A DNA stretch of 64,000 bases from Lentinula raphanica (lineage: Eukaryota; Basidiomycota; Agaricomycetes; Agaricales; Omphalotaceae): positions 283,003-347,002 of the forward strand of contig JANVFP010000044.1 of NCBI GenBank assembly GCA_027919835.1, written 5' to 3'. A program made the position numbers and the translations under genes. The notes under the pieces were generated by a model. It was not told where the DNA came from and made no database searches. It saw nothing but the letters and a program-made list of their open reading frames with translations. Of the stretch, positions 1-64,000 are shown piece after piece (the stretch's first letter is position 1; each line of letters starts with the position of its first letter).

Positions 1-559
1 GGGAACTCTCTCTCGAAGTTGATCTTCAAATTCCATCAGTATCAGTGAATCAACCAGTTTTGACAACCTCAAGCGGAAGCGGAACTTCAAAACCGAACGG
101 ATGCTGAAGAAAGCGTGTACAAGAAAGAGAAAACACGTTTAGAATAGATACAGTAAGTGGGTTGGGTTCAGGAGGATGAATAATAAATCATGAGCATAGC
201 TCGATAAGTATACCAATCTGAAATTATGCGTGATCCGAGGGCCAGTTGCAGGTTCATTTCCTTGTTTCCACAAGACATGAATGACGGGAGTCCATTCGCG
301 CCAGCACAGCCAGCAGCGGAGTAACGGGAACGAGAATAGAATATATGTGTCCGGGAGCGATATAAGCGTTGTGTTTGTGAGAGCTTGACTCACTGAGGTA
401 GAGTAAGAAAGGATGTATCAACCCGATGCATATTTGGATCGATGGCGAAGGATATGACCCCATCTGATGAGTGCCTAAGAAGCAAAGATCCATGAACGTC
501 GCACTCGACCACAGAGGGAAGGAAACAAAGAAAGTAGACGCAGAGAACTTGGAATAAAA

Positions 560-2478
560 GAACCACTCACATAATACACCGGCATCAATCCAATCGACAC
601 ACCCGCCAACAACGCCGATCCACCTCCGATTCCCAAGCCTTTGAAGTAAAACCTGCCGAACAGCGGAAAGACACTGGCTGCCGTGGATCTGAATAGGGCA
701 TTACTAGCTAATACAGACGCAGCGTAGGCAGGGTAGGCAGTGCTCAGGTAGATGAGTACGCTTTGGAAATTGAAGAAGATCCCGAAGAGGTAGAAGGAGG
801 CGCCGATGATGGGTACGATCCAGTGGATCGAGGCGCGCGAGGTGAATCCGAAGAGGAAGAGAGAGAGAGGAATGGTGATACTTGCGATTAGGCCAAGCTC
901 GAGCAGGGCTTCGGGAGGAAAGGGTGTGTTTGTTGAGATGGCTTTGATGATGCGAGGTTGGAAGTGATATTTGAGATAGGCGATGTAAATGAAGAACTAG
1001 GAAAAGTAGGTCGATATTGGTACAAGATATACGACTATGAGGGGAGAAATCGCTTACGCCTAAGATGGAGTTCACAAGGAACCCAAGGAAGGGCAGTCCA
1101 CTTTCTCCGAGATTGAAGTGATATATGTCGGTGAAGACGAGGGGGAACGCCTCATACCACAAGTAGAAAATGGCGTCTAGAAAAAAGTTAGAGCAACACT
1201 CTAAAGAAAAATTGCCGACAGCCAGAAAAATGATACTCACAAACCAAACCAATAAAAATATTACAGAACAAAACCACTGGCTCAGTCGCCAGCACAATAG
1301 GCTTCAACAACGCATCCTTGAACACCAACCCAAGATGCTGTTCCTTCTTATCCCTCTCACCTACCGTCGTCAACCTCTCATTCCCCGTCACCTTCCTCAA
1401 CCTCTTCGCCCGCCTATGCAAAATCGTAGGCTCATACGTCTCCGGTAGACAAACCATCAAAAACACGAAACTCGCACTCGACAGCCAGATCAACTCATAA
1501 AATGCCCATTTCCACCCTTTCACCTGGGCCGCGAACCCTCCGATGATGGGGCCAACGATGGGTCCTGCGTTGACACCCTCAGCCCATAGTGCGAGGAGCA
1601 TGGCTAGTTCGGAGACGGGGTACATGTCACCCATCGACGCACCGCCGGTGGCTAGGGCGGGACTGCAGAAGAAGCCGGTGAGGAAACGGAAGGCGAGGAT
1701 GGTTTGGTAGTTGGGACCGAGAAAGGTGGGAAGTTGGAAGATGATGTAGAGGAACATGGATGACATGTAGATTGTGTTTCGGCCGAGGGAGGGGAGTTCT
1801 TGGAGAGGAGAGAGGAACATCGGTCCCAGACCGTACGCTGTTTTGACCAAAGTTGAAATGTTTATTTGGATAGAAAAACGGATGAGTACTTACCAAAGAC
1901 GTAGAGAGTGAGACCGAGTTCTGCGTATGTAAGCCCGACGTGGAACTGGTCCATGATTCCTGGAATGGTGGCGATGTAGATGGCTGAGCCTACGTATGAG
2001 GTGAATGTCATCCAGGTGACACAGAATCCAACGAAGGCTCGTTTCTTGGATGACCAGTTTCTGTGAAAGAAATGTACGAATATCATGTTCCTTTCTTTCA
2101 CCGTTTAGAAAAGAGATTGACGAACTTTGGGTTGGCTGGATCATCTTCGCCGTACCAAGTGACGAGATACGCATCTTCATCGTTCGACCCCGGGTCATTG
2201 CCTTTCTCGAGATCAACCACAGTCATACCTCCTTCGAGATTCTCATCGACCGCATCGTCACCCGAAACTGGGACCTCAATTTCGGTAGTAACAGTCGGGT
2301 CTTTCTTTGACTTATGTTGATCAACAATTGTTGGAGTAGCTTCTGATGATGATGGATTTAAGTAACGAGCAGGCACGACAAAGTCCAGACGTTCTTCTGG
2401 GAAGGGCAAAAGTCGACCGTTGGAAAAGTAGTTGATGAGCTGACCGAGAGGAGCGTCTCGGAAGATGTCTGCGACCAT
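560..2478 (-). CDS. MFS transporter, DHA1 drug/polyamine family
   Basis: Predicted plasma-membrane proton antiporter of the major facilitator superfamily. Translation starts at 2478 (MVADIFRDAPLGQL). A hydrophilic N-terminal tail of about 125 residues is followed by NWSSKKRAFVGFCVTW and the first membrane segments. Introns fall near 2060-2100, 1860-1910, 1190-1250 and 1000-1060. The best family signs are the segment GLTLYVFAYGLGPMFLSPL, the second loop LPSLGRNTIY, RFLTGFFCSPALATGGASMGD in transmembrane segments 4-5, and GWKWAFYELIW followed by LPETYEPTILHRRAKRLR before the central loop. This pattern fits fungal DHA1 (TPO/FLR-like) exporters. The C-terminal half is readable to about 570 (LAGVSIGLMPVYY, then a GTGAGT donor). 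I could not place the last short exon or the stop, so the left border is approximate and may lie anywhere down to base 1. The substrate cannot be told from the sequence. Confidence 0.82.
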
Positions 2479-3187
2479 GGCGTTGCTGCTTGCAGGATGC
2501 CAGATGGCTTTAAGCTCGAGTGGTCAAAGCGTGTCCGTTGAACGTGGATTCGGGCAACTTGAGCTTGAGCGAAATCTTAGGGCTTCAAAGGATTGGGTGA
2601 GAGAAAGAAACGGATGGAAAGATAAGATAGAAGACGGACGGACAGCCAAAAAGCTGAGTTACAGTACAAGTTGCGGGAACACATTGATCGCGAAGAATAT
2701 CCAAACTGGGTTATTTGGGTCTCGGATTGAAAGTGTCTTGGTGCCGTGCTGGACGGGTATCCAATAAGACTACCTCGTATTCCCGAATTGGATTGATTCC
2801 AGCGAGTTTGAATTGGAGCTTCAGAGAAATACGTGTCCATACTGTAGTGCTGTGCCAATACACAGAGTACAAAAATCACCGCGACACAATTATGATGTCG
2901 GCGCTGGTTATGAGAACTTGAGAATTCTATTGAGGGGGGAGTAGAACGGTTGAACCAATGACAAGCGGCCATCGTTGATCAGAGACTTTCTGAGAAATTC
3001 GATGAGCAAGGTTGAAAGACAAGATGGATTGATGTTCAGCTCGGCTTACTAATCCTAACGCCGAGATTACCAATGTTGAATTGCTGAATAACACTCTCCA
3101 TTCACTCACACCTACTCTTCCCCTTATAAGGTCGACCAAGATGGAAGAAGATGAACTTATCGATTCTATCTCTTCTCATACACAACC
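2479..3187. other. Intergenic, divergent promoters
   Basis: About 0.7 kb between the start of the minus-strand MFS gene and the start of the plus-strand reductase, so both promoters should lie here. I see no open reading frame with family features and no clear TATA box or operator. Confidence 0.4.
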
Positions 3188-4513
3188 ATGCCTTCAGACG
3201 TTATCTTTGTATGTTCTCTACGCTCACTACGATATCCATCGCTCACCCATCTCTGTAGCTCACTGGTGGAACCGGTTACCTCGGATCTCATATCCTCAAC
3301 CAGCTTCTGGCCAAGGGATACACCGTAAGAGCGTGAGTTGTATTCAGGACGCGGCTTGATCTTCAATCGATTGACATGATGGACACGATCCAGTGCTGTT
3401 CGAGAGAAAAAAGCTGCTCAGATCAAAAAATTGTACGAGAGCCACGGGAGCAAAGTCGAAGTCGTGATCATCGACGATATCTCTACCGCTCAGTTCCCTG
3501 AGGCTCTGAAAGGAGTCAACGCGATCATTCATACCGCTGCTCCTTTGGCTTATGCTGTGAGTGATGCTGAGGGTCAGTTGAAGGTGTGTTTAGATCATTA
3601 TATCGATGCCAAGTTTAGAGTTCGATGGCTTATCATTCGTCTAGGGCGCGGTGGAAGGTGTCCTCAATGTCCTGCGTCAGGCAGAGAAAGCTGGCATACA
3701 CAAGGTTGTCGTCACCAGCACCATTCTGACTGCCTTCACGCCTCAGTACACATTTGGTCCTGATGGTACGATCAGCCGTTTGTTAAATCTATTAATTAAT
3801 TCTGATCGTCGTCTTCGTTAGACTGGATGGCGATCACCAAAGAAGAAGCCCTCAAAACCGAAGGTGTCACGGCCTACATGGCTGCCAAGACCCTTGCTGA
3901 GAAAGAGGTTTGGAGTTTCGCTGAAGCTCATCCTCAAATGGACATTACCACTAGTTAGTATTTTCTTCCTCACAATCCCACTCCCTCGCTGACCACCTCC
4001 CATCCAGTCAACCCGCCGTACATGTACGGAGCCGCGACGAAAGAGTTCAACTCTTTCCTCACCGCTCCCAGTCTCACCCAAATCTCCACCCTTATCAACA
4101 TCTACAAGCTCCTCAATCCCCAAGGCGCGTACCCCGACTACCCTCTCTACATCGACGTGCGAGACGTCGCCAAAGCCCACATCGGCGCGCTCTCCTCACC
4201 TCCTGCTTCCTCTGTTTCCGGAGGCCGAAAACGTATCCACATCAGCTCCCCGCACGATACCGTGTTCGCGGACATCATCAAGGTCATCAATGAGAAGAGA
4301 CCAGAGCTGAAGGATAGGCTGACGAAGACGACTCCGCCAGAGTTTCCGTTCAAGAAGTTGGCGTATGATGGGAAGAAGGTGGAGGTGGTGTGTGGGCTGA
4401 AGCCGGAGGACTTTGTGCCGGTGAATGATACGTTTGTGGATAGTATTGATACGTTGATTGTGTTGGAGGAGCAGTGGAAGGCGGCGGGTCATAAGGTTGA
4501 GGCTCCCCAGTGA
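3188..4513 (+). CDS. NAD(P)-dependent extended SDR reductase (aldehyde/dihydroflavonol reductase-like)
   Basis: Extended short-chain dehydrogenase of the Gre2/dihydroflavonol-4-reductase type, which reduces aldehydes or ketones with NAD(P)H in the cytosol. A tiny first exon (MPSDVIF, 3188-3208) is spliced at 3209-3258 onto LTGGTGYLGSHILNQLLAKG, which holds the nucleotide-binding GxxGxxG motif. A second intron (about 3335-3395) leads to AVREKKAAQIKKLYESHG and the segment IIHTAAPLAYA. Later exons give VVVTSTILTAF (catalytic Ser region) and AYMAAKTLAEKEVW (catalytic YxxxK). The last exon (from about 4008) contains NPPYMYG and YIDVRDVAKAHIGAL, typical of this family. The stop is TGA at 4511-4513. 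Predicted length is about 340 residues, normal for the family. It lies next to a P450 and methyltransferases on the same strand. The substrate is unknown. Confidence 0.9.
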
Positions 4514-5581
4514 AGGAGAGCGTTGGACAAATAATTGCAATGAGACTGTAAATGTAGATAAGTGCATATACTGAATGGTACATGCCGTGTTGTAAAAATT
4601 GGCGTCTCGAGGAATGCAATGAATCGTTGAATATTTCAGAATGACTTGAAAGACTTCGAAGACAGAGAAAAAAACCTTGAAGCGCTTGTTTTGACGCCCA
4701 AATTAGGCGGCCCGATGTCTGCAGCTTGCACTTGTTTGTCAACAGTGACCACCACCACGACTCTTTCGCGACCACAGCTTCGATGCTTAGGAGATGGGGA
4801 AAGTTGAACTTCACGTAGGTTGCATTTCGAAAATGGGTCTGCTGGCAGATAAAAGTGAGTTCCTGGCACCAATGAACTTTAATCTAGTTCTGATTTGGTT
4901 CTGATCGACCTTTACCAAAGTGGCTACTCAGAGAGCGAAAGATTTGTCGTCCAAGACTCTGGAGGCTGTCAAGACTGCCTAGATTATGCTTAGGGCTAGA
5001 TATGAGTTCTGGAATATAGGATGATACGAAACGACCTGCGATTCTAGTTAAGCTCTGTGATGAGTGCTCCGGGCAACTCAAAGAAGAATGAAAGTGATTG
5101 ATACATGTGCTCGTGCTGTTTCTGCTCTCCAAGAAGCCAGAAAACCTGGAGATATAGAGAGAAGTTCAATTGTTCATATCGTTCCAACCTGAATTGCTCG
5201 ATTTTCTAGGTCGATGACTAGGACGACGCATAGTTATCCTCTAGGAATATCGCGCGACTCGGGCTGCTACATTCCTTTCAATTGTCCGACAAGAGCCGAC
5301 AAGTCCTCAACGATGCGATTGTTACGACCGTGCGTGAAATCAGTCTTGCGTCAGATTCTATTCATTTGCCAATTTCGGGTTTGTCACACCATACCTTCAA
5401 GCGTACGGCTAACTCTGAGGTTCTTGCCTAGCCACGGTTCCTTTCTCTCACCAATGTTTATCCATTGACGAATAGGACAATCGTTCAAGATGGCTTTGAT
5501 TGCTTGAGACCATAAAAGCCAGAGTTTGGAAGACACGATTTCTCAGTCGAGTTTCTCAACTTTACTTGTCTTCACTGTATC
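4514..5581. other. Intergenic, nothing recognised
   Basis: About 1.07 kb between the reductase stop and the P450 start. Short open frames occur on both strands but show no domain, no splice-linked continuation and no repeat. It presumably holds the reductase 3' end and the P450 promoter. Confidence 0.4.
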
Positions 5582-8383
5582 ATGAATACTCAAACCGTGC
5601 TGCAAATCACAAACTTCCCAAACATTCACCTTCTAGCTCCTGCGCTTGTGGCGATAGTGGTCTTATGGAAGTTCTTCCCTGGACGATCCAAGGGTGCTTT
5701 CGCGCTGGATAACGTACCGGGACCTCTATCACCTTCGTGGATCAAGGGTACGTCTACACAAACCAAGTCAAAACAATCAAGAGCTCACTTATTACCGAAA
5801 TTACAGGGAATTTTCAACAGTTGTACAACTCTAAAGGTTGGGCGTTCCATGAAATGCTTGCTGAGAAATGTAAGATACCGCTTTTTATGCAGAAATTTTC
5901 TGCTCACGCAAGTTTGTTATTCCTAGATGGCAGCCTTGTTCGCCTTCATGGTTCTTACGGTGTAGGAGATGTTATTTGTCGTACGAATCCTTCGATCTGA
6001 TGTCGTTCTAGAGGAAGGCACTTTACATCTTTGACCCCAAGGCAATGCACACCGTGCTAGTCAAGGTGTTCTCTAGTCTGTGTCTCGCCATTGTCGTATC
6101 CACTGACCCTACGATACACTAGGAACAAGATAAGTTCGAAGAGAGCGCCGGATTCATACAGTTCGTGTTATCGGTACTCTAGCTTACAACAACTGATCGA
6201 CTATGTCTGCTATGTTAGCGGCTGGACGTTGATCTTCGGCAATGGCCTCCTCGGAACCACAGGTATGTCAAGCGATAGCTCGAGAGTTTCTTTAGTATCA
6301 CTTGAACTCTTTTCGTCAGGACACCGACACCGTTCGCAGCGAAAGCTCTTGAATCCTGTATTCTCTACCGCGCACATGCGGGACATGGGTAGGCATGGAA
6401 CTTTGCTGTACACGAAGATACTGCTGATCTATTTCACAACAGTTCCGACCTTCTTCGAAGTTAGCCACAAGGTAAGGAAGACTGACCGTTCGAGCCAGAG
6501 AATATTACCTCAACCGTTATAGTTGGAAATTGCATTGAGAAATCGCCTCACTGGAGCAGATTCTTCCCCTCAAGAGGTATGTGTGATCGTCAATTGCTTG
6601 ATTTCTTTCAAGAGGCTAACTCGGATGCTGAAAGATCGAAATGCTCTCCTGGTTGGGACGAACTGCTTTGGAAATCATGGGTCAGGCCGGGCTTGGTTAC
6701 TCATTCGACCCTTTGACCGACGAAGGTTCTGCTCATCCTTACAGCAAAGCGCTCAAAGAGTTGTTGTACGTTCCTATTGAAACTACCACAAGCCAAACTC
6801 CTTAAAAAATGGTTATTTTTGCAGTCCTACAATGATGCGTGTTCAATTCTGGCGCGACAACGTGCTCCCTTATGTCTCCCGGATCGGAACACCTGGTTTC
6901 CGTAGATTCGTGGTCAACTCAATTCCATGGAAAGATGTACACCACCTTCGTGATATGGTTGATTATATGTACAACGTCGCGGAAGAGATTTATGAGAGCA
7001 AGAAGCGTGCATTCCGGATTGGAGACGAGGCGGTCGCACAACAGATAGGACGAGGCAAGGATCTGATTAGTATTCTCAGTGAGCATGCTTTGAGACTACA
7101 GTGTTGATCAAACAACTCATGCCTTGTAGTGAAAGAGAACATGAAAGCTTTGGATGAAGACCACATGAGGGATGATGAAGTAGTTTCCCAGGTGATTCCC
7201 AATCCTTCTCTCTCCTTCGATCTGAATCGATCCCCCCTCTCTGCGTAGATGAAGTGAGAATTTTCATCATCTTCCACGGCCAGTGTCTAATTCTTTTCAC
7301 CTAGTACCTTGATTTTCGGGGCGATGGACACGACTTCGGTGAGCGTCAATTTCATAGGTGGTGAGCAGTGCTGAAGGCGATCAAACTGGCCAGAGTGCTA
7401 TGGCCCGCATAATCCATCTTCTCTCTGAGCATTCTGATGTACAAGCAAAGCTTCGGCAAGAGCTGATTGAGGCCAAGGGGTCGAAAGGCGGGCAAGACTT
7501 CTCCTATGAAGAGCTGATGGCTTTGCCGTACTTGGATGCTATCTGTCGTGAAACACTTCGCTTGTACGTGTCGGAGTGTCCTCGTTCTTACATGTACTCA
7601 TATCATCTTCGAAGGTATCCTCCCGTCTCAACGGTCGCCCGGATGTATGTCCAGCGAAAACGGAACTCTGATCATTCACCGCTGACCTGGTTGCTACCTC
7701 TAGCTCCCATCAAGATGCGATTATTCCTCTTCATAAGCCTATCATCGGTAAGGATGGTACGGAAATGCACCAGGTGAATGTCCCGAACCGCACGACCGTG
7801 TTTGTGTCTATCTTCAATGCCAACAGAAATCCAGACCTGTGGGGTAACGGTGAGCTGTTGAGTGTCGCTACATAATATTATGTGCTGATACGGCCGCAGA
7901 TGCTAATGAGTGGAAGCCTGAGAGATGGCTGGTCGCGTTGCCGGATGCCCTTCTCAATGCGCACATTCCTGGAGTGTATTCTCATCTGTGCGTCTTCAAT
8001 CATACATTGGGGTCCACACTGTTTGTCAACATTATACACATCATCTGATTTGTAGAATGACTTTCAATGGTGGCGGACGCTCCTGCATGTATGTCTTTTC
8101 TACAATCACTACTACAACATTCACTTTCTTATCTGGTTCACACGTAGTGGCTTCAAGTTTTCGCAGCTGGAGATGAGTAAGTATAGCGCTCTGCGTGAAC
8201 ATTTCGAACGCAATGCTGAACCCTGCTCTAGAGGTTATCATATCCACCTTAGTGGAGAATTTCAAGTTCTTCCCTTCGAACAAAGGGTCCGAAATCGTTT
8301 GGGAAATGAACGGAGTAACAGCTCCCATTGTCGGAAAGGATGCTCATCCGCAGCTGCCTATCAGCATCAGTGTAGCTAACTGA
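5582..8383 (+). CDS. Cytochrome P450 monooxygenase
   Basis: Membrane-anchored haem-thiolate monooxygenase. The N-terminus (MNTQTVLQITNFPNIHLL, then APALVAIVVLWKFF) is a signal anchor, followed by the proline-rich hinge NVPGPLSPSWIKG. The gene is split by about 13 short introns. In order one can read GWTLIFGNGLLGTT and GHRHRSQRKLLNPVFS (C-helix region), FGAMDTTS (I-helix oxygen-binding threonine), CRETLRL (K-helix ExxR), NEWKPERW (PERF-like) and, across an intron at about 8088, FNGGGRSC joined to IGFKFSQLEM. That last join is the haem-binding FxxGxRxCxG motif with its cysteine ligand. The C-terminus is intact and stops at 8381-8383. All catalytic landmarks are present, so the gene looks functional. 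The clan cannot be assigned by eye and the substrate is unknown. Its neighbours suggest a secondary-metabolism or detoxification role. Confidence 0.92.
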
Positions 8384-9085
8384 TTCGCTATGTAACAGGT
8401 TGAAATCATAGTGCACTCGTTGTACACGAATCTATTGCTGTTACCATCATTTAGACCAAAGAGTATCTGACATGTCGCAAGTTCAGTTGAGCTGAGGGTT
8501 ATCAGGATACATGCAAAGACCGGTAATAAGTACAGCTGCCGGTTTGTATGGATCATCCTGGGATTATCAGCCACTGCTTTGTCCGCACAATTGAGAATAG
8601 AATCATTGTCCAATGTTTTCAGTCTCAAGCACACGCCCTTGAGCTCGGTTATTCCTGGATCGATATGGTAGACGTCATCATCTACCTCAATATTGAGCTT
8701 TCGCTCAAGTCACACAAAGCTTGCACCCCTACGCTGCTCTGGAATATTTCGATTACTCAATCCAGACTTCAAGCCCCCCTTTCCGATTGATTTTCTCGAA
8801 TAGATGGTGCAGGATCCCCGAGGCCGGTTATCGCAAGCATGCATAGTCCCAAGACCTTCGACCTCAGGTTCAAGTTGGAAGAAGATTATTCATTGCTTCG
8901 AGCACCACGGGACGTTGGGACCCTCAGTTGTTTACTTGTTACAGGGTGGAGTCAATCTCTTGTATCCTTTGCTTCAGTTTGGCTTCAGAATCCGGAGATC
9001 CGCAATCGGAATGGAAGGATTCTTCCTATATATAAGTCCGGTTCTTTGCATGGCCCTCGAATCCTGCATCACCGACCCGTTCACA
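8384..9085. other. Intergenic, nothing recognised
   Basis: About 0.7 kb between the P450 stop and the first methyltransferase start. A TATA-like stretch (tatatataag) lies near 9028-9040, about 50 bases before the methyltransferase ATG, and may be its core promoter. Confidence 0.4.
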
Positions 9086-10101
9086 ATGAGAGAACAATCT
9101 TCCCATAGGTTTTACGCCTCGAAGCATTATCTCCTTCCTGCTGACAACGTTGAAACTAAGAGGTTAGTCTGCTAGCAACGGATCGTATGATTCTGACGAG
9201 TATCGTTGACTTGTACCAGGCTCAATGCTCAGCACAATATCGTCAAGAATGCGCTCGGGGGAAAACTCTCTGCCGTTACAGCGAAATTCGACAGTGGTGA
9301 CCGCGTTCTTGAGAGTGCTGCAGGAAGCGGTGAGTGACTAGGAAATTCAACGTTACGATTCAACTTCGTTAACATCCGGCGATTAAACCAATCATCTATT
9401 CAGGCATCTGGGCTCTAGAGTATCATGAGGAAAACCGGGAAAACGGTGTCATACTCGACATCGAGTGCATTGATATCTCTTCAGCTCAGTTCCCTTGCAC
9501 TCATCCGCCAAAAGTCCATTTCTCCTTGAACTCCGTTGCCAATCTTCCCAAGGACTGGGCTGACTCATTTGCTCTCGCCCATCAACGCTTCTTGGTCCTT
9601 GCCTTGAATGACAATCTCTGGCACTCTGCCGTTTCTGAACTCTTCAGAGTCCTTCGCCCTGGTGGATGGATCGAGTTGGTCGAGATTGAAGCACGAGATT
9701 TCAGTTCCTGGACTGTTGGTCCGAATTCAAAGAAGTTGGCTTCGTTGATTAACGGGCTGTATGATGAAAGAACGGTCATGGGGAACCTTTCGTCCTATCT
9801 TCCTGAGATTTTGAAGGACGCAGGATTTATCGACGTGGAGTGCGAGCTCAGGCATGTTCCGATTGGAGGAGAGGAACTCAGTGATACTCCGCATCAAATC
9901 ACTGATATAGAAGGGTACAGTAGCCAGCTGTGGCAGGAACTGTGGATGGGTATGAAGAAACCTGTGATTGAGGCGGCGCGCGGAACGCAGACCCTGGAGG
10001 AATATGAAGCGCTTGTGCAAGACTCGGCGAACGAATGGAAGACCTCGAAAAAGGTATATACGACTTTTTTTATAGTTATCGCTCGGAAGCCCTATCAGTG
10101 A
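9086..10101 (+). CDS. SAM-dependent class I methyltransferase (copy 1)
   Basis: Small-molecule or LaeA-like methyltransferase with the Rossmann fold. The start at 9086 gives MREQSSHRFYASKHYLLPAD. An intron at about 9162-9219 leads to an exon ending in DRVLESAAGSG, the SAM-binding motif I (ExxxGxG), and a second intron (about 9330-9403) leads to IWALEYHEEN. The last exon carries IDISSAQFP (acidic loop for the SAM ribose), SFALAHQRFLV, and LFRVLRPGGWIELVEIEARD (motif III with RPGGW). Predicted length is near 300 residues, normal for the family. It is about 60 percent alike by eye to the next gene downstream in the same orientation, so the two are tandem duplicates. The substrate is unknown. Confidence 0.88.
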
Positions 10102-10428
10102 TTTCAAAGGGTACCATGTAGCACGAGCTCCATAGTAGGTCTGGTGGGACGATGGAAATTTGAGAAGTGGGGCTTTGAGAGTTTTCGCCTTGTGGGCTCG
10201 ATGAATCTGTAGACTCTAGAGGAGGTGACCTGAGACCTCCATCGGAGTCCACGTACACGGGAAAAAACACTCAGCCGGGCCAATGGCAATCGATAACTTG
10301 TGACATTTTTGAAATTACAAACAATCCATACTTCAACCTTTTCTGACCTTCTGATTTGGCTGATAAAAAACTCGCGCTATATAAGAGTTTTCCTGGAAGA
10401 AAAGATACTATTCCCTCTCAAACTGCAA

Positions 10429-11428
10429 ATGAGCGACCAGACCTCTGAAAGATTTTATGCCTCGAAGCAATACCTTCTTCCTGCTGATAACGCGGAGACG
10501 AGAAGGTAAGTCGGTCAACGAGTGCTATGCAATAGGATAGAATTCATCTATGATCTCGCAGGTTAGATGCACAACATAAGATGATCACCTCTGTTTTTGG
10601 GGGCTTATCCATGGCCCCGATCAAACTCACCAATGGTGATCGCGTCTTGGAAAGCGCTGCAGGAAGTGGTAAAACCAATTTCGATCCTCGTCGATTCGTC
10701 GTTCTTGATCCACGGTCTTGCACCCGATAGGAATCTGGGCTCTTGAATTCTTCGAAAAGAACTGCACAGACGGCATCACACTCGCTATCGAATGCATCGA
10801 TATCTCATCTGCGCAATTCCCCGCCAACCATCCACCGCAGGTCCACTTCTCAGTCAACTCCGTCGTCAATCTCCCCAACCCCGAATGGTCCGACACATTT
10901 TCATACGCCCACCAACGGCTCTTGGTTGCTGCCATGAATGACTCGCGCTGGCGTTCTGCTGTGCCCGAGTTGTTCAGAGTCCTTCGACCGGGTGGATGGG
11001 TCGAACTGATCGAGATTGAGGCGCAAGATTTCACCTCGTGGAGTGTAGGCCCGAACTCGACGAAATTAGCGGGTTTGGTTAACGGGTTGTATGGCGACAA
11101 AGGAATAGTGGGAGACCTTGGGGCGTATCTTCCTGTAGTCTTGAAAGAGGCAGGCTTCGTGGGCGTGAGATGTGAGGCCAGACGAGCTTCGATCGGAGGG
11201 GACGCGGACGATACACCCCACAAAGTCACGGATACGAAAGGATATGGCAGCGACATGTGGCGGGACTTATGGATGGGAATAAAAGGTCCTGTAGCGGCGG
11301 CAGGATTCTACGGAATGGTGGCTAATATGGAGGAGTATGAAGCATTGGTGGAAGCTTCGGCTCATGAATGGAAACATTCAAAGGAGGCGTATACAACGTT
11401 CTATGCGATATTAGGTCGGAAACCTTAG
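10429..11428 (+). CDS. SAM-dependent class I methyltransferase (copy 2)
   Basis: Tandem paralogue of the preceding gene with the same start context (MSDQTSERFYASKQYLLPAD) and the same two intron positions. Motif I is DRVLESAAGSG joined across the second intron to IWALEFFEKN. Then follow CIDISSAQFP, MNDSRWRSAVPELFRVLRPG and GWVELIEIEAQDFTSW. The conserved C-terminal part EYEALVEASAHEWKHSKEAY ends at TAG 11426-11428. A TATA-like stretch (ctatataag) lies at about 10378-10386, about 45 bases before the ATG and matching the spacing in copy 1, so the promoter was probably duplicated with the gene. All core motifs are kept in both copies, so both may be active. Confidence 0.88.
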
Positions 11429-13109
11429 TAGATTAGAATAGAGGTTGCGGATGGGCTGAGAGGATGGAAGAGAAGGTGAATCGTGATTCAAAAAGTTAGT
11501 TCAATGTTGAATGGCTCGTGTTAGATAAGCGCCTTATAAAACATATAAGCGCCGGGACAAAACCGCGTTTCGAAATTTGAGGTTGCTTCCAGAGAGAACG
11601 ACTTCATCTTCTCTCTCGAGAATTCTGGCTCGCGAGACTAGTTGCTTCCCTTCTGTCAACAATATTAACAATACTCAACGACTGTTTTTGCTACCCGACT
11701 CTATACATAGGGCTCTGCATACGAGATACGGTGAAGACGTGGGCACACCTCCTCTCATGTGTCTGAACGTCATCCAGCTCTTTGCTTTGGTTGTAACTTG
11801 ACGGCGGTGTTATACTATTTGTGCAAACTTGTTCAAACCATACTTAGTCATGAACATTTTTCATTTACTAATTCTTCAAAATCTTCCTTGTTCACAACGA
11901 TTATGCAGAGATCGACAATGAATGATTTTTGTTGTTTCGAAGTCAAACCTGAATCGGAAATTCGACGACTAGTGACTCCGACTCAGTGTGGCAGACTCGA
12001 CGCGGATCTACTTCAACGGTTCTCACTAGTCTCCCAAAGGCAGACAACATATACCTCTTGACACTTCGAGTCGAGGTATATAGAGGTTCTCACTGGTTCT
12101 CAGTCCCTTGTAGGTTTCGGTTATGTAGACGATTTTCTAGACGCGAGTGGTTTCATTGAAGGCAGTGGAAACCAGTGAACTGGGACCGTAGACGACTCCG
12201 TTATGACTCATCAATAGTGGTCTTTTATTTGTGTCGAGTCGAAGTTCTTATCGAACTGAATACTGGGAAAAGGAATGCAGGTTTAAACGTTTATGTTCTG
12301 GATGCCTATTTCGCTCAGATTTCGCTTCTCTTCGAGAACTTCAGGATGAGAAAAGTACAATTGAGAATATATTGAATGGAAAAATCGGTGCTGTGCTATT
12401 CTCGTCAATGATCAATCAGTGATTGCAGGAGAAATCACGACGCGTTTCAACCAAGGTTCTTTCCTCTGCCTTTCACGGTACCATTCGTCCTTTCGCTCCA
12501 CCTTCACCTCCCTGAGGCTCCTTCCGTTCACCCTTCGCATTTGGCGTTCCGATTGCGTTCCAGCTCCAACATCCTTCCGGACCGCGAACACCCAGGAGGT
12601 TCTCATGACCTCGACCCCCCCACTGTAGACTTTCGTAGCCCCTTTAGCCCTGGTCTATTCGTGCCTGTTTTCTTATTTGATCGCCTGCGAGCAGTGGATT
12701 GAGCCAGATTGAGCCGCCCGCACTGACGCATTTCGGAGAATCCTCAGGCGAAAGGCCTACGAGGGTCTGCGGCTGCATATCAGAACTTTGTCTATCCCTC
12801 GATGAAACTCGTTTTCTGCAATCAATCCTCATGTTTTCTCCAAGACTCCAACTGACATCTGTGGCTCGCCGCCGCTCTCGTCCTTCTGGCCTTGCACGAC
12901 CAGTCGAGATCTCCGTGTTGTGCAATAACCCCCGGTATAATATTCGACGGTCCGTTCGTTGAATCTTGAAAGAATCCGAGGTATCTCCGGACCTTCCCCG
13001 CATTTTGTTCAGGCACGCTACTTCCCCACGGGAATAAAAAGAACGTTTGAACATTTCCCCATAGTACCACTCCGGAGTCTGCCTATTCTTCTCTTCATCG
13101 TTCACCACC
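11429..13109. other. Intergenic, nothing recognised
   Basis: About 1.7 kb between the second methyltransferase and the sugar transporter. It contains only short open frames without family features. A CA/CT-rich stretch close to 13090 probably represents the 5' leader of the transporter. Confidence 0.4.
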
Positions 13110-15146
13110 ATGTCCCAATACGGTCTTCGTGAAGAGCCTGCGGATGTTATCGTCGCAGACAACGACGAGATCCTGCGGAATCTCAACGCCAATGTGATCT
13201 CCAATGCCGCAAAGGCTGACGAGGTCGAACACAAGATGACTCTTCGTGAGGCGTTCAGGACCCACAAGAAAGCCATCTTTTGGTCTATGGCACTTTCTGG
13301 TGCCTTGATCATGGAGGGATACGATGTTGTTGTCATCGGTTCTTTCTACGGACAACGTATGTTTAGTTGGCTTCATAACTTCGACATCTGACTATATACT
13401 GAGTCCTCAGCGAACTTCACGAAGCGTTTTGGTATCGTTGCTCCTGGCACAGCGACTGGCTATGCCATTCCAGCGTCATGGCAAAGCGGTTTGAGTAACG
13501 GTAGTTCTGCAGGTGGCATCATTGGTCTTATGGTACGTTGAATCGATTCATTAACGCGTAGACTGCACTCATTTTGTTGTAGATCAATGGTTGGGCAGCG
13601 GATCGTTTCGGTCCCAAGATTGTAATGATGACTTCTATCGTTGCACTCAGTATGCGCGCGCTTTTTCTTGCGTCCTTTCCCTGAGTCTGAACCTTTCATT
13701 GTCTAGCCTGTTTCATCTTCATTCCGGTCTTCGCACAATCCCTCACGACTCTCGTTATTGGTGAAGTACTTTGCGGGATACCCTGGGGTGTTTTCCAGAC
13801 CCTCACCACGGCCTACGCATCTGAGGTTTGCCCCATTCAGCTCCGAGGATATCTCACTGCATATGTTAATCTTTGCTGGGGTGTTGGTATCTTGCTTTCT
13901 TCGGGTGTTGTTACTGCTACGCTCAACATTGACTCGGATTGGAGTGAGCAGTACTTTCATAATCGCCGTTAACGCAGAGGTTCATCGTTCTTCCCTTCAG
14001 GTTGGCGTTTGCCTTTCGTCGTCCAATGGGTCTGGGTCATTCCATTATTCCTGATCGTCTATTTCTGTCCTCCCTCTCCTTGGTGGATGGTTCGCCACGG
14101 TCGACTCGCCGATGCAGAGCGTTCAGTTCGACGGCTCACAAACGAAGAGTATGTTTCGGACGAGGACGTCAAGAACACAGTCGCAATGATGGTTCACACT
14201 AATGAGCTCGAGAGGCAAGCCCAAGCTGGTACCACGTACATTGAATGTTTCACCAAGACTGACCGCCGCCGTACGGAAATCGTTATGATGACCTTCGCGA
14301 TGCAACTGTTATCTGGGGAGAACCTCATCGGACAAGGTGTTCAGTTCTTGCAGTCTGCTGGTGTTGGGACCCAGCTTTCGTTCGACTTGAACATGGTACT
14401 CAACTCTATGTTCATCATTGGAACCATCGTTTCATGGGGATGTAAGTCGGATCTTTGCGCACATGTAGTAACCTTACTGAAATGTTTCCTCCAGTGTTGA
14501 CTTTGTTCGGTCGTAGGACGTTATACACAGCTGGTATGGCTTGCATGGCTGTCGTACTCTTCGTCATCGGTGGCTTGGGCTTCATCAGTTCTAATAACGC
14601 CACAATGACTGTTGGCGGTCTTCTCATCGCCCTCAACTTCATCTACAACTGTACCCTCGGACCTCTCTGTTACACCATCATCGGCGAGGTTTCGTCTACT
14701 CGACTCCGTCAAAAGTCCATCGCGCTCTCGCGTATCGCCTACCAGATTATGAATATTGTCTGTGGAATCATCGTTCCCCGAATGATCAATACAACTGCTT
14801 GGAACTGGGGTGCAAAGTCGGGACTTTTCTGGGGTGGTAGTGCTCTTCTGTCGACTTTGTATTGTTTCCTCAGATTGCCAGAGACCAAGTGCGTTTTTGG
14901 ACAATGTTTAAGTTCCCTTGCAACTCACAGGTCAATCTTTTACAGAAACCGCAGTTACGGTGAACTCGACTTACTCTTCGAAAACAAGGTTCCTGCGTGG
15001 CGCTTCAAGTCCGCAAAGGTCGACCGTGAGTCTCATGTCTAACTTCCTCTCGAGCTCGCGACTGATCATTGTTTCTAGAATTTGCTATCCAACACGGTGC
15101 TAGCGAAAAGGGTAGCTCCAAGGAAGATGTCAAGCATCTTGACTGA
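13110..15146 (+). CDS. MFS sugar transporter, alpha-glucoside/maltose permease type
   Basis: Proton-coupled sugar importer of the plasma membrane. The start at 13110 (MSQYGLREEPADVIVADNDE) opens a long hydrophilic N-terminus, then TLREAFRTHKKAIFWSMALS and the first membrane segment ending GYDVVVIGSFYGQ. Short introns follow. Sugar-porter landmarks are GWAADRFGPKIVMM (loop 2-3), GEVLCGIPWGVFQTLTTAYA with EVCPIQLRGYLTAYVN, PPSPWWMVRHGRLADAE (the PESPRWL position), GQGVQFLQSAG, LFGRRTLYTAGM, and the end LPETK joined to NRSYGELDLLFENKVPAWRF. The PETK-x(2)-YGELD-x-LFE ending is typical of fungal alpha-glucoside permeases. The last exon codes for EFAIQHGASEKG and stops at TGA 15144-15146. About 540 residues are predicted, a normal length. 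Confidence 0.92.
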
Positions 15147-15427
15147 TTACGAGGCTTTCTTTTCCCAATCCTTACGATTTACGGGCAATTTATATAATGG
15201 GTGTACATATCTTACCATCTTGGTTAACGTCTCTAACTCACAATGTACTGTATCTATGTACTTAACGAAAACAAAATCACATTGTCGTGTTGCATTTGGG
15301 AAGGAGAATCTCAGAGTGATTAACCGACTTTCGTAAATCTCCGCTTCTTGTTTACTGCACCACTCGATGTAGAGGGCTGTTGGATCTAAAGATGTATTGC
15401 ATCGGAGAATAGACACGACGCGGAATA

Positions 15428-16774
15428 TCAGCTCGATGTACGGGTAAGTATATACCCATGTACTGTCGCCCTTACTTCCTCCTCTCCAGGATCCTCGGGA
15501 AACATTGGAACGAATTTTTGAGTTACGACCTTGACGTTGACAGATCGTTGGATCAGAGAGATGAACGAACACTGGAACTGGTCGGCGCTTACCTTCCTAC
15601 AGTCCCAGCCTTCCTCTCGTGCCTTTTCAAAAAACTCCATATCACGATGGGCAAGATGGGGTCGGTGGTGTGTATAGAACACAAGGACGGATGATTTGTG
15701 GGGAAGCGGTTGATGTGGATGACTATCTGCAGCGAGGGTGGTCGCTTCATCGGAGGTGTCGGATTGAAGAGGTGTTTGATCGGGTTGAAGGGCGAGACGG
15801 CAGGTTTTGAGGAGTGCATCGTGCTAGAGGATCAGTTCGTCAGAACGGAGAGAACATGAGAAGGAATTCAAAAGAGAATGGATAATATCGTTCACATAGG
15901 CACTTGACGGTGAAAGACAGACGTGAAGACTAGGCGAATTACGATTGAACGAATCGGAAAGCTCACCTGAGAATGATTGAAGATTAAATCCGATAAGATG
16001 ATCAAGTCGAACTTTCTGTCTTCGCCTTGGTGTTGCAGCGATTTGAACAGATTATGCGTAGGTTGGCCCCATATATAACCCTAAAACGACACGAGAGTTT
16101 CGCGGACATATTCAGCAAAGTATGTTAGGATTTCATCACATCGAAGTCAGACCTGCACGGAGACTTTATCTTTCTTGTCATCGCCCACGTTTTCCCGGAC
16201 GTTAAATTCGATATTTTTGACAAGGTCCGGATCCGGATAGTCCGTTATGACAACCTAGTCTTCGAGTTCGAGTCAGTTATTGAATCAGAAGAATCGCATA
16301 TCGATCGCTCTCGCACCTTCAACGCGTTACATGATTCAACAGCAACCAGACTTGGTAAAGCTCCTCCAGCTCCTAACTCCAAGACGTTCCTATTGTGACA
16401 GAGAGCTTGGTTTTGTTCAAGATATGAGGCGACAGCTAGTGCAGAGTTCCACCTGAGAACATAAAAGCTATAGTGTAAGGGCAACCGAATGTTTGGCGAT
16501 ATAGGTCGAAGGCCTCACAGATGGTGGCCCCAGAGAGGATGCGAGCCTACGAGCCGGATTCTGAACTCTTTTCGCGAGCCTTGGTAGGTACTGAAGGTAG
16601 CTTGCGGGGATGGAGGCCGAGGAGCTTCCTGTGTTGAATTTTAGCGAACATTCTTAGAGGTCGGGTTCGATAACGTACCGTAAATATCGTATCAAGACCG
16701 AGTTCAGCTTCTTCCGTAGTTGACTCATCTGTTTGCTCTTGCTGGCGTATATTGGAATCGTGATCGTTGAGCAT
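15428..16774 (-). CDS. EFM7: Protein N-terminal and lysine methyltransferase EFM7 (NNT1)
   Basis: SAM-dependent class I methyltransferase of the EFM7/NNT1 family, which in yeast methylates the N-terminal glycine and a lysine of translation elongation factor 1A. Read on the minus strand from MLNDHDSNIRQQ (start chosen at 16774; an upstream in-frame ATG at 16822 is possible). Splicing joins ELGLDTIFT to EAPRPPSPQATF. The family hallmark GSHPLWGHHLW is formed across an intron whose donor lies inside a CTGTGAGG that would otherwise be a stop. Next come NVLELGAGGALPSL (SAM motif I), VVITDYPDPDL, GYIWGQPTH and DLIILSDLIFNHSQ. The end is VLVFYTHHRPHLAHRDMEFF, EKAREEGW and FPEDPGEEEVRATVHGY. All core motifs are present. 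It converges with the sugar transporter, with ends 281 bases apart. Confidence 0.9.
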
Positions 16775-18967
16775 GTCGTCGGATGAGAGAGGATGAGAGT
16801 AAAGCGGAAAACAGAAAAGCAATTAGACGCTGGAATAGGCGCCTACGGCTTCGATAAGTACATTTTTAGGCACCGTGCAGCAGCAGCAGTGCGTCCAGAT
16901 CGTGAATCACTCCAGAGGACGCGAAAACTACTGCTCTACTCCTCTTCGTACCGCCGGTGCAGAGATGACAGCTATATCAGACGACAGCGGGATCCACTTA
17001 CAACTGGGAACAATCTAAGATCTAAGACCTAAAGACTATAACATCTTCGGTTTTCGGAGGTTCATTGACATGCTATTCGCAGCTCGAGCCTAGTCTAGTC
17101 AAAGAAGATCGACACCTAGCCTGGTTTCGATTCTAAGAACGCTGCAACATAAGATGAATGCCTCGGGTCTCTCATGTCAAGAATTCACTAGAGTTCTTTC
17201 ATCGCTTTCGATAAGGTCGATTAGGTTCAAGGTAGAATACTCCATACGAGCAATAGATCTATGGCTGCATCTCCACCGAACGGATAACCATCCGCGCGCG
17301 CGTCCGGGGGCGTATGTATCGTGGTAGTACGAGCTTCACTTGGGTTTCCTCGCACATGCGAACTCAGGTGTCATTGTGAGCAAGACTTTTCCTGTGATCA
17401 AGTGAAGACATCTCCCGCTCGAACACTTTGAAGCTAACTTTGTTAACCTACTTGATTCGATTTACTCTCACCATCATGCACCCATTTCGAAAGTCAAGGA
17501 TTGAAATGAAGGTTTGATAGCTGAGTAATTTCTCTATAACATGAGGCTATGAGTAGTACTGTCATAGTAGAAACACAAACCTTACGCCGTGACTAGTTTT
17601 CAGATCTGAACAATCGATGTAGTCCGTATATGGTCTCGTTCGTTCCTGCGATAATTCAGTACATCGCTGAAAAGAAGTTCATCCATTCATTGGGATAATT
17701 GAGCGTGGAATGACTTGTGAAAGCTGTGCCATTGAGGGAAAAGAAGACTTTTTGATCATCGAACGTTGGAGTATATCATATGCAATGGTAACAACCGCAG
17801 GTAAATAGAAGGCACTCACTGTAGCATACTGTAGTCAATCCCATACGACAATGTTTGTGTCCGGGAACGTTTCCTGTGCACGCAGTGACGCACTGACAGC
17901 TGTAGCACCTATAGTGTACTAGCGATCATTGTCTCTTCCCGGTAGCTCAATGAGCTGGCAAGCAAGTCTTGGCAGACTCAATGGCTAGGTACATAGTCGC
18001 ACATGGCAGGGTATTATTGAAAACCTTGAGTACTACATTAGTAAACGTTTCCGAGGTGAGACTGATGTTGACACGTATCTGGCCTGTAAGTATGGGTTGC
18101 GAGACAGCCTGGGACTTGAGAGGAAGCACCATGTAGCAGGGAAGGATACGTTTGTCGGCAGAGACACTGAAAATCCCTGAGATCGTAGTGAGCATGTGCA
18201 GAAAACGGAATCAAAACGCAGCATTCGAGTTTGAATTTGAAGGGAATGACATCATCCAAGCCAATCGGTTGACTCGAGCGTGGACGTAGCGACATCACTG
18301 GACGTATTCAAAACAGTATTTTGACAAAGAGACCCGGAGAACGAAGAGCAGGAGAGTCGTTAGGATGTAAGAAACCGGGACAGTCGACGAATGCGAGCAT
18401 GTCTTATATGCAAGACGTAGAGCAGAGTAGCTGTGGAGAGTCGTCAATTTCGAATACAGATAGGTTAGCCATGTGCAAAATAGTACCCAAAGTTCAGGGG
18501 TCAGAGACTCAGGTCCAGCAGGGTCCAGTGTCAAACTATGTCTAGAGCTCATATCGAAGGTAGAGATACAAATTTGAAGCCGCCAATCTATTCGAGAAAA
18601 GACAACCTGCTTGACTTGCAGACTTGAAGGAATCGGAAGGGGGGGGGCGTAAACGTTGCAAGTTGGTATTAGTACCAGCGAAACAATGATTGTTCCTTGT
18701 TGAGAAGAAGAGATTTACATTGTAGAGGGGAAGACGTATGATGTTGATTGGACGATAAGAGGAGTTGAATGTGTGAAATTTTGAACCTGATTCGGCGGCG
18801 GCACTCCTGTTCGGGACGATAAGAAATGATCGGCCTTTTCCGATGGCCAAGAGTTTCATTTCTCCTCATGGAATTTAGTTTGGATGTAAAATCTATAACT
18901 ACGACAAGTCTTCCCGCTTTTTCCTCTTCTTTCCTTGCGCCCTTTTTTCTCTCATCGTTCGTACAAG
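16775..18967. other. Intergenic, nothing recognised
   Basis: About 2.2 kb between EFM7 and the ammonium transporter. A run of nine G lies near 18640. Short minus-strand open frames at 17947-18552 show no domain or credible splicing. It probably contains the ammonium transporter promoter and possibly an unrecognised transcript. Confidence 0.35.
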
Positions 18968-20924
18968 ATGGTCAATATCACGTACGATGCATGCAAGTTT
19001 TCCTTCTCGCTCTTCTCCGACTCAATCTAATACCTACGTCTTCTAGCGGGGAGTATTGTCTACACCGACGATTCAGGAACGCAGACGGTTTATCAGAATG
19101 GAGACATTGCTTGGACTCTTGCTGGGACCGCGCTCGTCTTCATCATGATTCCTGGTCTTGGATACTTCTATTCCGGCCTGCTTAGACGAAAAAACGCTCT
19201 ATCGATGATCTATATGAGTGTCATGACTCTCGCTGTCGTTTCCTTCCAGGTGCGTCGACACTCTCATATCGACCATCCATCGTGCTCACTCGTTCGTAGT
19301 GGTTCTTCTGGGGCTTCTCGTTGGCGTTCAGTGAGACTGGCAGCGCATTCATCGGAGACTTGAGTAATCATTCAACGCTTCAAGCAGCGACACCCTGTAT
19401 TGACGCGTCTCTTTCCACAGAATACTTTGGTATGAAAGGCGTTGCGGGAGATCCATCCATAGGCTCTGCTCGAATCCCTTCCCTCGTTTTCGCCGTCTAC
19501 CAGCTCATGTTCGCTGCTATAACGTGCGTTGCCACGTAAGTTTTGTTCAGGGTAGATCCTTAATCATCCATTTCTTCCAGTCCTATGCTCGCTCTCGGAG
19601 CCGTTTCAGAGCGTGGTCGGTTAGGTCCCTGTATCGCCTTCGTCTTCATCTGGTCAACCCTCGTTTACGACCCCATCGCGTGCTGGACTTGGAATTCAAA
19701 TGGTAAATTTCATCCGTTCTTCCACAGGATTTTAACCGATCGTGTACACAGGGTGGAGTTTCGTTCTCGGTGGACTTGACTTTGCTGGTGGCTCTCCCGT
19801 CCATATCTCTTCCGGATCGGCGGCTTTGGCGATTTCCATCTACCTTGGAAAACGTCGCGGGTATGGAACTGAGCGTTTGGCTTACAAGCCTCATAACACT
19901 TCATACGTGATCCTCGGCACTGCATTGCTATGGTTTGGATGGTTTGGATTCAATGGCGGATCTGCTCTCAGCGGTACTTCTGACGCGAGCTTATTGCAAA
20001 GAATATCAACTGATCAGTTCTCCATGTGCACACAGCAAATCTTCGCGCTGCCATGGCATGCACGGTTACCAACTTGGCTGCAAGTGTTGGCGGATTGACC
20101 TGGATGCTCTGGGTATGCTATTCCTGTACTATGTCTGGAATGTCACCCACAATGGCTCACATGTGCGATATTTATATTTCCAGGACTACCGGATCGAACG
20201 CAAGTGGTCCGCTGTCGGCTTTTGCAGTGGTGCCATCGCCGGTTTGGTAGCTATCACTCCCGGTTCTGGATTCGTTGGTGCTCGTAAGTACCATCTGTTC
20301 TTCGATCAATGGTCGCATCATTGATGCCCGCTCCCTAAACAGCTGCTGCGGTGCTCTTCGGGTTCATGGCCGGTACCGTTTGCAACTTTGCCACCCAACT
20401 CAAGTTCGTGTTTGGATACGATGATACTCTTGATGTACGCAAGCATTGCCAGACGATCTGGCGTTTACTAACCTGCTTTCATACTGTAGATCTTTGCCTC
20501 TCATGCGGTCGGTGGTGTTGTCGGAAACGTGCTCACAGGTCTCTTCGCCCAAGCGTCCGTAGCTGGTTTTGACGGAATCACCGAGATCCCTGGGGGATGG
20601 CTGGACCACAATTATATCCAGTTGGGCTACCAACTCGCTGACTCTGTCGCTGCACTCTCCTACTCCTTCACAATGACCACCGTCATCCTATGGATCATGC
20701 ACTTCATTCCATTCTTGAGGATGCGCGGTACGGAAGAAGCAGAGATCATGGGTCTAGACGAGTATGATATGGGCGAGTTTGCGTATGATTACGTTGGATT
20801 GGAACAGGAGATCGGACATGAGATTGAGACGAAAGTGAAGGAGGGAATGACAACCGGCGGTAGGGAACCACATCATGAACATCATCATCATGTAGACGAG
20901 AATAGTTTGGAGAAGGGCCAGTGA
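18968..20924 (+). CDS. Ammonium transporter, AMT/MEP family
   Basis: Trimeric plasma-membrane ammonium channel/transporter. The first exon (MVNITYDA, from 18968) is spliced to [20 protein letters not shown] and the first membrane segments ([20 protein letters not shown], the AMT start signature). Further exons give [30 protein letters not shown], then the family signature [13 protein letters not shown] with the first pore histidine. Next is [17 protein letters not shown]. The second pore histidine is in [20 protein letters not shown], which contains the twin-His partner. Eight or so short introns interrupt the gene. The cytosolic C-terminal tail starts after [20 protein letters not shown] and ends in a His/Glu-rich stretch before ENSLEKGQ and the stop at 20922-20924. 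All pore residues I can see are intact. Expression is probably nitrogen-controlled by family precedent, but I saw no clear GATA cluster. Confidence 0.94.
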
Positions 20925-23900
20925 GGTTGGGTCGTGCGTTCAGGTCATGGGTATCCCGGTAGGCGCAGACTATTTTACACCCTTTTACTTTCAATGCCTC
21001 TGTTGTCGTGCTCGTCTATCTTATAGTGTTGCCAAACCAGGCATTTACATAGTTTCTTAAGATTTCCTTTGTTGATACGATATCAAAAATCATATTCTCA
21101 TCTTTCTGCAAGACTTCAGCGAATGGCATTACTTAGTCCGAGAGGAAGAGTGTTCGTTACCAGTCGTTACCCCTAACCCTCACTTGGGGGCCACATGATC
21201 AGATCACTGGTGACCAACGCGCTCTTTCAACCAAACCACTCATCCGATGACCTCGTACTCTGCGTTCAGCACAATCGCTGGCCCACGTATCTTCATTGCA
21301 TTCTCATGTGCTCAAATCAGACAAATTATTAATGGTTTGGCCGCTGCCAGACCATAACCCATTCGACCGTGCAAAAAACCCTAGGAGTGTTTGACAACAT
21401 GAACCTGACGGAGGAGGAAGAGGGAGATAGCCGTGACTTTATGCTCAAATTCGCCGACGCCCAGACTTCATACTCGACTCCTCCAAACGCAATACTACTG
21501 TTGACAACAAAGCAAAAAGTTGGCTTCTAGGGTGGTTATTATGCGTTGGCATGCTCGACCACTCACCATCTGTTAAAGAGGTCATCCAACATGCTCATAT
21601 TCTCCCGGACAACGCTACCAAACCTAACGATCCTGCTGTGAGCATTATTCGCCTTCTGATATTACCTGATATTCAACCAATATGCCAGATCAACTTTGAC
21701 GAATTTTCGTTTGGGATGCAGTATCATTCCTTCAAGTGGTATCCATAGCCGACTTTTTCTGATGCTGAGTGAGTTTTGGTGCACGCCAAATTTGTGTTAT
21801 CGGTGGATTTCAGTTCGGTCAGTTCTACTCTCCGCTATGATCTCGATGATAATCTAACTGTCCTTCCCTGCCTTGATCTCCTTACAATATGAAGATTTAC
21901 TTACGATGTGTATATTCTGCCTGAATTGCCTGAGGAACGGAAGATCTCTGGGCACAAATGCAAGCAGGAGATCTTTTCAGTGAATTTTGAGAATCCTTTA
22001 CTTTTCTCTGTATGGGATTACTGAATCCACTCCTTCAGAAAGACGGCAGTCTTTACAGCTGCTTTGTCGTCCCGCACCCCTTTGTTCTGGAACCCGGTGC
22101 CACCGTATTCAACCAGGAGATTCTCATACACCTGTTTTTTCATGTATCCTCTTGAATGTCTTTCGCACTCTCTGCGTCTGGCAAAACCAAAAACCATATC
22201 TTCCAATATACAATGCTCCTGAATCATTGTGTCCCAATGCGAACCTGCTGCTCACTGCTATCCAACGTCTACCTCACGTACATATCTACGCTACCGAAAT
22301 TGTGTGTGAAATAAACAAAAAATACGGAACTATACCTCTTGTCGAGCGACTGTATGAAAGTAACGAAGGGAAAAAGGGGCAGAATCACTGGAGGGATATA
22401 CTAGGTGAGTTGACTTTTGCAATTGTCGCGCTACAGTGTACAAATCTGTTATTGTGTGACAGACTCGAGCCCACATCTGAAGGTCATCAGGAAAAATACT
22501 TAACACGTGTATTCACAATATTGAAGCCAGCGAAAGAGAAGACCTAGAAGAGGTGGTCTTGTATTTGGCAATGTCTTCACAAATGTTAACTTGCCTTGGT
22601 CTTGATGCCTTTTGTGCAACTTCGAATGCAAAATCTTCAAACCTGACCTTCAAAATCTCAGAACTGCTTTCCATGGCGCAGTTTTTTCGCAGTAATCCTC
22701 AAAAAATATGTCATTCCATCAAGTACTTACATGCCCGCCGGCAATACCGTATCTGCCGGTCTCTGCTCCCCCCAAACTCAAAACCTCAGCATCTTCCCAA
22801 CCACCTCATCAATCCTCCCCGGATTTTTTTTCCTGAGTAGCTAGAACATTATACTAGAGGATGCTGACATAACCATCCTCCCCCGACCTCCCCATCTCCC
22901 GCTATGAATTTTTTGAGAATTTCCAAAAGGTTTTCCGCATATCGCCAGCATCTTCCGAAATACTGCCCCTATCGCGTGTCTCGCCTAACCAAAAACTACG
23001 TCATGCATACGTCTTCCTTCGTCCCAACGTTTACGTCGGTACATCGAGTGCATCGTCCGCAACGAGCGCGTCATCCATTTCCCTCCTATTAGTGGCGTCC
23101 ACTGCAGACCTCAACTACTCCGCGTCCAATCCTCACACGATAACGAGCAGCCAGCAGCTACATGACGTCACGTTCATATCGATATCGTTAGTTCCCACGC
23201 GCTGTCCTACTCTGAACAACCAACCACAAAGCGGACCTCTCTTTCAATCTCTGCCCACCAGCTGCATCCACGCGTGTCCCTCTCGCTCTATCCGTCGCGT
23301 TCACATCGTATGCGACCCCTCCCACCAACTCCAGATTCCACTGAATCCCCTACTCGCTACACCACGCCATCCCCTACTCGCTACACCACGCCATCCCCCT
23401 CTACCCATTCACACATCCCCACTCCTCAAAACTCGTCACGTACGCTACCTTTTCTTGTATCAAAATCAAATCGCTTGACCCCTTCCCCGCAGCGCATTTA
23501 CAATGGCTCCGATCATTAACCAACCTCGCCCCAGGGCCTGCCATTCCCGCGACAACAGTAAACCACCCTGTGCTACTCCAATGTACGCGGTCACCCCATA
23601 CACACGTCCCCAACCAACCCTTCGGGAATAACCCCACATAACCCACTTCTCCAGCCATAACCTCATTGTCCTCAGTCATCCACTCGCCAGAGGCCGGGGT
23701 TATGAAGGGTGAGGGGTGAGCGCAGCGAACCCCGAGCCCCTTCGTCTATCCCGTCTCATAGGTCTCTTCCACGCCTGACACCTCGTACACCTCACATACC
23801 TTGTAGACTATAATTCCCGCTCAGCTCACCTCAATCATTATACATTCCTCACGTACCTGACCGCCTCTTTCCCTTTACTAGCTGTTGAACTGTATCTGTA

Positions 23901-24125
23901 TACAATGCAATATAATACCCTATCAACACCTCTTTATCTTCCCCGATGAAACCCCACTGCCACTCCCTAATACTAACACCGATCCATCGCCGCACCACAT
24001 GACGTCGTTCACGACGTGTGCTAACAATTTGGCCGAAAACCAGGTCAAATTGTTACCACCGATTCCCGCTCACAGGCTGTACCTGTTCACGCCAAGACGC
24101 CACCATTATCCCATTGCCAATTCCA
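20925..24125. other. 3.2 kb without a recognisable gene; edge of the accessory region
   Basis: From here rightwards the metabolic genes stop. A few open frames occur (about 21395-21745, 21987-22547 and 22553-22840), the longest coding 186 residues, but they join poorly and show no domain I recognise. They look like remnants of a decayed gene. Codon-poor, C/CA-rich sequence follows at 22750-23700 upstream of the helicase gene. Near 23700 there is a G-rich stretch (gaagggtgaggggtgagcgc) loosely similar to one inside the telomere-like repeats at 47.3 kb. Confidence 0.35.
23351..23398. repeat. Two perfect 24-bp direct repeats
   Basis: Two back-to-back copies of a 24-base unit beginning tactcgctacaccacgccat. 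No open frame of interest crosses it. Probably a simple slippage repeat upstream of the YR-helicase gene. Confidence 0.7.
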
Positions 24126-27100
24126 ATGCCCCGCATGTACGCTCAACCTTTTGTTCAATCCAAAAGCTGAATCCCCTTACTAGACTTTGCAAACGCCCCG
24201 ACTGTCCTCTACCATTTTCAGGCACCAACCCTCAAGTCCACGAAAAGAATTATCATTCAGCCCGCCATACTATCACCCATGACGGTACATTCACACACGC
24301 GCTTGCATACTCACCCGTTCACTGGCTCTAATTAGGTCACAAAATGGTCGTCCAAAGACGGGAAGATGGCAAGCTTCCTTGTCCCTGTGGCTCAGAAGCC
24401 CATGCACGATACAACTTCCAAAAGTTCACCACCCTCAATCGCCAAGTTCCACACCCTGATTTCGATCTCTCACCTTATCCTGATGATTTGATAACCCACG
24501 AACCCTCCGTCAGAGCCGATCAGCCCCTTCCCCCCGATACACCGGTTCAACCCGTAAGTCCTCCCAGCCCCGCCAACCAGCCATCTGCAGGGACCTCTGG
24601 CGGACGCGTAAACGACATAGATATGGCCGACAGCGACCAAGGTTCGTAAACACCGCATTCACTGCCCACACCCCACTCACACATCTACAGATCCAAACGA
24701 TTCGCGAGACAGCGGCATCGCACACTATGGGGACCACGACCACCATACCCCTGTCGACCCTCTCACAAACTCATTACAATCGCCCCAAGACGTTCTCGCC
24801 TACCTTTCACGGTTCAACATCACCGTCGAACCCACATACTTGCTCACTATATGCACCGAATGTTGTACTCCCGTTTCTTATATCAACATGCGAAAACACC
24901 AATATCGCCAGCATTTTGCTAAAGCCTTTCTTCCCCAGGAGAACCGCCTTCCCTCTGCGGCCACCATTGAACACTTACTGGTCCGCCTTGGCGCCCACGA
25001 ACCGAAACCGATACCCGATGGCGGTATACCTTGTCCCCCCGGGATTAAAACGGTTCCGGGCTACAAATGCTCCATACCGCGTTGTCCTCAACCTGTATAC
25101 GGAGCCGAGCGCACCCTCCGCGCACATTGGCCTCGTTTCCACCCAATGCTATCCATCTCTGATAGGCAATGGACCGACGTCAGTTGTTTCCCTCTTGTCA
25201 CACAACGTAGCGAGAAGACGTACGTCGAAGTCTCTTCTCCATCTGAATCCGTCAACGCGCCCGACGCAATGAAGTACATACAAGCGTCCGCAGACATTTG
25301 TGATCTTCGCTCGCATACCCAAATATTCTCCGTCTCCACTAACGCCCGTCGCACAGCTGATACTGTAAAACTTTTGTAAAAAGTACCGATAAGTTATCGG
25401 GTACCTATTGCAAATAGTTGTGATAACCCGGAGGGGGTCCCGGAAATGGCCCCGGAGGGTGGTCATGCCTGTCACCACCTGTCACATATGGCTTATATTT
25501 ACTGTTTTGGGTAATTAATAATCATCCAGATATTAAATAAGCAGTACATTTTCAAAAAAAACTCGAAAATTCATAAAAATCTATAAAAAACCTAAAATGG
25601 CCTGATTAGGTCAGATCAGGGTATGTAAGCAAATGACCTCATATGATCAAAAATGATGTAGGACCAATGTAGGTACTAAAAATAGCCCAAAAAATTACTA
25701 AAAAGGCAAAAAAATATTTAGGGATGGTATAGAGCCTATTGCAGGTCCAGGCACATCAAAATTACTAAAAAAGGAAAAAATCAATCATGATCTCATCTTG
25801 TAGCAAAAAATCTGAAAAAAATCCTAAAAATAGTCAAAAAATTCAGGGGTGCCTTGTTGGCCCTGAAAATGCAAAATAAAAAAAAATACGCGACAAGTGT
25901 AAAAATTTTTATCACTCCAAATCATTCCAAATCCACTATACAGTCAGTATATATGATGTATATGCTATATTTAGCATCCTAGTACCTTTATTGGGCTAAA
26001 AATAGAACTTGATCTCATCTGATAGCAAAAAATCTGAAAAAATCATGAAAAATACTCAAAAAATTCAGGGGTGCCTCATTGGCCCTGAAAATGCAAAATA
26101 GAAAAATTTACACGACACAATTGAAAAACAACATCACTCCAAATCATACCAAATCCACTACACAGTCAGTATATATCATGTATATGCCATTTATAGCAAC
26201 CCTAGTACCCTCAATCACTTATATCACTCAAGAATCATACCAAACTGAATAATTTGGGGAGTAGATATATTGTACATGATATTTTTAGCACACCTAGTAC
26301 CCTTGATAACTTAGAACAATTTATATTACTCAATATGTTCAGTAGACTTAGCACTTATCACACCTAACACACTAAAACTCATAACAGTACTTATATGTAT
26401 TATACTTAACACAGTTGACAATGAAAATACTCAAAACAGTGTTATCAGTCACTATACTTAACACACTTAACAGTCAAAAAGTCGGAACAATGTTACTTGA
26501 TATACATAACACACTGATTGTTATACTATAACACACTCATAACAACGAGTTTTGGGCGCTTATGGGCGCTTATTTGGTGTTTTTGAGTCGAAATTCATTA
26601 ATAGCACACTCAATAATTTTTGTGTGGGCTCTATATTGTGTAAGGATGTTGTTCATATCATACTACACTTGATACAATCCGGAGAACTCAAGATTACAGC
26701 TTTTGGGACTGGCTATATTGTGAGCTTTTGTGAGATAACAGTGTTTTATGTAAATGTCAATGCATACACCCATGTTATGAAGTCAAACTGCTACTGGGTC
26801 ATGAGAAGAGTCATTCTACAACCTATTCTATGCTAATTCTATGTGATACAGCCAAGAGATCTGTAATGGGGGTCATTGAATATGACATCTATTGTTACAT
26901 GTAAGTGTAGACATCTATAGTGCACATGAAACATGTACATGTATATCACAGAGTCCAACAGTCATAGTGAGTATCTGAACCATGTCCAGACACTTCTAGT
27001 AGACTGTAGGAGTGATTCTTCATGAACCACCATCAGTATACTTGCATTACATGGACATATGCATTGACATTTATATAAAACACTGTTATATTTCAAAAGA

Positions 27101-30100
27101 TCACAATATAGCCAGCCCCACAGGTTGAATTTTCAAGTTCTCTGAATTGTATCTAGAGGAATATGATATATACAATATCCTGACACAGTATAGAGCCCAC
27201 ACAAAAATTATTGAGTGTGCTATTAATGAATTTCGACTCAAAAACACCAAATAAGCGCCCATAAGCGCCCAAAACTCGTTGTTATGAGTGTGTTATAGTA
27301 TAACAATTGTTCCGACTTTTTGACTGTTAAGTATGTTAAGTATAGTGACTGATAACACTGTTTTAAGTATTTTCATTGTCAACTGTGTTAAGTATAATAC
27401 ATATAAGTACTGTTATGAGTTTTAGTGTGTTAGGTGTGATAAGTGCTAAGTCTACTGAACATATTGAGTAATATAAATTGTTCTAAGTTATCAAGGGTAC
27501 TAGGTGTGCTAAAAATATCATGTACAATATATCTACTCCCCAAATTATTCAGTTTGGTATGATTCTTGAGTGATATAAGTGATTGAGCCTGAGGATACTA
27601 GGGTTGCTATAAATGGCATATACATGATATATACTGACTGTGTAGTAGATTTGGTATGATTTGGAGTGATGTTGTTTTTCAATTGTGTTGTGTAAATTTT
27701 TTTATTTTGCATTTTCAGGGCCAATGAGGCACCCCTGAATTTTTTGAGTATTTTTCATGATTTTTTCAGATTTTTTGCTATCAGATGAGATCAAGTTCTA
27801 TTTTTAGCCCAATAAAGGTACTAGGATGCTAAATATAGCATATACATCATATATACTGACTGTATAGTGGATTTGGAATGATTTGGAGTGATAAAAATTT
27901 TTTACACTTGTCGCGTATTTTTTTTTATTTTGCATTTTCAGGGCCAACAAGGCACCCCTGAATTTTTTGACTATTTTTAGGATTTTTTTCAGATTTTTTG
28001 CTACAGGATGAGATCATGATTGATTTTTTAGTAATTTTGATGTGCCTGGACCTGCAATAGGCTCTATACCATCCCTAAATATTTTTTTGCCTTTTTAGTA
28101 ATTTTTTGGGCTATTTTTAGTACCTACATTGGTCCTACATCATTTTTGATCATATGAGGTCATTTGCTTACATACCCTGATCTGACCTAATCAGGCCATT
28201 TTAGGTTTTTTATAGATTTTTATGAATTTTCGAGTTTTTTTTGAAAATGTACTGCTTATTTAATATCTGGATGATTATTAATTACCCAAAACAGTAAATA
28301 TAAGCCATATGTGACAGGTGGTGACAGGCATGACCACCCTCCGGGGCCATTTCCGGGACCCCCTCCGGGTTATCACAACTATTTGCAATAGGTACCCGAT
28401 AACTTATCAGTGTTTTTTACAAAAGCTTTACTGTATCCTGTGCGTCGCAAAGGCGCCGTATTCGCCCAATCCCGCTGGGACTTGGCCATCGATGGCATCA
28501 ATTGTCGTCAAGTGGCCAACACCTCCTCCAAGGCTGTCTATGACACCCTACCTGGACTCGAACGTCTTCCTGTCGTCTGTAGAGACTACTATCAGTACGT
28601 CACCGACCGTATACCCCAACTGTCTATCCTAGTCCGCAGACACATCCTGTCACATAGTCCTAGGTATGTCGCTTTCCTCCACACGTGCGTCTCTAATTCT
28701 TTTCCCAGTAATATAAAGAACAAACCGTTCTCCCGTCCACAAGAACTGGGTACCATTGACAAGGACTCTGATTATGTCGCTCGTTTCATTGCCTTCCTCG
28801 TCTCTCACCACCAAAAACCCATAGACAAGTTTCCTGTACCCCTGCACCCCGAACTCGCCGCTCAGCTCGAAGAGCTAGTCAACCAACTCCAAGAGAAGGA
28901 ACGCTCAACTGAATCCTTCAAGGACCTCATTCACCAGACTGTGTGGCTCATCATATCTCGCCCTAGTCAGCAATTCTTGGAGAACGACCTCCTCTGCCCC
29001 TTCACGCGGTTCCTTATCGCCTCTAATCTCCGCGACGAAGGTGGGTTCTCAAAACCCAATGCTATTACCCCGAACATCGCCAAAGCTCAGTGGGCTTTCC
29101 GCGCCACGGCTCTCGAGCAGATCTTACGAATACAGGGCGACTATGGCCATGACCCCATGCGGTACGTTCTCTGTTTTACCTCTCTCTTTCCCAATCAATG
29201 ACCACCTTCCAGAGCGTACGAACAAGCCGTCAAAGTCTTCATTACAGACACCCATCCTGTCCTCTTTACTACTCTCCGCCAACACATGAGCTTCTTCTCC
29301 GCTTTAGCCTACCGTCAACAAGGGCTTTCCAAGTTCCAGTGGAACATTGAACGCACTGTCCTCTCAATGGATGGCCATCCCATCTCCGTCCAATCTTTCA
29401 TTGACGGAATACAAAACACTTTGACTTGTGTCACCTCTCAGATACACCAACTATTCAGAGGGTGTCCATACGAAGACATCTTACACCTCATCGATCAAGC
29501 TACCATACCAAGCAAATCTGGCCAACCCCGTTGGTTCTTAGACCAAGCATCAAACGAGATGCCGGGTTATTCTTTCTTCGACGAACCCCAGAATGGACTC
29601 CTTGCCCTGCGACCCCGCCTTCTCGAACACTTAATCCAAGATCCAACTTTGTTTTCCCTTTCGCTGAACCCTCCCAAACTCACTTCCCACCATGGTTTGT
29701 GTCCTTCCCTTCCTCATTGCCTCCGCTGAACCCCTTCCAGGCGCCGTCTTCCAGTGGTTCAACGAGCTCGACGAGATCGTCAAAGGGTTATACTATCTCA
29801 TCTGTACTACCTGGGGTGGCGGGGCCCGTGCAACCGAGGTTGAATACACCCTGTATGCCAACTATCCAGACAAGCAACGGAACGTGTACTATATCAATGG
29901 CCTCCTAACCATCGTCACCGAATACTCCAAAACCCAGTCGATAACAGGCGCAGGAAAACTCGTTGCTCGAACTCCCGCTTACCAGGTCAACCGACTACTC
30001 GTTCTCGTCCTCGGACTCGCTTTCTGGGCTGCCGGCTACATCGGATGCCACGTCGGCATGGCGAAGGAGAGTTGCGAGCGCTACTTTTACGAAGTCTTTG

Positions 30101-32599
30101 TCCTCACTGGCCACTCAATGACAAGCAAAAAATTCTCCGATGTACTCGGCTCCTTCAACTCTGCCAACATCGGCGTCAACGCTCGTCAGGCTGACTTTCG
30201 TCAGATGATGGCGTGCATGCTCATATCTGCAACCTCTACCAACTTTTTGGACACCGAAGACGAAGATCCCAACGTCATCGCCGCTCATGAATCTTTTGGC
30301 CACAGTCTAGACACCGGCCGAGCCCATTACGGATTGGAGTCCACTGCCAGTATAGGCCTTGCCCCCGACGCCGTCGCCCACATGCAACAAGTATGTATAC
30401 GCTGGCAAGTCTTCCTCAAGCTCGTCCATCCCGTGTTCCAGAGCTCCCTTCCTGAACAGCCACCGGTATGTCATCCCGTTACTCATTGGTCTACCCCCGA
30501 CTGAACCCATACAGGGCACACTGACCAACTCTCCGTCTGCCAACGCTATCGTGACTGAACTCTTCAAGAACTTTACAAATTCCTTCTCCCACCAGTTTCT
30601 CCAGTTCGAACAACGCACTCAGGCTTTCATGCAACAAGCCATCGAGCACATGGGCACTCAAATCATTGAGCAACTTCGCTCAGTACACAACCTTGTCACT
30701 TATCAGAATTCACGCCGAGCTCCCGTCCAACCATCCGTATACCAGGCTTTGAAAGCCGTTCTCAGACGGAAATACGACCCGCAACTCGGCTTCACCAGTC
30801 CTCAGCAGGCCGAGCTTATCAACAGTGTCGGGAGTTCCTTCCATGTGTTGGGTGTTCTCGAAACAGGCGGTGGCAAAAGCCTAGCTTTTTTTGGCACACC
30901 CTTTCTCTTCCCTGACCATCTATTCATTGTCGTCAGCCCACTTGTCGCTCTCACTGAGGATCTCCGTCGACGGCTCCTCGAGACCAGCATCAAAGGCGGA
31001 GTATGGGGAGACACCTCCTGGGACCCGCATACGGCCCAACTCGTTCTAGTTTCAGCTCATAACGCAGGTACGACAGCGTTCGACCAATGGCTCAAACTGG
31101 CCGCCATCCGTTCCCGCCTCAAACGAGTCTTTGTCGACGAGGCTCACAAAATTGCAACGGACTCTGAATGGCGTCCATGCATCCGTCTCCTCACGCACCT
31201 CACCCGTCATGGGGTACCCCTTACCCTTCTGTCTGGATCACTCATGCCGCGTTCCATCCCAAAGATCCTCGAACTTCTCCATATCACCGACCTTTCTATT
31301 GTTGACGAAATCCGTCGATACACCGGCCGACCCAATCTACAGTACTACGTTGAGAAGATTGAACAGGATGGGTATCTTGACCGCATTCAAGCCTCAGTCC
31401 AATCCGAAACTGCCAAATTCGAACCCCACGATCGCGGTATCATATTTATGAAGACCATCGTCGAAACTGAGCAAGTCAGAGCTTCACTTCGATGTCCTGT
31501 ATACACTGGCCAGATGACAATCGAGCAGAGGCGAGAATCAGAGCTGTGCTGGCGAAGAGGGTTGCGCCCAGAAGACCGTTGGATCGTGGCTACCCAGGCC
31601 TTTGGGCAAGGCGTCGACTACGCCTCCGTAAGGACGGTCATCCACACGGACCCCATGGAGCTCATCAACTTCTTCCAGGAGACTGGTCGCGCTGGAAGGG
31701 ATGGAGATCCGGCTCGATGCTTCTGTTTCTGGACGGAATTACCACCGCCTGCCCCAGACCTGAAAAACGACCATTTAGGCAGAGCTGATATGATCATGCT
31801 CCTACAAACCACTGCATGCATCCGCATGTCGTTTGCCTCACTTGACTGGGAAACTCACTCTTGTCTTGCGCTCAATGCCTCTCCATGCATGAACTGTGAA
31901 AGGCTTTCATTGGTACGTCTCTACTTACACTACTCATTCTCCCCTTCACATCCAACCCAGGTCCCACATGCGGTCGCTCCTGTTGACCTCCCCAATTTCA
32001 ACAAGCCCCTGGTGCCCAATCTCCCAAACGACTCTTCTCAACTTGTCCCCCTCTCCGTCCCCATCAACGCCGCCATGTTGAGTGCCAAATATGACCAAGG
32101 GCTCGAACAGCTACTCCTGTTCAAACGTATACTCGACGATGTCGAGCAATGCGGTTGCCTCGACTGTTGGGTCAAGTGTGACTTTCACAATACAACCACC
32201 ACTCACAAACGACCCTGGGCTTTCGATCCCAGCCTTGCTACCCTCCTCCGCTTGAAAATGAAATCTGGTGATTTCTGGCCGTTTTGTTACAACTGCTGGA
32301 TTCCGTTCCGTGAACCGTATAATCATCCGCCGACTGAACCGTACCAAAAACTCGACCGCGATCGATGTACTCATGTCTGGGATGATCCAACGACAGGGAA
32401 GCTTGTACCTGTCGTACCGACGCTGATCGCTCTGATATTCACCAGTCGACAGCAACTGGTCACAGAAATGGCCCAGAATCTGGGTCAAAAATGGCACACC
32501 ATCGGACTGCTTACAGACTGGCTCCACGAGAAAGTCCAAAGCCCTTCTTCTGCGCCCAATCCTGTCATATTTATCAATTTGTACTTTACCCTTACCTGA
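24126..32599 (+). CDS. Zinc-finger / tyrosine recombinase / RecQ-like helicase fusion, interrupted by a transposon
   Basis: One multi-exon gene of about 1650 codons once the inserted element (25354-28441) is set aside. A 4-codon exon (MPRI) joins LCKRPDCPLPFSGTNPQVHE, a C2H2 finger, then LPCPCGSEAH. Near residues 190-280 are CTECC...HQYRQH and KCSIPRC...HWPRFH, resembling the OrsD (PF12013) finger pair. Residues about 740-980 read as a tyrosine recombinase: WGGGARATEVEY (box I Arg), RQADFRQMMACML (box II Arg; the usual HxxR histidine is replaced), and GHSLDTGRAHYG with His and nucleophile Tyr nine residues apart as in integrases. From about 1000 on comes a RecQ-type helicase: ETGGGKS, VSPLVALTEDLR, VFVDEAHKI, GIIFMK, ATQAFGQGVDYASVRTVIH and QETGRAGRDG. 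A Cys-rich tail (CGCLDCWVKCDFH) ends at 32599. The insertion truncates this copy at about residue 360. Domain order is seen; mobility is inferred. Confidence 0.8.
25354..28441. mobile_element. Palindromic (foldback) DNA transposon copy 1, 3.09 kb, with 8-bp target duplication
   Basis: Non-coding element inserted in the YR-helicase gene. The left arm (25354 to about 26767) is repeated as its reverse complement in the right arm (about 27057-28441), leaving a unique centre of about 290 bases. The ends are cagctgatactgtaaaac on the left and, on the other strand, acaggatacagtaaagc on the right. The first 45 bases differ and the rest of the arms is nearly identical. Flanks are ccgtcgca (25346-25353) and gcgtcgca (28442-28449), 7 of 8 matching, read as a target-site duplication. 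Removing the element with one flank copy restores the reading frame. The outer 120 bases are GC-rich and the interior is AT-rich with long A and T runs. No transposase is coded. An 8-bp duplication fits hAT, P or possibly KDZ-like elements. It lies opposite in orientation to the copy at 37894-40907. Confidence 0.9.
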
Positions 32600-32755
32600 A
32601 AAGCATAAATTAAACGTTCCTCTTCGTCATTCCTAGTCGTCATATTACAATGTCTAAGCCCGATCATATAAAGCCTATGCCTCAATTCTAATCCCTTCAT
32701 TCGCTCGTCTACCTCCTACCACATCCGCCGACTCGTTCACTGACATCCCTCCGCC

Positions 32756-34107
32756 ATGGTTCACAACTGGTAAGACATACTGCCACGCTCCAATATGTAG
32801 CCTGACGCGTCTTTCTAAGCTCCTACTGCTCCTATGTATCTACGTCGCATGCCGACATATCGGACCACATCTTCGAGACACACCATCAAGAAAGTATCAC
32901 CGACCGCCCGGTCCACATGGTACACCAAGGTAAATCCCAATTTATATCTCTTGTCCGCTACCTCAACGTATACAGGTGTCGCCTACCGCCTACACACCGC
33001 CGGTAGGCCAGACAAGTTCGTTTGTCCCTCGTGTAATACCATCGGTTCCAAGGCCGTCGTTTGGGACCATTTCATTCACGCTCACAACTCCAAGGTAGGC
33101 GTCTTCCCCGCCTATCTAACACTTTCTCTCATTCGTCATGCCACAGAGAAAACGCGCAGAGGAGGTCGCCTCGTCTGGCCTCGAACTCGATCCGGTTGTA
33201 CAACGCGTAGCCAAAAAGGCCAAATACAGCGGCCCGTCTCCTCCTATCACCCCTCCTCCGTTCTCTTCATCACCGATGACTTCTTCTTCCGGGTCCTCCC
33301 TCCAACTGCCTTCAAGCCAAACTGCCGCCACGTCTGTTGCGTCTACAAGCCAAACCACGATCCAGCCCTCATTCGATCCCAATGCTGTCGTCCTCGATAC
33401 CCAGCGGATCCTCAAAGACCATAGTCCTACCCACGTCCTTTTCCACTTCCTTCACCATGCTATGTCCCCCATCATTCGCCATTGTGCCTACCATCACGTT
33501 ATGCTCAAATCACACCCCGAGTCACATCACCAGTTGTGGCGGTGTCCTAAGCGCATTTCCCACAAGAACTCTGAATACAAAAAGGAATTCACTATCAAAC
33601 TCGTCGCACAGGACGGGGCCTGCTGCTTCAAGTGCTGGACTCCACAGGATCCCATCTTCCACCATGGAACATCTGGCTGCGACATCGTCGACGCAGACCA
33701 ATGGGAGCAGTGGTGGCGAGCCGTTCCATACCTTGTCTTTCGCACGGAATACCTCCGCACCAAGGTATTCGATGTTCTAGGTATACCCGTCGACACATTC
33801 CCAACCCTACGCTCTTTTGCGTCTTGGTTGACGCTATCCGCTCAAGACACTTCCGACCCGGAATACGATTTCCGTATCACCAACCTAATCGTTTTGGTGT
33901 ACGTCTACTTTCGCTTCTCGACTGAATCTTCTCTGGTGATCGGTACTGGTCTAGTCCTTGACCGTAAGTCTCTTACCTTCTCTTCACCCTTATCATTCTC
34001 ACATCCACTTATCAGGCATCGCGTACGGCAAGGATAAAGGCCCTACGAATGTCGTTGCCTCCGATCCCACTGCTCCTACCAATCCCAGTACCAACTGCTC
34101 CTCCTAG
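32756..34107 (+). CDS. Unknown protein with two C2H2 zinc fingers (family X, intact copy)
   Basis: Starts 157 bases after the YR-helicase stop, same strand. A 4-codon exon (MVHN) is spliced at 32770-32819 onto CSYCSYVSTSHADISDHIFE, which continues with THH, a C2H2 finger. The next exon has FVCPSCNTIGSKAVVWDHFI followed by HAH, a second finger. Then comes a basic, Ser/Pro-rich linker (RKRAEEVASS...KKAKYSGPSPP) with a probable nuclear signal. The conserved body begins at VLFHFLHHAMSPIIRHCAYH, runs through RCPKRISHKNSEY, CCFKCWTPQDP and PYLVFRTEYLRTKVFDVLGI, and ends in a hydrophobic stretch. The last intron (about 33962-34014) leads to a short tail that stops at TAG 34105-34107. It shares this body and the short-first-exon layout with the gene at 37166-41078. 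I do not recognise the family. The location suggests it works with the YR-helicase, perhaps in DNA binding. Confidence 0.65.
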
Positions 34108-35786
34108 AATAGCTTGTGCTCGTCTTCTCTCTCCTGCTTGCCTCAACGAAAGTTTACCCTTTAGACTTCCTTTTTCCTTTTGCTCACCGTTCTCAAAGGA
34201 CCACTGGACCGTGTAACATGTAATATTAGCATATCGCCCCGCCGTCGTTCTCGTAGTTTTGACCGTTGCAGACCCAAGATCCCTTCCCCACCTGTCTTAC
34301 CAAAGGACCACTGGACCAACCCCTGTACTTTTATCTTCCCGCGGACCTTCCCAGAATACCGCATGCCTTCATCTGCTTTCCTCAATGTCAGGTCTGTTAC
34401 CCATGCCCCAGGACTTTCTCTCTGCTTCTCGTTCTCCAAGGACTATATTCCCCTGAATTCACTATCGTTCCATCCATCCCCTCTTCGCTTTTACACGTCG
34501 TACAATCATGCTTTGTTCCGGACTCGCGCTTCTCAAGGACTACTGTAATATCGATTCTCCCTATACCCACCACCTGTTCTCCTTTCCGATAAATTTGTAC
34601 ATACCTAATGCTAAACTCTTCCTGTCCTTACAGAGATGTAGAATGCCATACACGCCTTAAATGGACACTAGGCGCCCGCCTTTAAATTCAGTACCCTCTT
34701 ATTGTGTGATCGTTACCCGACTCGCTCTACAACGAGCCCTGGAATATATCGTGCAGCCTTCATCGACTGGGCATCGCTGTGCGATGAATAACCGTCCTTG
34801 AAGACGAGTACGAAGCTATTCGGAACAATGGCCTGTACTAGTCACTTGGTGGCTGTGTACCGCGTCAGCGTCACTTGACTTGATCATATGACCTTCAACC
34901 AACTCGGTTGATTCACCGCTCCGTTTCTTCTTCTTCCTCCATCCATCCGTCATTACGATGTACAACTCTTCAAATCCACCATTCTCAGGCCCCCTCATAT
35001 CGGCTGCCTTTACTCTGTTCCTACCTCGGGCGTTCCTCACTGCTAAGTTCCCGCCGACATATTAGCCAACACTCGCTTTTACGTTACAAGTAACGGCTAT
35101 TCCACCCTCCTCAAATTGAGCGTTATGCCTCGGGTCTCATCCGAGTAAGTGAACTGCCCGTAATCACCCCTTTTTTCCCCGTTTTCAAGTTTCACTCCCG
35201 TTGTCCCCACATGATCGTACTCAAAGGATTCATCTTTAAGGGTGTCCCCAGCCTGCCCCGATCGGCCCTTGTCGTCACGTCAAAACCCTTTTGAAGCACC
35301 ATCGTTCACACTGTACTATCCGGTATTACCTGTTTTCAACAAACTATCACCTTTCTGCGCAGACCATAGGAGTCGAGTTCTACCCCTAGGACTCCTCCAT
35401 CCCTTAACCTCGGTGGTCGAGTTCCAACCATTCGGGACTCCTACCCATGGGGTCGAGTTCTACCCCTAGGACTCCTCCATCCCTTAACCTCGGTGGTCGA
35501 GTTCCTTCCCTTCGGGACTCCTACCCATGGGGTCGAGTTCTACCCCTAGGACTCCTCCATCCCTTAACTTCGGTGGTCGAGTTCCTTCCCTTCGGGACTC
35601 CTACCCATGGGGTCGCGTTCTACCCCTAGGACTTGCTCTCAATCGAACAATACCCGGTCTCGTTAACTACTTTCCTAGTAGACACCGATCATCGTATTGT
35701 CACAATATTATACATTGTCCACCACGTATCTCATTGAACGTCACAGAAAATAAAAATGGCCCAATTTTGGGCCAATTTCCCTGCTA
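34108..35786. other. 1.7 kb spacer with C/T-rich sequence and a tandem repeat
   Basis: No gene is recognisable. The 16-base segment aaaggaccactggacc occurs twice, at about 34195 and 34304. An 80-bp tandem repeat occupies 35371-35635 (listed separately). The 3' end of the ribonucleotide reductase gene on the minus strand abuts the right edge. Confidence 0.4.
35371..35635. repeat. 80-bp tandem repeat, about 3.3 copies
   Basis: A unit starting gtcgagttctacccctagga recurs at 35372, 35452, 35532 and (with gtcgcg) 35612, an exact 80-base period with few mismatches. Each unit contains cctcggtggtcgagttcc and ttcgggactcctacccatgg. The unit is not a multiple of three, so each reading frame is different in successive copies and a coding role is unlikely. 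Confidence 0.9.
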
Positions 35787-36951
35787 TCAAAAATCTTCGG
35801 GATTATCGCTTTCAGAATGAGGTCAGCAAACGCATTCCGACAGAGACGTTCACGCACAAATCCAAAGCCCTTCCAGCGGCTCCAATACCTTGCCCCACGC
35901 CTGCCTTTGCATATTCGGATACCCGCTTCTCGAAGAAATTAGTCTTGCCTTGCAGGGAGATCAGGTCCATGAAATCGAACGGGTTCGCCGCCGAGTAGAT
36001 CTTGTCCACCCCAAGCGCAACAAGAAGACGGTCGGCTACGAATTCGATATATTGCCGCATAAGTGCAGCGTTCATCCCAATAAGGCTGACCGGCAGCGAT
36101 TCTATACATGGGATGAGATCCTTGTCCAGCATGACGAGAGTAAACCTAACCAGTTAAAAAGGCTTGCTCGATCTGCACCGCCTCGCGAATGATTTCCTGA
36201 ACGATTGCTTGATCTGGACGGCGCTGAAGAAGCCCGAACAGCATACAAGCGAAATCCGTATGAAGTCCCTCATCCCGACTGATGAGCTCATTCGAAAAAC
36301 ACAAACCCGGCATCAAACCTCTCTTCTTCAACCAAAAAATGGCTGCAAAAGAGCCGGAGAAGAAGATACCCTCCACCGCTGCAAATGCAACCAGACGCTG
36401 TCCAAAACATGCTTCACCGTCGCGAATCCAACGCAAGGCCCAGTTTGCCTTTTCCGAAATGGAAGGGATCGTCTCAATCGCGCGGAAGAGCATGTCACGC
36501 TCGGAAGGGTCTTTGACAAACGTGTCGATGAGGAGCGAGTACGTCTCCGAGTGGATGTTCTCCATCATAATCTGGAAACCGTAAAAGCATCTCACTTCCG
36601 CTACTTGAACCTCGTTCGAGAAACGTTCCAGAAGATTCTCGTTGACGATCCCATCCGAAGCCGCGAAAAACGCCAGAACTCTTGACAAGAAGAAACGCTC
36701 ATTGTCGGTAAGCTTCTCCTTCCAATGCGGAATGTCCTTGGACAGATCAATTTCTTCCGTAGTCCAAAATGAAGCTTGCGCGGTTTTGTATTGTTCCCAG
36801 ATCTAACCTTGTGAGCGTAATTTTGGAAACCACTCGTCGCACCCACCTGAGGATATTGAAGTGGAAACAGAACAAAACGCCTTGGTGACTCTTGCAGCAG
36901 AGGCTCTGACTTGGCCGTCAATACCGCCCCATCCACTTCGCGTTTGCTCAC
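35787..36951 (-). CDS. RNR2: Ribonucleotide reductase small subunit (R2)
   Basis: Class Ia R2 subunit that houses the diiron-tyrosyl radical cofactor and, with the large subunit, makes deoxyribonucleotides. Read on the minus strand: [12 protein letters not shown], then [20 protein letters not shown]. An intron (about 44 bases) leads to [20 protein letters not shown]. Further on are [60 protein letters not shown] and [14 protein letters not shown]. Iron ligands (Asp in EEIDL, Glu and His in ENIHSE, Glu in AAVEG, Glu and His in DEGLH) and the radical Tyr (ETYS) are all present. A 49-base intron joins EQAFLT to [12 protein letters not shown] last 49-base intron (35809-35857) yields the C-terminus FDNPEDF, matching the acidic R1-docking tail. 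The gene therefore looks complete. It faces away from the zinc-finger gene at 37166. Whether it is the only RNR2 of the genome is unknown. Confidence 0.92.
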
Positions 36952-37165
36952 CTTCTACTTCCATATATGCGCTTCCTTCTTTAGCTAACAAACTGCTCAT
37001 CTGTAATACACGTCAAGATAGGAAATCCACGGGATGGAGAACCCTACGTCGTATCCAGGTAATAGTTCGGGTGAGAGAAAGGGAACGCCGGACCACCGGA
37101 AATTTCCCACTTCCATAACCCTTCCTCGAACGCTCAACCCCTTTTACTTTCTCCTTCGTTGCACC

Positions 37166-40100
37166 ATGTTCTACCACTGGTAAGCAAACCGTTGTCCTTG
37201 ACTCACTCGTTCACTCATCTCCTGATAGTCCAGTCTGCCCTTTTCGATCCCAAACGTTTGATGAAACGTTCGCTCACAGTCAGAGCCACCCAGAAGTTAT
37301 GCAAGCCCTTCAACAATTCTCTCATCGTATCCAGCTCTTACCCATCTTTCCCTCCTTTGGCGTCAATCCATCGCGTGGGCTCGGTGCCGTCACACTCCTG
37401 GCACGCGCAATGCGACCTGAGGACGTCTTTCGATTCATTCTGTCCTCCATGCAACCTGTTCTTCACACCTGCACCTATCACTTTATCATGCTCGGTCGTT
37501 CCACTGATCACTATGAGATTAAACGATGTAGTTCCCACTACAAACGTATCCTCAACCGTACCTCGGAATATCGACTTGTCTTTCTGCCTCTCATCACACC
37601 CACCCCGTCACTTGACAACAAGTGCAGGAAATGTGATCATCCCCGCTTCCCCATCTACGGTCACTTCACTCCCACTCAATGTCTACGCTCTCCAATCCGC
37701 AACTTGGAATTCTGGAGTGCTTCCACCTACCTCATCTTCCGCACAGCCTACTTACGCAGCGCCGTCTTCACCAACCTCGGCCTTTCAAGCGATATTTTCC
37801 AAGGCAACCTCCAGTCCTATGCCTCCTGGTTGATCCTTCCCGCTCTCGACACTACCCAGCCGGGACACGACGCTATGTTCACGAACATGTCCCACAGGAT
37901 ACAGTAAAGCTTTTGTAAAAAAGACTGATAAGTTATCGGGTACCTATTGCAAATAGTTGTGATAACCCGGAGGGGGTCCCGGAAATGGCCCCGGGGGGTG
38001 GACATGCCTGTCACCACCTGTCACATATGGCTTATATTTACTGTTTTGGGTAATTAATAATTATCCAGATATTAAATAAGCAGTACATTTTCAAAAAAAC
38101 CCGAAAATTCATAAAAATTCATAAAAAACCTAAAATGGCCTGATTAGGTCAGATCAGGATATGTAAGCAAATGACCTCATATGATAAAAAATGATGTAGG
38201 GCCAATGTAGGTACTAAAAATAGCCCAAAAAATTACTAAAAATGCAAAAAATATTTAGGGATGGTATAGAGCCTATTGCAGGCCCAGGCACATCAAAATT
38301 ACCAAAAAAGGAAAAAATTGATCATGATCTCATCTTGTAGCAAAAAATCTGAAAAAAATCCTAAAAATAGTCAAAAAATTCAGAGGTGCCTTGTTGGCCC
38401 TGAAAACACAAAATAAAAAAAAATACGCGACAAGTGTAAAAATTTTCATCACTCCAAATCATCCCAAATCCACTATACAGTCAGTATATATGATGTATAT
38501 GCTATATTTAGCATCCTAGTACCTTTATTGGGCTAAAAATAGAACTTGATCTCATCTGATAGCAAAAAATCTGAAAAAATCATAAAAATTGCTCAAAAAA
38601 TTCAGGGGCGCCTCATTGGCCCTGAAAATGCAAAATAAAAAAATTTACACGACACAATTGGAAAACAACATCACTCCAAATCATAACACAGTCAGTATAT
38701 GTCATGTATATGCCATTTATAGCACCCCTAGTACCCTCAATCACTTATATCACTCAAGAATCATACCAAACTGAATAATTTGGGAAGTAAATATATTGTA
38801 CATGATATTTTTAGCACACCTAGTACCCTTGATAACTTAGAACAATTTATATTACTCAATATGTCCAGTACACTTGGCACTTATCACACCTAACACACTA
38901 AAACTCATAACAGTACTTACTTAACACAGTTGACAATGAAAATACTGTAAACAGTGTTATCAGTCATTATACTTAACACACTTGACAGTTAAAAAGTCGG
39001 AACAATTGTTATACTATAACACACTCATAACAACGAGTTTTGGGCGCTTATGGGCGCTTATTTGGTGTTTTTGAGTCGAAATTCATTAATAGCACACTCA
39101 ATAATTTTTGTCTGGGCTCTATACTGTGTCAGGATGTTGTCTATATCATATTCTTCTAGATACAATTCAGGGAACTCGAAAATTGAACCTGTGGGGCTGG
39201 CTATATTGTGATCTTTTGAAATATAACAGTGTTTTATGTAAATGTCAGTGCATACACCCATGTTTTGAAGTCAAACTGCTACTGGGTTATGAAAAGAGTC
39301 ATCCTACAACCTATTCTATGCTATCTCTATGTGATACAGCCAAGAGATCTGTAATGGGGGTCATTGAATATGACATCTATTGTTACATGTAAGTGTAGAC
39401 ATCTATAGTGTACATGAAACATGTACATGTATATCACAGAGTCCAATAGTCATAGTGAGTATCTGAACCATGTCCAGAGACCTCTAGTAGACTGTAGGAG
39501 TGATTCCCTCATCAACCACCATCAGTATACTTGCATTACATGGACATATGCATTGACATTTACATAAAACACTGTTATATTTCAAAAGATCACAATATAC
39601 CCAGTCCCACAGGCTGTAATCTTGAGTTCTCCGAACTATATCAAGTGTATTATGATATAAACAACATCCTTACACAATATAGAGCCCAGACAAAAATTAT
39701 TGAGTGTGCTATTAATGAATTTCGACTCAAAAACACCAAATAAGCGCCCATAAGCGCCCAAAACTCGTTGTTATGAGTGTGTTATAGTATAACAATTGTT
39801 CCGACTTTTTGACCGTCAAGTGTGTTAAGTATAATGACTGATAACACTGTTTACAGTATTTTCATTGTCAACTGTGTTAAGTAAGTACTGTTATGAGTTT
39901 TAGTGTGTTAGGTGTGATAAGTGCCAAGTGTACTGGACATATTGAGTAATATAAATTGTTCTAAGTTATCAAGGGTACTAGGTGTGCTAAAAATATCATG
40001 TACAATATATTTACTTCCCAAATTATTCAGTTTGGTATGATTCTTGAGTGATATAAGTGATTGAGGGTACTAGGGGTGCTATAAATGGCATATACATGAC

Positions 40101-41078
40101 ATATACTGACTGTGTTATGATTTGGAGTGATGTTGTTTTCCAATTGTGTCGTGTAAATTTTTTTATTTTGCATTTTCAGGGCCAATGAGGTGCCCCTGAA
40201 TTTTTTGAGCAATTTTTATGATTTTTTCAGATTTTTGCTATCAGATGAGATCAAGTTCTATTTTTAGCCCAATAAAGGTACTAGGATGCTAAATATAGCA
40301 TATACATCATATATACTGACTGTATAGTGGATTTGGGATGATTTGGAGTGATGAAAATTTTTACACTTGTCGCGTATTTTTTTTTATTTTGTGTTTTCAG
40401 GGCCAACAAGGCACCTCTGAATTTTTTGACTATTTTTAGGATTTTTTTCAGATTTTTTGCTACAAGATGAGATCATGATCAATTTTTTCCTTTTTTGGTA
40501 ATTTTGATGTGCCTGGGCCTGCAATAGGCTCTATACCATCCCTAAATATTTTTTGCATTTTTATTGATTTTTTGGGCTATTTTTAGTACCTACATTGGCC
40601 CTACATCATTTTTTATCATATGAGGTCATTTGCTTACATATCCTGATCTGACCTAATCAGGCCATTTTAGGTTTTTTATGAATTTTTATGAATTTTCGGG
40701 TTTTTTTGAAAATGTACTGCTTATTTAATATCTGGATAATTATTAATTACCCAAAACAGTAAATATAAGCCATATGTGACAGGTGGTGACAGGCATGTCC
40801 ACCCCCCGGGGCCATTTCCGGGACCCCCTCCGGGTTATCACAACTATTTGCAATAGGTACCCGATAACTTATCAGTACTTTTTACAAAAGTTTTACAGTA
40901 TCAGCTGCATGTCCCTCGTCCTGTACACCTACTTTCTACTCAAATCACGCAACGAGATCCCAGTCCCTCAACACGGACTTTATATTGACGGTAAGCGTCC
41001 CTTGGACTCATTCTAAAACCGCACTCAAGCCAACTTACAGAGGAAGATCCTTGGTTTAGAAACGGTGGCGGAGTGTGA
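37166..41078 (+). CDS. Unknown protein with a C2H2 zinc finger (family X, copy interrupted by a transposon)
   Basis: Paralogue of the gene at 32756-34107. The 4-codon exon MFYH (37166) is spliced at about 37180-37229 onto CPVCPFRSQTFDETFAHSQS, then H, a C2H2 finger. The body reads FRFILSSMQPVLHTCTYHFI, RCSSHYKRILNRTSEYR, NKCRKCDHPRF and STYLIFRTAYLRSAVFTNLG, aligning with the first copy. It is cut at codon DAMFTNMS by the 3.0 kb element (37894-40907). The continuation LVLYTYFLLKSRNEI starts at 40916, followed by one intron and EEDPWFRNGGGV, stop 41076-41078. Removing the element and one target duplication restores the frame. Only one finger is visible, against two in the sister gene. The next gene starts 62 bases downstream. 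Function unknown. Confidence 0.65.
37894..40907. mobile_element. Palindromic (foldback) DNA transposon copy 2, 3.01 kb, with perfect 8-bp target duplication
   Basis: Second copy of the element at 25354-28441, in opposite orientation. It begins acaggatacagtaaagc and ends gttttacagtatcagctg. Both flanks are catgtccc (37886-37893 and 40908-40915), a perfect 8-bp duplication. Left arm is 37894 to about 39255, centre about 290 bases, right arm about 39546-40907. Compared with copy 1 it lacks a few short blocks (for example about 20 bases around 38925 and around 38685). Both copies share the internal direct repeat gggcgcttatgggcgcttat in each arm. No protein is coded; short open frames across the centre repeat in mirrored form and are a by-product of the palindrome. 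Confidence 0.92.
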
Positions 41079-41140
41079 CGTAGACATACATGATGTGACT
41101 TTTCGTGAATGCATGTAACGCTCGTTATTCCAATACTACC

Positions 41141-42578
41141 ATGTCCTTTGAACAAAAATTTGACAACCTCATCGACTCGGCCAAAGATCTCTATTTCCAG
41201 ATCGCCCAACTCGACCCTCCCAGTCAGAACGCTTCTCCAACGTTGAAGAAGAAATTCCACAAGATGGTCCAGACCGTCAGCCAAGCCTCTGGCCAAACGT
41301 ACGACATCGTTATCGGTATGGGTCAGTTGATCGAAGACGAGCACGGTGGGCCGATTGACCCCAAAACACAATACCTGAACCCTCGTCAGCGCTCTCAGCA
41401 GCTACATCATCCTTTGCTAACGCATATATCCAGAAAACTTCCACAACAGCGACAACGAAACTGACGGAGCAGGGAATACTGCTCATAACCAGAATACTCC
41501 CGATCCAGGTGCCAGCCCAGACCAGGACCCACCCAACCCCGGCTCACCCAACCCCAATCAGAGTTCGCCACCTCCAGACGACCCAGCGCACATACAGATT
41601 GCCAACGACATCCTTGCCGAAATTTCACCCGACCGAGGCGAAGTCGTCGGACTCCCTCTCAAAGATTTTCTCAACATGGCCCTCCAAGGTGGCCACAACG
41701 GCAAGGTTCAAGAACAAGAATACGAAGCCTTTCGCCGGTCTGTCCTTGGATATCAGCCTGCCACTTTTGAGGAGATAGTGAGCCGTTTCTCAGCCCAATC
41801 CTTGTCATCCACTCAATCTATTACGCAGAAGAAAATGTTTAGAAACCACAACTCCAAACCCTCGTCTTTGCCCAAGACTGCTCTCCGAGTCCTCCAGCTT
41901 GACGATATCGAAGATGACACGGAGCGTTTAACCCGTCGAGAGCGATACGTCTTCTACGGGTCAAATCAAGACAACGTATCGGTCTATGTATCTACCGTAC
42001 TGCGCAACATCGAAGGAATCAAAGCGTATAAAGACTGGTACAGCCTCCCGCTCGCCTTCAAAAAGCAGTTCCGAAAAGACATCGCCCGCACTCTCCAACC
42101 CCAAGCTTTCCAAGAGCTCGACCGCATGCAAGGAAGGATTACGCCCAAGGAGCTCCAGAAACTGTACAACAAACTCACCAATCCCACACGGAAAAAATAC
42201 GACAAACTCGTGGACCGCCGTAAACGCCTGCTCAAGCTATTTGACGCCGTATGTTTCTCACTGCTCATTGAGTGCTATGCTCACCCTCCCTAGTGCGGCC
42301 CCGTGGTCCTCCTCGATCCCACTTTTTCCAAGATGACTGGACGCGGTCAATATCCGCAACAATCGTCGACGTTCTGTAACGCGCTGGATGAGATTGTTTA
42401 CAGAATCAAAGAAAATCCAATCAGTCCTGACAGACACTTGGCTGGACGACGCTTTGTACTTAGGGCAATGCTGGCCATTGGAGGCACACACGTCGAGGAT
42501 TACGTCCGACACTTTTTAAACAACCATACCTCGCCGGAAATGGCACTTGACTTTGACGATGACTACATGGAAGAATAG
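41141..42578 (+). CDS. Unknown protein, coiled and charged
   Basis: Starts 62 bases after the family X gene, same strand. First exon MSFEQKFDNLIDSAKDLYFQ with LKKKFHKMVQTVSQ. An intron at about 41386-41434 leads to a Pro/Asn-rich linker (ASPDQDPPNPGSPNPNQ). Then comes a mostly helical, charged region: VSVYVSTVLRNIEGIKAYKD, SLPLAFKKQFRKDIARTL, ELQKLYNKLTNPTRKKYDKL and VDRRKRLLKLFDA. A second intron (about 42250-42294) leads to CGPVVLLDPTFSKMTGRG and an acidic end (ALDFDDDYMEE), stop 42576-42578. Predicted length is about 450 residues. I do not recognise a family. Linkage suggests membership of the same gene set as the YR-helicase and the zinc-finger proteins. Its last 16 bases overlap the end of the convergent F-box-like gene. 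Confidence 0.6.
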
Positions 42579-43943
42579 ATACGTTGATACCTATCCCAAA
42601 TCTTGTAACCGTTCAACCAAAACTCTCTCAATCCAATCGAACCCTTGTTTTCTTCAATTTTAGCCAGCAGCAAATTCGCATCCACTGTCCTCTCTCCTAA
42701 TTCGTTGAACTTTAGTCGTATCGGATAATCCCCGCAGATCACATTGTCGCTCTTGAAAAACAATGTCAGATTTTACCAGCGTCGCAGGATACTTCACTCA
42801 CCATCTCGCTTCCGTCTTCCCAATCAACCACAAGCTCCTGTAACGCTGAATATCCGATAAACTCTCTCAGTCTACCTGCACGCTCATCCCCACCCCCTTT
42901 CATGCAGACTTTTACTATGTTCGCGAACGAACCGTACCCATCATCCAAAGAGTCCCATCGATCCGTAATTGGAGTTGAAATCGTCAACTCCCGGACATTA
43001 CACCACGAGTGGCGTAGGCAATTGACAAATGCAAAGGGGACCTCGGCCTTATTGATTTCCATTTGGACCATCACATCACTCTGGTAACTCCCACTCGGCC
43101 CTTTGACGACCAGCTCCTCCAGCCACCTGCAGCTGTTGGCTATCATGACCCCTGAATCCACTGACCCTCGCCCCAAACCCCAAATAGGGTCCTCCTTCGT
43201 GTAGGTCAAGGCGAGGAACTTGACCGATTTGGGGACTTGGTGGAAAAGACGGTAAAGACCCGCCCCTGCCGCCAAGAACAACACCCTGCCATCCACCGTC
43301 AAATCCAGCCGTAAAAGGCCGCCCAGAGCCAGGTGAAGTATGCGAAGAGACACTGTCACACTGTTCGCCACAACCCCGTCTACGCTCAACCCTCTCAGAC
43401 CCTCCAGTTTCAGCGCATGGAACTGTAGTTCCCTTCTGTCTCCTGCGTGAGGAAAAAATGATTCGTCGATGCGGCACCGCACCAGATTCGCCCAGATTGT
43501 TCGTGGGAGCGCAACCGCCCACTCGAGGAACTCACCTCCAAGTCGGACATCGTACAACGAGAGGGTGGAGATCCTGTCGCAATCAACGAGTACGCTGGAA
43601 AAAAGTTTGCCAGTATCGAAATTTGTCGCGAGCGCACTAGAAAGTTCACCCGTATGAGGACGGCCCACGACGACGTGTCGAACCTTCCCCTTCTCCTCCA
43701 ACTCGAGTTCTACGCCGGGTTCGGAAAATTGGACGACGCTCCCCAAGACGTCTAGCGAAACTTGATGAAATTGTCGGCTTGTCAAGCTGAAATGCAAGAC
43801 GCCATCGTCCCTCATCTCCTCTGGGTCTCTGGCCCCACCGTATGCTAAATTGAAAATTTCGAGCAATATTTCACTTGGTATGTCTATCGTGCGCTGTGAG
43901 TACCAAATACATGAGAGTTGTCTCGCTTGATCTTACCAGGCAT
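42563..43943 (-). CDS. F-box-like protein, agaric expanded family (copy 1)
   Basis: A 7-base coding first exon (ATGCCTG, start at 43943) is spliced onto DIPSEILLEIFNLAYGG, which matches the start of an F-box (PxEILxxIF) that would bind Skp1 in an SCF ubiquitin ligase. A long intronless part of about 360 residues follows, with LTSRQFHQVSLDVLG and repeating hydrophobic strands (CRWLEELVVKG, NVRELTISTPI, ALQELVVDW) suggestive of degenerate leucine-rich repeats. A GTGAGT...TCAAG intron (about 42744-42793) joins GSEM to SDNVICGDYPIRLKFNELGE. The end is FWLNGYKIWDRYQ, stop 42563-42565. It is closely related to the next gene (44076-45422), with the same first-exon layout and ending. Target unknown. 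Large lineage-specific families of this kind are common in Agaricomycetes. Confidence 0.7.
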
Positions 43944-44075
43944 GGGCGGGAGATACGTCTTGTGAGAACCCAAATCCACCCAGCCCTACTTATCACCATT
44001 CAAATTAATTATACCGAATTTGACTTGAATCCGATGCGCTTCCAGCGACCATCACACTTGACGTCTACCCTACGA

Positions 44076-45422
44076 TCATCGATCCCATACCAAGCGTCCG
44101 TTGAGCCAGAACTGGGTTAGCTCGGTCCTTTCCTTATTCTCTTCTATTTTTGCCTTCATCAACACTGGATCCACACTTTTTACACCCAACTCGTTGAATC
44201 TCATCCGTTTGATCGTCGAAAAAGGAAAAACCAGGTTCTCCACCTGCAACACCAATGTCAGCCCCGATTCACGCACAAACACCGTGCTCACCATCTCCTC
44301 GCTGTTGACCCAATCCACCACGAGCTCTGTAAGAACTGTGAATTGCCGTAATAAGCTCTGAAGTCTTCCTGGCTCTCCAACGTCCACCCGGACCCTAACT
44401 GTGCGGACACCCAGCAAACCATAGTCCAGTGCGCGTACTGAGATCGTGATCGGAGTGGAAATTGTCAACTCCCCGATTTCGCACTCATCCGCACTGATCA
44501 TCGAGAGGAACGACAGAGGACCGGTCGCTTTGGCAATCGGAATACTGATCTTCGTCTCACCATCGTAGTGCAAGTCGAAAGACCTCAACCCAAGCCACTT
44601 CAATTGGCCACAACTCTGTATCATCTCCACCGCCACATATGTCATCGCGTAAGCCACATAGTCGTAGTACAACCCTCCAGCGACATTCATCGAGAGGTAT
44701 TCAATCGAGCGGGGTAGGAAAAACTCTTCGGGCTGATCTTGAGTGCCCCAAGAAGAATCCAACGCCGCATCAATGTCCAGCGCAGCCCGCTCTAGGTCGA
44801 CCGAACAAAGCTGGAGGAAACTCATGTTGGTGAGAGTGGAGCTGTGGCAATAAGATGTCACGTTCTGTAGAGATACCGAAGAAAACTGCAGTTTCAGCCT
44901 TGACTCTTTTGGGGGAAAGAACGTCGCATCCAGGTGGCAATTGTCGAGAAAAACATTGATGGGACATCTCAGACCGGCCGACCATTCAAAGAAATGGCGG
45001 TCGAGATCGTTCTCACCCAACGAAAGAAAGGCGAGGTTCAAGGCAGGCAAGACCACGTCGACGAGGCGCTTCCACTCTCTCCCCCAGCTAAATCCCACTC
45101 GATCCAAGCTCCAACCACCAAAATTTGGGCTGTTAAATGAGCCAATGATGATGTGTCGAACTCTTGTTGGATCCCTCGGCGACGTCACTGCACCAGGGTG
45201 CTTCAAGTTGACCACCGTACCCAGCACCTCCTGCGATAATCGATGAAACTGACGGCTCACAAGGCCAAAGCCCAGGATCCCAGCGGGGTCCAGCGAACGA
45301 GGATCTTCGCGGTAGTCGTACACCAGCCTTGCAATAGCCAGCAGTATTTCTTCAGGAATCCCTATCACGCATTGTCAGTCTTGGGCTACCCACATAGTTT
45401 TCTTTTGAGTCTTACCAGGCAT
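44076..45422 (-). CDS. F-box-like protein, agaric expanded family (copy 2)
   Basis: Paralogue of the gene at 42563-43943. The first exon ATGCCTG (start 45422) is spliced at about 45366-45415 onto GIPEEILLAIARLVYDYRED, the F-box beginning, then LGFGLVSRQFHRLSQEVLGT. Later stretches are IELTISTPITISVRALDYG-like strands (read as IGELTISTPI), LTELVVDWVNSEEM and KRMRFNELGVKSVDPVLMKA. The end FWLNGRLVWDR stops at 44076-44078. Unlike its sister it has no intron near the 3' end. About 430 residues are predicted. The role as a substrate adaptor of SCF ligases is inferred from the F-box only. Confidence 0.7.
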
Positions 45423-45605
45423 TATCGCCGTTGCAGTTTGAGCGAATAGAAACCTCGCATGTCCAATATATAGCAAAGCCTGATAGGACAAATTTGACCC
45501 AAAATCGTGCCAAAACTCATGACAGGTCAAGTTTGGATAAACCTATTCTTTGCGCTTAGGCAATCGGGTCCTGTCACGAAAAATGTTTCTAATACTATCG
45601 ATCCT

Positions 45606-46999
45606 TTACTGAACGACATCCAAAAGTTCCGTCATCGTCGAAAAGTTTTCCAACCGTCTCTCCAGCGCATTTCCCTTTGCCTTCATCATCTTCGCAAACC
45701 CTTTCGGGTCTTGCTCTTTGTATTCTTTCTCTGTCCTGCAACCATTCTCAACCCAACGAAATATCGCCCCGGCGCTATATTGGGTGAATGATGTGCGACA
45801 GTCCCCCTCGACGATAGGCGTGTTGGAGTGGGTGATACACGCCGACGGAATCATGATGGTGGACCCTGCAGGGAAGTCAATCACCAGCTCAAGTTCCCAT
45901 AGGACCAACTGGCCACTACGAGTGGGATCGAAAGCCCCCAATGCGGTGATTGAGCACCAACCGCAAGCCCAGTTAAGCGGGTCCCTATGTTTCCATGTCC
46001 ACACGTTTCCTCCGAGATTGAACCCTGAGGCCATCCACACCGAGTTTTCAAAATTATCTGCGAGTCCTGTCTTGGCCCGTACGGTGTCTCGTACATTTTG
46101 ATACTTCTCAAATAGTCGCGGCGCCCACGTTTTGAAGGCTTCTGTACACGGAGCGTCACTAACGAGGAACCGTGGTATTGAACGACGATCAACTCACGGT
46201 TGTGGTATCCGACGATCCTCCTCATATCCTTGTCCTTCATCACACCGTCCACAAATCCCTTCAGACCCTTCGGCTTCAACCTGACCGGGCGAGAGTTACC
46301 CATACCCATGGACACCCCCGCGTTGCAAGCAGGAAACGCCCCTCGCTTGTGGTCTTGGTCAGATCTGTACGCCTCAGCCATCTGGTGGTGGACCCGACTC
46401 GCGGCTTCATCGTAACTCTTGTCCCCCGGCTTCCCGCATAGCACAGATACGATTCGTTCTTTGCAGTCTGTGATTGGTCCAGGAGTCCTTTCAAAATGTC
46501 AACTCTGGACAGAAGGTACTACTCAAAACCACTCACAGCCCGTTCCACTTGATATGAGTGAAACCCTTTTCCTTCACAAGACGCTCCGCGCTGTATCTTG
46601 CCTGTCTCTCCTCAACACTTCCCATCTCTTCCTCCGTTCCGCGGTTTCCTGTATGAGCGCCTTTGGCGACGCTAAAGTTGTCAGCGTTCGTGCCAACCGC
46701 AATCGGCTCGGCATGTTTCAGCACTCTGGCCAATGAAGCCTTGGGTTTTCCTGGATCAGCAGCCCTCTCCAACTTACGCCTCACCCTCCTTCTCTCGTTC
46801 TGCCGGGATCGTTTCCGCTTTCTATTTCCGTTAGACGAATCTACCGCAGACGAATGTCAGTAATAGCCCTATTCTGAACCACGCCCCAACGTACCTTGTC
46901 CTTCTATCAAACCATCCTTTTCTTCATCAGACGCACCCTCCTCCACCCCTCCTTCATCATTGTCCTCTTCTTCAAATGCATCGGATTCGTAGACATCCA
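45606..46999 (-). CDS. TET/JBP-like 2-oxoglutarate/Fe(II) dioxygenase
   Basis: Resembles the agaricomycete TET/JBP proteins, which oxidise 5-methylcytosine in DNA; the Coprinopsis member CcTET has proven activity. Read on the minus strand, an acidic N-terminus (MDVYESDAFEEE, start 46999) is spliced to a basic, nuclear-signal-like stretch (NRKRKRSRQNERRRVRRKLE). Then come a linker, VLCGKPGDKSYDEAASR and GFVDGVMKDKDMRRIVGYHN. A further intron leads to FKTWAPRLFEKYQNVRDTV. The catalytic core is GGNVWTWKHRDPLNWACGWC (HxD iron ligands), FDPTRSGQLVLWELELVIDF, IPSACITHSNTPI (distal His) and DCRTSFTQYSAGAIFRWVEN (Arg for 2-oxoglutarate). The stop is at 45606. Around 46455-46490 the frames of LLDQSQTAK and CKERIVSVLCG do not join simply. 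This may be an intron I misplaced or a 1-base frameshift that would disable the gene. Confidence 0.75.
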
Positions 47000-47248
47000 T
47001 GCCGTCTTCTTTAAGCGTTACCTCAGAGCCTTGCTCCGCCGCACGCCTTAAAAGAGCGGAAAAATCAATTGTCAGCGACCGAATTGGGTCGCCAATCTTT
47101 TGTTTTGTCTATCCAATACTTCAACCTATGATGCTTGATAAGTCAAACAGGTCACCCACGCTCCGCAGCCAGTAAGGCATCGTCTTGAACGATGCGAGAG
47201 AGAAGAAGAGGGCATGGTCATGTGACAGCGAATCAACGAAAGTGACCT

Positions 47249-47450
47249 GTTAGGTTAGGTTAGGTTAGGTTAGGGTTCGGGGTTCTCACGCGCGAAGCGC
47301 GTTTGGTTAGGGTTCGGGGTTGGGTTGGTTAGGGTTCGGGGTTGGGTTGGTTAGGGTTCGGGGTTGGGTTGTTAGGGTTCGGGGTTGGGTTGGTTAGGGG
47401 TTTGGTGGGGGTTTGGGGGCTTGCCCCCATGGTTAGAGGTTAGGGGTCGA
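47249..47450. repeat. Telomere-like TTAGG/TTAGGG tract
   Basis: Begins with five tandem ttaggt units, then ttagggttcggggttctcac, then about four copies of a 22-base unit (ttagggttcggggttgggtt plus gg) and a degenerate G-rich tail with ttgcccccatggttag. TTAGGG is the usual telomere repeat of Agaricomycetes, but the interspersed ttcggggttggg shows this is an interstitial, degenerate tract or a satellite rather than a chromosome end. An 18-base hairpin-forming segment (cacgcgcgaagcgcg) interrupts it. Confidence 0.85.
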
Positions 47451-47556
47451 GGATATCTTCATTTTTGAAGAAGTTAGAAATGGAGAAAATGTCATGTGAT
47501 ATTCTTACAAGTCATGACACATCACAGGTGCGGACTAACCGTCCCGAAAATAACCC

Positions 47557-47763
47557 GATGCCGAATGTCTACACTCTTCGTCTCTCACCACCACCTTCAA
47601 CGATCTTGGAGGCACACAATCGGTTGGGACTCTAGCCCAACCTATTGTAGCACCATCTCAGGCATTCTGGACCTGGATGGTCGTGTTCCAAGATCGGACA
47701 AGGCTTTGGACTCACTTGGCGCTCGACTCTCTTCAGCGTCCGATTCCTACTTTGAGTCGATAA
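47557..47763 (+). repeat. Dispersed repeat copy A (5'-truncated)
   Basis: About 207 bases sharing the core of the dispersed repeat found at 49162, 57535 and 61142. It starts with a broken form of the inverted repeat (gatgccgaatgtctac) and continues through cttcaacgatcttggaggca, gcattctggacctggatggt and gactctcttcagcgtccgat. Identity to the other copies is very high over the core. It lies about 560 bases upstream of the TET/JBP-like gene start, pointing away from that gene. Confidence 0.9.
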
Positions 47764-47911
47764 TGGTACCGCCGAGTTTTCTTTCCACCAGGTGAGCATT
47801 CTCAGATTGGCTGGCCCTCTCATAAACCGACTCCCTCAGAAAGAATCAGTAACCTACCGCTCAGGTCACCAATAATAGCCAAGAAAAAAAAGGTTCGAAT
47901 GTAATCAATAG

Positions 47912-48011
47912 GTCCACTGCGAGAATCGAACTCGCACCACTTGAGTATGTATAATCTCATGGAATTGAAACATATGGAACTCAAGTGCTCTAACCATTGA
48001 GCTAAGTGAAT
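47912..48011 (-). tRNA. tRNA-like gene 1, enlarged anticodon arm
   Basis: On the minus strand: acceptor ATTCACT/AGTGGAC, D arm with A-box TAGCTCAATGGTTAGAGC, T arm GCGAGTTCGATTCTCGC (B-box). A 5-bp anticodon stem CTTGA/TCAAG encloses a 36-base loop. If an intron of about 29 bases is assumed, the anticodon would be TCC. The stem can instead extend to a perfect 7 bp (CTTGAGT/ACTCAAG). A run of eight T (complement 47884-47891) about 20 bases downstream fits a Pol III terminator. Could be an intron-containing tRNA, a pseudogene or a tRNA-like small RNA. Confidence 0.55.
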
Positions 48012-48079
48012 GTTGTAGTGCCCCGATGCAGTTACAACTATCTTATTCAAAAAAACAGATAGTAGGATCCCTTCGCATT

Positions 48080-48175
48080 GTCCACTACGAGATTCGAACT
48101 CGCATCACTTGGGTGAGATCGACATCGACATGGAGACAAATAACCCAAGCGCTCTAACCATTGAGCTAAGTGAAC
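48080..48175 (-). tRNA. tRNA-like gene 2, enlarged anticodon arm
   Basis: Minus strand. Acceptor GTTCACT/AGTGGAC, A-box TAGCTCAATGGTTAGAGC, B-box GAGTTCGAATCTCG. The anticodon arm is CTTGGGT...ACCCAAG, a perfect 7-bp stem around a loop of about 29 bases. Relative to gene 1 the stem shows a paired change (A to G on one side, T to C on the other). Seven T (complement 48049-48055) follow about 25 bases downstream. The anticodon is not clear (TAT if an intron is assumed). Confidence 0.5.
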
Positions 48176-48503
48176 ATGCAAAGAAACCCTCTCCGATTCT
48201 ACACAACCCACAATATGGTAAGCCTACCCTGCTGATCTTTTTCCTTTATACACAGCCCGACGTCTTCTTGTTATTGTAATGCAACTGAACATCAATGCTT
48301 CACATCCACACAAGTACTCACGTCAAGCTGTAAATCCTTGAAAACAAATCACACGCGAGATAGAGCGCCAAGTTTCGCGTTAGTCAGGATTTAGGCGTTG
48401 GGTTGGTTCGGGATCAGGTTAGAGCTTCGGCTTTATCTACATCGCCTTCAAGACAACCCCCTGATGAAGTTCTGGCTGAAAAAAGATGGTTGGTTCTTTT
48501 AAG

Positions 48504-48596
48504 GTCCACTGTGGGATTCGAACCCGCATCGCTTGAGTACAACCTCTGAGATATGCCCACAAACCCCAAGTGCTCTAACCATTGAGCTAAGTGAAC
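48504..48596 (-). tRNA. tRNA-like gene 3, enlarged anticodon arm
   Basis: Minus strand. Acceptor GTTCACT/AGTGGAC, A-box as in the neighbours, B-box GGGTTCGAATCCC with a paired change in the T stem (GCGGG/CCCAC side one mismatch). The anticodon arm CTTGGGG...ACTCAAG pairs less well and lacks the invariant T33, so a normal tRNA is unlikely. Six T follow about 20 bases downstream. Confidence 0.45.
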
Positions 48597-48713
48597 GTTG
48601 TAAGTTGGAACACCTTACAGCACAAACCGGTGTTCTGTGGTCTCACAAATCAAAAAGTTAACAGCCCGCCTCCACCTGCACAAAAAAAACAGAAAGTGGG
48701 ATTCCTTCGCATT

Positions 48714-48805
48714 GTCCACTGCGAGATTCGAACTCGCATCACTTGAGTATGATATCGACATGGAGACAAATAACCCAAGCGCTCTAACCATTGAGCTAAG
48801 TGAAC
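48714..48805 (-). tRNA. tRNA-like gene 4, enlarged anticodon arm
   Basis: Minus strand, part of the block duplicated from gene 2. Acceptor GTTCACT/AGTGGAC, A-box TAGCTCAATGGTTAGAGC, B-box GAGTTCGAATCTCG. The anticodon stem CTTGGGT/ACTCAAG has one G-T pair within 7 bp, and the loop is 24-28 bases. Eight T (complement 48682-48689) follow about 25 bases downstream. Confidence 0.5.
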
Positions 48806-49161
48806 ATGCAATGAGTCCCTCTCCGAATGTCCAAACCCACAATAAGACCGGCTTCGGTTAGGCCTCAAGGTTCGATTTTCCTAGTGCACGTATTATAAAA
48901 CCATGCTGTTCTTTCCCTTGTATACACATATTCTACTTATACCCGCTCCACGTCTCCCTCTTATTGCAATGGCATTGAACGAGAATGCTTCGTATTCTCC
49001 ATCCATCTCACACAAGCATTCCCATCATCAAGCTGTAAATCCTCGAAAAACGCCTATAAAATACAGGTCAAAGTTGTTAGTGGTCCAATTTTGACCAAGC
49101 ACGATCCCCCGCAAGAACTGCACACTCTTCTGGTGAAATTTCGCTGTATTTGACCGAGACA

Positions 49162-49630
49162 ATGACGTCAGGCGCATCATGATGCGCATGACATCATCTC
49201 CTGGTCAGATGCCGAATGTTCGGCATCCTGCATGTGGCTGTGCCAACTTTCAATCTTCGTCTCTCACCACCACCTTCAACGATCTTGGAGGCACACAATC
49301 GGTTGGGACTCTAGCCCAACCTATTGTAGCACCATCTCAGGCATTCTGGACCTGGATGGTCGTGTTCCAAGATCGGACGAGGCTTTGGACTCACTTGGCG
49401 CTCGACTCTCTTCAGCGTCCGATTACTACTTTGAGGCGATATTGGAGTCTCGGTGAGTTTTACGCGCATTCGGTGACATTACCTGACTGACCAATGATTT
49501 GACACTCACTAGCTCGATACCATCGCATCCTGTCCAAGTTCGCAGGGGATTATGGAAAAAGACCCTAGCTGCCCTACCCGTCGAAATCAAATCAAGCCAC
49601 GTCCAATAGGATGAAGGCTCCGTGACGATG
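49162..49630 (+). repeat. Dispersed repeat copy B (full length, 469 bp)
   Basis: Near-identical to copy C at 57535. It opens with a 16-bp perfect palindrome gcgcatcatgatgcgc within a larger imperfect inverted repeat, then gatgccgaatgttcggcatc (9-bp inverted repeat, 2-base centre), then the core shared with copies A and D. Towards the end are a ggtgagt and cactcactag pair spaced like a 60-base intron, and rccatcgcatcctgtccaag-type sequence ending ccgtgacgatg. The open frame across it has no known domain. It may be a duplicated gene fragment or a non-autonomous element. Confidence 0.9.
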
Positions 49631-51178
49631 AAATACTGACTTGTGACCATTCCTGTGCGTCATCTGCAACTCGGTCGCCATTTCTTACTCTGACACCCCA
49701 GTAGATTCGATGGTCGTCCAACTGCCATGTCCGAATCCCAGCTCAGGTTGAGCGGCGCAAACAGACCTCGTATCCTCTTCCTCTCATACCACGACCGCCC
49801 ACGATTCCGGATGCACGCAACGGATTGGAACCCTTGACCACCCCATTGTAGCACCATATCTCGACTGGCCTCCTTTCTCCATCGGATCGGACAGTCCAGG
49901 AAGCTCCATCTTTTTTTCCACTCCCACCTTAAACCACGTCAGTGTGGGTCTCTCCATACAAACCATCGAAGCTCAAACAGACCCACGTCAAAGTCTCACC
50001 AATCAACGCCGGATGCCTCCGCCATTTTGTCAATTCATCCTGATCGGCCCACGAATGAACGCCTGTCTAACTGTTTTTTCGTGCTCGCAGGTAAGCACAG
50101 ACTTAGACTCTCCCTGTTCAAGGCCCGCACGTTAAACCATTCGTCGTTAGCCCTCAGCTCAAATGGTCCCATTGATCTCGTCTGTGATGCCATCCCATGC
50201 TCACCAACTCAAATCATCGAGTATAGTATGGCCATCACTACGTAGTCGCCTTACCACTATACTACTGTTCTCATTTCCGCTCCTCCCCCGTTGGCTTACC
50301 TTTCATAAACTGGGTTGTTATGCTCCTTTCACAAATTAGTATAGTCAAGCAATGTAATACCCTCTGAACAGAAAATCGTCACAGAAACCAACAGTACTTT
50401 TTTTTACTGCGACAATCACCAGGCCACAAGTGCCCATCTCTCTATTCTAACCAAGCAAACATGCCCCGACGTAATGTACCACCCTACACGAATGATAGTG
50501 TGGTCCTCTTAGCTCAGTGGTAGAGCGCCAGACTTGTCTGGAGGAAATCGACACTTGCATCTGGAGCGCGCGAGTTCGATTCTCGCAGAGGACGCTTATA
50601 ATGACAACTGACATCTTTTTTTTTCTTTGGACATCTAGACTTCGCTCGACACGTTTGAACCGCGAAGTTTCCATCTTACAAGTATAGCAGGGACCACGTT
50701 CTCCCAACGGCTGTAACAATAACAAAAGATGGCCTTCACACAGTACCGCAGTTTGTAAAACCAAGTACACCAGCGAAAAGTGGCCCAGTTTTGGGTCAAA
50801 TTCCAGAATGTCTTATACATGTGCGTTGTATTTTATGTATACCTGGCTGCGATCCTATCCCCCACCCACCTGTAGACTGGTCGAGCACCGATATAAATAC
50901 AACCCCTCCTACCTTTTCCAAAGTCTCGATTAAGTGACAAGCGCTACCTTGTGGAGACTATCCATCTTCCTAGCCAACTCTTATACATTTCGATCAAATA
51001 CGAAATACCAGTCCGTGAAGATTCTCATGTCCAAAGAGTACTGGTCCATAATCTGTACATCACCCTAGCCAAGTACAAAACTCCCCTTCTTTCCACACAT
51101 AACTTTGAGGCTTACCCCCACTCCAACGTTTGACCCACTCGCTCGCTGTCTCCTCTCTGTCTTCAATCTCATCATCGC
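49631..51178. other. Gene-poor stretch with a diverged repeat copy and one tRNA-like gene
   Basis: About 1.5 kb downstream of the JmjC-type gene. A diverged copy of the dispersed repeat core is recognisable at about 49770-49880 (ctctcataccacgaccgccc... and cattgtagcaccatatctcg). The tRNA-like gene at 50513-50593 is listed separately. Otherwise nothing is recognised. Confidence 0.45.
50513..50593 (+). tRNA. tRNA-Thr(TGT)-like gene with intron
   Basis: Acceptor GTCCTCT/AGAGGAC is fully paired. D arm and A-box are TAGCTCAGTGGTAGAGC, the anticodon stem CCAGA/TCTGG is perfect, and the loop starts C-T-TGT as in tRNA-Thr(TGT). About 20 extra bases follow before the final A of the loop, where eukaryotic tRNA introns sit. 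Position 37 would be C rather than the usual purine. T arm GCGAGTTCGATTCTCGC is perfect. Nine T at 50616-50624 fit a Pol III terminator. This is the most tRNA-like of the seven. Confidence 0.65.
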
Positions 51179-54100
51179 TCACCGTTCCGTCCCCATCACT
51201 GTCCCCTGCGCCGACCATTTCATCACTATCGTCCCCCTCTTCGATGACATTGCCCTCTCCCTCATCCTCGCTGCTCCCTCATCCCCGTCGCCCTCGCCAT
51301 CATCGCTAATTGTCCCCTCCCTATCCACCCCTACTGTTCCCTCAGTGTTCTTCTTGCCACCCCCGACCTTCACCCTCTCCGTTTTTGGCCATAGGTCTTG
51401 CATTTCCACGTCCCCCTCGATGAGATCCTTTTCAATCGCCCTCTTCACTGCCTTTGCGGTGATGACCTTGTCCTCCCCCTCGTAGCCCAGCGTCTCGGCC
51501 TGCACCTTCTCATACACGAGCGTCTTCGCCTGCTGGCACAGATACCTTCTACTCATAGCCTTCACCCCAACACCCATATCAGAATCCGGGCCACCGTAGG
51601 TCAAGCGTACGTGGACGTCTAACCATCCCAACAGCTCGTCCATCCACACACACGCACGCTTCCTGAGCGCCGTCACTTCTGGAGGTACCACGTAGTGCTC
51701 CGCCCGCTTATAACCACCTTCCTCCCTATAGCGCCGGACATCAAGAACGCTGCTCAGCTTTATCAAATTGAACAGGCTCAGGAGATTTATAACACCGGTC
51801 AGAACCTTCAAGTTTGGAAGGTGAACGAGAAGATTTCCTGTTTTATATGCCATTAGTTCCACCTTTATCGACACATCAACAGATTGAAAATTAGGTTCCC
51901 CACCGTTGTCCTGTAGATCCTCGTTATTCAGTTTTTTGATATACGCCTTACTCTCCACGACAATTGAACGGTGCCAGAAATTGGCGATGCTGTACAAGCC
52001 CTCGAACCATTGTAATCGACCGTGTTCGTGATCAAGGAAGACGCGACAAATTCGTGGTAGCAGCTGTAGGCAGTCCTGTCCATTGAAATGTGGGAGTAAA
52101 AGTGTCCCCCGTGGCAGACAGAGGTCTCAACCGTCAGCACAAAGTGCGGCGTGCAAGGTGGCATGATCCTACAAGCTGTCAGTTTCCATGGTCGCGATTT
52201 TCCCTGAGCCCATACTCACAGCGTGTCCCCAGGCTCTAAAAACACACTGTACAACTTCCAGTTTTGGGAGTTATGCCCGTCGACCCGAAACTTCCGACCG
52301 AACATCTCGGTGCTCCCAAAGTCCCCTGGCTCTTCAGCCACCGCCACAACCCAGTATTTGGACCCCGTGTGAGGTCTCACCCAGGTCCCATGTCCTGCAC
52401 AATCCACATGGAATGGGTGCACAGCGTGTGACGTTGCGAACAGTCCCCACGTCTTCCCACTTTTGAACATCCGAATTTCCCCAGTTGCGTCTGCCTCCTC
52501 CTGTGTGCAAATCCCCTCCGGTGGGTGCACCCGTTCAGCTGGAAGCGGGATCCCCAAGCAGTTTATGACCTTCGTCTTATTCCACCCCGCATCTTGAACA
52601 TCTCGAAGCGTGCCCAGTACATGAACATCCTTCGGCTCTCTCACCTTGCGAGAATGATCTATCAACCGAGCATTCAACCACCGTAGCTGTCAACGTATCA
52701 TTCCTCTTACCGTGGAGCGTCCGGACCTTGTCCAAGTCACCCAGCAGTCGGTCTATATCCTCATCCTCAAAGAAACTGTACTTTTGGCGATTTCGCAAGA
52801 TCCCTCGTATCACGAGGACCCCGTTGGCCGCATCCATGTACTCCAACTGGCGAGAAAGGATGCCCATGTGCTCCCAATCCTCCTCTCCAATTTCGCGAAT
52901 CGGAAAATCTTTCCCCGGTTTCCAACCATTAACTACCCTACTATCTTTCTCCAACCGGCCATCAATCACTGCCCTTTCATGAATTTCGCCCAACACGTTG
53001 ATAAGCTGAGAGTGAGCCAGTCGGTGCTAAAAAATCTCTCAGGGGTACGCTCTTGTAGCAAACATGAAAACGTACGTGTGACTTAAACTCGTACCTAACT
53101 ACCGTGCGGTTCAAGCGAGGTAGGTGATAGACCTCACGAATCTTCAACTGATCCAGAGCTCTGTCAAAATCACCAGTCCAACGATGTCCGACAATCCATG
53201 CTTACCTCCCTTTCCAAGCTCGACACATAAGCTGGAATAGTGTACTCTCGATGGCTTGATGCTGTCAATATGATCTCAGCACTGTCTTACCCCACTGCAA
53301 ATATAATTTTGACTCACCATTTCTCCGTTTTTTCTTTCGAGAGGTCACTGGTTTTGTCGGTTTTTTCTCTCGATCGGTTACTGGCTTCGGCTCACTTGCT
53401 GAAGCATTACTCGATGTCCCCGATGCTGCTAACCATTCGACTGGCGTAGACCTGTCACCGAGCTGCTCTCGTTGGACAACTTTGGAGTCGGGAAAGCTAA
53501 AGCGATAACCACAACGTTTATCGGTACGAAAAATACGCCGTCCAAAACAAACTCACCACCGTCTTCCACACCTTTCTTTTGTTTCTTAGGTTTAGGTCCG
53601 GGCGGTTTCGGCTTATCCTGCTTTGGATCTTTCCCATTCCCGTCTCCCGCTGGAGGATCCGGTGCTACCTCATCAATATCCCACTTCCGCTTGATGCCGA
53701 CGACAGATCCAGCTAGGCCTGGATCTTTTCCCTGTAACGGAACACCTGGCAGCGACCCGACACCCGAAGAATCACTCCCAGACGGTGCCTGTTCCCCTTC
53801 ATTCCTGTCTTCGTCCACGTCCATGTTGTCGTCCCGCGCGCCCAATGCTGACTTTTCTGACGAGATCTCCTCTTCATCTCTGGGACGTGGTGTGAACAAC
53901 GACGACATATCTGACGTGCTCCTATTGCGGTCCATGTCTGTTAAACCACTCGCACCTTGAGGCGGCACCACATCTGTACTCTGCGACCCTTCCCCTGGAT
54001 GCAATCCCACCTCTAACGGATTCCCGCCGAGGTCCATGTTTTGGTCAAAGGAATTCCCATCCAACCCATCCCAGAAGAGATCCGACATGTTCCCTGTGTC

Positions 54101-57100
54101 CGGATAAACATCATAGAAACCATCGAAGAGTTGCCGTTCCATGCTGTTTTGTTCGGAAGACCCCGCCTCGTTGTCGAGATGACTACCAAGCCCGGGTTCA
54201 GCGCCTTGTCCGCGAGCTCGGAGGGATTCAGATTCCCCGTTGTCGTCCGGACGGGCTACCTGTGACTCCGATTTCTCCGTCCCACGTTCCCTCGAAGCGT
54301 CCAGACCTCCCGGCTGACCGAGGTGAGCGACATCCTTCTCTCCCATACCCATCTCTACATCCTCATCTTGTATTCCCCCATCTCCTTCTGGTACCACCGG
54401 AGCACCTTCGTTCTTATCAGCAGAGGCCAAACGTACAAGTCCAGATTCACCTTTTTCTTCTGCAAAAGCCGGTCCTCCACCCACACCTTCCTTGATCGCA
54501 GTGTTCTGTGATTCTTTGGTGGAACTTTCCTCCCGAGTGTCCACCCCTTCCTTGTTCCTGGCCTTTCCCCGCTGAACCCATCCCCACGTCATCCCCCTCA
54601 ATATGTCCATTTCCCTCTCCCCCTATAGGACTCCCTGCACCTGTATCAGAAGAGCCTCTCCCGGAATCTTTCGCTTGCCCCGGTTCGCTGCCTTGATCCA
54701 GAGTCGACCCCTTCGCACTTCCACCTTCTTCGAGCTCGGCGTCCTTCGCTTCCTCGGTGGCAGAGTCTTTGGAAACGTCCAGATCTTTTGGCGGTCCCAG
54801 GTGAACGTCATCCTTCTCTGACGAACCCATCTCTACGTCACCTTCCTGTACATGGCCACCTCCTGCTTGTCCTACAGGCGTACGTCCATTTTTATCGTCA
54901 GAGGCCGACCTGGACTTGACCACATCGCTCGATTCACCGTCTTCATCCGGAGAGGCCGTCCTTGAACCAACACCCTCCTTGATTTCAGCATCGTCGCTCT
55001 TTTCGGGGCCATTCTCTTTCGAACACTCTTGACCAGCTGCCGCCTTTCCCTCTACGCCTTTGTCCACGATTTGGACACCTCCTGCTTGTCCTACAGGCGT
55101 ACGTCCATCTTTATCGTCCGAGGCCGACCTGGACTTGACCACATGGCTTGATTCGCCGTCTTCATCGGGAGAGGCCGTCCTTGAACCAACACCCTCCTCG
55201 ATTTCAGCATTGTCGCTCTCTTCGGGGCCATTCTCTTTCGAAAACTCTTGACTAGTCGGATGCTCGAGACCAGCTGCCGCCTTTCCCTCTACGCCTTTCT
55301 CCACGATTTGGACACCTTCCGCTCGTCCCACAGAAGCATGCCCGGAAGCGGTCACCTCACTGTCTGGGGTTTCCAGCACCCTCCGGCCGTTATCGTCCTC
55401 CTCCCCCTCCTCATCCTCCTCGTCGTCCTCATCTTCCTCGTCGTCCTCTCCTCCCGTCCATATCCACTGACCATTCCGAAGCCTATGAGGAACAACGGAA
55501 TCTCATATTCCGTATCACTGTCCATCGAGGAACTAGAAAGGCGTCGACCAGTGTTAGGAGATCTACCAGGCTCTTCCTCGCCTGGTTTCGATAGGATAGG
55601 CGTCTGCCGACTCCGCGCTGAAGCCGAACCGTCATCATCGTCTCCAATCCGCATGAGCAAAGGCTGCAAGGGATCCCATGAAGGAGAAACTGAAGTGGCT
55701 TCTTCGTCCTCCACCTCTATGACGAAAGGTCGAGTAGATCGGCGTGAAGGAGTAGGAGATCCAGCGGGTCGAATTGGCAAAGGAGTTGGGGTCTGAGGAA
55801 CTCTCTCGTTACCCTTCACCGTCGAGTCGCCTCCAGGGCCTGCGATTGTAATCGGCGAGGAGTCTTCAAACCCGAGGTTTGTCTGAACGCCCGAGTGATG
55901 AGGCTCTGGCTGCGAACCGCCTGTGCTTCCTGCGGAAACTGTCGCAAATCTGGAGGGTGTGGAATTCATCTGTGATCCCACGCGTCGACGTGGAACTGTA
56001 GGGGTTTGTCCCCGCATCACACCCTCGATATAACCTTGATCGGCCGCGAGTGCTGGAGTCTGTTCCTCGATCATCTCTTCAATCAATCCACGGCCCTCGA
56101 CCCCAATCTCACCTATATCTACAATTCGCACAGAGCAGGTAACTCAGCACAGCGATTGCGAATCCGACACAAAATAAATCGACATACCCTTCGAGAAGTA
56201 TACTTTTTCCTCATCAGCGACCGTTTCCAGCAACCCCTCTGGAAACTTTGCCAGCAACCCGCCCATGAAGTCCTCCGCCGTCAAGTCCATTCTCGCCACC
56301 GACCTCAAGTTTTCCCACATCCACGATTCAACTTCCTGCAGAACAGGCGGACGTTGACTATGTGGACCCAGACAAATCGCAATCTGAAAAACAATAGCTC
56401 AGCGAATGAAACTCCCATATTTGACAGGTACCCACTCGCAAGAGCGTCTCCCTGCCACAGGACATTGACCACAGCGAGCACGAACGAAGCAACAAGACTG
56501 GCGAAATAGCCAAACTACTCAACAACGGGCATTGGAGTTGTTGACGCTTGTAGGTCGAGATTGCGGAGTTTGCTGGGAAGGCCCAGGAGCTTGCAATACG
56601 GTAAGGCAGCATGCACCCAAGTCAAAGTGGTACGCTTACTTTGAACCCAATTTCCGCACATGGTCCAAAAACTCCTCCGCCGTTGCTGGGTATTCCACTC
56701 CCTGACTCTCATCATCCTGGTCCAGCCAGGCGATGTGGAGCACTGCATAATAAATATTTTGGAGTATCTTGACGTACTCCTCCTTCCCCGCGTACTTTTC
56801 GATCTGGTCGATCATTCCTTGCAGTGGATGTAACCCCGCATCCGATCGTTCGAAGTCTTTTGTCAAAGTCCACTTTCTGGCCATGTTACGAGCCCGATTC
56901 ACAACCCCGACCCAGCCTTGATCTTTTGCGAACGGCTTCAGCTAAGAAACGCGTAGTCTTAAGCTGAACATTGAACGGAACTGTTTCTTGATCAATCGCC
57001 ACTCACCGCATTCGACAATTGTGCCGGCATATTATCAGGAAGCTTTCTCCGATCTGCGCTAAACGCGAAGATCGGTTGTTCTGGACGGGTTAGGACATGA

Positions 57101-57466
57101 AGCGCTCGTAATGCCAGAAAATAGCCTCCAAATGGGTTCAACTCCTCAACCGTCAGTGAATTTGCCTCGGCCCTTGTCACGACATTCTCCGATCTCAACA
57201 TTGAGAATGCGCGATTCGTTTGCAACTTGCGACGCAAATCGTGCAACTTCTTTGACAACGGCTACAAACCCAGTTATATATGTAAAAAGACTCACTCAGA
57301 CTCAGTACCTCAATGGACTTACATGATGGTTAAAATCGCGTTCCACTTGCGCGTTCGACCGTGCATCTTCATCGATAACTCTATCAGACATCGGTAAAAT
57401 AGCGTTTGAATAGAAAAACTTGGTGGCAGTTGAAAACCAACTTGAAAGTTTTTCGGCGTTCAACAT
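51179..57466 (-). CDS. Large protein with disordered acidic middle and C-terminal JmjC-type dioxygenase domain
   Basis: Read on the minus strand as one long multi-exon gene; joining all parts into one gene is inferred. The N-terminus from MLNAEKLSSWFSTATKFFYS (57466) is helical (GGYFLALRALHVLTRPEQPI, LKPFAKDQGWVGVVNRARNM). A Ser/Pro- and Asp/Glu-rich middle (about 53500-56100) contains direct repeats and a basic patch (PKPPGPKPKKQKKGVEDG). The C-terminal part reads ALDQLKIREVYHLPRLNRTV, VINCLGIPLPAERVHPPE, TWGLFATSHAVHPFHVDCAG (His and Asp iron ligands), TGSKYWVVAV, LEPGDTLIMPPCTPHFVLTV and ETSVCHGGHFYS (distal His). That is the JmjC-like fold common in Agaricomycetes, a candidate protein hydroxylase or demethylase. 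Two frame problems are visible, near 54550 and near 52000 (ASSLITNT versus GLYSIANFWH). They could be frameshifts or unrecognised introns. The stop is at 51179. Confidence 0.6.
54866..55300. repeat. Coding direct repeats of about 214 bp in the JmjC-type gene
   Basis: Two near-identical units, starting tcctgcttgtcctacaggcg at about 54866 and 55080, encode acidic repeats (on the minus strand, VEGKAAAG, SKENGPE, EEGVGSRTASPDEDGESS, KSRSASDDKDGRTPVGQAGG). More diverged relatives of the unit continue to about 54400. The repeat length not being a clean multiple of three in all parts may underlie the frame change near 54550. Confidence 0.8.
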
Positions 57467-57534
57467 GCTGACAAACCCATTACGAGTCAATGCCGTGTAC
57501 TGCCGACGCCAGCGCCAAAATGCGATCTCAAACC

Positions 57535-58005
57535 ATGACGTCAGGCGCATCATGATGCGCATGACATCATCTCCTGGTCAGATGCCGAATGTTCGGCATC
57601 CTGCATGTGGCTGTGCCAACTTTCAATCTTCGTCTCTCACCACCACCTTCAACGATCTTGGAGGCACACAATCGGTTGGGACTCTAGCCCAACCTATTGT
57701 AGCACCATCTCAGGCATTCTGGACCTGGATGGTCGTGTTCCAAGATCGGACAAGGCTTTGGACTCACTTGGCGCTCGACTCTCTTCAGCGTCCGATTACT
57801 ACTTTGAGGCGATATTGGAGTCTCGGTGAGTTTTCCGCGCATTCGGTGACATTACCTGACTGACAAATGATTTGACACTCACTAGCTCGATACCATCGCA
57901 TCCTGTCCAAGTTCGCAGGGGATTATGGAAAAAGACCCTAGCTGCCCCTACCCGTCGAAATCAAATCAATTCCACCTCCAATAGGACGAAGCCTCCGTGA
58001 CGATG
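57535..58005 (+). repeat. Dispersed repeat copy C (full length, 471 bp)
   Basis: Almost identical to copy B at 49162-49630 from the opening palindrome to ccgtgacgatg. It differs by scattered substitutions (for example acaaggc for acgaggc) and one extra C near 57950. Its left end is only 69 bases from the start codon of the minus-strand JmjC-type gene, so it could carry that gene's promoter or have inserted into it. Confidence 0.92.
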
Positions 58006-58829
58006 CACCAGTCACATCGAAAGAACCTCAGGAATCCGCACAGCATAACAAGCTTATCCTACTCTAACCACTCATGCAAACCAACTACAGGCTTGGAGAA
58101 CACGCGTGGGCAATCTTTTCAGCTGCTTGTCGTTTCTGACACTAAAACCCAGTACATCCCATAGACGTCAACCAATGTCGTCCTTCTCTCGATGGCCAAC
58201 TCGTTCAAGCCTCTCGCGACTCTCAACGGTTTTCGCGATATCACCCACACCGTTTACAGTGCGCTTGAGCACTTTATACCGCCTCCTCCACATACACGGG
58301 CACCTAGCAATAGTCGAACGCTCCTCTGTCAACTGTCGACACCCTCGGTTACCTTAGGCTAACACGTCCCACAGACAACTGTCGATAGTCGCAGTAGGTT
58401 TGTACACCTGTTCAAACTCTAATCTTTGCTAACTGATCCGCCTACAGATCTTACATCGCCTTTTGACCCAATTCCACCCCAGTGAGCCATCGTCTCTCAC
58501 CTCAACCTCGCATAAAATCAAAAGTCCTTTCCCCGACCCTATCGCATACATCGCGTTAGGCCAGAACCATTCCATGTATCCCTTCCTGTTACATATCGAC
58601 CTCTCGCCATGTCCTTGCCTCGTCCAACTTTAATGCATTCCTATTAAAACCAATCTTCACTAGGGCCATGTCGCGAACCATGTTATATCGACCGTGACCT
58701 ACCTCTTCGCCTCAAACGTTTGGCCGATATTGCATACCTTCTAATGTCGTATGAATACACCGCTCATGTCTAACACTCATTCGGTTCAAAAATAATGACC
58801 CTATTAAAAAAAGAACTCCTTTCACATAT

Positions 58830-58922
58830 GCCCACTGCGAGAATCGAACTTGCGTCACTAGGGAACACACGACGACTAGGATTGATATTTCCCCAGCGCT
58901 CTAACCACTGAGCTAAGCAGGC
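58830..58922 (-). tRNA. tRNA-like gene 5, enlarged anticodon arm
   Basis: Minus strand. Acceptor GCCTGCT/AGTGGGC pairs with two G-T wobbles, A-box TAGCTCAGTGGTTAGAGC, B-box AGTTCGATTCTC. The anticodon arm CTGGGGAA...TTCCCTAG forms an 8-bp stem with one wobble around a 23-base loop, leaving no normal anticodon loop with T33. Seven T (complement 58806-58812) follow 17 bases downstream. Confidence 0.45.
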
Positions 58923-59312
58923 TTGTGAAAAGACAAGGTCTTTTATTATACGCCCTCTCCCATCGCGTCTTGAGCAATGCTTGAACAGGGATTCAAGTGT
59001 TTTCAATTCTCGATCTGTTTCTCCGATTTTTGATTCATACGCATAACCCTTCGAGCTGATCAATAAATATATTGAACAAAATCCCCTACTTATGTACTTG
59101 TGTCTCACAAGCACTGTGCAACCCCTCAGGCTCCGAACATCCTTAAATTTACGATAGCTCGGTCCTGTATGTACTCTCGACTGTAGCGTTCGTTGACACG
59201 TATTGCACCCCTTTGAACTGATCGTATCTTTGAACCTCTGTCACATCTCCTTCCCGGTATATCGTGTTCTGCTAATGCCAGAGTTTCCTTTCATTATCTT
59301 TTTCTAGTATCG

Positions 59313-59405
59313 TCTGCTTAGCTCAATGGTGGAGCGCCAGTCATCAGTATACCTACTTTGAGTCTACATGTCTGGAAGTTGCGAGTTCGACTCTCGCAGC
59401 GGACC
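59313..59405 (+). tRNA. tRNA-like gene 6, enlarged anticodon arm
   Basis: Plus strand. Acceptor GTCTGCT/AGCGGAC pairs with one T-G wobble, A-box TAGCTCAATGGTGGAGC, B-box GAGTTCGACTCTCG with perfect T stem. The anticodon arm CCAGTCAT...ATGTCTGG forms an 8-bp stem with one mismatch and a loop of about 22 bases. Ten T at 59429-59438 fit a Pol III terminator. Confidence 0.48.
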
Positions 59406-59623
59406 AACTGCAGCCATGAATGGATAATTTTTTTTTCCGTACTCGCCCGATAGCATTCAACAATATAGATATTAGATTTCATACATTCAATGATTCAAAG
59501 TCCAGGGTAAACTTCCCAACAAGTGCTAGCAGATTACAATAGTATACATAGCTGCCATCAAGACCAATATTTTTGGCTTCAACATACCGCAAGTTGCAAC
59601 AATCTCCAGGCTATCGAAGATAG

Positions 59624-61045
59624 TCAATCGTGTCTTCCCACAAGCGCCCATCGCATTACGGCTTTTTTAAACGGGCTCAACTCTGTCCTACAATCTCCAA
59701 ACATCCTCTCCACAACCGCGGTATTCTTCAAACTCTTCATTTCCTCGAAATCAGCATCGGATATAATCTCCAGATCTATCGCTGTCGGTATCAAATGCTC
59801 AATGTGGAGCTCATTGAAGTGTCTCGCCAGGAGAGGAGATATTGTCTGGGCATAGAGCTTGTCGTCCTCTTCGCGCCCGTAAACTTCAGCCAGATGGTTC
59901 TTGACTTCATCCACCTGCAAAACCAATGAACTCGATTCCAAAAAGGCACAATGCACACTTCTCGCACCGTTGCACCCTGTTTCAAATCGGATCGTCTCTA
60001 CAGAAAAAATGATCAAAAACCAGAACCACTAGAGGGAAAGACAACACTTACGACATGCTTCCTTATCTGGTTTTTAAAGGAGGCCCTCTCATAAGCGGTC
60101 AAATCAGTCAGGTCGAGGAGCTCCTTGACTTCCTCCGGCGGTAGTAGCGCGATGGTGTCTAGGTCAATATCATAGCCTATCCCCAACTGGAAAATCGCCC
60201 ATTTATCAACCAACGCTCTTTCCAGCAGTTCATGGAGACGCCGCGAATCACGCCCAGGCGCATCTCCACCAACTAGGCCAGGATCAGCCACACGGTTATC
60301 ACTCCCTTCGGAACAAGATTTCTGGAAACCAGTGTCAGCTCACATCTAAAATATATTATAGAGCACTCCATCAACCACCTTGGGCATGGGAGCCTCCGAT
60401 TCGGAATCCGTTGTTTCAATCGAAATGATGGATGAAGACCTTTTCAGGCCAATGTTCTGTGAATCGTATCAGTCACAATATATCGCTGTTCGCTCAAATA
60501 CCCTGGAATTAATTGAACACACCGATGAATCCCTTTCCTCACTATTCTTCTGTGAATCGTTGTGGTCAATTTGCCGTCCAAACCTTCTGACTCGGATCCC
60601 ATAACCTACCCGTATACCAGCTTGTTTAATTACACGCGCCCGGCGATTGACCCTGTTATAGCCAATCCACTTGTCGAAATAGGTTTCAACAGCCCCGCGA
60701 TGGACTCTAACATTCGACTCTTCAGTCATCTGATAGGTAACATGTCAATAAGATGCTCCATTTCCGCCGTTATTTCGCATAATCACTCACGCGTGTCACC
60801 AACGCCTCCCACTTCTCCTCATCCTGTCCATCATGCAGTTCATATATATCCAGTGTGAGCTGCGCGCTGTGTTCCTTAAAAGAGACTGGAACCATCTTAC
60901 ACTTCCGGCAGTCTACAACATCCTCAAATGACTCACTTTGAACGTCTCAAACTCCCCATCCGTCATTGACATCGAATCTCGTAGCTCGGGAAGAGTCAAC
61001 ACCACCCCAGATCGCCGTTTGCCGGGATTCAGATCGTTACGCATT
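59624..61045 (-). CDS. Unknown protein
   Basis: Minus-strand gene with several short introns. The start at 61045 gives MRNDLNPGKRRSGVVLTLPE, with an intron (about 60894-60937) to MVPVSFKEHSAQLTLDIYEL and another to MTEESNVRVHRGAVETYFDK. A middle part reads KNSEERDSSVCS and GLKRSSSIISIETTDSESEA. The last exons give LHELLERALVDKWAIFQLGI, ALLPPEEVKELLDLTDL, VDEVKNHLAEVYGREEDDKL and FEEMKSLKNTAVVERMFGDC, stop 59624. Predicted length is about 330-350 residues. The composition (acidic, helical, Ser-rich) suggests a soluble protein, but I recognise no family. The dispersed repeat copy D lies 97 bases upstream, the same arrangement as for the JmjC-type gene. Exon joins in the middle are uncertain. 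Confidence 0.5.
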
Positions 61046-61141
61046 CGTAGGGAATCTGCTAAAGTAGTAGCCTGTCGTCGTTTGGGTTATCGTCGAAGAT
61101 GTCAGGCAATCCAAATGGCACACACCACGTGACGCATTGCA

Positions 61142-61372
61142 GATGCCGAATGTTCGGCATCGTACGTGCCAACTTTCAATCTTCGTCTCTTACCACCACC
61201 TCCAACGATCTTGGAGGCACACAATCGGTTGGGACTCTAGCCCACCCTATTGTAGCACCATCTCAGGCATTCTGGACCTGGATGGTCGTGTTCCAAGATC
61301 GGACGAGGCTTTGGATTCACTTGGCGCTCGACTCTCTTCAGCGTCCGATTACTACTTCGAGCCGATATCGAT
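61142..61372 (+). repeat. Dispersed repeat copy D
   Basis: Starts at the inverted repeat gatgccgaatgttcggcatc, lacks the CG-rich palindrome seen in copies B and C, and keeps the core through gcgtccgattactacttcga and gccgatatcg. It carries a handful of substitutions (ttaccaccacctcc, cccaccctattg). It sits 97 bases upstream of the unknown minus-strand gene, reading away from it. Confidence 0.9.
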
Positions 61373-61770
61373 CGCGGGTCTTCCTCACTGATATCAAGAG
61401 GCCGATATTCTATAAACATTGATCTCACCTTTTTGCGCCTGTCAAAGCCCTCTCTGCCGTTCACATGAAAAACGCCAAACACTCCCCAGCCATTTCCACA
61501 CAAGGCTAGTAGCCTGCATGAGCACGCGATATTCCAAGGGCATTGATAATGTAACTGTTCCTTTTGAAACGTTTTCAACACTAGCTCCAGCGTGTCCTTC
61601 ATGAACTATGACATTACCCCACAATACTGTATGCCTTACAACATCGATAATGCGATTAAAATCGGTCCTACTAGTCCATGACGAACATTGTTTGGAGAGA
61701 CACCATATGGTATACTTGGGTAATGCTTCGGACAGTACAATCACACGCAGCAATGACTTGATTCTCTCCT

Positions 61771-64000
61771 TTAGCACAGAGTGCTCGGGTAATAATAGAA
61801 GCTTCTACCAATGACATTCAAGTCATCAAGAACACTCCAATACCAATGAGCGTTGAAGTGGTGATGGATCTCAGTAACCGTGCTCGTCGCAGATATCGCA
61901 TGCACATCGTGCCTACATTCAGAACGTTCACTTGGACTCTTTCGCAAGCGAAACATAACTGGAACTCACACAGAAGACAAATGACCAGACAACTCGTAGA
62001 AGGTCGTTTCTTTATAACAGTGAGCACAGTGAATCACAGCAAAGACATCCCGGGGCTCCTTGGCGCGAATCGTTGAACTTTCCCCTCCGAACCGGTTGCC
62101 CCTCAAGACGCCATCTTGTGTCGCGAGGATTCGAGTCAGCTGTCGGCATTCGTGAATACCCACATTGAATGCACACTGAGCTTGATCACCTACCGCACCT
62201 GCCCACGTCACAAAAAGCCGTCCAGGCGGCACTCCATCTGGATGACTTTCACTCTCAATCAAAGGATGCGCAGTCGTCAAGTCAGTTGTCGTAGTGGTAG
62301 ACGGATCCAGGCCAGAACCAACTATGATGCGTTCCACCAGCCGTGAGCTTGAATGGTGTATGAAAAGCGAGCGAGATGACCACGGGCCCTCTTGAGCGAC
62401 CGTGTCGTACAGCTCATTCATTTCCCGCAACCTCTCATGACTACGACTATCGGACGCACGATTTTTGTAGCAACACCGATGATAGAATACCTGGGGGTAT
62501 ATCATCCGGGCGCTACAAAGTGTACATCCAAAAATTGTGGTGGCCAGGCAGAGATCCGACAGTGTCGCACCATTACGGCTCCCCTGGAGAATTTGGAGGA
62601 GTCTCTCGTCTTGCGTCCTTCTCCATGCATATAGGATCCGAGGGAGCTCGTCCATAATTCTTGTCCTCATCCATGCCGGCGTCAATTCCTCCGCTGTCGG
62701 CGTGTCCCATATCATAGCCTCCAGTATAGGATCAGTTAGAAGATCTCCAACGCTAGGGAATGGAACGCGTAGGTCCTGCCCGGAAAGAATATTGAGATAC
62801 ACCAGCTTGAACTGAGAGCATCTCCTCCGGCGAACTTTTCGATCCTCGTGTTGGACGCGTCTCCTTTTGTGTTCGGAAAGCATCCTCACCAATGCAGACT
62901 CCATACCGTCCCACCCTTAAGCGACGAAGTTAAAGATGAATGACGGAGGCGAAGAGCACCATACCTTGATTGGTCAAAGACTTTGCTTTGTTCAACGAGC
63001 ACAGCTTAATGAGCGTACTAGCTTCCTCAAAGTTGGATCGGCCTGACAGTATACACCGAGCTTCGCCACTCAAGCCAGTCGCCTCTAGACGAGTAAGGAT
63101 TCTGATCGAGCCTGGTGTCAATAACTTTGTTGAGTATGGTCGAAAGACTCTTACGATTGCAACCTGTCGTCGCGCATGTTCTGAAGCTCCCTAGCGTGTC
63201 TTTCCAATTTCACCGTTTGCCATGTTTCGCATTGACAAGCATGCTAAGTACACACATAAATGTCAGTGGATCAGGCTGATGCGCATCTCTCGCACCTGCT
63301 CTATCGCCTGCATATCTCGTTGTTTCTGGACCACCCACGCATGACGATCTTCCTCACAACCCAAGCTCATGTAGTGTTCAATCATCTCCGATACAACTCT
63401 GCGATCGTAAACTGTCAATAGCCGGTCTCCAACTACAGCTCAGGAACCCGGACGTCAGAACAGACACGGCATCGTTCAACTTCAACGCACCAGCAATCAT
63501 CTCCTTTGGAGCGATTTCAGAAATCACAGACGGGGCTGCAAAACTTGAAGATGTGACCACTCTGAAAAGCTAGCAGAACTCATTCAGAGATAGACAATAT
63601 TTCCCAACAACCGTCGTACCTTTTCAAACAACTACGACAACACCTTAACCGAAATCTCCACAGCACGTTTTCGCAGTGATACGGTTTATTGCAAACCTTT
63701 GAGGAGCTCGTCAGCACTCACAAACCAGACCGGCTACCCTACTTACATGGCAGTGAGCATCAAATATTAAGCGTGCAAATTGAGGCTCGTTCAGGTCTGT
63801 CGGAAGCGGAGGCAGACCGCCATCGTAATTTTCCCGAGCCACGCGCCAAATGCCTTCCGCCTTTCTGTTCATTAGAGCTTCTCGGAGAATCTTTGATGTA
63901 CGAGCCAAGGCGAGCAGATCGCGAGGTTCCAGCCGGGTGAAAATCTGCCAGGATTTTACACACTGAGATTCCAGACGTGAAGTCCACCTACACACCTCGA
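61771..64000 (-). CDS. F-box protein, agaric type, 5' end outside the window
   Basis: Minus-strand gene entering from the right edge. Near the edge it reads QIFTRLEPRDLLALARTSKI, LREALMNRKAEGIWRVAREN and DLNEPQFARLIFDAHCHVC, the standard F-box and cysteine start of this family. After an intron comes CENVLWRFRLRCCRSCLKR. Further exons give VYDRRVVSEMIEHYMSLGCE, KLERHARELQNMRDDRLQS, LVRMLSEHKRRRVQ and DPILEAMIWDTPTAEEL. Next are CTLCSARMIYPQ with FYHRCCY and the end VIHCAHCYKETTFYELSGHL, SSVHDVHAISATSTVTEIHH, stop 61771. The Cys/His clusters are typical of the agaric members and suggest metal binding. It would act as a substrate adaptor of an SCF ubiquitin ligase. Both ends of the visible part are intact. 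Confidence 0.78.

Follow-up and report, generated by a model that had tools for sequence, protein, structure and literature searches.

The window, by which we mean the whole 64-kb stretch of DNA that was analysed, is the end of a Lentinula raphanica contig (C44, 347,002 bases) from a genome of 49 Mb in 75 contigs. It contains a large repeated block, and the first gene of the block encodes OrsD-like zinc fingers, a predicted tyrosine recombinase (YR) domain, and a RecQ-type helicase. Some of the exons were placed with the help of a partial NCBI protein from Lentinula raphanica (P0001). The features are:

22724..61208, + strand: repeated block, present at about 99% identity where contig C4 begins and where contig C51 ends; the window's two palindromes are not shared at these sites
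22724..23030, + strand: the element's left end (TACTTACATGCCCGCCGGC...), with matches at 10 loci in this genome
24344..24641, + strand: exon 1, coding; equals residues 1-99 of P0001 via the C4 copy, from which the coordinates were transferred
24691..25353, + strand: exon 2, OrsD / C2H2; Pfam match at 24825-25142; cut by the palindrome
25354..28442, no strand: near-perfect palindromic DNA transposon of 3.09 kb, inserted in the gene, with a 7-base target duplication CGTCGCA (25347-25353 = 28443-28449)
28443..29162, + strand: exon between OrsD and YR; no known family matched
29214..29694, + strand: exon preceding the catalytic domain; probable core-binding part, judged from its position only
29741..30465, + strand: exon with the predicted YR catalytic domain; Arg 29827, Lys 29929, Arg 30199, His 30301, Tyr 30328 (first base of each codon)
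30515..31912, + strand: exon with the RecQ-type helicase core; Pfam DEAD at 30800-31234 and Helicase_C at 31418-31705
31961..32599, + strand: last exon, Cys/His-rich C-terminal tail, ending at the stop codon
37893..40907, no strand: a second palindromic transposon of the same family; its 7-base target duplication is CATGTCC

An earlier reading, made from the sequence alone, had placed the fused domains at 24126-32599. We rejected an intact gene over this span, as the 3.09-kb palindrome, which that reading had missed, splits the OrsD exon from the rest. The palindrome is absent from the corresponding site in the C4 and C51 copies of the gene. Furthermore, P0001, which is 99% identical across the YR region, runs from OrsD over the palindrome site and through YR, and stops about 37 residues into the helicase exon. 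Because the C4 and C51 copies lack the insert and P0001 reads across the site, we consider the gene to be a single unit that is broken in the window. The window's copy, split by another transposon, is probably non-functional.

The proposed order of domains held up better. The C2H2 part that precedes the recombinase is indeed OrsD-like (Pfam OrsD, 1.1e-6), and the YR exon continues in frame into the helicase exon, although the intron between them (30466-30514) has 49 bases and not 50 as first reported. The helicase is RecQ-like: it matches Pfam DEAD and Helicase_C, and its best match among PDB sequences is a RecQ (8.8e-22). The match to TIGR00614 (9.9e-33) falls below that model's cut-off.

The recombinase domain and its homologues

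Three recombinase landmarks, with the His and Tyr nine residues apart, had been proposed for this exon. All of them are present in that order and at that place, and there is a catalytic Lys as well. The first Arg (29827-29829) lies within GGGARATE, the Lys (29929-29931) within EYSKTQ, and the second Arg (30199-30201) within DFRQ, while the His (30301-30303) and the Tyr (30328-30330) both lie within GHSLDTGRAHYG; we checked their spacing of nine residues in the window. The predicted structure of the YR region matches tyrosine recombinases, which is the fold that the sequence-only reading had put up for checking.

We also sought a proof by sequence profiles that would link the domain to known YRs, and this failed. 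Models from Pfam, PHROGs, and NCBIfam gave no YR match for the domain, and neither did a search against PDB sequences. An hhalign comparison to a Cre-type profile gave 4.8%, which is not significant (box I and the Lys region do pair). Searches with a model of the whole 982-residue structure did not recover YR either; single domains of large models can score weakly. Because no family model that we searched recognizes the domain, it appears to be strongly diverged. By its active site and its predicted fold it is probably a member of the YR superfamily, but not one that curated models recognize.

All of our homologue searches used the YR region as the query, and they gave 47 proteins, 30 proteins, and the best 120 of 438. 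The alignment has 187 rows (186 distinct proteins and the window) and 431 columns. Given this query, the presence of the domain among the homologues is by construction, but the conservation of the five catalytic residues is not. Of the 173 rows with residues at all five sites, 170 have the complete set of R, K, R, H, and Y; the other three have one substitution each, and 14 of the 187 rows lack at least one position. (In an earlier subset of 43 rows, the counts were 43, 42, 42, 42, and 43.) The five columns rank 2, 3, 4, 6, and 7 in conservation among the 431 columns across all 187 rows, so the motif set is not due to chance. Thus the Arg, Arg, His, and Tyr whose invariance had been in question are conserved, and so is the Lys. 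Together with the predicted fold, this conservation supports a recombinase module in a single chain with OrsD and RecQ.

The rest of the chain is often found in the homologues too. Of the 186 homologues (partial entries included), 127 have a Walker A motif after YR, 3 have one only ahead of YR, and 56 have none; many homologues have precomputed OrsD and helicase domains. Named members are from Lentinula, Marasmius, Collybiopsis, Moniliophthora, Armillaria, Desarmillaria, and Hygrophoropsis. Other members, among the matches listed, are from Fusarium, Colletotrichum, Botrytis, Metarhizium (including M. rileyi), Claviceps, Trichoderma, Hirsutella, Purpureocillium, and others.

Within this genome, copies of the family are found on six contigs, each within 50 kb of a contig end. 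The copy on C48 is 48% identical; its catalytic exon is open, and of the five pieces in which it aligned, the first contains one stop. A relative on C19 is just 24% identical, yet its YR region is open and, by eye, all five catalytic residues are present. C19 also carries a second OrsD match in inverted orientation.

The repeated block and its left end

The block is at least 38 kb long. Insertions aside, the identity of about 99% begins at 22724-22730 and extends to 61208 against C4 and to about 59595 against C51, while 61209-64000, which reaches the contig end, has no match of about 99% elsewhere in the genome. The left flanks of the three copies are all different. Besides the gene, the block contains a gene for the ribonucleotide reductase small chain and the two palindromic transposons. 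We note that over 4.15 kb the C4 copy and the window's copy differ at 15 gap positions, which may be an assembly error near a contig end.

Of the 10 loci that match the left end, 8 have edges no more than 10 bases apart, close to (C)TTACATGCCCGCCGGC or TTCACC(A/G)TGCCCGCC; the matches on C9 and C48 begin about 25-46 bases further inside. About 85 bases of flank are common to C21 and C46 and formed a single alignment with the element at 76%, so we do not count these two as independent, and the 8 edges have seven different immediate flanks. All 10 left ends face the nearest contig end, and 9 of them are within 100 kb of it, but the facing is partly trivial because the contig breaks in or near the block at five of the 10 loci. 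The motif TTACATGCCCGCCGG occurs with up to 2 mismatches at 33 places, as compared to 22 for a reversed control, so it is informative only at 0-1 mismatch. At that level there are 6 places, of which 5 are known left ends.

The gene reads inward from the left end and starts 1614 bases inside it in the window. On C41, where the protein is 62% identical, it starts 1667 bases inside. Because the same arrangement is seen on C44 and C41, the gene and the left end stay together over this divergence. On C46, C9, and C48, we found no relic of the gene in the 4 to 5 kb scanned downstream of the left end.

We did not find a right end: DNA searches with three parts of the block gave long matches of about 99% on the same three contigs only. 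Outside of these contigs there was one further match at about 99% (534 bases at the start of C41), and the remaining matches were to shorter or more distant repeats (for example, window 61719-63999 at 80% inside C4 and C19). Also, no contig was found to have the distal part of the block at about 99% without the left part. The confinement of the distal part to three contigs would be compatible with a terminal duplication as well as with an element that is too long and too repeated to assemble. An empty site was not found either, as the window's left flank is single-copy except for two matches of about 190 bases at 75-76%. As for telomere repeats, there is no exact (TTAGGG)4 at the contig ends, and its only occurrence is inside C1. 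The C51 copy has a degenerate CCCTAA array as its left flank, and a TTAGGG-like array lies inside the block; the orientations of these arrays do not tell one simple story.

A candidate recombinase of a subtelomeric element

We propose that this gene, most likely of the telomere-linked helicase (TLH) kind, whose protein combines OrsD, YR, and a RecQ-type helicase, acts as the recombinase, or “captain,” of a large subtelomeric mobile element. We would put the probability of this at roughly 0.6. The proposal builds on what was established directly: the domain order, the predicted YR fold, the catalytic residues, the left end at 10 loci, the gene's position on C44 and C41, and the differing flanks. 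In this mechanism, the zinc fingers would locate DNA, and YR would cut the element's left end, the putative recombination site, and rejoin it with the target via a covalent Tyr-DNA intermediate. The helicase may open or copy the DNA. Such a recombinase-helicase would join a large element to target DNA through its left end, and it would presumably also choose the target. The sequence-only reading had suggested a self-contained DNA mobiliser. This remains plausible: there is a shared left end with the gene first and reading inward, but the right end and the empty site were not found.

If the YR is active, it might instead be domesticated and serve the host in recombination or in maintaining chromosome ends, with copies that spread passively by exchange between subtelomeres. 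A role in telomere maintenance has been proposed in the parts of the TLH literature available to us (PMC10532341, PMC12857005). Also, the three copies at about 99% are at contig ends, and the distal part never being found at this identity without the left part is what a terminal duplication predicts. On the other hand, simple homologous exchange does not join one left edge to seven different immediate flanks, and insertions have disrupted both the window's copy and the one on C51. Furthermore, Agaricus bisporus var. bisporus lacks subtelomeric RecQ genes and, in the portion of the report that we drew on, has no apparent telomere abnormality (PMC7473861). We consider this explanation to be unlikely.

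It is far less probable that the helicase does the work and the YR is a structural relic that only binds DNA. A non-catalytic YR-like fold has a precedent in Ndc10, and the domain, which no family model recognizes, has diverged strongly. Nevertheless, all five catalytic residues, including the Tyr, are among the seven best-conserved columns, and, by eye, they persist in the distant C19 relative. About as improbable is that the gene merely travels in an unrelated subtelomeric element, such as a Helitron-like or other transposon, whose own enzyme sits elsewhere in the block. The block does hold other genes and transposons and has no right end that we could find, but the gene keeps its place as the first one inside the left end in both diverged lineages, and no other recombinase or transposase was recognized in ten ORFs (nine from the block to the contig end and one in the left flank, using Pfam only and ignoring introns).

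Returning to the captain-like reading, it suggests that TLH-type genes that carry a hidden recombinase may drive mobile DNA instead of doing housekeeping. More broadly, the TLH-type genes of the Dikarya could encode the recombinase-helicase fusions of selfish elements that form a pan-fungal class and join chromosome ends via a fixed left end that the recombinase recognizes, instead of being helicases for telomere maintenance. The structure of subtelomeres in many fungi would then be a product of this class. We offer this only tentatively, and we would bet slightly against it.

RecQ-like genes that adjoin telomeres have been known in fungi since 1998. For their function and means of spread, a recombinase fused to the helicase, with its active site intact, would give a concrete mechanism that can be tested, as changing the Tyr to Phe should abolish it. 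A recombinase could explain why one segment is found at many chromosome ends in a single orientation, and the annotation of TLH-type genes would change. A fusion of a recombinase to a helicase would also extend the YR-driven elements of eukaryotes.

Comparison with known systems

The sequence-only reading had contrasted the architecture with helicases described as telomere-linked or RecQ-like. We disagree: most likely it is that very family, with a domain that went unrecognized. The gene has the sequence features of TLHs (a RecQ-like core and OrsD), and we assign the class from published descriptions. As far as those excerpts go, it shares the core and OrsD, and probably multiple copies near chromosome ends, with the TLHs of Magnaporthe, Metarhizium, Ustilago (UTASa/UTASb), Fusarium, and Agaricus bisporus var. 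burnettii, but it has a YR between OrsD and RecQ, and the same excerpts name no recombinase. In the passages available, OrsD is reported for a recQ gene of Metarhizium (PMC11457142) and for UTASb of Ustilago (PMC10532341), while no domain beyond the helicase core was found in the subtelomeric RecQ proteins of Agaricus bisporus (PMC7473861, which also traces the description of such genes adjoining telomeres back to 1998, in Ustilago). In the portion of a 2025 paper on Fusarium oxysporum that we could consult, TLHs are called host genes and the word “recombinase” is absent (PMC12857005). Nor is a recombinase in TLH proteins described in the literature that we searched (titles, the starts of abstracts, and passages, with preprints and most subscription papers outside the scope), so we are not certain of priority.

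Colletotrichum higginsianum has three related families of subtelomeric repeats (DHX_G198, DHX-chim_G203, and DTX-chim_G199; 11.3-18.5 kb) that, by description, encode a helicase and DUF3505 and have the same orientation relative to the telomere (PMC5576322, consulted in part). No tyrosine recombinase is reported for them: “tyrosine” occurs 0 times in the main text as available, and the “integrase” of one family is attributed to an inserted retrotransposon (PMC5576322). Our homologue search found YR-bearing members of the family in other Colletotrichum species.

Crypton proteins are short, often have a GCR1-type domain, and are not known to have a helicase. We found no Pfam match to a GCR1-type domain, or to DUF3435, in the scanned ORFs of the window or in 7 homologues. 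Cryptons are, according to the excerpt used, eukaryotic DNA elements that are moved by a YR (PMC3212892), and in this they resemble the element that we propose.

Starships resemble the element in layout. Their captains read inward, as the gene does here. Also as here, the YR gene opens a large element at its 5' end, at least in the passage that we relied on (PMC12289983). Eight Starships were reported in the basidiomycete Tremella fuciformis in the text available (PMC13066641). This genome has a separate DUF3435 match at C3:1683013. Our element differs from those led by Starship captains in that its YR is fused to RecQ and OrsD, it is located at contig ends, and no right border was found. As judged from its sequence, it is not a Starship by the DUF3435 criterion, although its left end is laid out alike.

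Palindromic transposons and a larger insertion

Near-perfect palindromic (fold-back) DNA transposons of about 3.1 kb each make up one family with three sites, at which the target duplications are 7 bases. Their termini are CAGCTGATAC / CACAGGATAC.

Window 25354-28442, palindromic transposon copy
Window 37893-40907, palindromic transposon copy
C51:161463-164559, palindromic transposon copy

In the copy of the repeated block at the end of contig C51, the exon that encodes the recombinase catalytic domain is interrupted by an insertion of about 10.8 kb. The ends of this insertion (CCAGCTGATGCAG) resemble those of the palindromic family, and it may be the autonomous partner of these smaller transposons. 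The part of it that we scanned contained one ORF of at least 250 amino acids, without a Pfam match.

Other contents of the repeated block

Window 36146-36802, gene for a ribonucleotide reductase small chain within the block, on the minus strand (Pfam, 3.4e-92)
Window 33120-34037, ORF downstream of the YR-helicase gene
Window 37119-37907, ORF downstream of the YR-helicase gene

By eye, the ORF at 35812-36153 looks like a continuation of the reductase gene. The two downstream ORFs, also judged by eye, are similar to each other and have a Cys-rich, WP-like pattern in common with the YR-helicase tail; a Pfam scan of both gave no meaningful match. They are possibly accessory genes of the element. 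The block also contains a degenerate TTAGGG-like array (window 47245-47440), and clusters of such repeats are found at the corresponding positions in the C51 and C4 copies.

Other sequences in the genome

A second repeat, distinct from the first element, has a sharp left end of its own (ATTACCCTGTCCTATATAG).

C51:142108, second repeat
C34, about 1.1 kb, second repeat
C21, about 1047646, second repeat
C19, about 24979, second repeat

Like the first element, it is oriented toward contig ends. On C34 and C21 it cuts the left part of the first element, at a point that differs between them.

This same basidiomycete genome has a match to DUF3435, the Starship-captain family (C3:1683013-1683561, E 4.9e-12).
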